From NCBI GenBank assembly GCA_003415625.1, contig PYIU01000011.1:199001-263000 (forward strand): 64,000 nt of DNA, given 5' to 3'. Made by a program: the position numbers and the translations under genes. The DNA is from Aquanectria penicillioides (lineage: Eukaryota > Ascomycota > Sordariomycetes > Hypocreales > Nectriaceae). The notes below the pieces were generated by a model, which saw only the letters and a program-made list of their open reading frames with translations, ran no database searches and was not told the DNA's origin. Positions 1-64,000 of the stretch are shown here, piece after piece; position 1 is the stretch's first letter, and each line of letters starts with the position of its first letter.

Positions 1-852
1 AAGGGGGGAATAAGGGTGTTTCAAAACCATAACTAGACCAACATCCCTCGTAGGTCGAACAAGCGAGATTCTGAGAAGCATGTTCTGAAGGAGGGATTTG
101 GAAGAATACGAGGTCGCTGACTGGGATTGGAGGAATCTGCATCATATGGCCGGAACGCAGAATTCGTTACCATCATCGCCAACTCAGAAATTGTCCAAAG
201 ATTCCCGGCTTGATTCACATCAATCGTGAGACGATCAATATGATGCTAACTAGCATTTCCAGGCGCCACGAAGGTACAAGCCTCCACGATGAAGAGATTG
301 TCTCATGGCTAAATGAGTGGGCTCCACATCATGGAAATTACGACCCACAAGTCAGCCCCTTTGCAGGCAGCAACATTCTGCCGCCAAGTCCTTGACCGCC
401 CTGGCAAATCAGTATAAAAGAACCGCCTACCCTCCAGAATTTTGGACTTTTTCTTCTTTCTTCTTTAGCTCTCTTTGCCTTTTGGCTTAGATCAAGTGTA
501 GTATCTGTTCTTTTCAGTTTAATCTCTGAAAGGTCTCTAAGGAGACCAATCGTGATTATTCCTATTTTTGGATTTCGGGAGGCATCCTCTGTGCTTGCAC
601 ATGATTTCACCCACAGTGTCCCTGGTATTACACTGCTTCCAGGTGACGCGAACTGCACGGGCTCACGCTTTTCATTGCTTTCTCAGGCTTGCCTGGGTAG
701 TGAAGAAGACAGCTAGCAGACACACCTGCACACTTGGTGGTGCATTGAGGACAGGCAAGAGTCTTGATGTGGCAATTTTTCTTTTAAATTGATAGAGGAT
801 CCCTGTGACTGTATGGCTCCCCCACCTTAGTATTATCTTTTTTTTCCCCAAC
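1..852. other. Left-edge region without a supported gene
   Basis: I cannot support a gene here. A TATA-like motif (agtataaaag, 411-420) followed by a CT-rich stretch looks like a plus-strand promoter, but no convincing reading frame follows it within the region. The interval lies 3' of the quinate-repressor-like gene, whose missing third domain might have been here. None of the minus-strand frames shows a recognisable shikimate-dehydrogenase motif. Confidence 0.4.
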
Positions 853-2079
853 TTACTCCGTAATCTGCCTAACGGATACACCTGGGCTGTCTAGAGATGC
901 CCTTTCAGCCTTATTGTCCATCATTACGCAAGTATGTCTCCGTTTAGCCAATATCTGGCTAACGTCTTTTGCGGGAAAACTCGAGTCCACTGTAATCATC
1001 TCAACGCACATTTTGATTGCCAAGGAGTAAAGTTCCTGAGCTTTCCTAAGAGCAGAAGGCTCTTGAGGATCCCTGCTCGTGTCCACTCCAAATATGATCG
1101 GAAGTCTGATCAGCTGGCGGAGGCGAGAGATTTGAACAGCTACATGATCTGTAGATGTCTCTTGTGACATGTCAACTCTGATCTCCACTGCTTCATGATT
1201 TCGCAACATCTTAATAACGGTCGCATCGTCTGCGTTGTCAATGTCGGATATTCTCACAGCTAGCGCCCGAATCGTGGTGTTCGACCAAGTGGGTTTGAGG
1301 CCAAAAATAAGGTCAAGGGTGTGGGCCAGATCGGGCTGAATGTGATGGATGCTGGAATGACGAGTCAGGAACATAGAATTACTACATTCCTCCAGAAGAG
1401 GCTTCCTCCGTCCATATACTTCTCGGATTCGCTCCGTATATGCTGGTAAGGCCTCATCTTTCAGAAGATACTCCACGGTAGCATCCGTGTCACGGTGCAA
1501 GAGGAGAACTGTTCCACCCCATGATTTGAGCAGATCACGGGCTTCGGATGTTTCGACGATACCACCACCGCAAGAGAAGACGTGCCCTGTTGGGTGTTTC
1601 TCCATCACATCCTTGAGAATCCAAAGCTCTTGCTCGCGGAAATGGGTCCATCCATGCTGACGCACGGTGTCACTTGCAGAGAGGTCAGTACGCTGTTCGA
1701 GCTCTGCGTCGAAATCCATAAATTGGAAAGATAGATATCGAGCGATTAAACGGCCTGTAGTTGTTTTGCCTGCCCCACGCATGCCAATGACGAACATGGA
1801 AGGGGCAGAAGGAACTGTTGACGGTGCAGCAATTTCCTCTCTGAATTTGTGCAGGGGTCGACTCTCTATGTGGCGACAACGAGGCCAGCCTGGAACCGAC
1901 ACATTTTTGTGAAAAGAAACGGGCTCAATTGATGGCATATCGGCTTTTGAGATATCGATGGTGTTGTATTTTAAGACGGGCCCATGAAATGATGAGTTTG
2001 TGGACACGGTTAGTTTGATAGTCCTTCCATTTGAAAAGCTCTGCTCTCTGGATAAACATTTTACTACATTGGTATGCAA
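853..2079 (-). CDS. Quinate-repressor-like (QutR/Qa-1S type) protein, truncated: shikimate-kinase-like plus partial dehydroquinase-like domains
   Basis: A 408-residue frame resembles the C-terminal domains of the pentafunctional AROM protein, as fungal quinate repressors do. After a variable N-terminus of about 90 residues there is a shikimate-kinase-like P-loop (GMRGAGKTT, residues 99-107). A conserved CGGG segment follows, then from about residue 270 a type I dehydroquinase-like domain that stops midway. QutR/Qa-1S repressors normally continue through this domain into a shikimate-dehydrogenase-like domain (about 900 residues in all), so more than half is missing. The stop codon at 853-855 overlaps a consensus donor (GTAAGT, 856 down to 851), so the gene may continue through an intron, but I see no clear next exon. 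In the family, this protein represses quinate-pathway genes by binding the Qut/Qa activator. No such activator is visible here. The start codon is uncertain. It could also be a decaying paralogue. Confidence 0.6.
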   Translation of the reverse strand: MHTNVVKCLSREQSFSNGRTIKLTVSTNSSFHGPVLKYNTIDISKADMPSIEPVSFHKNVSVPGWPRCRHIESRPLHKFREEIAAPSTVPSAPSMFVIGMRGAGKTTTGRLIARYLSFQFMDFDAELEQRTDLSASDTVRQHGWTHFREQELWILKDVMEKHPTGHVFSCGGGIVETSEARDLLKSWGGTVLLLHRDTDATVEYLLKDEALPAYTERIREVYGRRKPLLEECSNSMFLTRHSSIHHIQPDLAHTLDLIFGLKPTWSNTTIRALAVRISDIDNADDATVIKMLRNHEAVEIRVDMSQETSTDHVAVQISRLRQLIRLPIIFGVDTSRDPQEPSALRKAQELYSLAIKMCVEMITVDSSFPAKDVSQILAKRRHTCVMMDNKAERASLDSPGVSVRQITE

Positions 2080-2435
2080 GGCTCTTCAAACTTTGCACTC
2101 AAAATAGTCACGTGTTTAATATGGACCCCTTTATCTAATCCAATAATACATTGTTGTCCAAGCACGTGACAGGCCTACCCTAGACCTTTCAATTTTCTTT
2201 CTCTTTCCATTGCTTCGTCCTCTACGTCCTCTACGTCCCTGATTTACCTCAGCACTGCTGGATACATCCATCGCCTTGTTTTATTGTGCTGACAGTAATG
2301 TCTAAGTTGATTTATATCAATTTGAACATGTCTACTTCAACCATTTTTGTTTTAATGTGGTAATTGCGGAAGTGACAAAGGTTTTCGAACTAGTCCGTGT
2401 CATTGCTCACTAATTCACTCTGCTTTCGGCTTGTG
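2080..2435. other. Intergenic region between the quinate-repressor-like gene and BVMO1
   Basis: This is the promoter of the minus-strand quinate-repressor-like gene and the 3' flank of BVMO1. It contains pyrimidine-rich tracts (around 2190-2240) with a tandem ctctacgtc-like repeat. No TCGG-N6-CCGA site was seen, which argues that the repressor-like gene lies outside the co-regulated cluster. Confidence 0.45.
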
Positions 2436-4136
2436 CTAAGAGTTTTCCTTGTCGCCGTATACTACTGTAAACCCTTCCAAGGCCTCTAAAGCTTCCTGGC
2501 TCTCACGCCTGTAATTCGCAATACCACCCAAATAAACCAACTGTTCCCGTATCTTGCCTGGTATGTTCGCTCCCATGTACCATGAATCAGTTAGAGGCAT
2601 TAGAGTTTTGTCATTTGCGTCCTGGATTGCTTGCTTCCACTGCTCCTCGTACTCTCTCTGTGCTTCAATTGACTTGATTCCTTCTCTCTCGAGTTTCTGA
2701 AGTAGGCCAGCGAGCATGTCAACCTGGCTTTCGATAAACGCTGGCCCATTTGTGAACGCAGTTGGTGCTAGTCTGGCTGTCAGTGATGCAATCCAACAAA
2801 CGGCACAGGACTTACCTTGTGGTCCGTATATGATGAACAAATTCGGACATCCACTGCTGCATAGCCCCAAGTGAGTAAAGACACCGTCTTTCCACCTTTC
2901 TCTAAATGTCATTCCATCTGTACCATGAATGTTCATACTCGTCAAGCTGCCCGTCAATGCATCAAATCCTGTAGACATTACAACTGCATCAAATGCACGT
3001 TCCACACCGTCTTGACCTATAATGCCCTTTTCGGTAAACTCGCGGATGGGATTGGCTTTCAGGTCCACAATGTCAACATTATCTTGATCAAGACATTCGT
3101 AGTAATCTTGTTCTAGACTGCTCCTCTTGGTCCCGAAGGCGAATGGTGCCTTGTCTGGTACAAGAAACGCAGCCTTTGCAGGATTCTTGATCCTAGGCCG
3201 CGTCTTCTTTGCCCAAAACTCATACATGAGCTTGTTGGCTTTTGGGTCCACTAAAAAATCGCGGTAATTGGCTTGGTTGAAGTTGAATCCTCCCCGATTC
3301 CACAACTCCTCCCACAGCTCCTCTCGTTCTTGATCGCTCAAGTCCATTACAGAACCAGGCTGAGTGTCATATCCCAGGCCAGACTTTGAATTTTGGCAAT
3401 ACTCGAACATTCTTCGATAGGTGGATTTGTTGATTCGTTGCTCAAACTCCGTCATGGGACGCTGGAACATTGGTAAAGAGATGCTCGCTGTACGAATGTA
3501 TACGGTCAGATGATGCGCTTGCTTTGCTATTTCCTGAGTGCATTGTATTGCCGTTGCACCTGAGCCGACGATGGCGACGCGCTTGTTCTTCATATTTGCG
3601 TCGGCCTGCCATTGAGCCGAATGGATAAGCTGGCCCTTGAATTTATCCAAATTCTTGAAATCAGGATAGTGCGGCTTGTATGAGCTGCCACTTGCGCAAA
3701 TAAGGTATTTGCAAACGGCCTTGTAACCATTCTCGGTAGTCACAGTCCATCTGGCCAAGGATTCGTCGTATCTTGCCTCAACGACATTGGCAGAATAGGT
3801 GATGTCTTTGGACAGATTCAATGTCTCATCGACATGCTTGAAGTAGGCAACCAACTCTTCTCCGCTCGGGAATCTCTCAGACCAAGACCATTTCCGCCAG
3901 ACCTCAGGCATTGAGTATTGATAATATGGCATTTCAGAGTCGACACGTGCTCCAGGATACGTATTCCAATGCCAAACACCCCCAAGATTTGTGCCAGCCT
4001 CGAACACATGGATCTTGAATCCAAGACCACGAAGCTTGTACAAACTATACAATCCGCTGAAGCCTGCACCAATGACCAAAACATCGAGGTCTTTGACCCC
4101 ATGGTCTCCGTTCTGTAAAGGCGTGGTTGAATTCAT
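2436..4136 (-). CDS. Baeyer-Villiger monooxygenase 1 (flavin-dependent, class B)
   Basis: Two exons (4136-2816 and 2767-2436) give 550 residues, the usual length for cyclohexanone/cyclopentanone-type BVMOs. These enzymes use FAD, NADPH and O2 to insert oxygen beside a ketone carbonyl, giving an ester or lactone. Visible motifs are the FAD Rossmann GAGFSG (residues 23-28), GGVWHWNTYPGARVD, the BVMO fingerprint FKGQLIHSAQWQ (FxGxxxHxxxW, with Q where P or D is usual) and the NADPH motif GSGATA. A 48-bp intron (2768-2815) can be read through in frame, but removing it restores the conserved YGPQ-APTAFTNGP junction. A frame extends upstream to 4274, but the Met at 4136 is preferred because it puts the Rossmann motif near the N-terminus as in the family. 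The gene is divergent from the SDR gene, with a perfect TCGG-N6-CCGA site 226 bp upstream. The substrate is unknown. Confidence 0.92.
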   Translation of the reverse strand: MNSTTPLQNGDHGVKDLDVLVIGAGFSGLYSLYKLRGLGFKIHVFEAGTNLGGVWHWNTYPGARVDSEMPYYQYSMPEVWRKWSWSERFPSGEELVAYFKHVDETLNLSKDITYSANVVEARYDESLARWTVTTENGYKAVCKYLICASGSSYKPHYPDFKNLDKFKGQLIHSAQWQADANMKNKRVAIVGSGATAIQCTQEIAKQAHHLTVYIRTASISLPMFQRPMTEFEQRINKSTYRRMFEYCQNSKSGLGYDTQPGSVMDLSDQEREELWEELWNRGGFNFNQANYRDFLVDPKANKLMYEFWAKKTRPRIKNPAKAAFLVPDKAPFAFGTKRSSLEQDYYECLDQDNVDIVDLKANPIREFTEKGIIGQDGVERAFDAVVMSTGFDALTGSLTSMNIHGTDGMTFRERWKDGVFTHLGLCSSGCPNLFIIYGPQGKSCAVCWIASLTARLAPTAFTNGPAFIESQVDMLAGLLQKLEREGIKSIEAQREYEEQWKQAIQDANDKTLMPLTDSWYMGANIPGKIREQLVYLGGIANYRRESQEALEALEGFTVVYGDKENS

Positions 4137-4361
4137 GTCGTAATTTGGCAGATATGCGACTGTCAGAATGAGTTTGTGCAGATGTCGCTCGACGTACGGT
4201 AGCGAGAGCTCCAGGTGATAAGCAATACTTGGAAGCGTTAACTGAAGCTTGAAGCAGACCCAACCTCCAATCAAAATTGGGCATCAAATATAGCTAAGCT
4301 GACACCATATTGATAGACGGTTGTGAACAAAAAGTGGAGAAATAGACCGAGCACCGGAAAT

Positions 4362-4375
4362 TCGGCCCTTGCCGA
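4362..4375. promoter_or_regulatory. Putative regulator-binding palindrome TCGG-CCCTTG-CCGA
   Basis: Perfect TCGG-N6-CCGA (inner match CGGC-N4-GCCG), 226 bp upstream of the BVMO1 start. Inverted CGG triplets spaced by six bases are a known recognition geometry of Zn2Cys6 dimers (Ppr1/UaY class). The proposed binder is the regulator at 9144-11439. Confidence 0.6.
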
Positions 4376-4760
4376 AACGGCTAAGCAGCCTCTCATCCAT
4401 GACATAGCTATCCGCTATAACCGATGCTCCTCGGTTATAATGACATGTTGGAGGTTTTTGCGGAAATAACTTTGGAATCTCGGCATGGAAATGTTCGGGT
4501 CGAATAATACTACAGGCTGGTGCAAGGTGGCTCACGGTCTTCAACTGTCATGTCTACGGAGTTGACCTGATATGATGGCAGAGTCAAGTTACAAAAAGTC
4601 AGCATCTTTTTGGATCGCTAGAACAAGCCTAAGACGGTTATTCTTAGGCGACGCTTGTTTAAATTGATTGCCCTCGGTTTCTAAGGCGTCGGAAATAGAG
4701 CCGCCTTTGGTGGGCCTGCGAGTTCGTTGGTGGGTGGGTTAATTTTCGGGTCCCTCATTC

Positions 4761-4774
4761 CCGGCCCACGCCGA
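4761..4774. promoter_or_regulatory. Putative regulator-binding palindrome CCGG-CCCACG-CCGA
   Basis: A 7-of-8 match to TCGG-N6-CCGA (intact CGGC-N4-GCCG), 184 bp upstream of the SDR start. Confidence 0.5.
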
Positions 4775-4957
4775 TCTATCTAAAGAATCTTGTTCGCTTC
4801 TAAATTCCGTGACTATTTCATTAAACACTGATGAATTGTTTTGTGTTCATCATTTAACAGTAGAAATCATATTATCTGATCCAGAGAACTCGAGTAGCTT
4901 TGTAATTTGCCGAAACCTCATTCTCTTTCTTTGTGCCAAGAGTGTACTCGTATAACC

Positions 4958-6195
4958 ATGACTTCCAACCCGAGTCTCAATTTTCCGCAAGGAATGCTGC
5001 GAGGTAATGATAACCCAACTCTGTCCTGTGGACTCACTGACGGTCTATACTAGGGCAAACGGCGATAATCACCGGCGCGGCCCAAGGTATTGGAGCTGAG
5101 ACTGCCGCGATCCTCGCACGCGAAGGGTGCAAAGTGGTGATTGCAGACTTGGATGCTGGTAGTGTTTTCTAAGATAGCAGAGTCACTCTGGTGCTGATAC
5201 GGAATAGAGAAAGCGGAGAAGACCGCCCAAGCGATCAATTCTGATGGAGGATCCGCGATTGCTGTTGCCGGTGACATTACAAATAACGAAACAATCAGCA
5301 CTCTAGTACAGAAAACCGTCGAATTCAGCGGTGGAAAGATTCACATCGTCATAAACAATGCAGGATACGCATGGGATGACCCGATTCAGAAGATACAAGA
5401 TAAACAATGGGGTAAGAATTCTTCTTGTCTTGGCAGGTTATTTTCTTCTAACGGACTAGACACCATTATTACACTGCATAACACGGCACCATTCAGACTG
5501 ATTCGGGCTGTAGCTCCATATTTCATGGTCAAGGACGGCGAACCCCGATCAATCATCAATATTTCGTCTACCTCTGGGATTTACGGCAACGCTGGGCAGG
5601 CCAGCTACGCCTTAGCTAAAGCTGGATTGGTAGGACTGACTAAAACAGTGGCCCAAGAATGGGGGCCAGAGTATGGCGTGAGAGCCAACAGTATGAATTC
5701 ATCGGCTGCATTAATTTGGCTGAGACTAATCGTGTACCAACTAGCTCTGGCTTTCGGGGCCATCAAAACTAGGCTCACACAAGCTCCAGAAGGCGAGTAT
5801 GTCACGAGACCAGATGGCACCAAGCATGCAGTTGGGTTTCATGGCGGTTATGATGAGGAAGAAAAATGGTCAGTGTTCTCGAGGTTCTAGGGGTTGTGTC
5901 TGGAGCAAAGATTCACCTTTGTAGGGTTGGAGATATCCCTCTTCGACGGATTGGATCCCCCACCGACGCTGGGCGAGCAATCTTGGCAGTCGTCTCGCCA
6001 TTGTTCTCATACGTGACTGGACAGGTACGCCAACAAGTTCTTTTCTTTACGCACTCTTTCGTTTATTTAATCGTCATTCTATGAGTGTACATGCTGACGT
6101 CATATTAACAGACAATCATGGTAAGAACAACCCATTAGTTGCTGATACGGGTTAATAACTAGTAAAAGGTCACCGGTGGTCGGGGTGGTATGTAG
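4958..6195 (+). CDS. Short-chain dehydrogenase/reductase (probable alcohol/ketone dehydrogenase)
   Basis: Eight exons (4958-5003, 5054-5158, 5208-5411, 5460-5690, 5745-5868, 5925-6024, 6112-6120, 6169-6195) encode 281 residues. Classical SDR features are the cofactor motif TGAAQGIG, an Asp at the end of beta-2 (VVIADLDA, favouring NAD), the NNAG-type motif, the catalytic Ser in NISSTSG, SYALAKAG (YxxxK) and the C-terminal VTGG. Every junction keeps frame and rebuilds a conserved motif. Exon 7 is only 9 nt (Thr-Ile-Met) and is needed to connect SYVTGQ to VTGGRGG. Next to two BVMOs, the likely role is oxidation of a secondary alcohol to the ketone that a BVMO then attacks, by analogy with cyclohexanol dehydrogenase. 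The substrate is unknown. Confidence 0.88.
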
Positions 6196-6333
6196 ATGAC
6201 TGAAGATAGCTTATGATGGAGGATCATTAGTGCAAAGTGGTCATAGCTAGTTCGATAGCTACGATGAATTTTTAATTTTTTAAACATGAATAAAGAAAAA
6301 TAGTGTTGTATATTTGTGTAAATAAGTTACTAT

Positions 6334-8080
6334 CTAGCTGCTTGCACGCACTGAAGCTTGCTCTCCCACCCCGTTAGTTGCTGGAGGTGGGGAAAGAATC
6401 GTGTTGGCCCAGGCTGTCTTGCTCTCGGTCTCAAGCCAACCAGCCCAGGTAGGGACTCCTCCAAAGTAGAACAATGGCTTGATAGCCTTGCCCGGGATGT
6501 TGGCGCCAACGAACCATGCACCAGATGCCTTGGCGGATTCTACAAACAGAGTAGCCTCGAAGGCCTCCTCGAGATGATGAGACCATGCGTTAGCAGCCTT
6601 CTCCGTTACGTTGATCTTGGAAAGACCGTGTTTCTTCATATGCTCAAGTGTCTTGCCGATCCATTTCAGTTCAATGTCTACGACCACAGGCATATTCCCA
6701 AATGGAATGTGAGGGCCACAGACGACGAACATGTTGGGAAATTCGGGAACAAGGACTCCAGCGAACGTTTCAACGCTCTTTGACCAATATTTCTTGAGAG
6801 ATTTGCCTTGACTACCTCTCACGTCCATCTCGCTGAGTGCACCAGTAGCCGCATCAAACCCCAAGGCGAAGATGATCATGTCAAACTCGTAGTCACCTCC
6901 CGAGCTGGTACGGATTCCGTTTTCGTAAATATCAAGGTCGTCTTGGCTTATGTCAACCAACTTAACATTTTCTCGATTGAATGCTTCGTAATAGAAGTGT
7001 CCACAAGGCGGGCGCTTGGAAAGAAAAGGATGCTTTGGGCAGAGCTTTTCCGCCGTCTCTTGGTCGCGGACAATGGCGCGAATCTTTTGGCGAAGATACT
7101 CTGAGGCAATGTCATTGGATTCTTGATTCGTAAATAAATCGTCCAAGGTTTCGAATTGGACATGGAAGCCACCAGACTCCCAGCCAGAATCCAATAATTG
7201 TCTAATCTTATCGGCGTCTGCAAAATCCTTGACAGTTTTCCCCGACGGCGTCATCGCTAGGCCATACGGATGCACGCTTGCACGATTCCAAGTATCATCA
7301 TAGCCGTGTTTAATTTCCGTAGCTTGGTGCGCATCGATGGTGTAATTTCGTCCTGGCAGCACGAAATTTGGTGTTCGTTGAAATACGGTCAACTCCTTCA
7401 CACTCGGTGCAATTTTGGGAATGATCTGAACGCCTGTGGCGCCAGTGCCGACAATTGCAACACGCTTTCCGAGGAAATCAATTTTCTTCTTCGGCCACTT
7501 TGATGCCTGATACCACTCGCCTGTAAATGATTTGAGCCCAGAGAAAGGAGGATCCTTTGCGAGTGATAATGGCCCAGTAGCAGGGAAGAAGTATTGACAA
7601 GTTGTGGACATTCCATCCGAATCAGTGATTGTCCACATGTTTTGTTCGTCATTGTAATGTGCCGACTCAACACGAGTATCAAATTGCACATGACGACGTA
7701 GGTCGAATCGGTCTAGTTTCGGAGCATCAGCAAGCGGAACCACGCGCTCGCTTTATCTTGGGGAGCGAGACGAGTGAAGAGCGGAATAACTAACCAACAA
7801 CACGACTCAGATACTGCTGAACTTCTTCTTGAGAAGGATAACGCTCGCTGTAGTTCCATTCATCTTTTGATCCCGACGCAAAGTTCATGGTGTAGACCCA
7901 TGCTTCGCTGTCGGTTCGGGCCCCTGGATAACGATTCCAATACCAAGCTCCACCAACATCTGAACCAGCCTCGAAGCACTTGACCGTCAGGCCGAGCCTA
8001 TCAAGCTCCCACAACGACCGAATGCCACCGAAGCCTGTGCCGACAACGACGGCATCATACTTTGGAACCTTGTTAGACAT
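6334..8080 (-). CDS. Baeyer-Villiger monooxygenase 2, with an altered fingerprint residue
   Basis: Two exons (8080-7795 and 7712-6334, intron 82 bp) give 554 residues. The splice joins YLSRVV to DRFDLRRHV as in the family. Visible motifs are FAD-binding GTGFGG near the N-terminus, [20 protein letters not shown]-binding GTGATG, and the late-domain ATG-type segment ALGFDAATG. The BVMO fingerprint reads [12 protein letters not shown]: the normally conserved His is Gln, while the terminal WP is intact. In characterised BVMOs this His helps couple domain movement and NADPH use, so activity or cofactor handling may differ. The gene converges on the SDR and is divergent from the zinc-cluster regulator, with a perfect TCGG-N6-CCGA site 205 bp upstream. 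It is only moderately similar to BVMO1, so a second substrate or a later step is plausible. Confidence 0.9.
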
Positions 8081-8259
8081 GATGGACTATTCGAAAATTT
8101 GACAATGAAAAATGATGAGTAATGGCAGGGCTTGGAAGTGTCATGATTCTTAATTCGTCAGGATTTATGAGAATTTCATAGTCAACACGGATGGGTATTG
8201 CACCAGATGTTACGGAACATCTTCGTCTCGTTGTGTGATACCACGAGAGGTGAGCGCCA

Positions 8260-8273
8260 TCGGCCTGGCCCGC
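8260..8273. promoter_or_regulatory. Putative regulator site TCGG-CCTGGC-CCGC
   Basis: A 7-of-8 match to TCGG-N6-CCGA, 180 bp upstream of BVMO2 and 12 bp from the perfect copy at 8285. Confidence 0.4.
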
Positions 8274-8284
8274 GAATTGTCTAC

Positions 8285-8298
8285 TCGGCATGAGCCGA
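8285..8298. promoter_or_regulatory. Putative regulator-binding palindrome TCGG-CATGAG-CCGA
   Basis: Perfect TCGG-N6-CCGA in the promoter shared by BVMO2 and the zinc-cluster regulator. A related CGG-N5-CCG arrangement follows at about 8308-8321. Confidence 0.6.
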
Positions 8299-8437
8299 CA
8301 GAGATACCCGGCACAGCCGAGATAGGGGATACCTACCGGCACGGATACACCTCAATGGCAGTCTCTGGCATTTCCGACGGTACGCAGAAATTCTAATCTT
8401 CAACATTTAGGACTGTTGATTTCTGATACGGAAAATT

Positions 8438-8532
8438 GGAGGTAAACCTTAACTGCTACACCAAAAGGTCTACCTGTGCCACGGTTAAGAGTAACACAAG
8501 ATATTAAGGTCTATAAGGCACTGATTCGAATC
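8438..8532 (+). repeat. 95-bp dispersed repeat, copy 1 (inverted partner at 60644-60738)
   Basis: This segment matches the reverse complement of 60644-60738 at 88 of 95 positions. Read in one frame (PKGLPVPRL and onward to KALI), the three substitutions inside that stretch are synonymous. That suggests a relic of a once-coding segment rather than a structural element. It lies in the BVMO2/regulator intergenic region. Confidence 0.75.
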
Positions 8533-8929
8533 AATTTCCATGTGAAGGAAGTCACAACCATAAGAGATTCGTAGTTATCATCTTGAAGGTTTTATGAGGC
8601 GGGTTTAATTTTAGATCTCAGACACGACCTACCCTGACATCGTTTGATGCGATGTTCTCAATCTTACAGCATGTATCCCCGTAAGACAATTATGGCTGGC
8701 ACTGCTAAAATAGCATTTATTTAATGTGAGCCATGTCACTGTGGATAAATATCTATGCACGATTGGACACCTGGAAGCGTTCATGTCATATCCAACGCCT
8801 TCACTCAAAAGCTCAAGCCGTAGTTGTGCTCTGGGCGCCAAGGACTCACACTGAATGATAATACCATGCGTCTACACATTAGTTTGCCACTTGTTGCTCA
8901 TTCCGGGCCAATAGGATCCAGTCTAGTGT

Positions 8930-8943
8930 GCGGCGTTCGCCGA
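8930..8943. promoter_or_regulatory. Putative regulator site GCGG-CGTTCG-CCGA
   Basis: A 7-of-8 match (intact CGGC-N4-GCCG), 201 bp upstream of the regulator start. A near-copy with a 7-base spacer, TCGG-N7-CCGA, follows at 8960-8974. These suggest autoregulation. Confidence 0.45.
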
Positions 8944-9143
8944 TATCCCACACACTTCATCGGCCCTCGGCCGAAAAGTTGAGCCGCTTTTGGATACCCC
9001 GCAGATCCCCACAAATTGGACAAATCTGGGGTACTGCAGCATGCCGAGATCAATTTCTGGAGCTTGACCCAGGACCATTGCAACCTCGTGTAGAATTAAT
9101 TCAACATTGAACTTCTTTCGAGTCTTTTTTGGTAGATTTTCCA

Positions 9144-11439
9144 ATGGTGGATCGCTCAAAAACTTCAACGGGTACGTTTCATCGTGCCTCTATTGCATGC
9201 CAGAGTTGTCGACTGCGCAAGGTGAAGGTAAGCGATTCGTCTCCGGAGTTTGTTGTTTTTGTGAAGCATTCTCAGCAAATTGTCTTAGTGTGATGTCCAG
9301 TCTGTCCCATCAGACGAAGGGTGCAGTCCATGTCGACGGGCCGGACAGGAATGCTTGCTGGACCCTTTATCAGATGGAAGAAGGTTTGTTGTTTATGAAT
9401 GACAATGAGAAACCATCGCTAAACATTGAGACGCAGATCTGTCAGTCGAAAAGTCGTCAACAAATTGCAGCAGCGTATTGAAACGCTGGAGGCTCTCAAC
9501 AGGAGAGCTGCTGACCGATCAGCGTGGGGACCCAATGAGGACGATTCTGATGCTGCAACAGATATATCCGTACTACCAGGTGTTACGAGGCAAGTTTTTC
9601 CTTTTGGCAACGAGAAAATAGAATGGACCGTTAAGTCAGACGTTCGCTTGACTGACACCGGCAAACAGCACCAGAGATATGAATACTACAGTGGCTCGCA
9701 GTAGAAGCGACGCTACCAGCTCGGTCGCCTCGAAACGGTATGGAAATTCTCGTTCAGTTATGCCTCCATCAACTTCAGTTAATGAGAATTCCCCGGGAAG
9801 GGGCCGAGTCGAATCCCCGAGCTTTTATGGCGCGACGTCTCACCCTCATGTTACATCACCTGGCGAGGAAGCTCATGCTTCTGTTCCCAAGGAGGTTGAC
9901 GCCGTCGGTATCGATCTTGATCCAACCTCCCCCCGATTGCGTGACCATCTATTTCAATCCTTTTTCAAATACCAGACGCTTTGGGTCGATATCGTGAACA
10001 AGGAATCGTTTTTTACCGCTCGGTCGAATGGCAGCAATTCCCAATGGTACTCCAAGTTTCTTGAAAATAGTATATTAGCTTGCGGTGCGCGTTTGAGCAC
10101 CTCAAAGTCCGTCCGTGCCTTGGGCTTTAAATATTGTGACTGGGCGAAGGATGAGATATTGAAAGCCATGTCGGAGCCGACGCCTGCCAACCTCCAAGGG
10201 TTTCTTCTTCTAAGCGAATTCGAAGTGACTCAGGGCAATGATCGCCCAGGCTGGATGTTTTGTGGTATGTGCTGCAGAGATTGCCTTCATCTGTCGTCTT
10301 TGCTTACAATGACAGGCGTTGCTTGTCGGATGCTATCCGACCTTGGCTTACATGAGCTTACGAGCCTAGTGAGTGCTTCCACACACAATCAAGAGTCAAC
10401 AAAACAAAGCGACCTTGCCTACGCTCTTCTGTCCGCTTGTGTAGTCTACGAAGGGGTTTGGACGTTATATCTTGGTAGACCAAGCTCAATCCCAAAGTCG
10501 ATTATGAATATTGTCGCTGCACGCTGCAGAGACAGGCGAAAATCAGATTCGCCATGGCTCAATGCCTGGGTGGGACTTTGCCTCCCGATGGCCGAAATAT
10601 CTCACGTACTCAATGAACAACCCACGGTTGAGTCCGATAGATCGGCCTCACTAAGAGAGCTCTTTAAAGAGGTGGAAGAATGGTATGAATGCCTTCCTTC
10701 AGAGCTGAAATACAACGACAATCTTTTGACCAACATGGACCTGGCTGGATATGGCTTGCACACCCAGTACTGCAAACTCCAAATTCTCCTGCGACGAGCG
10801 CTGGCAAATCCTTCAAAGACAAAAAAGAGGCGGCATTCTGAAATTTCGCGCAACAGCAGCCTTCTGTCATCCTGCGATGAGTCCCACGACATCATCTACC
10901 AATATGCACTCCGCACAGCTCGTTTAGTTGTAACCTATCGAGAAGCCTTTGGAATGGAAGAAATTCCCTCCATCATGCTCGACAACGCTGTTGTTGCTGC
11001 TACCACAATGATCGGGTATCTTGATAAACCAGACAACCTGAGCCAAACATCTCATCCAACAGTTTGGCTTCGTCAACTCGTCAAGAGCATGGAATCTGTC
11101 CAACTGCACTTCCCGATTGTCGGACGCATGCTCGATTCGCTCAAGCAAATTTGTGGCAGTGGCCCGCTCCGCAGTATCTTCTCTGCTCCATATCATGAAT
11201 CATCTGCTCCTTCTACTCTTGAGATGCCCGATTTAGGACAATTTATGGATCCTAGACCCATACCGAATGTCATAGAAGACACCACGACAGCGTTGGCAAC
11301 TGGATCTGGCATGATTTGGGATTGCTTCGACTCGGAAATTGCACTTGATATCCTCTCTACCGATGGATTTACCGGGTCCGCTCTTGATCTCCCTCCCCCA
11401 GAATCATTGATCTCTAGCCTCGCCCAAGCTGTACCTTAA
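9144..11439 (+). CDS. Zn2Cys6 fungal transcription factor, candidate cluster regulator
   Basis: Five exons (9144-9227, 9289-9383, 9431-9579, 9692-10264, 10316-11439) give 674 residues. The zinc cluster is complete at C19-x2-C22-x6-C29-x10-C40-x2-C43-x6-C50, split by an intron before C29 (at K28). A basic linker and a short leucine-rich coiled segment (KLQQRIETLEALN) follow, typical of dimerising Gal4-class factors. The long remainder matches the fungal-specific regulatory domain, for example FEVTQGNDRPGWMFCG-VACRMLSDLGLHE across the last intron. The intron 9580-9691 is chosen because it restores frame and has a good branch site and TACTACAG acceptor. It is less certain than the others. The gene sits in the middle of the oxidative cluster, has CGG-N6-CCG sites in its own promoter, and is the natural candidate to bind the TCGG-N6-CCGA sites. 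Confidence 0.88.
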
Positions 11440-12144
11440 GTGCCATACTTCACCAAGTCAATGGTCTTGTACTCTGCGATCGTTCAATGCAATCTGTGAT
11501 TGACAGCAGAAAGCTTGACTACGCCACGAATCTAGATGGTGATGGGGGTGTTCGGGTTGGGTATATCGATGGGTTTTACTCAGACGGTGTGGTTTGGGTT
11601 CGTAAATTTACTTCTTGAAGCCTTTGTCGATGGTGGTTAACGGTCCGCAGTTATGCAGTTGTAATGTGTATGAATATCAGCTATAGTAAAGGGAGCCGGA
11701 GTTATCACTGATTGAACAGCTATTAGCACATGATGGTTTTAGAAAACCTGAAAGTCTCTTTTTCTACTAGGCCGTTGACAATGCAACAAATCTACGTATT
11801 AAATTGGAGATATCCAATCATTTTCTTCGTGGTTCTTGATGTAGTTGAATGTTTCACTGAATATTTGTAGAGCACTTATTTATTGAATAGATTGACGTTG
11901 AAAATAATACGCACTGGATTTACTTGGGCATTGGTATACTGACCATGAGTTGGTGTTCCCTATTGGACTGCGAAATGCAGAATATTTTAAGCGGTTATAC
12001 TTTTGATGAAATACATATACACTTGACGTGTCAATTTGTCCTTCTGTCTGTCTGTTTCTGTGAACAATGCAGTTCAAAGCTGGATACACTGCTGAAAGTG
12101 GTGAAGTTCGATGGTAAGACCACTCCAAGCATCAGCTCAACTGT
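11440..12144. other. Convergent intergenic region, regulator/FAD monooxygenase
   Basis: These are the 3' flanks of two convergent genes. They are AT-rich, and no coding, repeat or RNA feature is recognised. Confidence 0.5.
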
Positions 12145-14780
12145 CTAGCAAAGACCTTGAGCAAAGCAGGTTTTCGCAAGCACACCTTCTCTCCAGTACC
12201 ATACCGCCATCATGGTGGCTCCAGGGCCAGCAGCGAGACAACCAACCGCGACCAGTGCTGATAGTTTCCCAATGTCGACAGCTGTGCGACCCATCCGCTT
12301 CAAATCCCAGGCAGCCATGCACAACCACGCATATGTTGCAATCTCAAACCCCCAGAAATCAGCCAAGAAAAGAGATTTCAGGCCCTCTCCAAACTCCTTG
12401 GGTTGCGGGCTAAAGTCTGGCCAGAACACAGATTTAAAACTGATGTCGGGCGAAAACTGGATCTTGGCCAGGCAATAAATATGAAACGCAAATCCAAGTG
12501 CACCGGTGAAGACGTAGAGCTTCTTTAGATATGGAATATCTGGGAACTCTTGCTTTGCTATTTTCGGAACCTGCTGTAGAGATTGTTTTTTGGAGTAAAG
12601 GTATCCAAGTGTGGTGCAGATGAGCGGAACAAACATTGGAGACGGCTGCCAGAGAGCCTCAAAAATTTGGACCAGGTTCGGATCCTTCCAGGGAGAGAAC
12701 ATGAGAATTGTAGGAAGGATGTAGCCAATTGTAACCGCCGACATCAAAGACTTTGCGAATTGAATCGGAACTTCTCTGTTGAGTGGCCACCAGTAGGTTT
12801 CGGGTTCTGAGATGTGCGTATACACGGCGTAGTAAATTGGCATATAGATTCCAATGCCAGCCCTTTGGACAAGGGTGAACCAGATGGTAATCCTGAAATC
12901 TCAGTCAACGATTCAAATCAGAAAGGATTACGTCAATACTTACAGTGATAACGGCGTCAACATGTTTCGTTTTCGATATGCCTCGACCGACCATACCGTG
13001 ATTGGTTGAATGAGCATTCCGAGGAAGTACATTTGTATCATCCCGAAATCACGCTCCCAATTGGTCAGGCCGGGGATGAATATTGTTGCCAAAAACGCCA
13101 AGTAGTCGTCAATAAGCTTGATCCCGATGTAGGTGCGCTTGAGAGTGAAATCACGGTCATACGAGAAGACCCCATCCTTCAAGATGGCTCCCAAGTACTC
13201 TCCGAGCTCATAGTGAGCTGACCAGACCCACATTCCATAATGGACGAGCGCAGCGATGAGCAAGTAGAATCCAATAAAATACCACTTCATCATACCCCTT
13301 GGAGCAGGTTCACTAAGAAGCTCATCCTTGTAAGGTATGAGTCTTGAGAGTGGACTGAATTTGGGATTGTCTAGCTTTTCTGCGAGGGGCATGTTTCGAG
13401 AAAAGTTGAAAGTGACGTCTTCGGTATCGGTGAGGGGGAGCAAATAGAAAGCTGCCAGTTCATGGAGGGGCGTATCGAGTAGCTCAGTGCGCTGTTGCTC
13501 GTGTGAATGCTCCTTGAGGCTCGTGGCTCTTGCCTGTCGAACGTCTTGGGTTGTTGCAAATATATGCTCGATCTGTTCCAAGGAAGGCTTTGCTCCAGGT
13601 GATTTTGCCAGTACCTTGCGAAGCGTGTTGACCAAGACAGCGGCAGATTCAAAGCAAGCGTTACCACCGTGACCTGCAATGGGATGGAACTAGGAATAAT
13701 GAGTATCATGCGTGATGGGAAGATGGAACAGTGTACGGACCTTGTGTGCCGAGTCGCCAATAGTGATGATACGCTTGTAGTACCACTTCCTGAAGACATA
13801 TTCCTGCAACGGCACCAACACAGACGTAATTCTCTTTTCAATTATGCCTTTGAACTTCAGATTCGGAGTGATGTCGTCATTTTCTCGTTCAGCAAACAAC
13901 TTCATCTGGTCTTCGTCCGTGTAGGATGGGATATCCTCGCCATACGCACGACGCGCCAATTTGAAGAAGTAGAACCAGTAAACACGGCCTTCAGGACCGC
14001 CATTGACGATATATGACTCGTGCTTCCTGAATACGGAATTTGAGGCACCCGGCTCGATGCCATCGCAAGGGTTTGAGATTCCAAAAATGCACCCATAGTC
14101 GCAGGGGACCGCTAACACAGGTCAGTGCTGATAAATAGTATTTAGTCTCCCAACTTACAGCGATGCTCGTCAGATGGAATCCACCCCGGCATTTCGTTGT
14201 TCGCAATCCGCCACATTTCATCTCTCACAGTGCTGTGAATTCCATCCGCACCGACGAGGAGATCACCATGATAAGTGGAGCCATCGGCGGTTTTTACGAC
14301 GACGCCATCATCCGTCATCTGGACCTTCTGAACACGTTTCTTCGTAAGGATCTTTGTTTTATCCTTGATATTGTCATACAACACTTGCAGCACCATTTGA
14401 CGATCTAAGAAGGTAATCGGATAGCCATGCCTAGATATCATAAGACTTGTGTGTCCCCTTGACTCAGAACAGGCTTACCTTTCATGCATAGAGTGATTCA
14501 TCCCTCGGAACTCGCAGATTATCTTTCCCGTATCATCGCGAAAGTGGAATGAATCCAAAGGAGGACACAGCTCCAGGATCTTCTGGTACAGGCCCAGTTG
14601 GTCCAATATCCGGTTGCCGTGCGGCAATATTCCAATGCTAGCACCAACTTGAGGTGCGATATCCCCGTAGGCCTCGAGAACGATGAAGTCAATATCGTAT
14701 AGCTGTAGCATATTGGCAAGTGTGAGGCCGGTAATGCTGCCGCCGCCAATCACGACCTTGAAGTCGCTTTTGGCACCCAT
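12145..14780 (-). CDS. FAD-dependent monooxygenase fused to a C-terminal polytopic membrane domain
   Basis: Five exons (14780-14479, 14430-14159, 14111-13741, 13689-12944, 12892-12145) give 812 residues with frame kept across four introns of 47-51 bp. The first half is a class A (PHBH-like, PaxM-type) flavin monooxygenase: GGGSITG near the N-terminus, the DG motif [13 protein letters not shown], and the GD motif [18 protein letters not shown] rebuilt across intron 3. The second half (about residues 430-800) has roughly eight hydrophobic segments rich in Trp, Tyr and Gly and lacks flavoenzyme motifs. Single-chain fusions of this kind occur in fungal genomes, and the membrane half might be a cyclase-like or anchoring module, but I do not assign it a reaction. 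A perfect TCGG-N6-CCGA lies 173 bp upstream, in the promoter shared with the hydrolase. It may hydroxylate or epoxidise a hydrophobic substrate at a membrane. Confidence 0.85.
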
Positions 14781-14952
14781 TTTGCTGTTTTGTCGCCAAT
14801 TGTTAATAAAAAAGTGAATGATTGATGCTGTTATGTGATGAATGTAGGGAATGCAAGCTTATATCATCTCGTTGAGTGAGAAAGCTCCGGCTTCAACGTC
14901 CAACGCTTGACGTGCCGCATTTTGCAACTTGGGAGGATCCTCGAATTTCGGT

Positions 14953-14966
14953 TCGGGTTACTCCGA
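14953..14966. promoter_or_regulatory. Putative regulator-binding palindrome TCGG-GTTACT-CCGA
   Basis: Perfect TCGG-N6-CCGA in the 547-bp divergent promoter (14781-15327) between the FAD monooxygenase and the hydrolase. Many further CGG/CCG triplets with other spacings lie at 15040-15190. Confidence 0.6.
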
Positions 14967-15327
14967 TCTGTTTCGGGATTTTGCGCTGCACTCAAAACGT
15001 CCTGTAAGGCGGCGAGGGTCAAACAAAGTTCAATAACGCTAATTCGGATGGCATCTTGTAGATTCGGAGATGGAAACCGAGCGGCGGAAATCCGGACCGA
15101 GAAGATTGCAACGGACAAGCAAGCCATAAATCCACCGACTCGGTACTCACGCATCCAAATACGGAAACGAAATTCAGCCGCCGGCGATATTACGGGAATT
15201 TTCCAGTTGGCTCTTGAACCCAGCCAAGGGAAGACTGACGCTGAAATACGCCCACTCCAACCTGAATGCCAAATATCACCATCACTAGTGACGACTTGAA
15301 CTTTGAGACATTCACATCATAATTACA

Positions 15328-16326
15328 ATGGAAAGCTTTCAGCGTAAATCTCTTGTAACGCGGCGCTCGCTTACGTATAGATACTTTGTCTCGCCTTCCG
15401 GTCTATCTACCAAGCAGCATCCGACTCTGTTCTTCATTCATGGCTTTCCTGACTCGGCGCATCTCTGGTCAGACGTGATTTCCAGACTCGATGCACTCCC
15501 AAACAAGATAATTGTACCGGATTGCCTAGGATATGCCGGCACAGACAAACCCAAAGACACATCGTTGTATGCGTACAAGGGCCAAGCTGATGACCTGGTG
15601 GATATTTTGAAGGCAGAGAACTCCGAGTTTGTGATTATTATTGGACATGACTGGGGCAGCGCGCTAACCCAGCGCACGTATCTTCACCACCGTAAACTAT
15701 TCAGTGGTGTTGTACTTCTCAATACCGGTTACATGGTTCCATCAGATCAGTCTTTTGACCTCGCCGCCGTCAATGAACTCACAGAAAAGATATTGGGCTA
15801 CCCTCAATTTTCGTATTGGGAGTTTTTCACAGCACCCAATGCGGCGGAGATTATAGATGATAATCTTGAGAGAATGTGGCAGGTGTTACACGGCGATGTC
15901 AATGACTGGATGAAAAAGATGTTTTGTGTTCCAAACGCAATGCATGACTATTTGCTGGGGCACGAGGAGGTACCATTGAAGTCATACGCTAAACAGTCAG
16001 TGTGGAAGGATGCCTTTATCCAGCAATTTCAGACCGATGGATTCGCGTCGGCCTTGCAAATGTACCATGCAACTGCTTCGAACATACAGACAGTATCGGA
16101 TGCTGCTATACTCAAGGATAATCTGGCGATCACGGTTCCAACATTGTTCGTTCTCTGTACCATGGATGCGGTATGTGTGCCAGAAATGATGGCCCCCGCG
16201 AAGGATCAAGGCCTCTTGCCTGATTTAACAGAGGTTATTATGGAATGTGGGCATTGGTCACCGATGGAGAGGCCAGATGAAATTGCAGCGCATATTCGAG
16301 ACTTCTTGGCCAGCAAATTTGCATAG
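15328..16326 (+). CDS. Alpha/beta hydrolase, epoxide-hydrolase-like
   Basis: An intronless gene of 332 residues. The oxyanion motif HGFPD is at residues 38-42. The nucleophile motif is GHDWGS, with Asp108 as the predicted nucleophile, as in soluble epoxide hydrolases and haloalkane dehalogenases rather than Ser esterases. The catalytic His is predicted at 309 (ECGHWSPMERP). It probably opens an epoxide or, in this cluster, possibly a lactone. The Asp nucleophile argues for epoxide chemistry, the BVMO context for lactone chemistry, and the sequence alone cannot decide. It is divergent from the FAD monooxygenase, which could supply an epoxide. The predicted location is cytosolic, since no signal peptide is seen. 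Confidence 0.88.
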   Translation: MESFQRKSLVTRRSLTYRYFVSPSGLSTKQHPTLFFIHGFPDSAHLWSDVISRLDALPNKIIVPDCLGYAGTDKPKDTSLYAYKGQADDLVDILKAENSEFVIIIGHDWGSALTQRTYLHHRKLFSGVVLLNTGYMVPSDQSFDLAAVNELTEKILGYPQFSYWEFFTAPNAAEIIDDNLERMWQVLHGDVNDWMKKMFCVPNAMHDYLLGHEEVPLKSYAKQSVWKDAFIQQFQTDGFASALQMYHATASNIQTVSDAAILKDNLAITVPTLFVLCTMDAVCVPEMMAPAKDQGLLPDLTEVIMECGHWSPMERPDEIAAHIRDFLASKFA

Positions 16327-16678
16327 CATTAGGCGGCTTTAATATCGATGATTAAAGTTCTAACCGTTGCCGCTGCACTATGAGATACAGTAACCGAATA
16401 CCAGTTTCCAAATGCTATAAACTAAAACTCATCATGTGAATTCCAATAGAGCACAACGTGTTCCCAGCTGTAGTGTTAACCGTGAATTGTAGTGGAGTAT
16501 TCGTGCCCCGTCTCAACTTGGAACGTGTGTCAGTGAAATGACGCTGAGTCCTGAACCACCACTAAACTATGACAAAGAATTGGGTCTTTCACGTTATTTT
16601 ATGTTCATCTAATTTAAAGATATCAAGACAGGGATAAAATGGTTTATTTGCTCGGGGAATTCTATAACTGCGTTGTAG
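16327..16678. other. Convergent intergenic region, hydrolase/aldehyde dehydrogenase
   Basis: Terminal flanks of two convergent genes. No other feature is seen. Confidence 0.5.
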
Positions 16679-18201
16679 CTAGGTAGAGGCCATGTTGATC
16701 AGGACAGTCTTCGGCTCAGTATACAACCTCAAGGCATACTCTCCGAATTCCCGCCCGATCCCACTTTGCTTTTTACCACCAAAAGGCGTCTGCATATTCT
16801 GCAAACTAACACAATTGACACCGACAACACCTGATTCCAGAGCTGATGAGACGCGTAGAGCTCGTGTGATGTCCCGGGTAAAGACACCAGACATTAAGCC
16901 AAATTCGGTGTCGTTGGCCAACTTCAAGACCTCCTCTTCTGTCTCAAATGTCTTAATAATTCCAACTGGGCCAAAGATCTCGTTGCGGTAGATTTCGGCG
17001 TCATTCTTGGGATTTAGGAACAAGGTTGGTGTCATATAGCATCCCGTCTTGCCGTGTTGGACACCCCCAACCACCAGCTCTGCCTCGGCTTTCCCTCGCT
17101 CAACCATCTTCTTAACGCGCTCGAGCTGTGATTCATCAACCATAGGTCCAAGTCTGATGCTTGGGTCTTGAGGGTCTCCCAAGTCATTCGCTGCATCCTC
17201 CATTCTTCTCTTATATCCTTGGATGAACTGGTCTGCAATGGCTTTCTGGACATAGACTCTAGATGGAGCCACGCAAAGCTGACCACTGCGAGTCAAGATA
17301 CCATTGACAGTCCATGTCAGAGCATTTTCAATATTTGCGTCGTCGAAAACAACCGCTGGACTCTTTCCACCGAGCTCTAGAGTGACTCGTTTCAGGTTAG
17401 TTTGAGCAGCGGCCTGCTGAATCTTTTTCCCTGTCGCTACCGAGCCGGTGAAGCTAATCTTTCGAATCTTCATGTGTTCTGCTAGAAGCGCACCGGTAGA
17501 TCCCGGTCCTGTGATGACTTGTATCACGCCAGGGGGGAAACCGGCCTTGTCAAATAAAGATGCAACAGCCAGAGACCCGAGAGGTGTCTTTTCGCTGGGT
17601 TTGACAATCATGACGTTGCCCGTAGCGAGCGCTGGTGCAGCCTTGAGAAAAAAGGTTGCAAGAGGTGCGTTGAATGGGTTAACAGCGGCGCAGACACCGA
17701 GTGGCTCATGTCGCACCAACTTGACGAATCCTGCAACATAGCTGCATTAGATATGAACAGGAGAACATTTCGATTCTACGTACCATCATCCGCAGGGAAA
17801 TAATCTCCTTTGTGTTTATCAGTCCACCCTGCGTAGTATAGTACACAATTTCTGATATAATTGCGTTCGCGAACTGGTGCGAGAGATATTGGGATTCCCG
17901 AAGTGAGTGAGTCAAGTGTTAGAATTGACATGAGTTCTTCATCAAGCAATGTGGCTAGTTTGAGAAGGCAGTCTGTCCGTTGGATGGCGGTAAATCGACT
18001 CCATGGCCCATGGAAGGCATCCTCTGCATGTTTGACAGCGGCGTCGACATCTGCAGGCCCAGCGATTGGGACCTTGTCTGTAACAAGCGTATTATCTTTG
18101 GGGTTTTTGAGGCTATATGTTTCACCGCTCTGCGCGGCGACGTATTGGCCGTTCAAGAACAGTTTCGTGAACGACTCTGGCTCTAAGGAATTGGTAGACA
18201 T
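16679..18201 (-). CDS. Aldehyde dehydrogenase (NAD(P)+-dependent)
   Basis: Two exons (18201-17784 and 17730-16679, intron 53 bp) give 489 residues, normal for the ALDH superfamily. Motifs seen are the N-terminal LFLNGQYVAA, PWN-type VNPFNAP after the intron, the cofactor-loop segment FTGSVATGKKI, the general-base Glu in LELGGKSP, the catalytic Cys in SGQLCVAPSRV, and the late EIFGPV. It oxidises an aldehyde to the acid. In the proposed pathway it would take the omega-aldehyde acid made by the neighbouring zinc alcohol dehydrogenase to a dicarboxylate, as ChnE does in bacterial cyclohexanol breakdown. It shares a divergent promoter with that dehydrogenase. Confidence 0.92.
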
Positions 18202-18494
18202 AGTTACGTCTGGGAGGGTGATCTTTCATTCAAGCTTCAATATGGCAAAGAAATCAAAAGGAATCGAGCGAGAATTTGACCCTGACTAGTACATCTCAAA
18301 TCAAGACTGAGGACCATAGCCGAGACTGCCTGCTCTCGAAACTGCGCAAGTTGGTCGGCCCGAGTGTCCCAAATCCGATTTAACCGGGTAAATCACAGTG
18401 GCCATTAGTCTCGGATATGCATTACCTCTAAATTAGCGGTTCTGCTAGCTTTAGCGACGCCTCGGTGTGGGCGGGGAATTCACACTCATGATGC

Positions 18495-18508
18495 TCGGCA
18501 AAGGCCGG
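18495..18508. promoter_or_regulatory. Putative regulator site TCGG-CAAAGG-CCGG
   Basis: A 7-of-8 match (intact CGG-N6-CCG), 122-135 bp upstream of the zinc alcohol dehydrogenase. Confidence 0.45.
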
Positions 18509-18526
18509 CAGGGCGAGTAATCGATC

Positions 18527-18540
18527 TCGGCCCATGCCGA
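18527..18540. promoter_or_regulatory. Putative regulator-binding palindrome TCGG-CCCATG-CCGA
   Basis: Perfect TCGG-N6-CCGA in the divergent promoter 18202-18629, 90-103 bp upstream of the alcohol dehydrogenase. It is nearly identical to the 4362 copy (TCGGCCCTTGCCGA). Confidence 0.6.
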
Positions 18541-18629
18541 TGACTATTTAGTCAACTAATAAATGCCGACGAATTGCTGATTTCGGCACCGAATTATCCC
18601 AACTCGTTACCGAAAACAAACTTAGAGCA

Positions 18630-19706
18630 ATGCCTACAGCAATGACGGACTTGATGGACGTTTGGGCTCTGACGGAATGGAATCAGCCTCTCCAGAAGAT
18701 TCGCCAACCCATTCCAACGCCCATAGGAACCGAGATTCTGCTGAGAGTCACCCACGCTGGTGTTTGTCATTCAGATCTTCACACTGCTGAAGGCTTCTAT
18801 GACATCGGTGGTGGCCGGAGATTTTACGTCAAAGACCGTGGTATCAAACTACCTGCTGCATTGGGGCATGAAATCCTTGGAGAAGTCGCAGCATTAGGAC
18901 CAGACGCAGAGTCAATCCCAATAGGGTCTCGGCAAATTGTGTATCCATGGCTCGGCTGCGGTGACTGCACGCGCTGCAGTCAGGAAGAAGATAATTTATG
19001 TGCCGCGCAAAGAGGGCTTGGCACGCTGCGAAATGGCGGGTTTGCTGAGTACGTGGTGGTGCCGCATTCAAAGTATCTATTTGATCTCGGCGATCTTGAT
19101 CCTGCCGTTGCATGCACTTTTGGATGTTCAGGAATCACAACGCTCAGCGCAGTCAGTAAAGTCATGCCTCTGCCGCCAGATGAGCCGGTTCTCTTGATCG
19201 GAGCCGGAGGTCTGGGTCTCGCGGCGATTGCAGTGCTCAGATCTTTTGGGCACAAATTCATCGTCTCCGCAGACATCAACGACGACAAGTTATCAGATGC
19301 CATCGCAGCTGGCGCATCGAAGACGGTAAATACCTCTGGCTCTTCCGCAGCGAAGGGCGTCCTTGCAGCTACAAACGGACCCGTCATCGCCGTCATCGAT
19401 TTTGTCAACAGCTCAGCGACCGCTAGCTTGGTCAACAATCTGGTAGGCAAAGGAGCCAAGTGGGTACAAGTTGGCGTCATGGGTGGTTCTATTGAACTAT
19501 CCCTCGTGTCCAATATTTTCAAAGGGTTGACTATTTGTTCAAACATTACGGGAAATTTGGAAGATTTGCGTAGAGTTATACAACTGGCAAAGGAAGGACA
19601 GCTTAGTCCTTTGAGAGTTCAAAAGATGAACTGGGACTCAGTGAATGAAGCAATGGATCTCCTCAAGGCCGGGAAAGCTTCTGGTAGAATCGTCCTTGTC
19701 AAGTAG
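18630..19706 (+). CDS. Zinc-dependent medium-chain alcohol dehydrogenase
   Basis: An intronless gene of 358 residues. The catalytic zinc ligands are visible in GVCHSDLH and GHEILGEV. The structural zinc lobe has four cysteines, CGDCTRC...NLC. The Rossmann motif is GAGGLGLAA, followed by an acidic residue in SADINDDK, which favours NAD over NADP and so oxidation. The closest familiar type is the alcohol dehydrogenase/propanol-preferring group. In the cluster it would oxidise a primary omega-hydroxy group freed by lactone opening, as ChnD does in bacteria. That role is inferred from position, not from sequence. Confidence 0.92.
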   Translation: MPTAMTDLMDVWALTEWNQPLQKIRQPIPTPIGTEILLRVTHAGVCHSDLHTAEGFYDIGGGRRFYVKDRGIKLPAALGHEILGEVAALGPDAESIPIGSRQIVYPWLGCGDCTRCSQEEDNLCAAQRGLGTLRNGGFAEYVVVPHSKYLFDLGDLDPAVACTFGCSGITTLSAVSKVMPLPPDEPVLLIGAGGLGLAAIAVLRSFGHKFIVSADINDDKLSDAIAAGASKTVNTSGSSAAKGVLAATNGPVIAVIDFVNSSATASLVNNLVGKGAKWVQVGVMGGSIELSLVSNIFKGLTICSNITGNLEDLRRVIQLAKEGQLSPLRVQKMNWDSVNEAMDLLKAGKASGRIVLVK

Positions 19707-20078
19707 CCCGGCTACATTGCACAAAGTACTATATTATAGTGGGTATATATATATAATGATACTGCCCACGGCTATATTTTAACACTTTAAGACTTTCAGT
19801 CCTCATAGATCACGTAACTATCTTCTCAAACGTAAACCTGTGAATCAGATGAAAGTCAAATACAATGAGTTTCAATTACAGAGAAGCAATCATCAAATTC
19901 GACTAACCACGAACACAGGGACTGACTATGTTCGTGATCACACTAACAGAGCGCAGAAAGCGATTCAGCGTGGAGCGAGACGAACCTGTATCTATAACTG
20001 TCAATACGAATGATGTTATCTTTTCTTGCGTGTATTAGTTTAATCCATCTATCATTTATATCAAGCTCTATGGTTCCA
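19707..20078. other. Convergent intergenic region right of the alcohol dehydrogenase
   Basis: An AT-rich 3' flank with a short (TA)n run near 19744-19754. No gene is seen. Confidence 0.5.
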
Positions 20079-20921
20079 TTATTCAGCATGATTAGCGGCA
20101 ACCTCATCTTCAGAAGGTAGCATGGAGTTTAAATCAAGAGCATTCGGACGTCCTTGTTTGTGCCAGCCCGATACTGCTTCATAAAAAAGCTCTTGTTGCT
20201 TCTTCTTCGATGGGATGACGTCGTTGAGACCTCTTTTGAGTCTAGATTCAGCTGTTTCCACAATATGTGCATCCAAATCGTCCATCTCTATCCCATGCTC
20301 AAATATGTATGAGCGACTCTCGCAATTAGCCCAACCCGTACCATCAAACTTAGTGGCATTTTCCCAGTCATCTGTGAGATAGTGTAGAAATCCACCATGT
20401 GTGACAAGGACAATAATTGGATTATCTTCACCAGCTTCGACCAGTTCACGGAATTTCCGCCGCACAAGCTGCCGTGTGTCTCGAGCACGTGCAGCAACCC
20501 GACTGCTCGCAGGGTGGTAACGGCTTCGTGGGCTTTTGTCGGTCCATCCACTCTCCACCAGAGACAAATCAACAGGCCAGCTATTCTCGGTGCATCTCGC
20601 GCTAATAATCTCGAGTTCAGAGCCGGTATTGTAAGGATAGTCAAATGTCTCCTGTGCACTAGGTATTGCCAGAACGGTCTTGTTGCATTTCCCGTTTGCA
20701 AGCGCTGACTCAAATGCAATCAATGCTGTTTGTATTGTCCGTGTGAAGGGTGAGGCAACGACCAATGAAACTCCAGGCTGAATGTTGGAAATCTTATCAC
20801 CAAGAGATCGACACTCCTCCTCTCCCGACGGCGTTAGCGAGGGGTCCACGAGGTGGTGGTTTTGGCGTCCTAGGTTATGGTATCCTTGCCCATGGCGGAC
20901 ACAAATTAGAGTTGATGTCAT
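20079..20921 (-). CDS. Histidine-phosphatase superfamily protein (phosphoglycerate-mutase-like)
   Basis: 280 residues from the Met at 20921, chosen because it puts the catalytic RHG motif (RHGQGYHNLG) near the N-terminus. The frame extends 20 codons further upstream. Other motifs are an Arg-containing ASPFTRTIQTA segment and the second catalytic His in VLVTHGGFLHYL. The fold removes phosphate through a phosphohistidine intermediate, and the substrate is unknown. The C-terminal 60 residues are charged and variable. A CCGG-N6-CCGA site (21047) 126 bp upstream hints that it could belong to the neighbouring oxidative cluster, although it has no obvious step in the proposed pathway. Confidence 0.85.
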   Translation of the reverse strand: MTSTLICVRHGQGYHNLGRQNHHLVDPSLTPSGEEECRSLGDKISNIQPGVSLVVASPFTRTIQTALIAFESALANGKCNKTVLAIPSAQETFDYPYNTGSELEIISARCTENSWPVDLSLVESGWTDKSPRSRYHPASSRVAARARDTRQLVRRKFRELVEAGEDNPIIVLVTHGGFLHYLTDDWENATKFDGTGWANCESRSYIFEHGIEMDDLDAHIVETAESRLKRGLNDVIPSKKKQQELFYEAVSGWHKQGRPNALDLNSMLPSEDEVAANHAE

Positions 20922-21046
20922 ACTGTGAATATTTTTGCTAGGCTGCAAGATGGCGAGGTTGAAGACGTAAAGAGAAACCAATCTGGATTCGGCGGTGAGG
21001 TTTTGTGCAGCACCACGTGTGTGTGATGCACACCCCTGTCACTAAC

Positions 21047-21060
21047 CCGGATGTTGCCGA
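21047..21060. promoter_or_regulatory. Possible regulator site CCGG-ATGTTG-CCGA
   Basis: A 7-of-8 match to TCGG-N6-CCGA, 126 bp upstream of the histidine-phosphatase start. It has the same CCGG/CCGA form as the SDR site. One such match could arise by chance. Confidence 0.35.
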
Positions 21061-21272
21061 GTCTCAGTCCACATTGATTTGATGAATCTGGCCATGTCTG
21101 TTCTGATTGCTTCGATCGTTGCTTAACACCGAGATTTAGTAGCTTGGATATAGGGAAGAGACTGAGCACTTTTGTCAACATGATAGACTCGCCACATGTT
21201 GAATAGATAATACCTAACACCCAGACAGAGACCTCTGCCGACGTACCAACTTCAACATTGGCATTCCCTTAC

Positions 21273-23964
21273 TTATACCGTCTCCATAATTCTTCTGTTT
21301 TCGTCATTATGAACGCTCTGTCCGCTATCTTTTGCAGATATCCATTGTTCGGCAATGTTGTCTTTCTCAGCCTTCGTTGAAAATAATTCTCTTGTATTTT
21401 CCCACCACTTCTTCCCACTTTTTCTCCTCGCAAGGCCGAGCTTATCTTCACGGGCGGGGCTTGATTCTCTTTCTGAGGTCTTGATCTTTATGATTTTGCC
21501 AATGAGTTCAATCATTCTTCCCTTCCGTTTACTCACCGTTACTGTCCTCTCATTGTGCGCTTCGGATCGAGCCGATGACCCGAAGAGGCCAATGAACGCA
21601 ATTAGATAAGTCAGTCCAGATACTATCACTGTGGCCACCCAAAAGCATGTTTCAGTTGTAGCACCTGACTTGGAATCGAAAAGGCCAGTGCCGAAAAATG
21701 TCTACAAAGAGATTGTCGGTTAAGCTGCTTGTGAGAGGTAGAGTTGAGACTTACTGCGACGAATGTTGGGGGCAAAAAGAAGATGGTGACAGTTGTAAAT
21801 ACAAAGAGGTACTTATTAAGGGTTCGACTCTTCTGGGCCTCCATAATTGACTTTTGTGCCTCAGTAATCGACTGCACACTGAGAAGCTATGATGATGTGT
21901 AAATATCTCCTCCAGCTGGCGATTCTGATCAACCTACTCCGTCCATGAGGCTTTTCACGTCGCTTATTGTACGCTCAAATTTCTCCAAGAGTCTATCTGA
22001 GGCTTCGCGTTGGTTCCTTTTCACAATGTCCCAATTGTGTCGTAGGATCCTGTTGGTGTCTTCGGCGTGTGGGTACGATGCCTCGAACAACCTGTCTAAG
22101 AGAATTGGGTTCTGAATAGTGGACGAGAAATCTTCCAGATAGCGTGGAGCGGTTCGGATCGATGTGACAAAGATACCAAGCATCTTCAGAACCTTGAAGT
22201 ATAAAACGGAACTATCAGATTGAGCACCAAGGACAAGATGTTTCAGACCCTGCGGATCTTCTAAAACATCAAGCTTGTCAAATTAGCATCTATTGTCCTT
22301 CAGTTTATTTAAGCCCGAAAAGACCTACCGGAACGGATATTTTGGTGTCAATCTTGTCTATTGTTTCATTCCAGTCCCTCTCCCACTCGTCAATGAAGGA
22401 GCAGATTTGAAGCTGAAGCATTGATACCCCACTATGGAGTCCAGCTGGGAGTATTCCATACTTGCGCCATGGGTACTGACGTTTGGCAATATTGATGTCG
22501 AATCCAGGAGCGCTCTTCCAAATGTTTCTATCATCTCGTCTCTTGTCAATCATTGAAATTAACGAGAAATGGCCACTGGCTCGTTCTAGGGGGAGAATGT
22601 TGAGCGCTGTAGAGTATCGTCTTTCGGTCAATCGAAGATGGGCGTCCGTGTAGAATCCCTTGAAAGTCACATAAGACCTCTTACACTTTAATCCACCAGG
22701 CAAACCATGTTTACTCTCCGATTTCTGGTTGAAATCGCCGATAACAACAAATGATCGCATGTAGTGCATGAAAGTACCAAAATCAACTACCCGGGGGCCT
22801 TTTGGTGGCAGGGTAAACCTGTGTCGTGGGCTCTGGAAGTGGGTCAGCCCGCATCTTTCGTCAACACCTCTCTCCCTCCATTCTGCAATATGACCATCCA
22901 GAAACTCTGGACCACCTCTATTCATGCTTGATGTGTCTTCCCCGAGACAAATGATAGCTGCTACGCTCTGGAAATCAACTATACCGGGGGACAGGTCGAT
23001 GGATATTTGGCTTATTCTTCTAGTTAGTGGCGCTTCACAATGAGAAGCAATACACACCATATAATGCCGCAGACATCCTTTTCCCTCACCAATTTTGGAA
23101 CCTCCTATATCGATTATTTGAGCCTTAATATTTGTAGGTACCATGGTTTGAGAAATATATCACCTTCAATTCTGTATCAATGCATTCATCATAGTCGAAA
23201 GGATCGTAGAGAGAGTCGCTGTTGCGAGCGGCGAAGCGTACACGGTGTTCAATCCCAGCTTCTTCATCACGGTAACGCGGATTCCATGAGTTTGGCCACC
23301 AAGACTCAATCTGGTCTATTTGTGTTGCAGTAGCGCCCGGTTCAACCATATACGTTGGGTTCCAGCATGAGGAATAGAAGGTTGCTTCAGTAACCCACTT
23401 GCGAAAGATCTCGCGTGCACATTCAAGATTTGGCCTTTGTTCCCAAGTCATCTGTCGTTCTCTCCGGAAAAATGAAGGATCAAGGGGTTTCGATCCGTGG
23501 GTCGGTTTATCTGCGGCATCATGGGTTTCAATCGGCGATGTACCACAGGGTACCAGACTCTCCAAAAATTCTAACCCAAGAGAACTATCCTCTGGAGCCA
23601 CCGAAACTGCTGCTGGGTCCGCCCACGTCTCATTCTTACTCGACCATAGATTTTGGGAGATTTTATGTATGTCGTACATGAAACCGAACTTCATCTCTAG
23701 CATCTTTACGATGTATTGTTGGTCTTTGACAATCTGATTGAGACTCTGCACTGTCTGTACATTTAAGAGGCATGGTGGAGTCAGTTGGTCTGGAGAGCAA
23801 CGGAGAGTCACATTTTCAGACTGTTTTTCTTCAATTCGAGATTTTTCCTTGTCGTCATTGAACTCGTTATCATTAGTCGAGGGCGTCAGTGCTATAGACC
23901 CTGTAGCGGCGTTTGAATCGGAACTAAAGTTGCAATTGGCGGTCATGATGAACACAGTGAACAC
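21273..23964 (-). CDS. CorA-like fungal membrane protein (divalent-cation-transporter fold, no GMN signature)
   Basis: Five exons (23964-23164, 23123-22329, 22249-21938, 21886-21755, 21701-21273), all introns in phase 0, give 822 residues. The first intron (40 bp) is short and least certain. The N-terminal ~550 residues are a soluble domain typical of fungus-specific CorA-like proteins (for example DTSSMNRGGPEF). A coiled region (SLMDGLLSVQSITEAQKS) then leads into two C-terminal membrane helices (KYLFVFTTVTIFFLPPTFVA and VATVIVSGLTYLIAFIGLF) and a basic tail. In true CorA magnesium channels the first helix is followed by GMN. Here the position reads FFGTGLF, so ion selectivity is probably altered or lost. 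The family is large and of unknown role in fungi. Confidence 0.72.
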
Positions 23965-25496
23965 TACGAATAGTTTTTAGTGGTAATACAAGCTTTTCAA
24001 CTGGATAATCTCTGGATATGAAGTAGCCTTGCTCTTCTATGATTTCTATCAGCAAATACCACAAGCATGCAAGCGGTCCAAATATTGAACCTCAGCGGAC
24101 ACACCATTTGTGAGGTCAAGGTATTAGATGTAGTGTATTCTAACCAGAAAAGGAAATGGGTTTGGGGGGTATTCTGCGGCGTCAAATGAATACTGCGATG
24201 CAACTAGGCCTGCTTGGTTGGTGACAAAAGCTGCCGTACGTGCATATCGACAACTGTTAAGGGTTGATGCTGTCAGTCACTTGGGCAAGCGAGCCCTCTC
24301 TTTTTCGACTTCGCGATGAGTCATTTATTAGATTAAACATTCGCTCTTTTTTCTTCTATAAGCAGCATTACTTAAATTGCTTGGACAGTGTGGATTGGAG
24401 CCGATGACCCACGTCAGCGAGCACTAACCAGGCTGAGTCGATTGGGGGCTAAGGACAAACTCAGGGAGGTTCGGTAACTTAAACCAAGACATTTGTGGAA
24501 CACGACAGGCCACTTTTAGGCATCAATATATAAAGGGTCGCATCCGGCATGTAAGATGCGCCGCGTGCACCAAAACGAAGATGTTTGATTCGGTAGCCAG
24601 CTGGTGAGGCTGACTAGCATGAGCTGGAGGGGATTTGACCCGGGTACTAGCCTGCTGGTCGTGTTGGGGGCTAGGTTAGCAGGGTTCACTGTGTCTGCTT
24701 CTGTCTAGCTCGTCACTGCAAACGAAGAACAGAGCATATTGACTGGGAAGAGCCATGTTCGTAACAAAAGCGTGACAATAGAGCTAGTAGAAAAATTCCT
24801 TCCCAAAATTTTGATAACCGACTTGACTCGTCAATAGCATCTTCAAGCAAGACGGTTGCGAAACGCATGCGTACCCTAGACCATGTGTCGACAGTGGCAG
24901 AGGAGACCTGCCGCGTTGATCTAAACGAGTGCATGTGTTATTAAAGTAATTAGAAAGAAAGCTTCGCTATCGGGCAAGATAATGAGCCAATTGGGGTGAA
25001 TTGGCACCCATCTGCTTGCCATATTAGTCTTTTCTAATATACTATAGTTTCTACACTTAGCCTACTATCTTGTGGTCGAAAAGCCTTGTGATGTCATACA
25101 GTGACGCACTCATGTCAAAATTAGCACCCGTATTTCTAGGGCCTAGCCTAAGATAAGTAATGAACCCCTCGCTATAGTGAGTTCCATACAACAATAACGA
25201 AGTCCATTCGGCTTTCAATGCCCACCAGTCTATAGTTAAGTCTAATTATCTGGTGGCTCCTTGGCTTCAGCCCGTGGGCAAACGATATTCGATGCCATCA
25301 ATTGCGTACTAATCTAGACTCCGGTGAATAACATGCGACTTTCCAACTTTACACGAAATCCACTAGGTAGTTAATAGCTAACTAGACTTGACCGCGGATA
25401 AACTTTAATCCATGGCATTTTATTATTCCTCTCCTCAATATGATCTATCCAGAACATGTGATAGACAAATGAGCTCTTCATCGCCCTCGCGACACA
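23965..25496. other. 1.5-kb intergenic region
   Basis: No coding frame, RNA or repeat is recognised. It includes the promoters of the divergent CorA-like and Trk genes. Confidence 0.45.
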
Positions 25497-27870
25497 ATGT
25501 CGTCGCGCTGGGATGAGTTTGCTGACGACCATCCTTGGGCGACGGGCATATTCTCGCTGTGCAGGGTTTTACGCAGATTCCTACCGCCGCTGAACTTTAT
25601 CACCATTCATTATGCCTACTTCATCGTCTTGTGTCTTGTCAGCTCCGTCGTCTTCTGGCTGTCATCGGACCCTGCATACTCGATTAGCTACACCGATAGC
25701 CTGTTCCTCGTGGTGTCGGCCATCACTGAGGCCGGGCTGAACACGATCAACCTCAGCGCAATGACAACGTGGCAGCAGATTATGCTCTTCCTCCTCATCA
25801 TGCTGGGAAGCACCATCTGGATCTCTATCTGGACCGTTGTGGCGCGCAAGCACTATTTCGAGAAGCGCTTCGAAAGCATCGTGCGTGCTGAGCGCGAGCG
25901 CAGACTCAGCCAACAAGGTGGCAGCCTGTTGTCGACTCTGCCAAATCTACGCAAGGCTATCTCTTTCCGCAAAGCCAAGACTGTCCCTGCGCCCGAACAG
26001 AACCTGCCATCGACAGGAAGTCGAGTGCTGGAGTCAAATGCTAATCTTGGCCCGCCGCAGATTGCCAAGAGATCGCCAACGCGGCGCACTTTGTCATTGC
26101 CTGATTTGGACCATTCAGAGCCGGCCAAGATCTCGCCCGAGCCGGAGAGTCCTGGTGGACATATTGTCTTTGCCAACCTGCAGAGACCAGAAAATAGTAA
26201 TGCTGCTTCTTCGGGCAGTTCATATCTCAACGAGACTGGGCTCAAGAGAAGAATTGCGAGCGAAAAGAGCCGACGGACCAGGGGATGGATCTGAGCATGC
26301 GGCACTTCCTCAAAAGCGGCTCCTCGGGCCATAATGGTCAGTTTCATGGCCTCACCAGGGAAGAGCGAGAGAATCTCGGTGGCTGCGAGTACCGAGCCCT
26401 CGAAATACTTGCAGTCGTGGTGCCTCTCTATTTCTTCCTATGGCAGCTCTTGGGTTGCCTCGCGCTTGGAGCCTGGATGAACAAGCACATGCCAGACACT
26501 GCACGCGCAAATGGTATCAATCCGTGGTGGCTCGGCGTCTTCAACGGCGTCTCCGCCTTTAACAACTCGGGCATGTCTCTCTTAGACGCCAACATGATTC
26601 CGTTCCAGGATGCCTACTTCGTCCTCATCACAATGGGCATGATGATCCTGGCTGGAAACACCGCATACCCTATTCTTCTCCGCCTTTTCATATGGACGAG
26701 CCTCAAGGTTCTAAATGCAACGACCAGCGAGGATTCCTACGACACAATCAAGGTCACGCTCGAGTTCATTCTCAAGTATCCCCGCCGGGTCTATACAAAC
26801 CTATTCCCGTCTCGCCCAACCTGGTGGCTGCTGTTCATGCTTGTTAGCTTGAATGTTGTCGACTGGGTGGCATTTCCGCTTATGAATCTCGGAAACCCAA
26901 TCGTTGAGAGCATTCCTACAGGGTCTCGCGTCCTCGATGGCTTATTCCAGGCAGTCGGTAAGTCGAACAGCGCAACGTTATGGATCCACATCTGACATGT
27001 CCTATAGCCGTTCGATCTGGTGGCTTCTATGTTGTCTCCATCTCCCAGCTCTACATCGGCCTCCAAGTGCTATACGTTCTCATGATGTACATCTCTGTAT
27101 ACCCCGTTGTCATCACTATGCGCCACTCCAATGTATATGAAGAGCGTTCACTCGGCATCTACGGCAGTGATGTGCCATCAGTATCGGATTACGATCCCGA
27201 AGCTGCCGTTGGGCTAATGCCTTCTAACGACAACAATCGTGAATCCCATGCCAACCCTCCACATACCAATGGCGTTCTATCAGCGGCCCCAGCTATTATC
27301 CGTCGCCTGAGCCGCTCCAGCGCCGCCGCAGATATTGGGTATGCCCTGCAGCACACCTTCACGTGGGATGGTGTCGGCGTCCCACCCACGAATCGCCGCA
27401 ACAAGAAACACGGTGGTCACGAATCGAACCGACTAGGCGTAGGGAGTGACCCAAATAGCCGTATCAGCTTTATCCGCCAGCAGATACACGGACAGCTGGC
27501 CCACGATCTGTGGTGGCTAGTGGCGGCAGTCCTAGTCATCAGCACGATTGAAACCTCACACTTTATTGTAGACCCAGCCACGTTTTCCGTGTTTAACATC
27601 ATCTTCGAGGTCATCTCTGCTTATGGCACGGTTGGTATCTCAGTGGGCGTCCCAACGGCGGCATATAGCTTCTCCGGAGCGTGGCATACTGCTAGCAAGC
27701 TTGTCTTGTGCCTGGTTATGCTACGCGGCAGACATCGCGGGCTTCCTGTCGCGTTAGACCATGCAGTAAGATTGCCGGGAGAGCAGTTGCATCGTGATGA
27801 GGAGGAGGATAATTGGATACGGAGGACCATGACGAGAAGTCGAATGGATGGAGACCCAGAGGTGATTTAG
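25497..27870 (+). CDS. Trk-type potassium transporter (plasma membrane)
   Basis: All four pore loops of a fungal Trk/HKT transporter are visible in order: AITEAGLNT, FNGVSAFNNSGMSL, VRSGGF and AYGTVGIS. The last intron is clear (26958-27007) and rebuilds FQAV-AVRSGG. The large cytosolic loop after the first membrane pairs is low-complexity, rich in Ser, Pro and charged residues. The reading frame changes from frame 25497 to frame 26285 inside this loop, around 26201-26294. Either an unrecognised intron (for example a donor near 26155 and an acceptor near 26246) or a frameshift explains this. Family members import K+ driven by membrane potential. The protein ends normally (LRGRHRGLP followed by an acidic-basic tail). 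The 3' end abuts a decayed sugar-transporter gene. Confidence 0.82.
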
Positions 27871-27884
27871 GTTTTCATGGGCGG

Positions 27885-28971
27885 GTTCGGAATTTAATGC
27901 TGTGAGAAAGAAGTACGGGGAATCCGCGATCCCAGCGTGAGTGAGCATAGTACCGAAGTAGAATTCGATTACATTGCTGCCGCCGCAGATGACAATAATT
28001 GAGAACGTGGTTGTGATGTCAAGACGCTTCCTGTTTCCTTTTGCGGACCAAGACTGGAAAAACGACAACTGTCAGCTTCTGTTAAAAGCAATGGTATCGC
28101 TAGTTTCTCCATGCTGGAGAAGGACTGCGGATTCATGCTTGTTTCTGTGCGCGTTAATAGCAGCAAGTCCTTCTACAGCTTCCTCATGCCGATCTTGGTC
28201 GACAAGCCATCTAGGAGACTCGGAAAAAAAAAAGGTCATGACGGCCATGCAGACATACCGGGGATAACTTGAGCCAGACTTGGAGTTTGCCAAGCCCATG
28301 TCGACGTATAAGAACGAGTCTAGAGCACATTAGACAACCCCAGGCAATCATTTACTCATAGCTGACTGAAAATGCGGTTCCAGAAGCAACAATTGTCTTA
28401 ACTCCCAGCATGTTTAGTACAGACCTAGTGCAAGAGACCGATGCTTCAGGGGGACAGTTTCAGCGACGTATATGGGACAAGCCGTCTGTGCTATCGCCAA
28501 CCCAAAACCTCGTAGAATTACTTCAGAAAGGCCTTAGTCGTAGCTATAGAACTTGTAGTAGCGTACCAACAATAAAGCGACCAATAATAAACATTGCAAT
28601 ATTTGAGCAGCCGTCTGAATTATGGCGCCAACAATAGTAAGCACAGAAGAGGGATGAATAGTTCCCAGTCTTCCAATCTTGTCGACGATCCAGCCAGCAA
28701 AAGGCGACGACACTGCGCCGCCTACATACTGGATCGCACTGTTGAGTGATTTTGTCCCTGTTGCGATGTTGAAATACTTTAGATATGTGGGCATGACATT
28801 CGGAGCTCCCATGATGGAGCTGTCAAATCTAACTAGGACTGAGTCTGCAACAGACCTCGCAATGATCAGTACTAGCAGCACAGTCTGGTTTCTTGGTACT
28901 AGTCTAGAGACATATTGTCTACTAATATTGTGGCCTCTCCATAGCTGGTTTACACAGCAGTAAAAAGTCAA
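27885..28971 (-). pseudogene. Decayed MFS sugar (lactose-permease-like) transporter, C-terminal half missing
   Basis: Fragments in several frames line up in order with the N-terminal half of a fungal sugar transporter. These are VLIIARSVADSVLVRFDSSI, YVGGAVSSPFAGWIVDKIGR (about 28690-28720), a GFGLAIAQTACPIYVAETVP stretch near 28480, TWAWQTPSLAQVIP near 28280, SPRWLVDQDRHEEA near 28200, and TTFSIIVICGGSNVIEFYFG near 28000. They are separated by stops and frameshifts, and homology ends at about 27885, just past the Trk stop codon. The last ~150-200 residues expected for the family are absent. It is convergent with Trk and is dead as it stands. Confidence 0.78.
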
Positions 28972-29399
28972 ATGGTAAAGGTGTGGGTACTTCTTTTCTT
29001 GAATATAGTGACATGAGTCGGCACTATATCATAAATGGGCTAGCCACCACGGAACCTTCTGACCTCTAACTCCTTTTATCATTAGGTTCCATTCTATGGC
29101 TTATCTCGCATTCCAGAATCTTCCCCACTCCCGGAAAGTGGGAGTTCGCACGAACGCACATGTGCTCCCTTCTGTGCGGCCGTCACGCGGGAGACGGCGG
29201 AAGTGAGGGGTAGTTAGTAATACAACCTTGCCGAGGACAAATCGTTTCCCACGGTTTGTGCCCTGTTTCAAAAGGGAGGCAATATTGAGTATCGGTATCA
29301 TTCCACTTTGGATCAAGGGTAGGCGCTGAACTGAGACAGTGTCTTGGGGTTTTTGAAACGCAGCGCTTCACGTTGTACGATTTGCAATATTCTCCCATC

Positions 29400-30711
29400 A
29401 TGACTCCGCTTCCCTTTTTTGAGCTCACACCGGTAGGTACTTGGTGATTGGAAATTATTCCCTCGCCGGCTAATCTCGAGTTTCTAGTGGATTGAGAACA
29501 ACAGAGCGAGATGCAAGCACTATCTTGCCGGAAGCGCCACGCCCGCTTTGTCAATACACGACTTGACCCAACTTTCATCAGATCCCGAAGCCACAGCAAA
29601 GGCACTTGACTTTGGATTATTGAAGTTGGGTGGCGACTATCTCAGAGGCACCGAAAGTGTGCGATGTGCCGTCGCCAGTTTGTATGACGGGAGAATTAGC
29701 CCCGAACATGTCATTACTGCGATTGCGACCACTGCAGCAAATGCGACGGTTTTCCATGCCCTTTTAAGCGCTGGGGACCATGTTATTTGCATGCACCCTA
29801 CTTACGGTCAGCTCTATAGTCTTCCTGCAAGCCTGGGATGCGAAGTTTCCCACTGGAAGCTGAATCCCGAGAACGGATGGTCGCTGGATCTGGACGAACT
29901 GCAGCAGTTGATCAGACCCAACACGAGGATGATTGTTCTAAATAACCCAGCAAATCCGACCGGATCGTACATAAACGCGACCGCCCAGAAACGGATTTTA
30001 CACATTGCCCGGAAATACAACATCACCATTTTAGCGGACGAAATCTTCAGGCCTTTTTTCCACAGAAACCCGAAGGAGAATATTCCGTCATTCATCGAAC
30101 ACGACTACGAAAACGTCATAGTCACCGGCTCCTTGAGCAAGGTATGGGGCCTGGCTGGAGTCAGGTTGGGATGGATGGTTACCAGGGACCAGTCACTGAC
30201 CGACGTGTTACTCAACGGACGCCAATACATGTACCAGCTGTGTAGCTCAATCGACGAGAGCATCGCAGCAGAGGCTCTGAGTGATCGTTGTAGGCCTTTT
30301 ATTCTAAAGCGGCATCTGGGATATGCCGAGCAGAATTTGAAAAGTTTGGAAGATTTCGTGGAGGCTAACAGTGACATTTGTTCGTGGACAAAACCAACTG
30401 CGGGTTCAACAGCATTCATCAAATTATCTTACAAAGGGGAACCCATTGATGATCTGAAGTTTTGCAATTTTGTACTAGACCAGCAAGGAGTTCTTCTTAT
30501 GCCGGGTAGTTTGTGCTTCGGCGACGGACAAGCGACGTTGTGGAAAGGGTATGTCAGAGTTCACTTTACTCATTTGCCGGATTTGACGCGCAAGGCTCTG
30601 GAAGCATGGTGTATTTCCTTGAAAAGCTGGAGGTATGCGCAAATGACTGAAGTCATGGAACGATCAAATCTTAGAATAACGATTCGCTGTACGTCGAGCA
30701 TCGATAGATAG
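29400..30711 (+). CDS. PLP-dependent class I/II aminotransferase
   Basis: Two exons (29400-29432 and 29488-30711) give 418 residues. The short first exon is included because it supplies an ATG and joins PFFELTP to WIENNRARCKHYLAGSATPAL, a family-like N-terminus. The single-exon frame has no early ATG. PLP-fold motifs are HPTYGQ, NNPANPTGS (the conserved NPxNPTG), the cofactor Asp in ILADEIF, and the Schiff-base Lys in GSLSKVWGLAGVRLGW. It transfers an amino group between an amino acid and a keto acid, or catalyses a related PLP reaction. The substrate cannot be read from the sequence, and some relatives act in amino-acid-derived natural product pathways. No biosynthetic partners are adjacent. 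Confidence 0.88.
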
Positions 30712-31468
30712 ACGGGTATGTCACGACATGATGAATTCTAGGGAATGAATGAAGTACATTTTATTCAACTCAGGTTGCAGTGACAGTAGCTGATTGATCT
30801 CCGATTATTGGCCAAATAATAATAAGCATTGAAATTACCGTAACGTCCAGAAAGGTAGATGTCTATGAGTAAGATTCTCCACCAAAATCGCCACGAATCC
30901 GAAGGCTCAGAGATTTCGATCCCCTGTATATTGATAACTAGATACTCAAAAATACGACACTAAAGCATATATCCTGTCAACTGTAGCAAGCTACCCTGGA
31001 CTTTAGCGGCAACGAAGCTACCAGATATAAGGTGACAGTGGTCATGTATGTATTCTTTCATGGAAATTAGCGTCCGTAGTAAACCGAGTCTATGCTGAAC
31101 TATCGGGTAGAGGTGGTGCTTTCACAGAATGAAAACATATGCTACCATCATGATACGTTTCCTTCACTCTTGTGATGAGCCATTTTATCCATTGATGTGT
31201 GTTTCCGATAATCTTGATGCCTTCGGACACAGGGATACATGTGGTTGATCCGAACCCGAACCCGAACCCGAGAGCCTAACCTGGACTCATATATGTGGGA
31301 AGCAAGCATATCATGTTTTCATGACGAAGGACTTTAATGGAATGAATAGAAAAGGATGTCTGCTCTATGAGTCTTGGGGGTTGTTTGAATAAACTATGTG
31401 ACAAGAATGTACATATTTCCCCGTACCAGGAACCATCTATTTTACACCGGAAGCATTTCTCCACATCA
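30712..31468. other. Convergent intergenic region with a short CGAACC hexamer run
   Basis: No gene is seen. A hexamer repeat of the type CGAACC, about four copies, lies at 31249-31271. Otherwise unremarkable 3' flanks. Confidence 0.45.
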
Positions 31469-33038
31469 TTAACTCTGACTGTGTCGTTGAACGGTAACTT
31501 CCGTCTTCAGGACTATGCCTTTTCCATTCTGAGGGATTGGCAATATCATTTCCTCACTTCCTGAACGTTCCCCTATGCTGCCCGATTTACCGTAATTGCC
31601 TGATGTGATAGATGTAATCGGATCGCTCTTGATGCTAGTATGAAACTTGCTCGGGTCTCGTGCCCAGGTTTGTTTTCTCTCGTCGAGCTCGTAACCGGGT
31701 CCCACTGGTGTAGTCTGTACGATATATCCTGCTGTATTTCGTCTGCCTCGGCTGGCGCTGGCGTTGCCATAGAAGTTGGAACTGTATCCTTTGCTGCTCG
31801 CAATGTTGAGCCAGCGGCCGACAAGAGGCTTCAGGGTGGGCGCGCAGGCAGCGATGATACCGGTTTTGAGTTGGAGGCTGTAGATTGTGTTAGTAGGGAT
31901 CTGGTCAGGATGTGTAGTTGACAACTTACTACCCCCAGAACTGAACTCGTTGATAGCTAGACGCAAATGTTGTCAGTACTCATCTGCAAAGTGTAACTGG
32001 CGTTGACTTACAATGCAGAGTCTGGGTCTGCGCCAAACTGGATCTGGTAGACGGCTCTAATCACCCCCATAACGACAGCCCTGTATAGTTCGATTAGCTT
32101 TGCCGTCCAATATCTGGGATAGTCCCGTTTCTTACACATAACCCAAGCTGAAGACACCGATGAGGTAGATGCGTGTCAGCTTCTTCATCTGAAGGCCCCA
32201 AATGATTGGAATAGGCAAAGTGGCGAAGGCGACGTCGGAGGCAATGTTGAAACCTGAAAAAAAAAAATGCCATTTAACTTGATGTAATTTGTTGAGACGG
32301 ACGGATACTCACCAGTATGAATTAAACCAAATTTGACAAAGAGGGTAATCGGGTAGCATTTCCCTTTAGCTGAGCCATCCCAGTATTGACGCACTGGCTT
32401 GCAGAAGAAGATGATGGTAAAAGAGCCGAAAAATTCGGAAAACACAACGAATGCTTTCCGGCTCAGGTTAGATACGTGCCATGCAGTTAGCTAGGATCGG
32501 GCCAGGGCTTACCTAGAAGGCCGTATAATGCATACGAATACCAGCGAGTACGACTTAGTCTCAACAGAGACAGTCCAATGGATATCTTCAGAATGGCAAG
32601 ACCAGGAATGAGTCCAATGTTCGCCTGGAGAAAGGCAACAAACTGGAGGTTTGTATCATCGGCCTGGGTCCTCGCTTCGTAATGCTTGCCCATGCCGTAC
32701 TGAGCTTGTACACCAAAGCATATCATGGTAGCCAAGCTCGTTACCTGTAATCAATCGAATCCCAAGTTAGTAAAAGGCCATGTTTTCACTCATGCAAGTA
32801 ACAATCATGTCAAATGGACCATCAGAACCGGACCTACCCCAGCAAGCATCATTGTATAATCGTCCCATCCTACCAGCTTCGACATAGCAGCTCGCACATA
32901 AACCCGCAAGGCGATTGCAATGATGCCGAGACTGCAGAAGAATCCTGTTACGCCCAGGATCCACTCAGTATTGCTCTCGCCCGCCCGCGCAGCAGCGTTG
33001 GGAGGCGCCGCAGGCAGTGGTCGCCCACCAAGTCCCAT
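31469..33038 (-). CDS. Fungal rhodopsin-domain integral membrane protein (Pth11-like/SAT20 type)
   Basis: Seven exons (33038-32838, 32744-32513, 32453-32313, 32253-32136, 32080-32012, 31956-31930, 31877-31469) give 398 residues, with frame kept throughout and one exon of only 27 nt. About seven hydrophobic helices alternate with the family's landmarks: RVYVRAAMSKLVGWDDYTM, YGMGKH, CKPVRQYW, FNIASDVAFATLPIP and a terminal PTLKPLV. The C-terminal ~100 residues are a Ser/Gly-rich cytosolic tail. Members are very numerous in filamentous fungi. Some, like Pth11, sense surfaces, but most are uncharacterised. It probably sits in the plasma membrane. Confidence 0.82.
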
Positions 33039-35746
33039 TGTTGACAATGTCGGATGAAAGATGGATGGCTTCGAACAAACATGTGAGATATCGGGGCGAC
33101 GAAACAAATAAAAGCATAAAGAGGATCAAGAAGAATCAAAAAGGGTCGTAACAGTCGCCGAAGAATGGGCCTTTTCCATTCTCACTACAACCCGACACAG
33201 ACGAGTGAACCGGTTGACTGGGAGTGGAAGTGGCTGTCACGCACCTTAGTTTAGCTGCAGGAAGTGTCAAGGGAAGCCCCAGTGGACCAACACACTAACA
33301 AAACCTTTCATTTTGCCGGGAAGACATCCCGGGCGCAGGTTACATGCTGCCTCACAAGTTGGCTTAGTTCGCCTTACAGGGTCGACGTTGTCAAGTGACT
33401 CCGGAGGCTAGTGCCAACCGCCTTGGCGGACTTGTCATCTACAATCGTATCATGGTCCTCAACTACTACGGTAGAGAGGCACAGTCTTCTCTTGTAATGA
33501 TAGAGGAGTCCTGCTTGATGATAAGTTGGAATATTTTCAAGCAGCAATTCCTTCCATCAATTTCCGTGATTTGAAGGATCAAGTCGGATGATTGATAATG
33601 CCTTGCAGAGCCCGTTCTTGTGGACGGAAATTGTCTCGCGATCTCCTGGAACAGATCAATGGAGCCCTTTGATCAGACCCGACGGCCAATAACACAAGGC
33701 AATCAAAGACAGAGGAGGGTAGGCCTGCGAGGACGCGCAAGAGTCCCCCCGCGTTAGACTGGAATTGCATCCAGGCTTGGTAATGATTGTCAGAGGAACT
33801 GCGTCTTGAGCCTCAGCCCCCTGTACCGTAGCCAACAATTGATCGGATTACGGTCGTGATTGCCAATGTGGGAAGGCAGAACGAGTTGGCATCATGGTTC
33901 AAAACCTGTTCGTCTCGACCCCTTGTCCATTGTCGCAGGCATCTACCTAGGCATTTAGTGTAAGAGGGGGCCGATGTCGTCAAGGTTATCAAGTAAGCTA
34001 GAGCCTGGTGGAGATTGCCAAGGGGAGGCAAGGATCTTTCGAAAATGGAACTCGGGCTTCCTTGAAGGAGATCCCTCATGGTACGTTACCCGGCCGGATC
34101 ATCCATCAGCGGGTCATATTCGCCTGGAGCGAGGGAGAATCTTCATACACATGTGACTAGCATAATTGCAACTGTTTGCCACCAGACTAGAGGCCAATTG
34201 CGATGAATTGCGGTCACAATAACGGAGAAATGGTAAGACAGTTTGAATTGGGTGCTCTCTGATGTCTACATTGAGAGAACTTTAAAAAAAAAAAAGAAAA
34301 AGAAAGCGACAACCCTCGACTGTGGGATGAATAATTATCGTAATGCTACCCAAATCAAATCCCCTCGGGATGTACTTTTGCACAGGAGCCAATGCCCGAG
34401 TCCCGGTAGCAACCCGTAACCACGGTCGGCGATCGGAGCAGAGTCAGGGACAAGTTGTCGCCCCGCCCAGCCTTGTCCTCGACTAGGCTCGTTTAGTTAG
34501 AGGCGCAGCATTGTCCAGCGAGAGGCCCCGACAAGGCTGGGGTCACTGAAAGGATCCCAGCTTGGGTCACATCGCGGAACGAGCGCCGTGCTATTCACGT
34601 CGCGTAGGAACTGCCCCTTGTCTCGGTTAGCAGTCTGCGTTGGTAGATGGGCTACTGCATGCGTAGACTGATGGCCCTGGATGGAGGATTGACGAGGAGG
34701 ATGCACCAGCAGGATGGATGAGTGAGGAGGAGAGAATACGAAGGAGGATTGAAGATGGAATTGGAGATAAAGGTGCTCCTCGGTACGCGGGAGTCGACTG
34801 CAATTGCTACGGTTTTACCATCACATCAACTGTCTGCTTGCTTTGAAAAGAGGTCAATTGGACTCATCTGCGTAAATGCTCCAGCACATTCTTCTTGCAG
34901 CTGTTGGTTCTAACACGGTAATTTACGGATACATGCTTCCCTTCCCTTGCCGAGTTGGACCTGGAGCCGAGCAACCAACCCAGGTCGGGTCAACCTCTGC
35001 GTCCTCTTCTAGCGAATTCAATGGTGTCCCTTTGGTGCTTATGCCAGATTTGGTCGTCTAGAAGCTAACTATGTGAAAAAGAAGGCTACTCGCCTGGCAT
35101 CTTCTCCGCGTACCGGTATTTCCTGTAATTGCCGCAACTGAATAACCCCCGACATCCGTCCCGCTCTTATAAGTTAGCGAGGCGGTTGGCTGGCGCCACC
35201 GACAACCCGAGAGGGAACAAGGATATGGGCTTTTCTTTTCTTTTTCTTCTTATTCCCCCGCCAAGAGCTAGGGACGAGACTGGGGCAGGACTAGGACTGG
35301 ACATTAGGTCTTGGCCGTCTCGCTGTGGGTGGGCCGTCGACCAGGATGCCTCACGTATAGCAAATCGCCTTCGTCTCCCAGAATCTCACTTTTCCCCCTC
35401 CTTCTCCTGCTTGGCCTGGACCTTGCAAAATGAAGAACCGGGCTCTTGGGCTTCATCCGCCGTAGAAATTTCCAAGCTCGGCGCAGCGCGGTGCGGTGCG
35501 GTGGGCTTCTCCTTTCCCGTTTGATCCGATAGTCTGGCTCCCGTCAATGTTGCATTGTTGCACTCTCACCACGTGCATTACTTACCCACTCTGGGCCTCA
35601 TTTGGCAGTTGCTGGGGTCTTCGTAGTCTAGTTCTTCATATATCAACAGGACTTGCGACCCTTTCATTTTCCTTCTTCCTTTCGTTAGGTTTCTTTCCAC
35701 GTGGCATTCCTGCATTCCTGCATCCCCGGTATCCCCATCAAACACA
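33039..35746. other. 2.7-kb intergenic region upstream of the tyrosinase
   Basis: No reading frame here shows recognisable protein features. The last ~150 bp before the tyrosinase are CT-rich, as is common in fungal promoters. A poly-A/AG tract lies at 34283-34306. Confidence 0.45.
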
Positions 35747-37154
35747 ATGCGTTTTGCAACTGTTGTCTCCGCTGCCGTTGGCCTCTTGGCTAGCGTTGTC
35801 TCCGCCTCCACGGATGCGGAAGCGTCTGATGACTTCCTCAAGCAGCTGAACCAGCAGGCCATTGACAAGCTGAACACGACCGAGTCCAAGCGAAGCACCG
35901 GTTGCAACCTATTCAATGCTGCCATCCGTAAAGACTGGTGAGTTGAGATGCCGCTCTCCAGATAACCAACCATGTTTAGCTGACTCTCTCTTTTAGGAAC
36001 TACCTCACCTCAAAAGAGCGCAAGGCGTACATTAGTGCCGTGCAATGCCTCCTCACAAAGCCCTCCAGGGCTGACCCGGCCTTTGCTCCTGGCGCTCGCA
36101 ACCGGTACGACGACTTTGTCTCCGTCCACATCAACCAGACCCTAAGCATCCACGGCACTGTAAGCATCCTCATCATTGACATCTCCAACGGCTCTCTAAC
36201 ATCACCTCCAGGGCAACTTCTTGACATGGCACCGGTACTTCACCTGGCCTATGAGACTGCTCTCCGAGAGGAGTGTGGTTACACTGGATACCAGCCCGTG
36301 AGTGGAAATTCTCCCAATGGCACCCTCCATTTCTGTTTCCCCTGAAGTGAGGCTGACGCTAGCTCATAGTACTGGAACTGGTTCTACAAGCCCGATGACC
36401 CATACAACAACCCTCTCTTCGATGGAAGCGACACTAGCATGGGCAGTGACGGAGCCTACATGGAGCACAACGGCACCCTTGCTTCTCAGGGCAAGCTCTT
36501 TGTCCCCTCTGGAAAGGGTGGTGGTTGCATCAAGTCTGGTCCCTTCAAAGAGTAAGCATTCATTGTCACCCATTCACTCAAGTTGTCTCACTATTAACAT
36601 TCTTCATCTTCAGCATGGAACTGCACGTTGGTCCTGTTAGCCCTGCCATGCGCGGCTTGGCTGCTAACCCCAGTCCTGATGGCAAGCTGGGCTACAACCC
36701 ACGATGCCTGAGCCGTGATCTTTCCACTTACATCTTCACTCGCTTCTTCACGTTGCAGAACCTGGTCAACATTACCATCGGTGATGCCAGCAACAGCATT
36801 GGCTCGTTCCAGACTGAGTTCCAGGGCCGCTTTGGTGACTCGTTCCTCGGCCTCCACACCTCTGGTCACACCGGCATTGGTGGTGAGGCCAGCGATGTCT
36901 ACTCTTCACCCAATGAGCCCACCTTCTTCCTTCACCATTCCATGGTCGACCGTGTGTACTGGATCTGGCAGGTTCTTCACCCCAGCAAGGCCAACACCGT
37001 TGCTGGTACCATCACCATCAACAACCTGCCTCCCAGCCGAGATGCACTGGTGTCGGATATCCTTAATATGGGCGGCATCCTGGCCGAGGACCGTCCCATC
37101 AGCGAGCTCTTCAACACCATGGGTGGAAGCCCTCTCTGCTACATTTACGTGTGA
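35747..37154 (+). pseudogene. Secreted tyrosinase-domain (type 3 copper) protein with a one-base frameshift
   Basis: Five exons (35747-35937, 35997-36159, 36212-36297, 36370-36551, 36614-37154) encode a tyrosinase of about 387 residues if one missing base is allowed for. It begins with a clear signal peptide (VVSAAVGLLASVVSAST). The CuA site has HINQTLSIHGT and FLTWHRYFTW, and the CuB site has HTSGHTGIG and FFLHHSMVDRVYW. Members oxidise phenols to quinones using two copper ions. In exon 3 the frame that encodes WHRYFTW must shift by one base to read the equally conserved AYETALREECGYTGYQP. Where TGGGCC would be expected, the DNA has TGGCC (about 36245-36250). No splice choice keeps both motifs, so the gene is probably inactivated, unless the base is a sequencing error. 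All other junctions are normal, so the loss would be recent. Confidence 0.75.
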
Positions 37155-37924
37155 AGCTACAATTCCATTATTACATGAACAGCTCATTGCCCTCGCAATT
37201 CATCACGACGAATCGACTGCATTGTAACATCAGGAGATGATTTTCTGACATTTGACGACGTAGAGTGGTACTAAAATTTAAGATACGCATCATAAAACAT
37301 AATTGTTTAATAATATAATTCGCCTGAGAGCCATTGACCAAATGCCTTGTCTCAGTCAACATTGTGATCCAAGTTTTGAAGGAGACAAAGAGCCTCCAAC
37401 GTATTGATGCTGAGATTGCTTCCAATATCTTTATTGAAATATAAATCCACTGTGCCGCATGATATCTAGCCCTTGCACATCGTGGTGCTCCAAGCATATC
37501 TTCAATTCCAATTGATCGTAATTTCCTTTTATTTATTGCCGTGACTCCACCTAATTTACAATTCCCCTTTCCTTCCTTGTCCGTCAACTGTGAACAGGAA
37601 TAAATTCAGTGCAGCTTCATCCTTTTCATGAAGAGCATTTTCAAACACCCATTCCCTGCTTCATAGCCATCCAGTTACTCCGCATCTGCCAATGCGGCAC
37701 GCTGTTATATAGATATTGCAGCTGGTTATTTGGGTCCTGGCAGATGCCAGGCAAGTATTGCCCCTTCTTGGCGCGATCTTGTTTTGATGGTGAAGGACAA
37801 TCAAAGTCTCGGAAATTGTTGTGCTTCAAGGAGTGATACCTGGTCAAGGACGCGTCGTCTGCTTCGAAGCACGGAGCAAGAGAGGATGGACTATTTTTGC
37901 GTCTGCCGTGCTCAGGCACTCATC
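37155..37924. other. Intergenic region between the tyrosinase and the F-box-like relic
   Basis: No coding feature is recognised. Confidence 0.45.
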
Positions 37925-38102
37925 TCAAGCGCCGTAGCCCAGTTTGAAGACTTTCAGATTTGGCACCGAATCGCACCGTTGCAAAAGCACCGAGTGCCAT
38001 CGAAGCGCTAAAACCACGTTCTTCGTGGGTCCCACATAGTCACTTTGATCTCCTTTATCTGTTCCGTCTTCTTCTTCTTCCTCATCCTCCTCAGCCTCCT
38101 CC

Positions 38103-38134
<32 letters not shown>

Positions 38135-39060
38135 TTCCTCCTCTTCCTCCTCTTCCTCCTCTTCCTCCTCTTCCTCCTCTTCCTCCTCTTCCTCCTCTTC
38201 CTCCTCTTCCTCCTCTTCCTCCTCTTCCTCCTCTTCCTCCTCTTCCTCCTCTTCCTCCTCTTCCTCCTCTTCCTCCTCTTCCTCCTCTTCCTCCGGCCAC
38301 TCTTCTCCTTTCTCTTCAGCCTCTTCCTCCTCTTCTATCTCTTCATCTTCCAAGTCTTCTCACACATCTATTTCCATTCCTGCCCCATCGAGGGCTTCAT
38401 CACAGTCGCTTTCCTCATCACTTGACCAATCACCATAACATCGATTATCCTCGTAACCAATATGAGCCTCAAATACCTTCAAAAAGAAGGTCGGGTCAAA
38501 TTCGCGTTCATTAGGCACACCCGCATCGTCATCATTCACGTCTGATCCTAAGTCGATATTGTTGTCGCAAAAGCGGGGACCAACCCTGAATTGATAAACA
38601 ATCTAACCATCATCAAAAGTAGAGCTCCTCGAGTTTCAGATATGCAATCCAGTCCACTTGCCATTGATGCACAAACGTGTATTTGCCAAGCGCAAGGACT
38701 CGGAGATTTGGCATGGCCGCCCACGGCGCGAAAATAGGTCTTTGGAAACCACCCCCAAAAGTCATAAAAGTACAACGACAGAACTTTCAAGGTAGCTGCC
38801 AGAGGAGGTGCTAGCCAAGTCTTTTGCAGGTTATCAAACATGTGGAATTCATCAGGAAATATTTGCTTCGACAAAACATGTCGGTATAATCAAGCCGGGT
38901 TGTAATGAAGGTCGTAGCGATGGGTAGCAGATTCAAAAATACGAGAGTATACTCACCATTAGGCAAGTCTCCACCACGACTATCAAAATGCTGAAACCCA
39001 TATCTGCCCTGGTCGGTTTTGATACACCAAACCCTTCGGGAGAAACATCGTGCCGGTTTT
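37925..39060 (-). pseudogene. Decayed F-box/leucine-rich-type fungal gene with an acidic poly-Glu tail
   Basis: Fragments on the minus strand resemble a common family of uncharacterised fungal F-box-type proteins. They are RYGFQHFDSRGGDLPN (about 38960), then TWLAPPLAATLKVLSLY and FRAVGGH (38820-38710). After a frame change comes PNLRVLALGKYTFVHQWQVD (about 38700), then LKLEELYF followed by stops. A diverged acidic segment, REFDPTFFLKVFEAHIGYED (38510-38450), leads into a long Glu tract and a short end, SVPNLKVFKLGYGA. At least three frame breaks or stops make it non-functional. The upstream F-box region is missing, and the next gene starts at 39222. Confidence 0.6.
38120..38291. repeat. 9-bp minisatellite (CCTCCTCTT), about 19 copies
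   Basis: A nearly perfect array of the 9-mer CCTCCTCTT, flanked by less regular TCC/TCT triplets from about 38070 to 38335. On the minus strand it encodes poly-Glu in frame with the F-box-like relic. On the plus strand it gives meaningless Leu/Phe or Pro/Leu repeats. Confidence 0.9.
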
Positions 39061-39221
39061 CCGATTGTCCCGAAGTCCTCACGTCAGATTTTAGGAAGCC
39101 CGCGCCACTATTGAATACTGAAGTAGAAACTAACCACCAAAGCTTTACTCTTTAAAAAAAGAGAGTTCATTCATCTCTTACTTCTAAGCAACCAGGTCAT
39201 TTCAATTCAATTATCCACAAC

Positions 39222-40634
39222 ATGACCCCCTCGATGCTAAATTTAGACCTGCTTCACTGCGACTTTGTCGTGGTTGATTCGAACACGCAAACGCCCCCGC
39301 TCTCTCGCTGGTCTGAAACCAACATCGGCAAGCCGGCTTTGATAGTCACGCCAGAAGATGACGAGGATATATGTGCATCGATCACTGTCGCCATATCCAA
39401 CAACCTCACCATTCTCGCAGGAGGTGGAGGTCACGGAACCTTTGTAACGGTGACTCCTAAAACTCTGTACCTGGACATGAGCAAGTTCAAGACCATCAAA
39501 CTAGACAAGGAGCACGGAACAGTACAGGTAGGCGGTGGTGTCATCTCTGGGGAACTGTTAAAAGCCCTGGCCATTGAGGATTATTATACTCCGCTACCGA
39601 ATTCCAACGCCGTGGGCGTGGTAGGATGTGTAATTGGAGGTGGCAGCACACCAATGAATGGGCTTCACGGATGGATGGCCGACATTGTGGTCTCATTCCG
39701 CCTCGTCACCTCTAAAGGCGACATTGCCGAAGTCAGCTGTTCATCTACCGGGGAGGATCTCGCTCTCTTCAACGCACTCTGCGGAGGAGGTCACGGCATG
39801 GGTGTCATTGCCGCTATAACAACGTCTGCGTACCCTATCGCGTGCCTCAATATGGCAGAGGATAAGATTTGGATGCGATCACTCGTGTTTCCAGCACCAG
39901 CCATCGAAACAGCTGCGCAGACATTCCTTGATCTTTCAAACCCTTTGCCGACAGCGAGCAACAATATAACCTTTGCACGAAGTCCTCCGGGTACTCCGAA
40001 CCCGGGAACTCCGATCATCATTGTAGGGAGCACATGCTTTGGCCCTGTTGAGGAAGCTGAGACAGAGGCTGCGGTTCTCTTCCGAGATGATGTGGTGACA
40101 AAGTCTGTTAGGGCAGCGACGGAGATGGTTCCTGTGGCGAACATGAATGACAAGTTCGCGCCATATGACACTCATGGTGGGCACAAGGCTATTGCGTCTT
40201 GTCGGCTGAAGAGTATCCGTGTTGAGAATATCACGGCAGCTTTTGAGCAGTGGCTTTCCGCTACTGAGCAACACCCGGATGCCCAACGCACTCCGCTTAC
40301 TATCTCTGCATTTAATAGTGTCAAGCACACAGACATGGGCCGGGGCAGTCAAGACGCTGCCAAATTCCTGGAAAGTCGAGACAGAGGCATCTCTGCAATG
40401 ATTGTCTTGGTTTGTAAGACAGAGGAGACAATGGCCTCATTGACCGGGTTCCTGGATGATGTTATGACTGGATTGAGAAAGGGTGATGAGGTGGTGGCGA
40501 GAAGCTTCCCTAATAATCTCCGGTTTGGGATGGACCTCGGAGAGATGTTTGGCCCAGAGAGGTTGGCGGAGTTGAAGAGGATTAAGAAGCTATGGGACAG
40601 TAAGGGTATTTTCTGGAGCCCGTATGAGGTCTAA
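39222..40634 (+). CDS. FAD-linked oxidase with PCMH/BBE-type domain
   Basis: An intronless gene of 470 residues. The N-terminal half is a PCMH-type FAD-binding domain: ILAGGGGHGTF carries the His that usually bonds FAD covalently, and VGVVGCVIGGGSTPMNGLHG is the second flavin segment. A Cys in that segment could be a second covalent attachment point, but its exact position differs from classical berberine-bridge enzymes. The end, MFGPERLAELKRIKKLWDSKGIF, is a BBE-like C-terminus. No signal peptide is seen, unlike many secreted relatives. It would oxidise a small molecule with O2, and the substrate is unknown. It stands alone between a pseudogene and a mitochondrial gene. Confidence 0.85.
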   Translation: MTPSMLNLDLLHCDFVVVDSNTQTPPLSRWSETNIGKPALIVTPEDDEDICASITVAISNNLTILAGGGGHGTFVTVTPKTLYLDMSKFKTIKLDKEHGTVQVGGGVISGELLKALAIEDYYTPLPNSNAVGVVGCVIGGGSTPMNGLHGWMADIVVSFRLVTSKGDIAEVSCSSTGEDLALFNALCGGGHGMGVIAAITTSAYPIACLNMAEDKIWMRSLVFPAPAIETAAQTFLDLSNPLPTASNNITFARSPPGTPNPGTPIIIVGSTCFGPVEEAETEAAVLFRDDVVTKSVRAATEMVPVANMNDKFAPYDTHGGHKAIASCRLKSIRVENITAAFEQWLSATEQHPDAQRTPLTISAFNSVKHTDMGRGSQDAAKFLESRDRGISAMIVLVCKTEETMASLTGFLDDVMTGLRKGDEVVARSFPNNLRFGMDLGEMFGPERLAELKRIKKLWDSKGIFWSPYEV

Positions 40635-41087
40635 ATATATGTTCGTAGGGAGCTGCTTACACACATGATAAACCTGTTATGCCTAGATGAATCTAGATGA
40701 AGTGTTGAAAATGCGGTGTCTATTTTTAGCCCATACACTCTCCAGCCCTAGGTATATGTTACACCCCCAGCAACCCCTACACATGACCGTTTTCCTGCTA
40801 ATTTTTATGCTTAAAACATCGAAATTATTTACTTATTACTATTTTAATATTTTCCACTCGAATATCATCATGTTCATGGGGTGGGGTTGTGTCACTGCAT
40901 ATCTACAAGTAGGTATAGGTTAGGTACTCTAGGCGCGACTGAGACTCAAAAAGCTCTTGAAAGAAAATTGCATTTGAATATTCCCATGTCTAGTAGTACA
41001 AAATCGCTTTAAAAACAAAAAACTGCCTGGCGATGCATATAAAATTCTAATGGCCAATTGATACAATAGTGTTCAGTGATTTCCGCC
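40635..41087. other. Convergent intergenic region
   Basis: AT-rich 3' flanks of convergent genes. No other feature is seen. Confidence 0.5.
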
Positions 41088-41830
41088 CTAGCTCTGGTTG
41101 AGCATGGCTTTGGCGGCAAGTCGTCGCTCCTCAGCGGCCACCATATCTAGGTGGATCAGTTAGTTTCTTCCTCATGTATTATAAACCTGGAGATAAACTC
41201 ACCCTTCCAAAGATCCTGTCCCTCGTACTCTTCCTTGTGGATCCTCTGCTCAATGACGTGCTTTGGGTTGTTGGGGTCGATGACGTGTACAGTCTGCCAA
41301 CGACCACTGCCCTCCTTCGCGTCGTTCATCTCGAACACGGCAGACACGATCAGCACGGCGAGAGTCAGGCCTTGGGCGTAGACACGAGCCTGGACGACTT
41401 TGCTGGCAGTGTTCATGGGCGACCGGCTGACGATGGCAAAGGCAATGCCCATTGAGGCCAGCCACGACATGAAGACGAGGGAGTACCTGTTCTCTCGTCC
41501 GTACTCCAGGAAACGCTCGTAGGCGGACTCGTTCTCGCGAATGAGCTGTGCAGCACGGGTGGCGTTGTCGGTGTAGTTTCGCTTAGGGTCCTGTGCCTTT
41601 TGGTAGGCGATGCTCCACCGCTCAGCGTTTACAATAGCGCCAAAGGTGCCGGTGGATGTAACGAGGAACGCCCTGAAGGGGAGTGTCAGGCCTCGGAAAG
41701 CGGAATAGCGCCTGGAAGCAAGGTACACGCCGCCAAGGCCGAGACCGAGACCCAGTGTACCGCCTACGAGGCCACCCTTGACGACCTCGGCGTAGTGGGC
41801 GGCTTCTTCTTCCTTGGTGAGAATCTTCAT
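41088..41830 (-). CDS. RCF2-like respiratory supercomplex factor (HIG1-domain, mitochondrial inner membrane)
   Basis: Two exons (41830-41203 and 41146-41088) give 228 residues. About four hydrophobic segments are visible: a glycine-rich helix (GGTLGLGLGLGGVYL), FRAFLVTSTGTFGAIV, YSLVFMSWLASMGIAFAIV and YAQGLTLAVLIVSAVFEM. The second exon supplies the family-like end DMVAAEERRLAAKAM. Fungal Rcf2 associates with cytochrome c oxidase and helps III-IV supercomplexes. The assignment rests on overall pattern and the C-terminal HIG1-like part. This is an ordinary core gene in an otherwise accessory-looking stretch. Confidence 0.75.
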
Positions 41831-42127
41831 ATTTGCTCTTGTTTGGAAGCCAATGGGTGTGGTGGAGGTGGTAATGAGGCTGGTGGAGTGAGGTAAGGCT
41901 GATTGCTTTGGTGTGGATTTGAATTGAAGCTGTTGTGAGTTGCTGTGAGTTGCTGGGCTCTCTCTCTATAAAATATCCTGCTGATGAAGTAGACACAACC
42001 CCGACCAGTTGACCGTATTCAGAAGTTTATATAAAGCAAGTCGACGCGGGACAACACGGAAAGCCAAGAAAATTTTCACGTCATGGTTCTGGAATGATTT
42101 CCAAAGTGCGACGACTAAGCTGTCCGC

Positions 42128-42246
42128 GCCGCAATGCCGCGATGCGCTGACATCGGAGAGCGGCGGCTATGCCGCAAACGCCGCAATGATGCCGCAAAGA
42201 CGCCGTCAACGAGCCACGATGCCGCAATGCCGCAACGCCGCTGCGG
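42128..42246. repeat. Cluster of degenerate GCCGCAA(TG) repeats
   Basis: Within about 120 bp the motif GCCGCAA or a one-base variant recurs roughly eight times with irregular spacing. The patch is much more GC-rich than its flanks. It lies about 300-420 bp upstream of the RCF2-like gene, beyond the 3' end of the histidine kinase gene. Confidence 0.7.
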
Positions 42247-42458
42247 TTCGCTGATGACGACATTGCAATGCACTGGAGTTACTGATTGATGGCACGCTGA
42301 CTGGCTTATGCACGCATGTTACGAAAAATAGCGTCTAAAATTGCTGTTGATTTGGTGTCGTGATTCGTGAACGAACCTTTCTAGAGGTCTGCCTCTTGAT
42401 ACATGTTTGGCCTTTTTCATCTCCTACACTGACGACTACATCCGATTGTCTCTCTTGG

Positions 42459-45400
42459 CTAGGCCTCTAAATCGCCAATTATACCTCTCAATCTCAACTC
42501 CTCGCTTAGCTCTTTCAGCCTCACCGGTTTACTCAACAAGAGGTTGATTCCACTACTCGTAGCTTCATCATGGGCTTGATCTGATGCAAGTCCAGTCAGA
42601 GCGATGATGGTGGCAGGCTGGATTTGATGCTCCCGCTCAAACGCGCGAATTAGGCGCGCGGATTCAAACCCATCCATGACAGGCATCGAAATGTCCATCA
42701 GGATACACCGACAATGGTCGGGGTTCTGCTGGTACCTTTCAAGAGCTTCTTGGCCGTTGCCCGCCGTTACATATGACTGCCCTAGCTTCTTCATGTACGT
42801 TGACAAGATCTTCATGTTGATGAAATTGTCATCCACGAGGAGAAATGTCGGCTTGTCGCCCGGGTTTGTCGGTCTCGACGGGGAGGATAGTCTCGCGGGC
42901 TCGGCGGTTGCTCGCAGCAAGGAATTATTCTGCACCTCTGACGAGAAGCTTCTAGGAACTGACGCAGAAGGTGGCAAATTACACTCAGTGCTTGCCAGGT
43001 TCTTGGGCATTTTCTGGCGCTCTATCCATCGCTTCATTGCGATTGAAAACGACTTGGCCAGTTTTCGAGGACCAACGCTGGGCATGATTAGCTATCCTTC
43101 AAGGAAAGGCTGAGGAGGATACTTACGGCTGGGACGTAAACTCATACACCCCGGATCGAGGCTGCGACTCGAATTGAGAAGCAAGCTGATGTGCCACAAG
43201 CGTGTTGGCACATATCACGACGGATGGCGGTTTCATCGAGTTATCCTCTGTTTCCCAGCTCTTGGGCAATGCGTCTTCCGTGCAGAGGACGATATCAGGA
43301 GGCGGGGAACATGCGGTGGCATCTGTGATCAAATCCATGCGCAACCAATCTCTGCAGACATCCCGGGCCGAACACCGAGGCCCTAGATGAACGCCGTCAA
43401 CTTGAATGGCTTTGCATTTCGCAAAACCGGAAATCTTGACGCGCAAACCCTTAAGTTCTTGAAGGTGTGATTCGAATTCGTGATCCTTGTCCGAGATCTG
43501 ATGTTTCTCGCTTGGTGTCAATATCACAGGTGTCATGGGCAGGGAAACATCAACCACGGTTCCGACTCCGACTTTGCTGCTCACGGAAATTCTTCCTCCA
43601 AGCTGGGTGGTTATCTGCTTGACAAGACTCAACCCCAGTCCAGTTCCCGGTGACAAGTCGTCTTCTTGAGCAAAGGGCTTGAAAAGCTGGTGCTGGAGGT
43701 AATCCTCGCCGATGCCTCTGCCCGTGTCGGTTACCCGGATATTGATCCTAGTCGAATCACCGCCACTTTTCCTTGCGGTTTTAATCTGCTTCAACTCGAC
43801 TTTGATGTATCCTTGGTCAGTGTATTTCAAGGCGTTGCCGAATAAATTCATGACAATCCGACAAATAGCACCGGGCGAGGTGTGGCAAGTCCAAGACAGA
43901 GCCGGCTCAATGGCCAGAGAAATCAGCACGTCTTTGAAATGAAGCTGATATGTCCCGTCTTTTGCAAACTTAGGCCCAAACTCTTCCACGGCTTGCATCT
44001 GATCGAGCTGGTGCATGGCATCTGTGTCGGCGGAGGACTTGTTCTTCTGCCTGCGCAGCTGTTGGATCGAGAGGCGCTGGAAAATAAAACCGGCAAAGAC
44101 ACTGTCCACAACTTCCTCTGCCAGTGCGTCGAGGTTGGTATCCTTGAACAGATTTCGCGCGCCCATTCGCATCTGTCTTCCCGAGTTTGATCGCTGCATT
44201 TCCGATGACTTGCCATTGTTCTTCTTTTCCTCCTTTAAAAATTGACTCACTTTTGTAAAGTCCAGGAGATGATTGATGGTATCCGCGAGAGTGCGGCAGC
44301 ACGTTTCGACCATATGGACCATGTTTCCTTGGAAAACGTCGAGGTTGGTGTCGTTGAGGAGCTCAACCCCAAGAACCACGCCGTGGAGCGGCGATCTGAG
44401 CTCGTGAGACAGGGATCCAAGGGCATCCGACTTGATCTTTTCTGACAAGCTCGCCTCCAGACGATGAACCTCGGACATGGATAGCATGCCAAACGCTCTC
44501 AGGAAGCTCAAATCATCTTCTACGGTGAGAACTCGAGACGCCTTGGACGTATACACAAAACCACCCGAACACCATCTCTCCTTTCTCGCGTCCCAAATAG
44601 GAACAAATGCAACGCTTCGGGCTCCGGGAAAGGACTTCAGGAGAGCATTGGCTAGTTTCTGTCTGCCACACGATTTGTGATCATGGTTGTGTCGCTTGTT
44701 GCAAATGTCTTCATCATCTTTCAGGGTCTCGGCTCCCGGTGTCGGTTCTCTAGCCAGCCAGTGTTTCCAGGAGCTAGTGTAGTCGTATTCTGTTGAATCG
44801 TTGGACTGGAGGTCTCCGTTTGCGTCAAAGTTGAAAATGTGCCCTTTTGGATACAGGTACAGAAGCTTAGCCAGATGTTTCTTGGTGAGGGAGTTGAGCG
44901 GGCCAAAGGGCTGGCCTCCATAGACGCATAATTTGCTCGACGTCGAGGAACCGAGAACCTCGCAAGGCTGCATGAGAGATTCGTCTTCGAGCCAGCTTTG
45001 GTCGTCGTCGCTGTCGTTGTCGTAGCTGTCGGTTCGGGGCGAAGCATCCTCGCGATCGACGGGAGAATCACGGCTCTTGGGCACGGGAGAGGCAACAGCT
45101 CCCAGGTTTGCATCGAGGAAGAAGCATCCTTCGATCTCGATGGATTCTCGGATCAAGTTGGCTGCGCGTGGGAAAACTCTCTTGAACGAGTCACGAAGAG
45201 GTTGCGTTGCGCCGCCGTCAAACGGAGTGCTATGTCGAGCGTCATTGCCTACTTCAAACACAGTCGGGGGTGTTGAATCTGATGATGTAGAGTCCAGCCT
45301 TCGTCTCTTTGGTGGACGTGGGGGTGAGGGATCTGGCCCAGTCCGCGGTTCCTGCGCTGTATTTCTCGGCTCGCTCCCTGGTTTTATCCCTGGGCTTCCA

Positions 45401-46294
45401 TTCCTTGGAGCCTGGTGCGTGTCATACGTGTGGCCCTCCTTTGGCCGGTCCCGAAAGGCGGCTTCGCTGGGTTGATCTCGCCATGACGAGATGCTGGATT
45501 TTCCTTCGAGAAACGAACCGAGGCCTCGGTTCATCCGCTCACTGCGTCTGCGGGCGTCACAGTTTCGATTCGACTCGAGATGGTCCATCACGGTGCAGGA
45601 GAGGTTCCTCATGATTTGTGAATGTCGATCGGTCCATTCCGTCTCGGTGTTTTCGTCCGTGACGCAGAGCACGCCGATATTGACCCCGCGGTAGGTGCGG
45701 ACGGGAACAGCGGCGTAGAACTTCACGGGAGTGCCGGGGAGGCAGTAGGGCTTTGTCATGAATCGCGGATCGGCCGTGATGTCGCGCACGAGGATCGTCG
45801 GGATGCCCTCGGCTACGTTGTCTTTCTCGAAGTCGATGGGATCGCTGGCGCATAGAACGTGCTCGCATACGCCCAGGGACCGTGGAATGGCGATGCCACA
45901 CATGCCCACGTCCTCGTCCAGGCCATTTTCCTTCTGTACATCGGGGCCAAGACATAAACTCGCAGTGGCTTCTGCGACAATGTATTGATGTGACTGGTCG
46001 AAGAGAGACAAGAAGGATCGGGAGGTGCCGGTCTGGGACAGAGCGAGTTGCGCCAGAGCCGTCAAGATGCGGTCGCTCGAGGGCCGAACTTCTTCGGGGG
46101 TGGGAGGGCGTCCATTTTCGATGAAGTTGAAGGCGAAGTTGGCGAGCAGAGGAGCGTTGTATCTGCATATCAGAAGTCCAGCGTTAGCCCGGTGGGCGGA
46201 TTGGATTTCAACAGCGCAGCAGGACAAACCTGAATGTCTCGCGCTCTCGCGCCGGCTCCGACACGGGGCGATGCGTCAGAGGCGGGGCCGCCAT
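42459..46294 (-). CDS. GAF-domain hybrid histidine kinase
   Basis: Three exons (46294-46230, 46162-43127, 43077-42459) give 1239 residues. Both splices rebuild conserved text: MAAPPLTHRPVSEP...TFRYNAPLLANF at the start and TSQPVGPRKLAKSF before the receiver. The order is a GAF domain (about 50-230), a disordered Ser/Pro-rich linker, a HisKA box SHELRSPLHG with the phospho-His near residue 608, then the HATPase N box (NLFGNALKYTDQG), G1 (DTGRGIGE), F (FKPFAQED) and G2 (GTGLGLSL). A C-terminal receiver carries VDDN, a phospho-Asp near 1162 (LMDISMPVMDG) and a conserved Lys (LSKPVRL). All catalytic residues are present. It would pass phosphate from His to Asp and on to an HPt protein (Ypd1), feeding a stress MAPK pathway. 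The signal is unknown. Confidence 0.92.
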
Positions 46295-47742
46295 GGGACA
46301 AGAACAGCGTCTACTTCATGAAGTCGAGATGTTGATGCTGGATGCGGAGGACTAGAAGAAGTCGAGACGGATATCCAAGAAAAGATGAGGGTTCAGCGGA
46401 TTTCTGGAAGCAAAGCAAAGACGATGGCCATGGCAATGGCAATGACAGCACGCCTCACACATGTCTCGGTTTAGCGCAAGCCCTGTGTGAGGCGGAAGTT
46501 CCCTAGGCTGCGTCCAGCGCATTGTGACATGGCTTTGTTTTGGGTTTTGCGGAGGCCAGCCCGGAACGGCCACTCACTTGAGATGGAGATGGAGATGGAG
46601 ATGGAGATGGACTTGGCCAGACCTGCTACAAATCGCTATGGACAAGGGCGAGACATGTCGTCGTGTTGCGTGGCATTGCTGTTCGATATCCTTCTCGATG
46701 AGGCTCTGGACACGGAGAATCGATGCTGCCGCTCGTTACGGCTTCGGCGAGCTCAGACCTCCTCAGGTGTCCATGGACCTGAGATCGAGGCCCGTTCTCT
46801 CGGAGCCCCGGCGAGTGGTCCAGATCTGACCTGTCATGGACCAGAGGGCGGTGTGCAGCGCAGAAACAAGCATCGACGTATAAGAGACCGTGGGAAGAAG
46901 GTCCGGGAGGTTCTCTCAGAATCTAGACCAAGCCACATCTCGATGACTCCGGCATCAACTTGGTGGCCAACTTTATTGTGACTGTGTTCTCCGCTTTGAA
47001 AGGGACTGCGCATTAAGCCAATCAAAGTATGACTTTTCGCCCCATAAAATATCAAAGAGAGTCGCATCACACAACTAACTTTTTCTACCTTTAACCTAAA
47101 GACCTGAGGCATGACGTTTGTGTTCCTTTGATCAACTAACAGCACCTTTTTTTTTTTTTATATATATATTTGTGCCATAACATTAGCTCTATCTTATTTC
47201 TGTAGCCTCATTAAATTTTTGCTACTTTGTAAATCATTGGGGATAGTATAGTGAGTTTTTTTTAATCGATTTTATTTTGGGCCTCTTTGGATAGTGACTG
47301 AAGCTATTTTGGTTGGTATCTCCTTCAGTGAAATGCGTGAGTTTTGCTGCCTAATTAGGCTTCATGCACAGCCCTCTTCAAAGTGGACAACACAACAGGC
47401 CAACTTGGTGTGCCTGACTAATGAGAGGGGCCAATCAATGAGATAGTTCTCCTAGAAGAAACACCGCTCCTAGTCCGAAACAGGGAAATGTTCCACAATC
47501 CCATGGATGGAGGCGTCAGGACTTTGGCAGCGGACAAGAGGAATCGTCTCCAAATGCCAGGCCGTGTCTAAATCACCGAGGATTGTGGAGTTGCCGATTC
47601 TTGGACCGCTTGATATCATTCCAAAACAGTTACGAGTATTCTGGAATGTCCCAGGAATATCTAGTTGCCCACAAGGAGGCTCACACACTGGGCTTGCAGA
47701 CCGCAGAACCCGCCCGCGTCTCAGAGCGGCAGTAGTTGACTT
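46295..47742. other. 1.4-kb intergenic region with a GAGATG hexamer run
   Basis: No supported gene. (GAGATG)x5 lies at 46580-46609, and a T-tract followed by (TA)n at 47147-47168. Plus-strand frames over the hexamer run are repeat artefacts. Confidence 0.45.
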
Positions 47743-48810
47743 TCATTCCGGTTGCATTCCCTTGACCTCCAGCTGCGCCCAGAGCTTTTTGTCCTCTGCC
47801 AGGATATTCTTCTCCGCAAAGTCACCGCTAAAATCAATCGGTGGAAGCAGAGTTTGAGATGGAGCCACGTGGGCTCTAACATCAGGCTTTTCTCTCGTCC
47901 CACATTGCATAGCTTCGACCACCCGTCCTTCGCTAAACTCTACCTCAGTAACAAGGCGAAGCATCACTTGGGCAACCTCAGTCGCTGTCAAGTCCATGTC
48001 AAACTCGTGCACCTCTGCCTTGCAATGGTCTTGAAATACAGCCGGCGTGAACGTGGTGCCGGGACACACTGTGCTGACCCGGATGTTGAGACGAGGTTTC
48101 AGTTGAGCCAGGCTGAGGCTGATACAGTGGCGTCCCAATGGTTGGCAGATAGGCGCCTTGAGATGAGACAAAGATCAAATTACCCAAGATTTCTTTTTGA
48201 AGCCAGTAGTCGATGGCGATTTGTGCAAATCGAATTGGCCCCATGACGTTGACGGCGAGGATTTGGTACACGCCAGGTGCACCATTTGGATCATCCTTTG
48301 CCAGAGGAGAAATCCCAGGTGCGTTCCAGAAAGAGCTCTCTGGTGGTTCCCTACGCGTTGGGGAGTGAGCGCAAATGGGATTGCAACCAAAGGGGTCATT
48401 GACCGAGACATTTGCTCAAAGTTTGAGAAATGTCTGTTCTCGTGGTAGAAAACCACGTTACAGAGCTACTCCACTTACCATATGCCAGCCGCAGGACAAA
48501 GCAAGTCGGCCTTTCCAAAACTATCCAATGAAAACTGCCAAGTGGCGGCAATGTGAAACCAGCACTAATCCATTTGATGGGACACGGCCAACGACGTGTC
48601 TTTGGCTGGAGGATGCGGAAATTTGCCTATTGTTTCTTGGGCCTCCTCTGCACGCAGTGCACTGTCTGCAAACACCACAGCGCAACCAGCATTAAGAAGC
48701 TGCTCTGCAAAGGCATGGCCGATGACTGGACATCTACTGCGTCAGCTCTCGTTCTAGAAATCTCCCGACTGTTGGTACATACCGCTTCCTGAACCAGTGA
48801 CAATGGCATA
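47743..48810 (-). pseudogene. Broken short-chain dehydrogenase (15-PGDH-like), active-site segment deleted
   Basis: Read from the right, the parts are QYAIVTGSGSG, an intron, VIGHAFAEQLLNAGCAVVFA, a stop codon in frame at 48565-48567, then FGKADLLCPAAGIW, a clear intron with a GTAAGT donor, EPPESSFWNAPG, and VYQILAVNVMGPIRFAQIAI with NLIFVSSQGAYLPTIGTPLYQ. The sequence then jumps frame directly to LAQLKPRLNIRVSTVCPG. The residues after the active-site Tyr, including the catalytic Lys of YxxxK, are missing at this junction (about 48110-48130). One nonsense codon and one deletion in the active site show that it is not functional. No start codon is obvious. Confidence 0.72.
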
Positions 48811-49729
48811 CTGTGTTGGTGTGGGAGGGTACAGGGTAGGTCACGTGGTGTAGATGAATTTGTGTGACATTCAGGAATGATGTGATACAGTGAGGTATTG
48901 ATAGTGGTGAATGTTAAGCCATAACCCAAGGAAAGCGAGGAATATTTATACAGGCGATTTGACTAATTCCGACGTTGTTTGAGACACTTGAATGCTGTTT
49001 ACAATTGAATGAAGCTCGTGATGCAATCTAGTTGAGAGCTCCGATCAAACTGCCTTCAAGGACGCATCGGGCCGACGGGCGCACTGCGGCCATGCTGTAT
49101 TGATGTTCTAGTATTTGTTGAATTGATACATGGAAATCGATGCAGGAAATAAGTGAGTGAAAGTTGCGTTAGATTAAACTGCGGAAGAAACGTCTGAACA
49201 ACTAGCGAAAAGCCTTCTAAGGCATTGTTTAATTCCAATCTTGATGGAATTTGTAAAATTGCTCAACTCGACCTGATTAAACAAGAAGAATATTCCGGTA
49301 TATTTATCGAAACCCATCATGCGACGTATCGGATGAGCGATGAAGTCACCAAAACACGAAATGACTGGAGTTGACCCTTTGAAAACGGGTCTCTCATTCA
49401 TTGGGAGCCGTGTTTTTGGTATGTGCTACCAGCCGCATATTCATGCATTCACTTACGCAAGATATCGTGGCCTTGTCTAGTTCTTGAATCCGTCTGCGAG
49501 TTTGTACCAATTTATTTTTTGGCAAACGATTGGGTTTGGCTGCTAGGTGTAGTCTCCTTCAAGTAGACTGAGTATCACGGCATGCACAAAAGAGAAAAGC
49601 CACACTATGGACGTGGCATTTGTCCATAGTTCTTAGATCAGTCTTGTTGGTACTACAATGCGTTACACATGACTTGGTTAGATTCATGAAGGCAGCGGAG
49701 TTGGTGGAATCTTGGACTTCAAAATGTTC
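48811..49729. other. Intergenic region without a recognised gene
   Basis: Only short frames with no family resemblance. No repeat is seen. Confidence 0.4.
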
Positions 49730-51450
49730 TGTTATAAAGGATCGTTCTCCTGGACGATGACGTGCTCCTCTTCTGTCCACAGATGGGTAGGTTTACTTCG
49801 GGCCCCCAACTGCCTGTTTACACAGGCACCATTTTCAGAGAGAATTTGGACCACGAGATGCTGGACGCTATTCGATGCTGCGTCAAGGATTCCCCAAACT
49901 TGATCCCAGTCCCAGAACCGCAGCAAAGGCTCGACTATATCCCGGTGCCCCTTCGTGGCGGCAGCTTCAAGTGAAATGTGCATTAGCGGCAACCCCTGCG
50001 TCGAGGAGCATTTGCACTATCCTCTTGCCGTAATGCCCGCCTTGAGCATCCATGTTGGCGCCATGTTCCAGAAGGAGCTTCACATCTGTGTTTTTTGAGT
50101 TCCTTGATCATTTAACCCAATCGAGCAGCTCTTCTTGTGTGCTACACTCATCTAGGGCATCGAAAATAATTTTGAACTCTTGTCCCGATGACTGTATCAT
50201 GGTAGATAAGATAGACATTAGATCCTTTGTGTAAACTTGTCTCTCACCATTCTCATAGCTATCCATAACGATTGCATTGGGTGTACTTTTCGAGTACGGC
50301 AGGCTAGGGAGAGCTGTGGAATGAGAGATCTAAGGGAGACCACTCAGTGTTTGCCTTTCAGGATCTCTAGTATCGAAGAAAAAGTAGATAAGGTGTTGGT
50401 TCCTCTCCTTATCTCGTTCTGAATGAAGCGTAGATACCATCTTTGAGCTCAATATTGTCTTCCCTGAACCTGGGATGCCGCGTATCCAAACATTTCGGCA
50501 AGTCTCATCCCTCCATGGCAGAAGCTTGTGTCCTTGGAGAAGCCAGGAACATGTCCCAGGGCGATGATTGTTCAGGGCTAGTGTGAGGCTACTTTCAACG
50601 TCTGGGGCCGCTAACCATTTCCTGACCCTCCCTAGTTGAATCTGCACGCGAGTCTCCCGACTCCAGGCTTCACGTCGTCGAGACCAATCACAACTAGGCA
50701 GAATAATCAGCAGCCATTTACTAGAGCAAATAGTACGGCACCAACTTGAATTCAATTGCCCAACAATGTCGGCTGCCTTCGGGTTGGACTGAACGTCAGA
50801 TGGATGCACAAATGTGAGCAGTTCTTTCGCACATGCCGTTGCAGTAGCAGCTGTATACCTATGCCACTGATCATTTTTGAGTGGATCCGCATAATCTGAT
50901 ATCCCTCGTATGGAAACACAAGGGAAGTTATTCATCAGCCTTGCCGATTCGATTCTAGACATATCGCATTTTGGTCGTTTTTGATCTGATCCCTTGTTGG
51001 TGCACGCTCGACCACTTCTGAGTTCTGACCCAGTCGCAATCACTCCGTAGTGAATAAAAGGCGCATTATCATCTAGCTTATCTGAACCTGTTCTGATGGC
51101 TCTTCAAAAATCACAGGACCTGCAGGTCAAGCCCTCTTGATGAGTATAGTCTGAGGCAAAGAGGATATCGTTTTCTAGCCCTGGGCGCATCCACCTTACT
51201 CTCATACGCTCCGAAAATTTCTGCAACATATTATCAATGTAACGCGATATCATATTGTCTCGAATTTCACGTCGAGCTTCTAGGGTAGAAAGGGCAGAGC
51301 GAATAGCCCGAAGTGGCTGGTTGAGATGATATGCGACCTTGAATGACCCGTCTGCAAGTCTTTTCCCGAAATTGTATGCAACCACGCCACCATTCTTCTT
51401 GTCACTGCTGATGACTACATCACCTAGATGGGCATCATTCTTGTGATCGT
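49730..51450 (-). pseudogene. Relic of an NLR-like gene: nucleoside-phosphorylase domain, NACHT, ankyrin repeats
   Basis: From the right, a phosphorylase-type effector domain (HLGDVVISSDKKNGGVVAYN, FGKRLADGSFKV, RPGLENDILFASDYTHQEG) runs into a nonsense TGA near 51101. It resumes in frame (FIHYGVIATGSE, NNFPCVSIRGISDYAD, then TATACAKELLTFV). A linker leads to the NACHT P-loop VWIRGIPGSGKTILSS near 50480 and FFFDTRDPERQ, where the frame ends at 50330. Remnants of ankyrin repeats (ATKGHRDIVEPLL, VVQILSENGACVN) appear at 49990-49750. Fungal proteins with this layout are NOD-like receptors linked to non-self recognition and programmed cell death. Most of the NACHT domain and repeat array is missing and at least two stops interrupt it, so this copy is dead. 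Confidence 0.72.
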
Positions 51451-51917
51451 CATTATCTTCACTGACTTTCGGGACGCCTGCTCTAAACCTTTAGCCCGAC
51501 AGATCCTTCACAGGTTTGGTGGAAGAGAAATAGTCAGGGTTTCAGTTGAGTTTCCTCTAGCCTTTGAGAGAAGAAGTACTCCTCTTATAGACCCAGTGCT
51601 TGGAACTGCTGATATTCGCTTGTTAGCTCGATTTTTCGAGGAATAACCTCTAGAGCTCCTTGGTCGCTCCGCTTGATTCGAGTGAAAATGCCAGTCATTT
51701 ATATTCCGCGTAGCCCGTGGTATGGAATGGAATGCTTGCATTGGAACGTATATCTTTCGGATCATGTTATTCCATGGAGATGCCCTAGGGACAGCCACAA
51801 CTAAACTTGGCATGTTATGTTCAATACACATATTTTATTTGTCACGCATATGTAGAATACACATACACACATATGCATAGCAAAAATCTTTCAATACCCC
51901 CATTCATCTATTTACAG

Positions 51918-52730
51918 TTACGCGAAGCCTATAGATGCTGGCGCCTTTCTCTTCCTATGCTGATAAAGAGCGCAGAAGGTCATCACTGCCATAATAGACC
52001 ATCTCTCTCCAAGTTTTCCTGATGATCCAGTACCCATGAATTGAAACTTGGCCGTTTTAGCGAGACTTGATTTAGCCAAGGTCCAAGTTGCAACCACTTC
52101 GTTCCCATCGTTATTGGTGTTTGAGTTCGTTATTGTGTATAAGCTCTCATTGTCAAATCCGCTGCTCAGCTGGCCTTGAGCGATGTGCACAAGCTCCCAG
52201 CCGTCTTTGTCACCACCGAGACCCTTGACGGCGTCTCCGGATGACCGCTGCCACTCAAACGTCTCCCGATTATGAGTTGGTTCCACCTCAATGCTGAATC
52301 GAAAACTGCTGGATAAGCGACCTTTGGGCATATTTCTCACAGTCTCGTTGGTAGTCAATCCCCCAGTCCTTGAAATTGGGGGCAGTTGGACAACTAAGAA
52401 GCCATCTGCCTCGCCCCATGAAGCAGACGCGAGAATTTTGGAGGAACTTTTGGGTCCAAACCGCAGCACCATCTCTGGGGAATTCCAACTACTCCAGGAA
52501 AAGAAATTCAGCGGCTGATTCTGGTGCTCCGCTATGATATACTCATTGGAGGTGATGCTGTTGTGATACAAATTGAAAAGGGCCGGAAATTTGTGATTTG
52601 TCGCATCTGATAAATGAGAAGTTTGTGGAAGAGCATCTTGCGTGACTAGGCCGTCGGCGGGTGCTGTGGCGCCGGACGGAGATTCGACAGGATCACGGTT
52701 ATTGCTTGATACAGCCCTAGAATAATCCAT
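51918..52730 (-). CDS. Uncharacterised fungal protein, possibly Tubby-C/LURP-like
   Basis: 270 residues, one exon. I do not recognise a named family with certainty. After a Ser/Pro-rich N-terminus of ~45 residues, the rest alternates short hydrophobic and polar strands (FNLYHNSITSNEYIIAEH, ETFEWQRSSG, GWELVHIA, VATWTLAKSSLAKTAKFQFM). This suggests a beta-rich barrel such as the Tubby-C-like/LOR fold seen in many fungal proteins. The C-terminus has a short hydrophobic stretch (WSIMAVMTFCALYQHRKRK) that could be a membrane-touching helix with a basic cap. No catalytic motif is seen. The frame is intact, unlike its neighbours to the right. Confidence 0.5.
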   Translation of the reverse strand: MDYSRAVSSNNRDPVESPSGATAPADGLVTQDALPQTSHLSDATNHKFPALFNLYHNSITSNEYIIAEHQNQPLNFFSWSSWNSPEMVLRFGPKSSSKILASASWGEADGFLVVQLPPISRTGGLTTNETVRNMPKGRLSSSFRFSIEVEPTHNRETFEWQRSSGDAVKGLGGDKDGWELVHIAQGQLSSGFDNESLYTITNSNTNNDGNEVVATWTLAKSSLAKTAKFQFMGTGSSGKLGERWSIMAVMTFCALYQHRKRKAPASIGFA

Positions 52731-53996
52731 TGTTGGACTAATGCTTTGACTTATGGATTCCAGCGGTAATGGAAAGTGAAAATATAACGTGAGACTGCCT
52801 CACTAATATATTGGATGACAGAGGCTTTCCTCAATCAGACAAGAACTTTACTCGTGTTACGACGAGCAGCTTGTTCATCTCTGCGCATTAAGTTAGCTTG
52901 GTGTCTTGTGATAACTCCGCCAGAAAAAGCCTCACCGAAGGATCCAAATCAAAAGGCTCACCATCTTGGTCACGTATGCAATACAAGCACACATGAACAA
53001 CTCCAACCACCTGAAAGGCTTGACACCCACCGCACATCTCGCTACAAATACGAGCCATGTGCATTAGGTCCCACAGCTCGGGCCACCGCAGCCACGAAAC
53101 CGGCAATATGGGGTGAGAATCACAAATTTAACCGTTGTGCTTGGCGACGTTGGTCAGGCTCGTAGAAGCCTGACATGGTGGCTTAACCCGCTCTAGTTAG
53201 GCCGTAACGTAGAAACCGGAGACGGGCTTCCAAACAGATGACAAGAACAACCGTACCCTGTGACTTGACAAGGGTATTTTCCACCTATCATCATGAAGGA
53301 TCCTAATGGATATACGTCGTAACTTCTCATGTCATCACATCACATGAATGTAGGCCTTGGCACACGAGTCGCAGACTGTGTGGCAGTAATCAATAGGAAC
53401 TGTGCACGCAACTAGTCGTTAGCAGCAAATCAAAGTTAAGAAGTGGTTCAGCAACAAGTGAAGACCAAGCATTTCTGAGTCGCTTGGCTGACAGTTTATC
53501 ATTGTCCGAACTCTGGTAGTCGGTGTTCAATTGGTTGAAGCTCTTAGTAGTAGATCTAATGTCGCTAAGTAACTGATGATGCTCTATAGAGTAGTGCTGT
53601 GAGCTTGATATAGTGATGCGTGTATTGGCACTTTCGGGAACCTAGTAGAAGACATGACTCTTAATTCGAGCTTAAAAAATATATATATATAGTCTAGTTA
53701 CTAGTTGTTATGGATAAGAAAACAATAATTTATCGTGCAATACTCGATGTTGGGATTTTATAGAGGGCCAACAGTTTAAAATTCTACCAATAATGCAGCG
53801 AGGTCTCGGTATGAGTCACGCCGGGCTGTTGGATTATTCCAGCGTTACAGCTTTCACTCGATATACTATGGGGCGTCTTACGTGAGACTCCGAATCAAAG
53901 AAAAGCGCCGTCCTTTCATGTTCAAGAGGAACTAAGTTCTCTAAGTAATATTTGATCGATTACAATTGCTTGTGCAGCATTTATCATCTCATTGAC
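52731..53996. other. 1.3-kb intergenic region
   Basis: No supported gene. It holds the divergent promoters of the unknown protein and the peptidase, and a (TA)n run near 53677-53692. Confidence 0.45.
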
Positions 53997-54740
53997 ATGT
54001 CGGATATTCACCTCACCCGGGTCCTTGTCACTGGCTTTGGCGTAAGTCCTATTCAATCTCACCTGAACATAGGCTGATGTAAAAATTCATAGGCCTTCCA
54101 AGACATCACTATTAACCCATCCTTCGAAATTACAAAACGTCTACCGCAATCTTTGCCGGGTGTTAAGATTATCGCTCACCCGGAACCAATTAAGGCAGGG
54201 TATCGCTCGCTGCTGCAAATTTCGCCACAGTTGATCCAGCAACATAACCCGGATATTGTGCTTCACATTGGCTTAGCAGTTGAGAGGGACTACTTTGCTG
54301 TAGAGCAGAGTGCTTGTCGTGACGGATACCATCAGTATCCAGATGTTGACCGTCAGGTGATTCCAAAGGCCGAAGTGCAGAAGATTTGGGGCAAGAAGAG
54401 CGCCGAGAGACTTGAAACCTCCTTGGATTTGGAGGGAGCGGTTGAACTCTGGAAACATAATTTCAGGCTGGCATCAGTAACTGGGAAGCCAACAAAGAAA
54501 GGAAAGGTTCATCAGAAGGCGGGGGGCAGGGATTCAGTTGACCTGAGGCTTTCAGACGACGTCGGCGACTATGTTTGCGGGTTGGTTTACTATGCATCGC
54601 TAACGGAGATGAGCAAGAGGCAAGACGGCAGACGGAATGTTGTCTTTTTACACGTGCCGCCGCTTTCGGGAGAGGAGGACTTTGAAACGGGACAAGCAGT
54701 GGTGGAGTCTCTTATTCTGGCCCTCGTGCAGACTTTATAA
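53997..54740 (+). CDS. Pyroglutamyl-peptidase I-like cysteine peptidase (C15)
   Basis: Two exons (53997-54041 and 54093-54740) give 230 residues. The splice forms VLVTGFG-AFQDITINPS, the hallmark N-terminus of pyroglutamyl peptidase (GFGPF...NPS). Candidate catalytic residues appear in order: Glu in LAVERDYFAVEQSA, Cys in DVGDYVCGLVYY, and His in VVFLHVPPLSGEEDF. The family removes N-terminal pyroglutamate from peptides. Fungal homologues are slightly longer than the ~215-residue bacterial enzymes, as here. No signal peptide is seen, so it is predicted to be cytosolic. It converges on the VWA gene. Confidence 0.86.
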
Positions 54741-54970
54741 TTTGCGAAGACTGCTTTTTGAATCCAACTTTCATCATGATACGTAGCATAAGGCAATGGC
54801 TAGGTATATTTATTTCATCTGATTTCCATCATTGCCCGATGTAGACAATCTGGACAGATTCCTTCAACATGCCTCGTATCTAGCGAAGCGCGCAACTCTT
54901 ATTGTACATACAAGACACAAGGCGGTTGGTATCAATAGATTTGTGATAGGTAGATGACTTTTCTCTCATC

Positions 54971-55750
54971 CTAATCCCGATCGGCGCGTGCACCTGGAGC
55001 GTGGTTGTCCAAATGAAGCTCGGACGAGCGCACATCAATCTTCTTGATGACGGCGCCCAACACAACCTTGAGCAGCTCATCATCCGACATGTTTTCACCA
55101 TGGCCGCTCCAGGTCAGCGTGTCGACAATGTCTCGTGTTCCAGCCTCCTTGTGGAGCTCGTCATCAAGGTGTTGCAACGTCTTTTGTCGCGCAATGTTGG
55201 GCCCGCCGAGACGGAACAACTGGACGCCGGCCTGGTGCATGGGTGCCTTGACCTCATCAAGCAACCTAGCAGCGTTGATCAAGGGTGTCTTGATGTCATC
55301 GTCGAATTGGCCGGCCGTCAGCACGACGATGTTGAGCGCGGCCTTTTCCTCGCCGGCCTTGTACTTGTCGCAGTACCACTTGAGCAAGCCGCCGAGTCTG
55401 GCGCCCATGTTGCACTTGCCCTCGGGCTGGATGCTGTCAAAGATGGCTCCGACTTGTTTTCCCTTCTCGGTCAGGAGCATGCTTCCAACAAAGCCGCCGA
55501 TGTGGGTGTAGCCCGACTTGCGGATGGACTGCATGCCGGGCAACTTGGCCAAGAGACCGCCTGGCCGGTGGTTGACAAAGTACAAGTCGACTCCGTCGGG
55601 ATCATGCTTGGCGCAGATTGGCGCGATGGCCTCTATCAAGCCCTTCACATCGCCCCAGAACGGCTGCATGTACGCCGAGTCGTCGACGACAAACATGGTG
55701 TCGAAGCAACGGAGCTGTGCCAGCGTCTGCTCATAGTCGGTAGTATCCAT
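54971..55750 (-). CDS. von Willebrand factor A-domain protein with an altered MIDAS motif
   Basis: 259 residues, one exon. The N-terminal FDTMFVVDDSAYM corresponds to the VWA metal-binding DxSxS, but the second Ser is Tyr. DGVDLYFVNHRPGG, a Gly-rich turn (MGARLGGLL) and LNIVVLTAGQFDDD match later strands of the fold. Fungal cytosolic VWA proteins of this size are common and uncharacterised, and probably mediate protein contacts. With the altered motif, metal-dependent binding may be weaker. A plus-strand frame of similar length over the same DNA is only its shadow. Confidence 0.8.
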   Translation of the reverse strand: MDTTDYEQTLAQLRCFDTMFVVDDSAYMQPFWGDVKGLIEAIAPICAKHDPDGVDLYFVNHRPGGLLAKLPGMQSIRKSGYTHIGGFVGSMLLTEKGKQVGAIFDSIQPEGKCNMGARLGGLLKWYCDKYKAGEEKAALNIVVLTAGQFDDDIKTPLINAARLLDEVKAPMHQAGVQLFRLGGPNIARQKTLQHLDDELHKEAGTRDIVDTLTWSGHGENMSDDELLKVVLGAVIKKIDVRSSELHLDNHAPGARADRD

Positions 55751-56722
55751 GGCTGCGTGTGAGTCGGGAGCTGCCGCGATCGTGTGTCTATGTTTGCCTC
55801 ACTGCAATGGCTTGCTGGGCTGCTGTTTTAAAACACAACGGCCGGTTGTGATCCGAGGGGAGATGATTTCACTGTCGGTTTCTTGGTGGGGAAATCTGAA
55901 ACACGGGAATAAATAGAAACGTCGCCAGAGCGGTGAGGATGCACGTGAGTGCTGGAGCAACGGACAGATGACAGGGGTGTTGCGGGACTATCAAGGGGGC
56001 AACCTCGTGTTTGGGAAATACAGTGCACAGATAGAGCAAGATATGAAGGAATAAAATATTCATGAAATCGACAAGACCCAAGTGAGCAGATCACTTTCCA
56101 CCACAACATGACAATATCCTTGCCCAGCATTACAAATTCCACCACGTATAATAAATATGCTTAAAATACAACGATTATACTGTTCTGTATTCTTCTGTTG
56201 TATCTGCACGTTGTCGTCCGTTTTTCTTCAGTCTTAGCACGACAGGGTGCGGAAAACACAATAGCCCTCCAAGGCGTGTTTGTCCAGGCTCAACCAGAAA
56301 GAGTCAGCAGAGAAAAAGAGGGCCATAGAGAGATAGGAAATCTGCACGCAGTTTCTCCATCTCATTTCTATGTTTTAAATCCCGCTTGTTGGACCTTTGC
56401 TGGTGAAATTGAAGTTTCAGTCCATGCTCTTTTCACTGGAGGCAATACTCAAAAGTTCTTGAAGCCCAAGATATGAAGCAGCAATTACTTGCAAATACTG
56501 TAGGCATACAAGCTCTATAACAAAGACACGGGCTGGCACGTCTCTATCCTTCATGCATTCATTTTTTGGACGAGGTACTCTTTTTACAATTCATCCCACC
56601 ATATTCTCCTGGTTACAACACTTTTAATAGACCTGGGATATGCCAATAGAATAGACCATCTATGATACTGAGTAAGCTGGAGATATTTATCAATTACATA
56701 CTTTAATGGTAGCTAGCGTCTA
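55751..56722. other. Intergenic region, weakly similar to 60.1-60.5 kb
   Basis: No gene is seen. Stretches such as the one containing AATTCCACCACGTATAAT (about 56130-56150) and the one around 56460-56480 resemble, at low identity and in the same order, segments at 60218-60235 and 60315-60330. This suggests an old duplication of 3' flanking DNA. Confidence 0.35.
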
Positions 56723-59700
56723 TTATTTTGAACTTGAACATTTGCTCGCAAATGCTATAGCCCCAGATATTGGGATACTTATGCTTAGAATCTTTTGGGG
56801 TCTGAACCTGGTTGCGCCGATGCGAAAGTATGAGTCATTCCGCAACAGTTGCACGAGGCCCATATTTGTCCAGCATGTATCTGGACTATTAGGATCGTGG
56901 GTACATGGCCCAAAACAATCATCCTTTACGTTCCAAATGGTATTCTCCGCAATTTGAATACTATTCGGCCAACCATTCGCAGAGATAGATATTCCTCGGG
57001 GTATTAAAAGTCGAGCAACGCATTGAACAGTTGCAGCAAGATAATCTGAGCCCTCGGGGATTGTGCTGCACAGCGAGTTGTTGCATTGACCGGGAACAGC
57101 GGTTATCACGTTGTTAATACCTGAGCACACAACCAATGCATCAAGGCCGTCGACTACACCAAGCCATCCCTTTCCATAGGGCGAAATTGGGAGAGCCTTC
57201 ATGCATGAGCCACGACCTGGGGCTGTAACCACGTCCATAAACTCAAACCCGTAAAGCTTGCTGGTGGAATTGTTTTCTCTGGCAGTTGTCGTATCCAGTA
57301 GGTTTGTATTCATACCGAGAATTAGCTGCCGGAAGCAGAGGCTATCCGCATCTGTACCAAAAACAGGGAGATCGCCGAGCGTATCTAACTGCTCAATCAG
57401 CTCATCAGCATCGGCGTGTGCATTTACGAATGGGACGCCGTTCCCAGCTGTTCCAGGGCAGGCCAAGGCGTATGATTGGCACATATGTATCAGCAAGCTC
57501 AGCTTCGGGACCAACCAACATCGCTTCTGAGCAACATCATATACCCCGGCCAGCTCCCGGGCTGTGTCTCGGAGTAGCATGCAGTAACCGCGAAGAGGAG
57601 TAAACCTCAAGCGGTGACTGCTGAATTTAAAATTAGTCTGCATCCCTAGAATGGCAGACAATGGATTTGAAGTTCCAAGCTGCGCCAATATTGAAAATCC
57701 CTCCATGTGAAGAGATCGGTCTCTTTCTGTGCCACCAGAGTAGCCAACGTTTGCTGGCAATGCTATCGTGCCCAAGTTGATCTGCGCGATCTGGCACCAG
57801 CCAAGAAAACAGCGCTTGTTTTGAAACTGACGGTAATCAGTAGTTATCAAACGTCGTCCAAGATCCATTTTATAGGGATTGATTTGGCCAGTGCCTGTCC
57901 GATTGACCAGAAGATGAAACTCTGCAACATCATCGTCAACACTTACAGGCACCAATATAGTCTGATATCCAATGAATATGATGCCGCTGTCTACAACCAG
58001 GGGATATTCCACAGCTGCCATGGTTATCATCAGCTGGAAAGAGAGCTCGAGACCCTTGGCTTCTGGGCTTTCACCTGCAGCTTCATCGGAACTCTCGAAG
58101 TAGGCCTTCTGAAGTTCAATTACTGTGCTGTTGTTGAGGTCGAAGAGGTTCTGCCAGCAATTAAATTTAATTTTGCTCCAATCCATTCTTTTGTCTTCGA
58201 GACGCATAATTGGTCTGAATCCATAGTCTCTTACAGCTTCCCCAGCATCATCGTTGAAGCTTGTTCGTATTGGACTCTCATAGCTTTCCAGGTTCCATAC
58301 CGCAGAGGATATGACGGGATGTCTCCTAGTTCCCATGTTGCGCATTGCTTTGGATACAATCTCAATGACCCAAAGAAGCTCGCAAATATTTTGGGCCTGA
58401 GTAGATTCGTCAAACTGTATGCGAATTTCGTTCCAACTGCAGTATGCCTGCATCGATATTGATGCCGCTTCGAAATGATACGCATAGTCTATCAAATATT
58501 GGTCAAAAATCATATCAAAAGACGAGAGGAAAGGGGTTATTAGCAAATATCATGACCCCAAATGCAAGCAATAGGAATCATTGAGGACTGTGTCGTACAT
58601 CGCAAACTTACAAGAATAATCCGACTTAATCTTGTCAACGTTGTCAGATATGTGACAGATCAAGCCCTCCAAGAATTCCTCGAGCTCAGGAAAGGCCCCA
58701 GTCGCCTGGCCTCCAAGAACTAACTCGGACCAGGTGTATGCTTGACAAGCTAGTTCTTCTTGTCGGCCGCCTTGTTCATCAACATGCTGCACCGGTGATA
58801 CTATGAGAAGAACTTCTTGACGAAGGTCCTCAAGGACCCCGTTTTCCCCTGTGGGCCGAATACCATTGAATAGTGCAGGCACCTCCCACTCTAACATTCC
58901 TTCAGAGCAACGCCATTGCGAGCTTGTAGATTGCACCTTCATAAATAGTGCATCGACCGTCGCGAAGCCGTCGGACCTTGAGATTAAGTCCAGCAGTGTT
59001 GCATCTTCCCTCGATGTCCAAAGGATGTCATCTAATTGACTGGGTGCCTTTGGCGACAAATTGGACATTGTACGCCTGTTCCTTTGTGACGGGCTCTGTA
59101 GTTGCCCAGTACCATATGATGGATCATCCGAAACAAGAGAATGATCGCTGTCGGCGGCAATATTTGGGAAAACATGTTCAAAGGTATTTCGGCCAGGGCC
59201 GCTAGTTGGATCCTGCTGATGTAAGTTTGCGTTGACAGCGATATACGGATCAGGCACGATGGTTGATCGGCGAGGACTACGATCTCGATACGATTGGTCG
59301 GCCCCGCTGGTGTAATGTTGTGCTAGTAGTGAATAAGAAATGGTCAACGCGTAATAGTGGTAGTTAGGACATACCTTGTGAAGTAGCCCGTCGAGCAGAA
59401 TCTTCCGAAGTATTAGCCGATCTTACTACTCGCCGCTCGCTGTCCCATCGAGCAGAATCTGTTTTCAAATCTTCAATCATAGCCTAAAGGGTGACGCGGT
59501 ATTAATATCAACCGTTGAGGAGAATGTAAGGCGCGGTCAGTTCTTGAGTATGAGATTCACATACGTTTGTTAGGTTCCTATAAGCAGTGAAATAATAGCC
59601 CCGGATAGCTTGGCCAGTTTGAGGATCCTACACAGGCAACGTAGTCAGCTCATCTGGGGTAGGATATCATCTCAACGCCTCAGAGTTTCAGAACCACCCA

Positions 59701-59818
59701 CCTCATAGTAGCCAGGCCGCACAACAGCATCATTCCCCAAGTAGCGACAGATGTCGGCAGATATTACTTCGCGGGCGATGCCATCCGCGGGGATAAAATA
59801 TTCATTCTGGCGTGACAT
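56723..59818 (-). CDS. RfeG-like fungal protein with a long C-terminal domain of unknown function
   Basis: Five exons (59818-59702, 59627-59565, 59483-59375, 59322-58612, 58488-56723) give 921 residues. All joins keep frame and rebuild family text. The first ~95 residues match the N-terminus of proteins annotated as transcription factor RfeG: MSRQNEYFIPADGIAREVIS, DICRYLGNDAVVRPG, GYYFTAYRNLTN, then MIEDLKTDSARWDSERR. A low-complexity linker follows, then about 750 residues shared with uncharacterised fungal proteins (for example GYSGGTERDRSLHMEGFS, LVPKLSLLIHMCQSY). I see no DNA-binding fold or catalytic motif in that part. The Met at 59818 is preferred over an upstream Met (59884) because family members start MSRQNEY. 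The 123-bp intron before the last exon is the least certain. Confidence 0.7.
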
Positions 59819-60643
59819 CTTGGATGGGGTTCTACGTGCTATCTCTCCTGTGTTGGGATCTGAAGAGAGCTGAGAGCGGGACAAGAGACCGTGATGCTGT
59901 TCGTGACAGCTTATGACGTGGTGATGGAAGCATGGAATTGAGCTGAGCTAGCAGTTGGATATTATCGGCCAGATATAAAATCAATGGTGAGCTGACTGAG
60001 GGGTTTTGTTGACAGAAGGATTTGGTTCAGCCTTCTTTGAAATGGTTGCCCCGAGATGCAGCCTGATCTCACCCACCCACCGCCACCACCGCCACATTTA
60101 TCAGCAATCAGACCTCAGCTCGGAGTAAGATACACACTGTAATCTATCAGACACCCTGACTAAGAATGTACGAGGCCACTTCTCTACCATAATAAAGAGA
60201 AAAATCCTGTCCAGCACCGAAATTCCATCATGTATAATCCACAAGCTTAAAAAAGAACGATGATAATTTTTTATATCTTTACTACGAGAAAAAGCCCAAC
60301 ACTTTTAAAGTGGAAGATATGAAGAAGTAAATCAGCTATAACTACCTACATGGGACATATATACTTCCAATATCTGTCTCCTGTATGCATTTGTCTTTCG
60401 TCCAAGTATTGCTTCTACGGATAATCATTTCAATGATATGCTTTTGAATCGGGGTATTTCTTGATCTTGCCGAGGATTCAGGACAGAAGAACGCTCTCGT
60501 GAAACCTTTTTTCAACTGATTTGTTGATATGTCGGATCTGGAAGATGTGCTTTTGTAATCGCCCAGTGGGTTGAAAGCCCTTTGTTTCTTGGTTATCTTT
60601 TTAGGTTGTGCACGAAGAATATGTCTAGGTGCGCACTTTCAGT
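59819..60643. other. Intergenic region
   Basis: No gene is seen. It includes the segment weakly similar to the 56.1-56.6 kb flank and a CCACCGCCACCACCGCC tract near 60077-60094. Confidence 0.4.
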
Positions 60644-60738
60644 GATGCAAATTAGTGCCTTATAGACCTTAATATCCTGTGTTACTCTCAACCGTGGCAC
60701 AGGTAGACCTTTTGGTGTAGCAGTCAAGGGTTACCTCC
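60644..60738 (-). repeat. 95-bp dispersed repeat, copy 2 (inverted partner at 8438-8532)
   Basis: 88 of 95 positions match the reverse complement of copy 1. Here it directly continues, on the minus strand, from the end of the relic transcription-factor sequence. This supports the idea that both copies derive from coding DNA. Confidence 0.75.
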
Positions 60739-61535
60739 GATTTAACGCATCAGTCATCACAGCATTCATTACTATTTCGTCAACGCATTCGATTGGAAGG
60801 ATCAAGTTCCGCCACCCGTTGTGTTTATCATCTATGACCACCATCTCTGGTGCTATATTTTCCAAGACTGGCAAGAATGGTAGTGTTGTGGCTCTAATCA
60901 CATCTGTTTCAGCCCAAGAGCCTACAGTGTCTCATGAGAAGTGCATCATGATGGTTAATGATATCCAAACCTGTTAGAGTGGGAGAAAGTGTCGGTATTT
61001 CAAAATTGAAGAATTTTGTTATCGAATTGTCATTCGCACAGCCGCCTTCTTGGTTACTTTCCGGTAGACCATCAGCATGGGAGAACTCTCAATAGGATTC
61101 TGCGATATTCCGAAACCGAGTCCATGAATCGCAGCCTTCGTGTCCGTGGCCAGTTTCGATAACTTCGGAATTGTTTGATAGACTATTCTCATCGGGCATT
61201 TCTATTTCTAGCGATCTGGTCTTGTCAATACATATGTGCGGCACCAGCGGGCGTCAAGATGATACCCAGCAAGCCCTGATGCAGACTTCTTCTTTGCATC
61301 CTACCTTATTGAGCGAGGCCGGTTTTGAAACCAATACCGAACACCATAACCACTACAGATTATGTCTTTGCTAGTACCTTTGTTGCAGTGTGGTCTCTTT
61401 CCGTCGCAATGAATGCGGCGCTGTGAGCACTCATGACAACCTGGATTGACCGTTAGAATGGCCAGATAGGACACTACCATAGCGCCCGTTCGCACCTTCG
61501 ATGTTAGGGACGTATCTACGCTTTTGACGAGGCAT
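60644..61535 (-). pseudogene. Relic Zn2Cys6 transcription factor lacking the fifth cysteine
   Basis: Exon 1 (61535-61478) starts MPRQKRRYVPN. After a 37-bp gap with splice-like ends, exon 2 (from 61440) encodes a binuclear zinc cluster: C-x2-C-x6-C-x6-C-x2-[G]-x6-C. The fifth Cys is replaced by Gly (GGT where TGT would be expected) while the spacing is intact. The frame stops at 61301. In another frame further pieces of a fungal regulator continue: SLEIEMPDENSLSNNSEVIE, FEIPTLSPTLTGLDIINHHD, a stop, then LENIAPEMVVIDDKHNGWRN, LILPIECVDEIVMNAVMTDA. Multiple stops and frameshifts make it a pseudogene. It ends in the 95-bp repeat. Confidence 0.68.
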
Positions 61536-62491
61536 CTTTGATATCCAGTTGATGTATTCCCTTTCCAGCGCTTTCTTTCCGTCGTATTCAGGTGTTAGAT
61601 GCAATTTCACCAACACAGGCGCTGGGGATGCCCAGTGAGGGGTGAGTAAAGACAGGGATAGATAACCTGCCTAAAAAGCCATTCCCAATACGACAATTAT
61701 TTGAGAAAGGGGATCAAAAACGCAGGAAGGAAATAGACTTTGGAGAACACGAACACCACCCAGAAAAACGGCTGTCTTGTGAGGGAAACGGGAAAGTAGG
61801 TAGAAAGGTAGAGAATAACTAAATCGTCCAAAATAAAGTGAATAAATATTAAGCCAACTTGATCAATCGGAAGCACCCAAAAGAAACTTCAAAATCGGTC
61901 GGAAAAGGTCTTTATGGAGGATGCTTGCTAGCCCAGCTATGCTATTAAGACATTCTGGCTTTTCTACTGAGACGGATTAATGAATCCGTCTCCACCAATC
62001 ATATCCATGCTGACTATTAATATAATTACCCTGTACCAATTCTCCACGATTTAATGAAGCTTCCGATTCAATGAAATCATGTAGTTTGCATTGTAGAAAA
62101 GGACAACAGCGAAAACATCACTGAAGGTATAGGGTAGGTGGCTCCCGCTGCCTCGTCCACTGAATTAGGGCTTGCACACAACTTAAATGTGAGAGAACAT
62201 TTTAGATCCACTGCTTTGGGATAGACGGGCCACAAAGAATTGTTAGATTTGATGGCACAACCAATGGGATCAATCCCTCGTCACGGAGAATACAACTTGA
62301 GGTAGGAGTATGATTCCTACTTCATGATGCGCTACGAGAAGCATTAACTACAGTCTCAACGTGCCTTTTGGAACAAAAGGTTTTTATACCCCCAACCCCC
62401 ACTCTTCTCGCTCTCTCTCTATTGATTCTTTTGGCCCACTATTCGCCTCATTTGGACTCTCACGTGAAATTCATGTGATTTAGTGTCTTCT

Positions 62492-62554
62492 TCTCTAGTT
62501 CATTCTCTAGTTCATTCTCTAGTTCAATTCTCTAGTTCAATTCTCTAGTTCAAT
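62492..62554. repeat. Tandem repeat TCTCTAGTTCA(A)T, five copies
   Basis: Two 12-bp units followed by three 13-bp units, nearly identical and without spacers. Confidence 0.88.
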
Positions 62555-62609
62555 TCTCTGCTGGTTGTTTAATGCTCTAGCTCAATCTTTATACTGCCCC
62601 AGTTCTGCA

Positions 62610-62652
62610 AGCTAAGGGTACGGGGGCCCGCAGGGCCCACGTAACCTTAGCT
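62610..62652. repeat. 43-bp hairpin A (20-bp arms, 3-nt loop)
   Basis: Arms 62610-62629 and 62633-62652 pair at 18 of 20 positions around a GCA loop. GC-rich centre. Confidence 0.85.
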
Positions 62653-62674
62653 CCTCAATGGTTAGCTATTCTAA

Positions 62675-62717
62675 GGCGCAGGGTATGGGGGGCGCGACGC
62701 CCCCCATACCCTGCGCC
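62675..62717. repeat. 43-bp hairpin B (perfect 20-bp arms, 3-nt loop)
   Basis: Arms 62675-62694 and 62698-62717 pair at all 20 positions around a CGA loop. It has the same size and loop length as hairpin A and a similar core (GGGTAYGGGGG), 22 bp further right. Confidence 0.9.
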
Positions 62718-63647
62718 GTTCATTCGCTTGTTCCAAAAGGCTCTAATATAAAACGGCATGCCTGCTGCTTGTTTTATTTTCTTGTGACAACACTTGGAAT
62801 ACGACTACTCTGACTTTTATTTCTTATAATTGCAACATAAAAACTCTTCAAAGATAAACTGAATAGCTATTCGCCTATCATCTGATTACTAGTCTTTGTC
62901 TGTACGACTCTAAGGCTGGGCGGAACATCATGTAATATCACGTGACTCCAATGATGACCGGATGCTGACGCTTCTTGGAGAGGACCAATCCTTTTGTCCT
63001 ATTTTAGACTAGAAATGGCTTACTTTAGCTGTGATTTGACTCGACCGCCGCGAGACTTGTTACTGTTGCCCGGTCCCACTCGGGTAGGGGGCCAAGTCAC
63101 TTTTCGGGTTCGCGATGTACCAAAGCGACTTGAAAAACGAAAACGAAAACGAATTGCCAAGCGTTTCGTGGGCATTCTAAATGCATCAATTACACCCTGG
63201 CATATCATATTTGATGCAAGGCCCGGTGAGGATAGGCTTTCTTCTCCTCTTGAGCAGCAACCCCGCCGCTCTGCGATGCAATTTTTCGTCCGATTCAAGG
63301 CCTTTTCTCTTGGGTTCAAATCGAATGAGGCAAAGTCAAGCTCTTCGCCTGCCAGCATCTAGGTAATAATCCAGCGTTCTGTAACGCGCTCCGAAAAGGC
63401 TTTTTAGAAGAGTCCCAGCTGAGACTTTTGGGATGCATTTTAGAGCGATATGACTGCCAACCTGGAAGAAGGAACAAATTAGATGCTCGACGGCATGAGG
63501 AAGGAAAGGTGGCTGACTTGAATGGTGCTGAACAGTTTGCCTGCGTTGTTACAACCTATTAAACTTGTTCAAGGCTAGTGCGATAGGAGTTGGCAACTTA
63601 CGGGCTGGCCTAACTAACCGATGTTATGGAGCATTCCAATAGCGATA

Positions 63648-63843
63648 CAGTAGTTATCCTAGTAACTGGAACGCCAATGTGTGGAAAACGCCCGATAAAT
63701 GGAATATTTTCTCATCTCTTTGCAGGGGTGTTTTGGGTCCTTCTCATAGTATTTTCACCCCTGTTTATGGAATTCGCCCTCTAGAACGATTCGAGGCAAA
63801 ACAGGGATGTCTGAATTCGTTCCAGTTACTAGGATAACCACTG
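63648..63843. mobile_element. 196-bp MITE with 26-bp inverted repeats and TA target duplication
   Basis: The terminal repeats 63648-63673 and 63818-63843 match at 25 of 26 positions and begin CAGT. The dinucleotide TA flanks both ends (63646-63647 and 63844-63845). This is the insertion signature of Tc1/mariner/pogo-Fot1 class elements. It has no coding capacity, so it is a non-autonomous derivative. Confidence 0.82.
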
Positions 63844-64000
63844 TATGCTCATCGCGCCAGTGGACTGAGGTAAGGGCTTTGTGAAATGAGGTTGCGGCTG
63901 TGGCTGTAGGGGAGCGTTGAACCCGTCACTGCTAGGTTTTTTACATCAGCTGCTGAGGCAATTGTAACATCGCTCGCTGCAACAGCTGCTGCGGGAAATC

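Follow-up and report, generated by a model that had tools for sequence, protein, structure and literature searches.

A TCGG-N6-CCGA palindrome in all four divergent promoters of a predicted eight-gene Baeyer-Villiger-type catabolic cluster in Aquanectria penicillioides

An eight-gene cluster in Aquanectria penicillioides carries one perfect copy of the palindrome TCGG-N6-CCGA in each of its four divergent promoters, and we propose, with a probability of about 0.7, that the Zn2Cys6 regulator encoded in the cluster binds these sites and co-induces the eight genes for the catabolism of a cyclic monoterpene. The cluster lies in a window of 64,000 nucleotides of contig PYIU01000011.1 and consists of the divergent pairs BVMO1/SDR, BVMO2/regulator, FAD monooxygenase/hydrolase and ALDH/ADH. 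The mode of control is well known and the cluster would be a clear new case of it, with a predicted shared switch site for genes that look like a degradation pathway for limonene or another cyclic plant compound. If correct, this assignment identifies the regulator and the operator of a Baeyer-Villiger-type catabolic cluster and delimits the cluster to exactly eight genes.

Scanning of the window recovered every site that an earlier note had listed, including the four perfect copies, one per divergent promoter, and four copies that match at seven of the eight constrained bases (Table 1). In three of the four promoters the perfect site is accompanied by weaker copies. Two further seven-of-eight promoter copies were found at 4411 and 8364, in both of which the mismatch breaks a CGG triplet. 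A fifth perfect copy, absent from the earlier note, is located at 21562, inside a minus-strand open frame (21273-21701) and outside the cluster promoters.

Table 1 Palindromic sites and genes of the cluster, in window coordinates.
Feature	Position	Strand	Remarks
Perfect TCGG-N6-CCGA, TCGGCCCTTGCCGA	4362..4375	no strand	BVMO1/SDR divergent promoter; with flanks, TTCGG-N6-CCGAA
7-of-8 site, CGGC-N4-GCCG core	4761..4774	no strand	
7-of-8 site, CGG-N6-CCG	8260..8273	no strand	
Perfect TCGG-N6-CCGA, TCGGCATGAGCCGA	8285..8298	no strand	BVMO2/regulator divergent promoter
7-of-8 site, CGGC-N4-GCCG core	8930..8943	no strand	Closest CGG-N6-CCG copy to regulator ATG
Perfect TCGG-N6-CCGA, TCGGGTTACTCCGA	14953..14966	no strand	FAD monooxygenase/hydrolase divergent promoter; without C-N4-G extension
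7-of-8 site, CGGC-N4-GCCG core	18495..18508	no strand	
Perfect TCGG-N6-CCGA, TCGGCCCATGCCGA	18527..18540	no strand	ALDH/ADH divergent promoter
BVMO1, type I Baeyer-Villiger monooxygenase	2436..4136	-	Small in-frame intron inferred by eye
SDR-family dehydrogenase	4958..6195	+	Several introns, model by eye
BVMO2, Baeyer-Villiger-monooxygenase-like flavoenzyme	6334..8080	-	One intron
Zn2Cys6 regulator, Fungal_trans domain	9144..11439	+	Introns 9228-9288 and 9384 to 9430 or 9436; further introns only partly placed
FAD_binding_3 monooxygenase	12145..14780	-	C-terminal part (residues 452-795) with four hydrophobic stretches
Alpha/beta hydrolase, epoxide hydrolase type (GHDWG)	15328..16326	+	
Aldehyde dehydrogenase (ALDH)	16679..18201	-	One intron
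Zinc alcohol dehydrogenase (Zn-ADH)	18630..19706	+	

The putative binding protein has the domain composition of a fungal zinc-cluster regulator, with a Zn2Cys6 domain (PF00172, 29.7 bits, cut-off 21), six visible zinc-cluster cysteines and a fungal-specific middle domain (PF04082, 42.4 bits, cut-off 23). A heptad-like stretch following the zinc cluster was recognized by eye. Compared with solved DNA-binding domains, the regulator matches Ppr1 best (1pyi, E 6.5e-4), followed by Gal4 (2.5e-3) and Leu3 (4.8e-3), an order that is suggestive, not decisive, of a Ppr1-like DNA-binding domain, the lead being small and confined to the PDB. The DNA-binding domain and linker share 88-93% identity with five Nectriaceae homologues, compared with 70-76% for the middle region; in 3 of 21 homologues, including that of Grosmannia clavigera (66% versus 66%), the DNA-binding domain is no better conserved than the middle region. 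A paralogue on contig C9 has BVMO-like neighbours and no TCGG-N6-CCGA in 20 kb; the wider regulator family therefore does not use this site throughout.

UaY and Ppr1 use inverted CGG half-sites six bases apart, and TCGG-N6-CCGA is the site of Ppr1 in Saccharomyces cerevisiae and UaY in Aspergillus nidulans. The system described here resembles theirs in having a Zn2Cys6 protein, inverted CGG triplets at this distance with flanking T/A, and TCGG-N6-CCGA in the target promoters, in our case 4/4 divergent promoters. It differs in the target pathway and in the C-N4-G core that most of the cluster copies add, and no orthology is claimed. A relationship of UaY with PPR1 is proposed in the title of the UaY paper, as given in the reference list of PMC5746545.

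As the earlier note had remarked, most copies share CGGC-N4-GCCG, which is present in 6/8 of the promoter CGG-N6-CCG copies; conversely, six of its eight occurrences in 184 kb fall in the cluster promoters. The fuller form TCGGC-N4-GCCGA is found at 59 places genome-wide, and the genome-wide expectation for three copies within the cluster span is 0.007, for a core that was itself noticed from these copies. The long core TCGGCYCWTGCCGA, derived from the copies in the cluster, has four exact matches in the 53.8 Mb genome, of which three belong to the cluster, and a further 93 places differ from it by one mismatch (97 with the four exact copies). The fourth copy, at position 1830421 of contig C1, was considered as an extra regulator target and not counted as an operator, because overlapping open frames cover it; the one on the plus strand resembles, by eye, an iron alcohol dehydrogenase. 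We regard it as possible, if on balance doubtful, that TCGGCYCWTGCCGA is a near-private operator and that the regulator switches this one locus, through a single extended site for each pair of genes. No operator code would then have preceded this one for cyclic-monoterpene catabolism in a fungal gene cluster, and it would be kept with the regulator in other ascomycete classes.

The rarity of the long core, with three of its few copies in the cluster, also bears on whether the sites are bound by another Zn2Cys6 protein of the same geometry, such as a UaY/Ppr1-type purine or pyrimidine regulator, with the cluster belonging to a broader nutrient regulon. Such a protein would share its geometry with UaY and Ppr1, and the 53.76 Mb genome contains 706 copies of the bare motif, or one per 76 kb, which may thus also serve other regulators. 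We nevertheless consider this explanation unlikely, since the cluster has a dedicated regulator of its own, linked to BVMOs in other fungi, and since the motif is absent from the surrounding noncoding-like DNA, with zero copies in 52 runs outside the cluster that together make up 83.7 kb.

The promoters are also rich in single half-sites, with 45 copies of TCGG/CCGA in 2.86 kb, giving 15.7 per kb versus 4.7 per kb in the surrounding noncoding-like DNA (3.3x). Direct TCGG repeats occur three times at spacing 11 and three times at spacing 16. Some everted half-site pairs are also present. This crowding and these arrangements would fit a regulator that mainly reads single or otherwise arranged CGG half-sites, with the N6 palindromes as a by-product, an explanation to which we give slightly less weight than to binding by another protein. 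Against it, inverted CGG-N6-CCG is present in 8 copies in the promoters, while every other spacing from 0 to 20 has at most 2, bearing out the six-base geometry that had been read from the sites. In addition, the occurrence of an N6 palindrome in each promoter has a probability of 3.7e-6 given the high half-site content, and of 2.4e-4 once 63 choices of spacing and arrangement are allowed for.

The earlier note had judged four copies in 14 kb to be far above chance, a view that stands for their placement and falls for their clustering. Dinucleotide shuffles of the window (n = 100) yielded a mean of 0.81 perfect copies and never reached 5. Since the bare motif is common genome-wide, however, four copies in 14 kb are by themselves unremarkable; a Poisson model predicts about 0.66 such groups of four per genome within 14.2 kb, and clustering was rejected as decisive evidence on its own. 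What is improbable is the placement, since the Poisson probability that none of the four promoters lacks a site is 6e-9. When 5,376 inverted 4-mer dyads were screened blind, TCGG-N6-CCGA was the sole dyad common to all four promoters. Any such common dyad was found in 0/400 shuffled promoter sets and in 5/1,500 quartets taken from the genomic DNA that surrounds the cluster, coding sequence among it, where the dyads were AT-rich words (AAAA, TTTA, AATG, TATT and ATAT). Chance coincidence, in which a common 8-base palindrome was picked post hoc, would accommodate the genome-wide copy number and the expected clusters, and is rendered very improbable by the presence of a copy of this one dyad in every divergent promoter and by the scarcity expected of the TCGGC-N4-GCCGA triple, albeit of a core noticed from the copies themselves.

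Binding by the in-cluster regulator is our preferred reading, in which the sites would be the operators of a pathway-specific regulon. The absence of the C-N4-G core at 14953, the direct TCGG repeats, the genome-wide frequency of the bare motif and the site-free C9 locus count against it. A Zn2Cys6 homodimer would contact inverted CGG half-sites at the six-base distance and prefer TCGGC-N4-GCCGA, and activation from one perfect site in each shared divergent promoter would switch on both adjoining genes. Four sites would in this way control eight genes, the regulator gene included. The perfect site at 8285, separated by 846 bp from the start codon (ATG) of the regulator and by 205 bp from that of BVMO2, would then allow the regulator to read its own divergent promoter, pointing to putative autoregulation.

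The assignment of the cluster to catabolism follows from its gene families. FxGxxxHxxxW is the fingerprint of type I Baeyer-Villiger monooxygenases, and BVMO1 contains it as FKGQLIHSAQW; the fingerprint His is found in 33/42 BVMO1 homologues examined, the pattern being unmatched in the other 9. In BVMO2, Gln replaces this His (by eye), as it does in 36/36 BVMO2 homologues examined, and the protein is therefore called BVMO-like. It aligns over nearly its full chain with a cyclohexanone monooxygenase (E 1.3e-120). Several relatives of BVMO2 carry the name "cyclohexanone monooxygenase", and several of BVMO1 "cyclopentanone monooxygenase". The top solved-structure matches of the hydrolase are epoxide hydrolases. 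Bacterial limonene-1,2-epoxide hydrolase has a fold other than alpha/beta-hydrolase, the type to which the cluster enzyme belongs.

The pathway would start with epoxidation by the FAD monooxygenase, followed by opening of the epoxide by the hydrolase, oxidation of the alcohol by the SDR/ADH and ring insertion by the BVMOs to form a lactone, with the ALDH oxidizing an aldehyde. In Rhodococcus erythropolis DCL14, the limonene-1,2-epoxide pathway is described as epoxidation, epoxide hydrolysis, dehydrogenation and oxidation to a lactone (PMC4097962), the same order of chemistry as proposed here, although that pathway is bacterial and differs in its hydrolase. A substrate of the limonene type is suggested by gene families only, and the inducer is likewise presumed.

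Among fungi, the closest comparison is with Grosmannia clavigera, the source, according to a 2021 review, of the only fungal enzymes characterized for terpenoid detoxification (PMC8120277). Two of its BVMOs, CMQ_6956 and CMQ_7007, are there implicated in limonene detoxification, and a related genome paper describes a gene cluster that responds specifically to terpenes (PMC3680317); both sources cite Wang et al. 2014 for limonene-responsive genes. In the excerpts of PMC8120277 and PMC3680317 considered, this limonene pathway appears without a named operator or regulator, and no paper on a regulator or site for such a cluster was among those listed in our literature searches.

Stray fungal DNA that might allow promoters to be compared was sought in bacterial and archaeal genome contigs with a regulator homologue, and in viral contigs with a BVMO1 homologue; these searches gave no relatives. 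In many ascomycetes the regulator and BVMOs of this cluster type are linked, and the compact motif is directly testable in these relatives. A BVMO1 or BVMO2 homologue is on the same contig, as judged by equal length, in 22/53 regulator homologues, and both share such a contig with the regulator in 9/53. In G. clavigera, homologues of the regulator (52%), BVMO1 (76%) and BVMO2 (66%) are all on a contig of one length, the two BVMO homologues being candidate equivalents of CMQ_6956 and CMQ_7007.

The window contains a cluster of eight genes arranged as four divergent pairs (BVMO1/SDR, BVMO2/Zn2Cys6 regulator, FAD monooxygenase/hydrolase and ALDH/Zn-ADH), with gene models built from open frames, splice-site inspection and Pfam. 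A motif scan of the window located one perfect TCGG-N6-CCGA site in each of the four divergent promoters, exactly where an earlier note on this DNA had placed them, and the one-mismatch (7-of-8) copies named there were likewise all present. A fifth perfect copy lies beyond the cluster, inside an open frame. The regulator's promoter also holds TCGG-N7-CCGA, a relative of the site with a seven-base gap.

Genes and motif copies in the window; distances were taken from the coordinates, with gene starts checked.
Feature	Position	Strand	Distance to nearest ATG (bp)
Shikimate kinase + type I dehydroquinase-like gene	853-2085	-	
BVMO1	2436-4136	-	
Perfect site	4362		226
SDR	4958-6195	+	
BVMO2	6334-8080	-	
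Perfect site	8285		205
7-of-8 site	8930		
TCGG-N7-CCGA	8960-8974		
Zn2Cys6 regulator	9144-11439	+	
FAD monooxygenase	12145-14780	-	
Perfect site	14953		173
Hydrolase	15328-16326	+	
ALDH	16679-18201	-	
Perfect site	18527		90
Zn-ADH	18630-19706	+	
Perfect site	21562		
Trk-like open frames	25497-27870	+	

The earlier note had considered four copies in about 14 kb far above chance. That density argument was too strong, since the bare motif occurs 706 times in the genome (53.76 Mb, 13 contigs) and the expected number of four-copy clusters spanning no more than 14.2 kb is about 0.66; the placement of the copies in promoters is the strong part. The promoter stretches analysed measured 823, 1062, 547 and 428 bp (2,860 bp in total), the first running two bases into the start codon of SDR, the second omitting one base before the BVMO2 start. 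Controls comprised 60 kb on each side of the window plus its remainder, and the noncoding-like background consisted of 52 runs of at least 400 bp outside the cluster, together 83.7 kb of a 184-kb stretch, with coding sequence masked crudely as open frames of at least 120 residues. Perfect copies numbered four in the 2.86 kb of promoter and zero in the 83.7 kb of background, compared with six and 13, respectively, for 7-of-8 copies. TCGG at spacing 6 was the sole inverted 4-mer dyad found in all four promoters (256 x 21 dyads tested). No dyad was common to all four in 400 dinucleotide-preserving shuffles of the promoter set, and 5 of 1,500 length-matched quartets of real DNA around the cluster, coding sequence included, shared one, with AT-rich words.

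Half-sites are themselves denser in the promoters (15.7 per kb vs 4.7 per kb in the noncoding-like runs). Given their numbers, the probability of one N6 palindrome in each promoter is 3.7e-6, or 2.4e-4 allowing for 63 arrangements. Direct TCGG repeats also occur, three with a spacing of 11 and three with a spacing of 16, so half-site layouts besides the inverted N6 palindrome are possible. Overall, the reading of the earlier note is supported: the observation is real, and its enrichment argument is corrected here. In the proposed mechanism, the regulator encoded in the cluster would bind as a homodimer to a single strong N6 site in each promoter pair, and this binding would induce both genes of each pair. 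Autoregulation is plausible, as the regulator's own promoter carries the perfect site at 8285 and, closer to the gene, the 7-of-8 site at 8930. Systems of this kind, in which a pathway-specific Zn2Cys6 regulator goes with an N6 palindrome in the divergent promoters of a gene cluster, are familiar; a search of the open-licence literature found no published description of this cluster, its operator or its probable pathway.

Two Pfam domains score over their cut-offs in the regulator, Zn2Cys6 and a fungal-specific one. The top solved match of its DNA-binding domain is Ppr1 (E 6.5e-4), which would agree with the N6 site, although by a small margin over Gal4 (2.5e-3). Its DNA-binding domain and linker are 88-93% identical to those of five homologues from Nectriaceae (P0001-P0005), against 70-76% for the middle region. 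Across the 21 homologues compared, 18 show higher conservation of the DNA-binding part; the two parts score the same in Grosmannia clavigera (66% each) and P0033 (45%), and the order is reversed in P0032 (43% vs 46%). This pattern suggests that the DNA target is conserved among close relatives, less clearly among distant ones. The LDPLSDGRR stretch shows only small changes among close homologues, one of which has a two-residue insertion behind it.

The longer core CGGC-N4-GCCG occurs eight times in 184 kb, six of them within three of the four cluster promoters; the 14953 copy is without the C-N4-G extension. TCGGC-N4-GCCGA has 59 genome copies, three belonging to the cluster. The pattern TCGGCYCWTGCCGA, composed from these three, has four genome copies, three in the cluster and one at C1:1830421, a count that is descriptive because the degenerate letters were taken from the cluster copies. 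The contig C1 copy falls inside open frames that overlap one another; by eye, one of these frames resembles an iron alcohol dehydrogenase.

A regulator paralogue on contig C9 (34-40% in two pieces; G000:C9:435001-455000, L029-L030) also adjoins BVMO-like genes. No TCGG-N6-CCGA was found in the 20 kb around it, which counts against the generality of the mechanism. The region also contains an SDR-like frame and, by eye, one bZIP-like and two cyclase-like frames.

For the regulator and both BVMOs, most of the closest relatives come from Ilyonectria, Thelonectria and Dactylonectria, which points to a fungal source probably allied to the Nectriaceae. At least 22 of 53 regulator homologues were matched, by the length of their longest contig, to a BVMO1 or BVMO2 homologue on a contig of equal size (lengths copied by hand), a lower bound because the BVMO sets were the best 120 of 121 and the best 120 of 173 matches; the other 31 had no such partner among the matches listed. 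At least nine of the 53 were matched to one homologue of each BVMO, and in Capronia, one of the 22, the partner is a 51% BVMO1 relative. Regulator and BVMO2 locus tags are consecutive in Plenodomus, Fusarium torreyae, Dothideomycetes NU459, Neocosmospora mangrovei, Sporothrix bragantina and Fusarium lateritium; in two of these, F. torreyae and NU459, the BVMO1 tag comes next with one number between, as in this cluster. In G. clavigera, the homologues of the regulator, BVMO1 and BVMO2 lie on a contig of equal size.

The best alignments of BVMO1, which has the Baeyer-Villiger fingerprint, are to 5j7x, a putative dimethylaniline monooxygenase, and to two Baeyer-Villiger monooxygenases. BVMO2 aligns with cyclohexanone monooxygenases over nearly its full length and is called BVMO-like because Gln replaces the His of FxGxxxHxxxW, by eye in the query and in 36/36 homologues examined, many of which are annotated as cyclohexanone monooxygenase; it is possibly a distinct catalytic subclass. 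The top solved matches of the hydrolase are epoxide hydrolases, and it contains GHDWG, the Asp-nucleophile motif. The FAD monooxygenase belongs to the FAD_binding_3 family and would be the epoxidase; its C-terminal part (~360 residues), which includes the four hydrophobic stretches found between residues 452 and 795, has no separate Pfam match. Together with the SDR, Zn-ADH and ALDH, these enzymes fit the Rhodococcus limonene route of epoxide, diol, ketone and lactone (PMC4097962), and according to a review two BVMOs have been implicated in limonene detoxification in G. clavigera (PMC8120277). Since the enzyme families fit this route and homologues occur in G. clavigera, a limonene-type substrate is plausible; other cyclic ketones or terpenoids are possible. 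An epoxide hydrolase is reportedly also needed, according to the original G. clavigera paper.

Adjoining the cluster, the shikimate kinase and type I dehydroquinase-like protein identified by Pfam resembles QutR-type quinate repressors; the window scan found no perfect site between its gene and BVMO1. Further along, open frames resemble, by eye only, a potassium (Trk-type) transporter.
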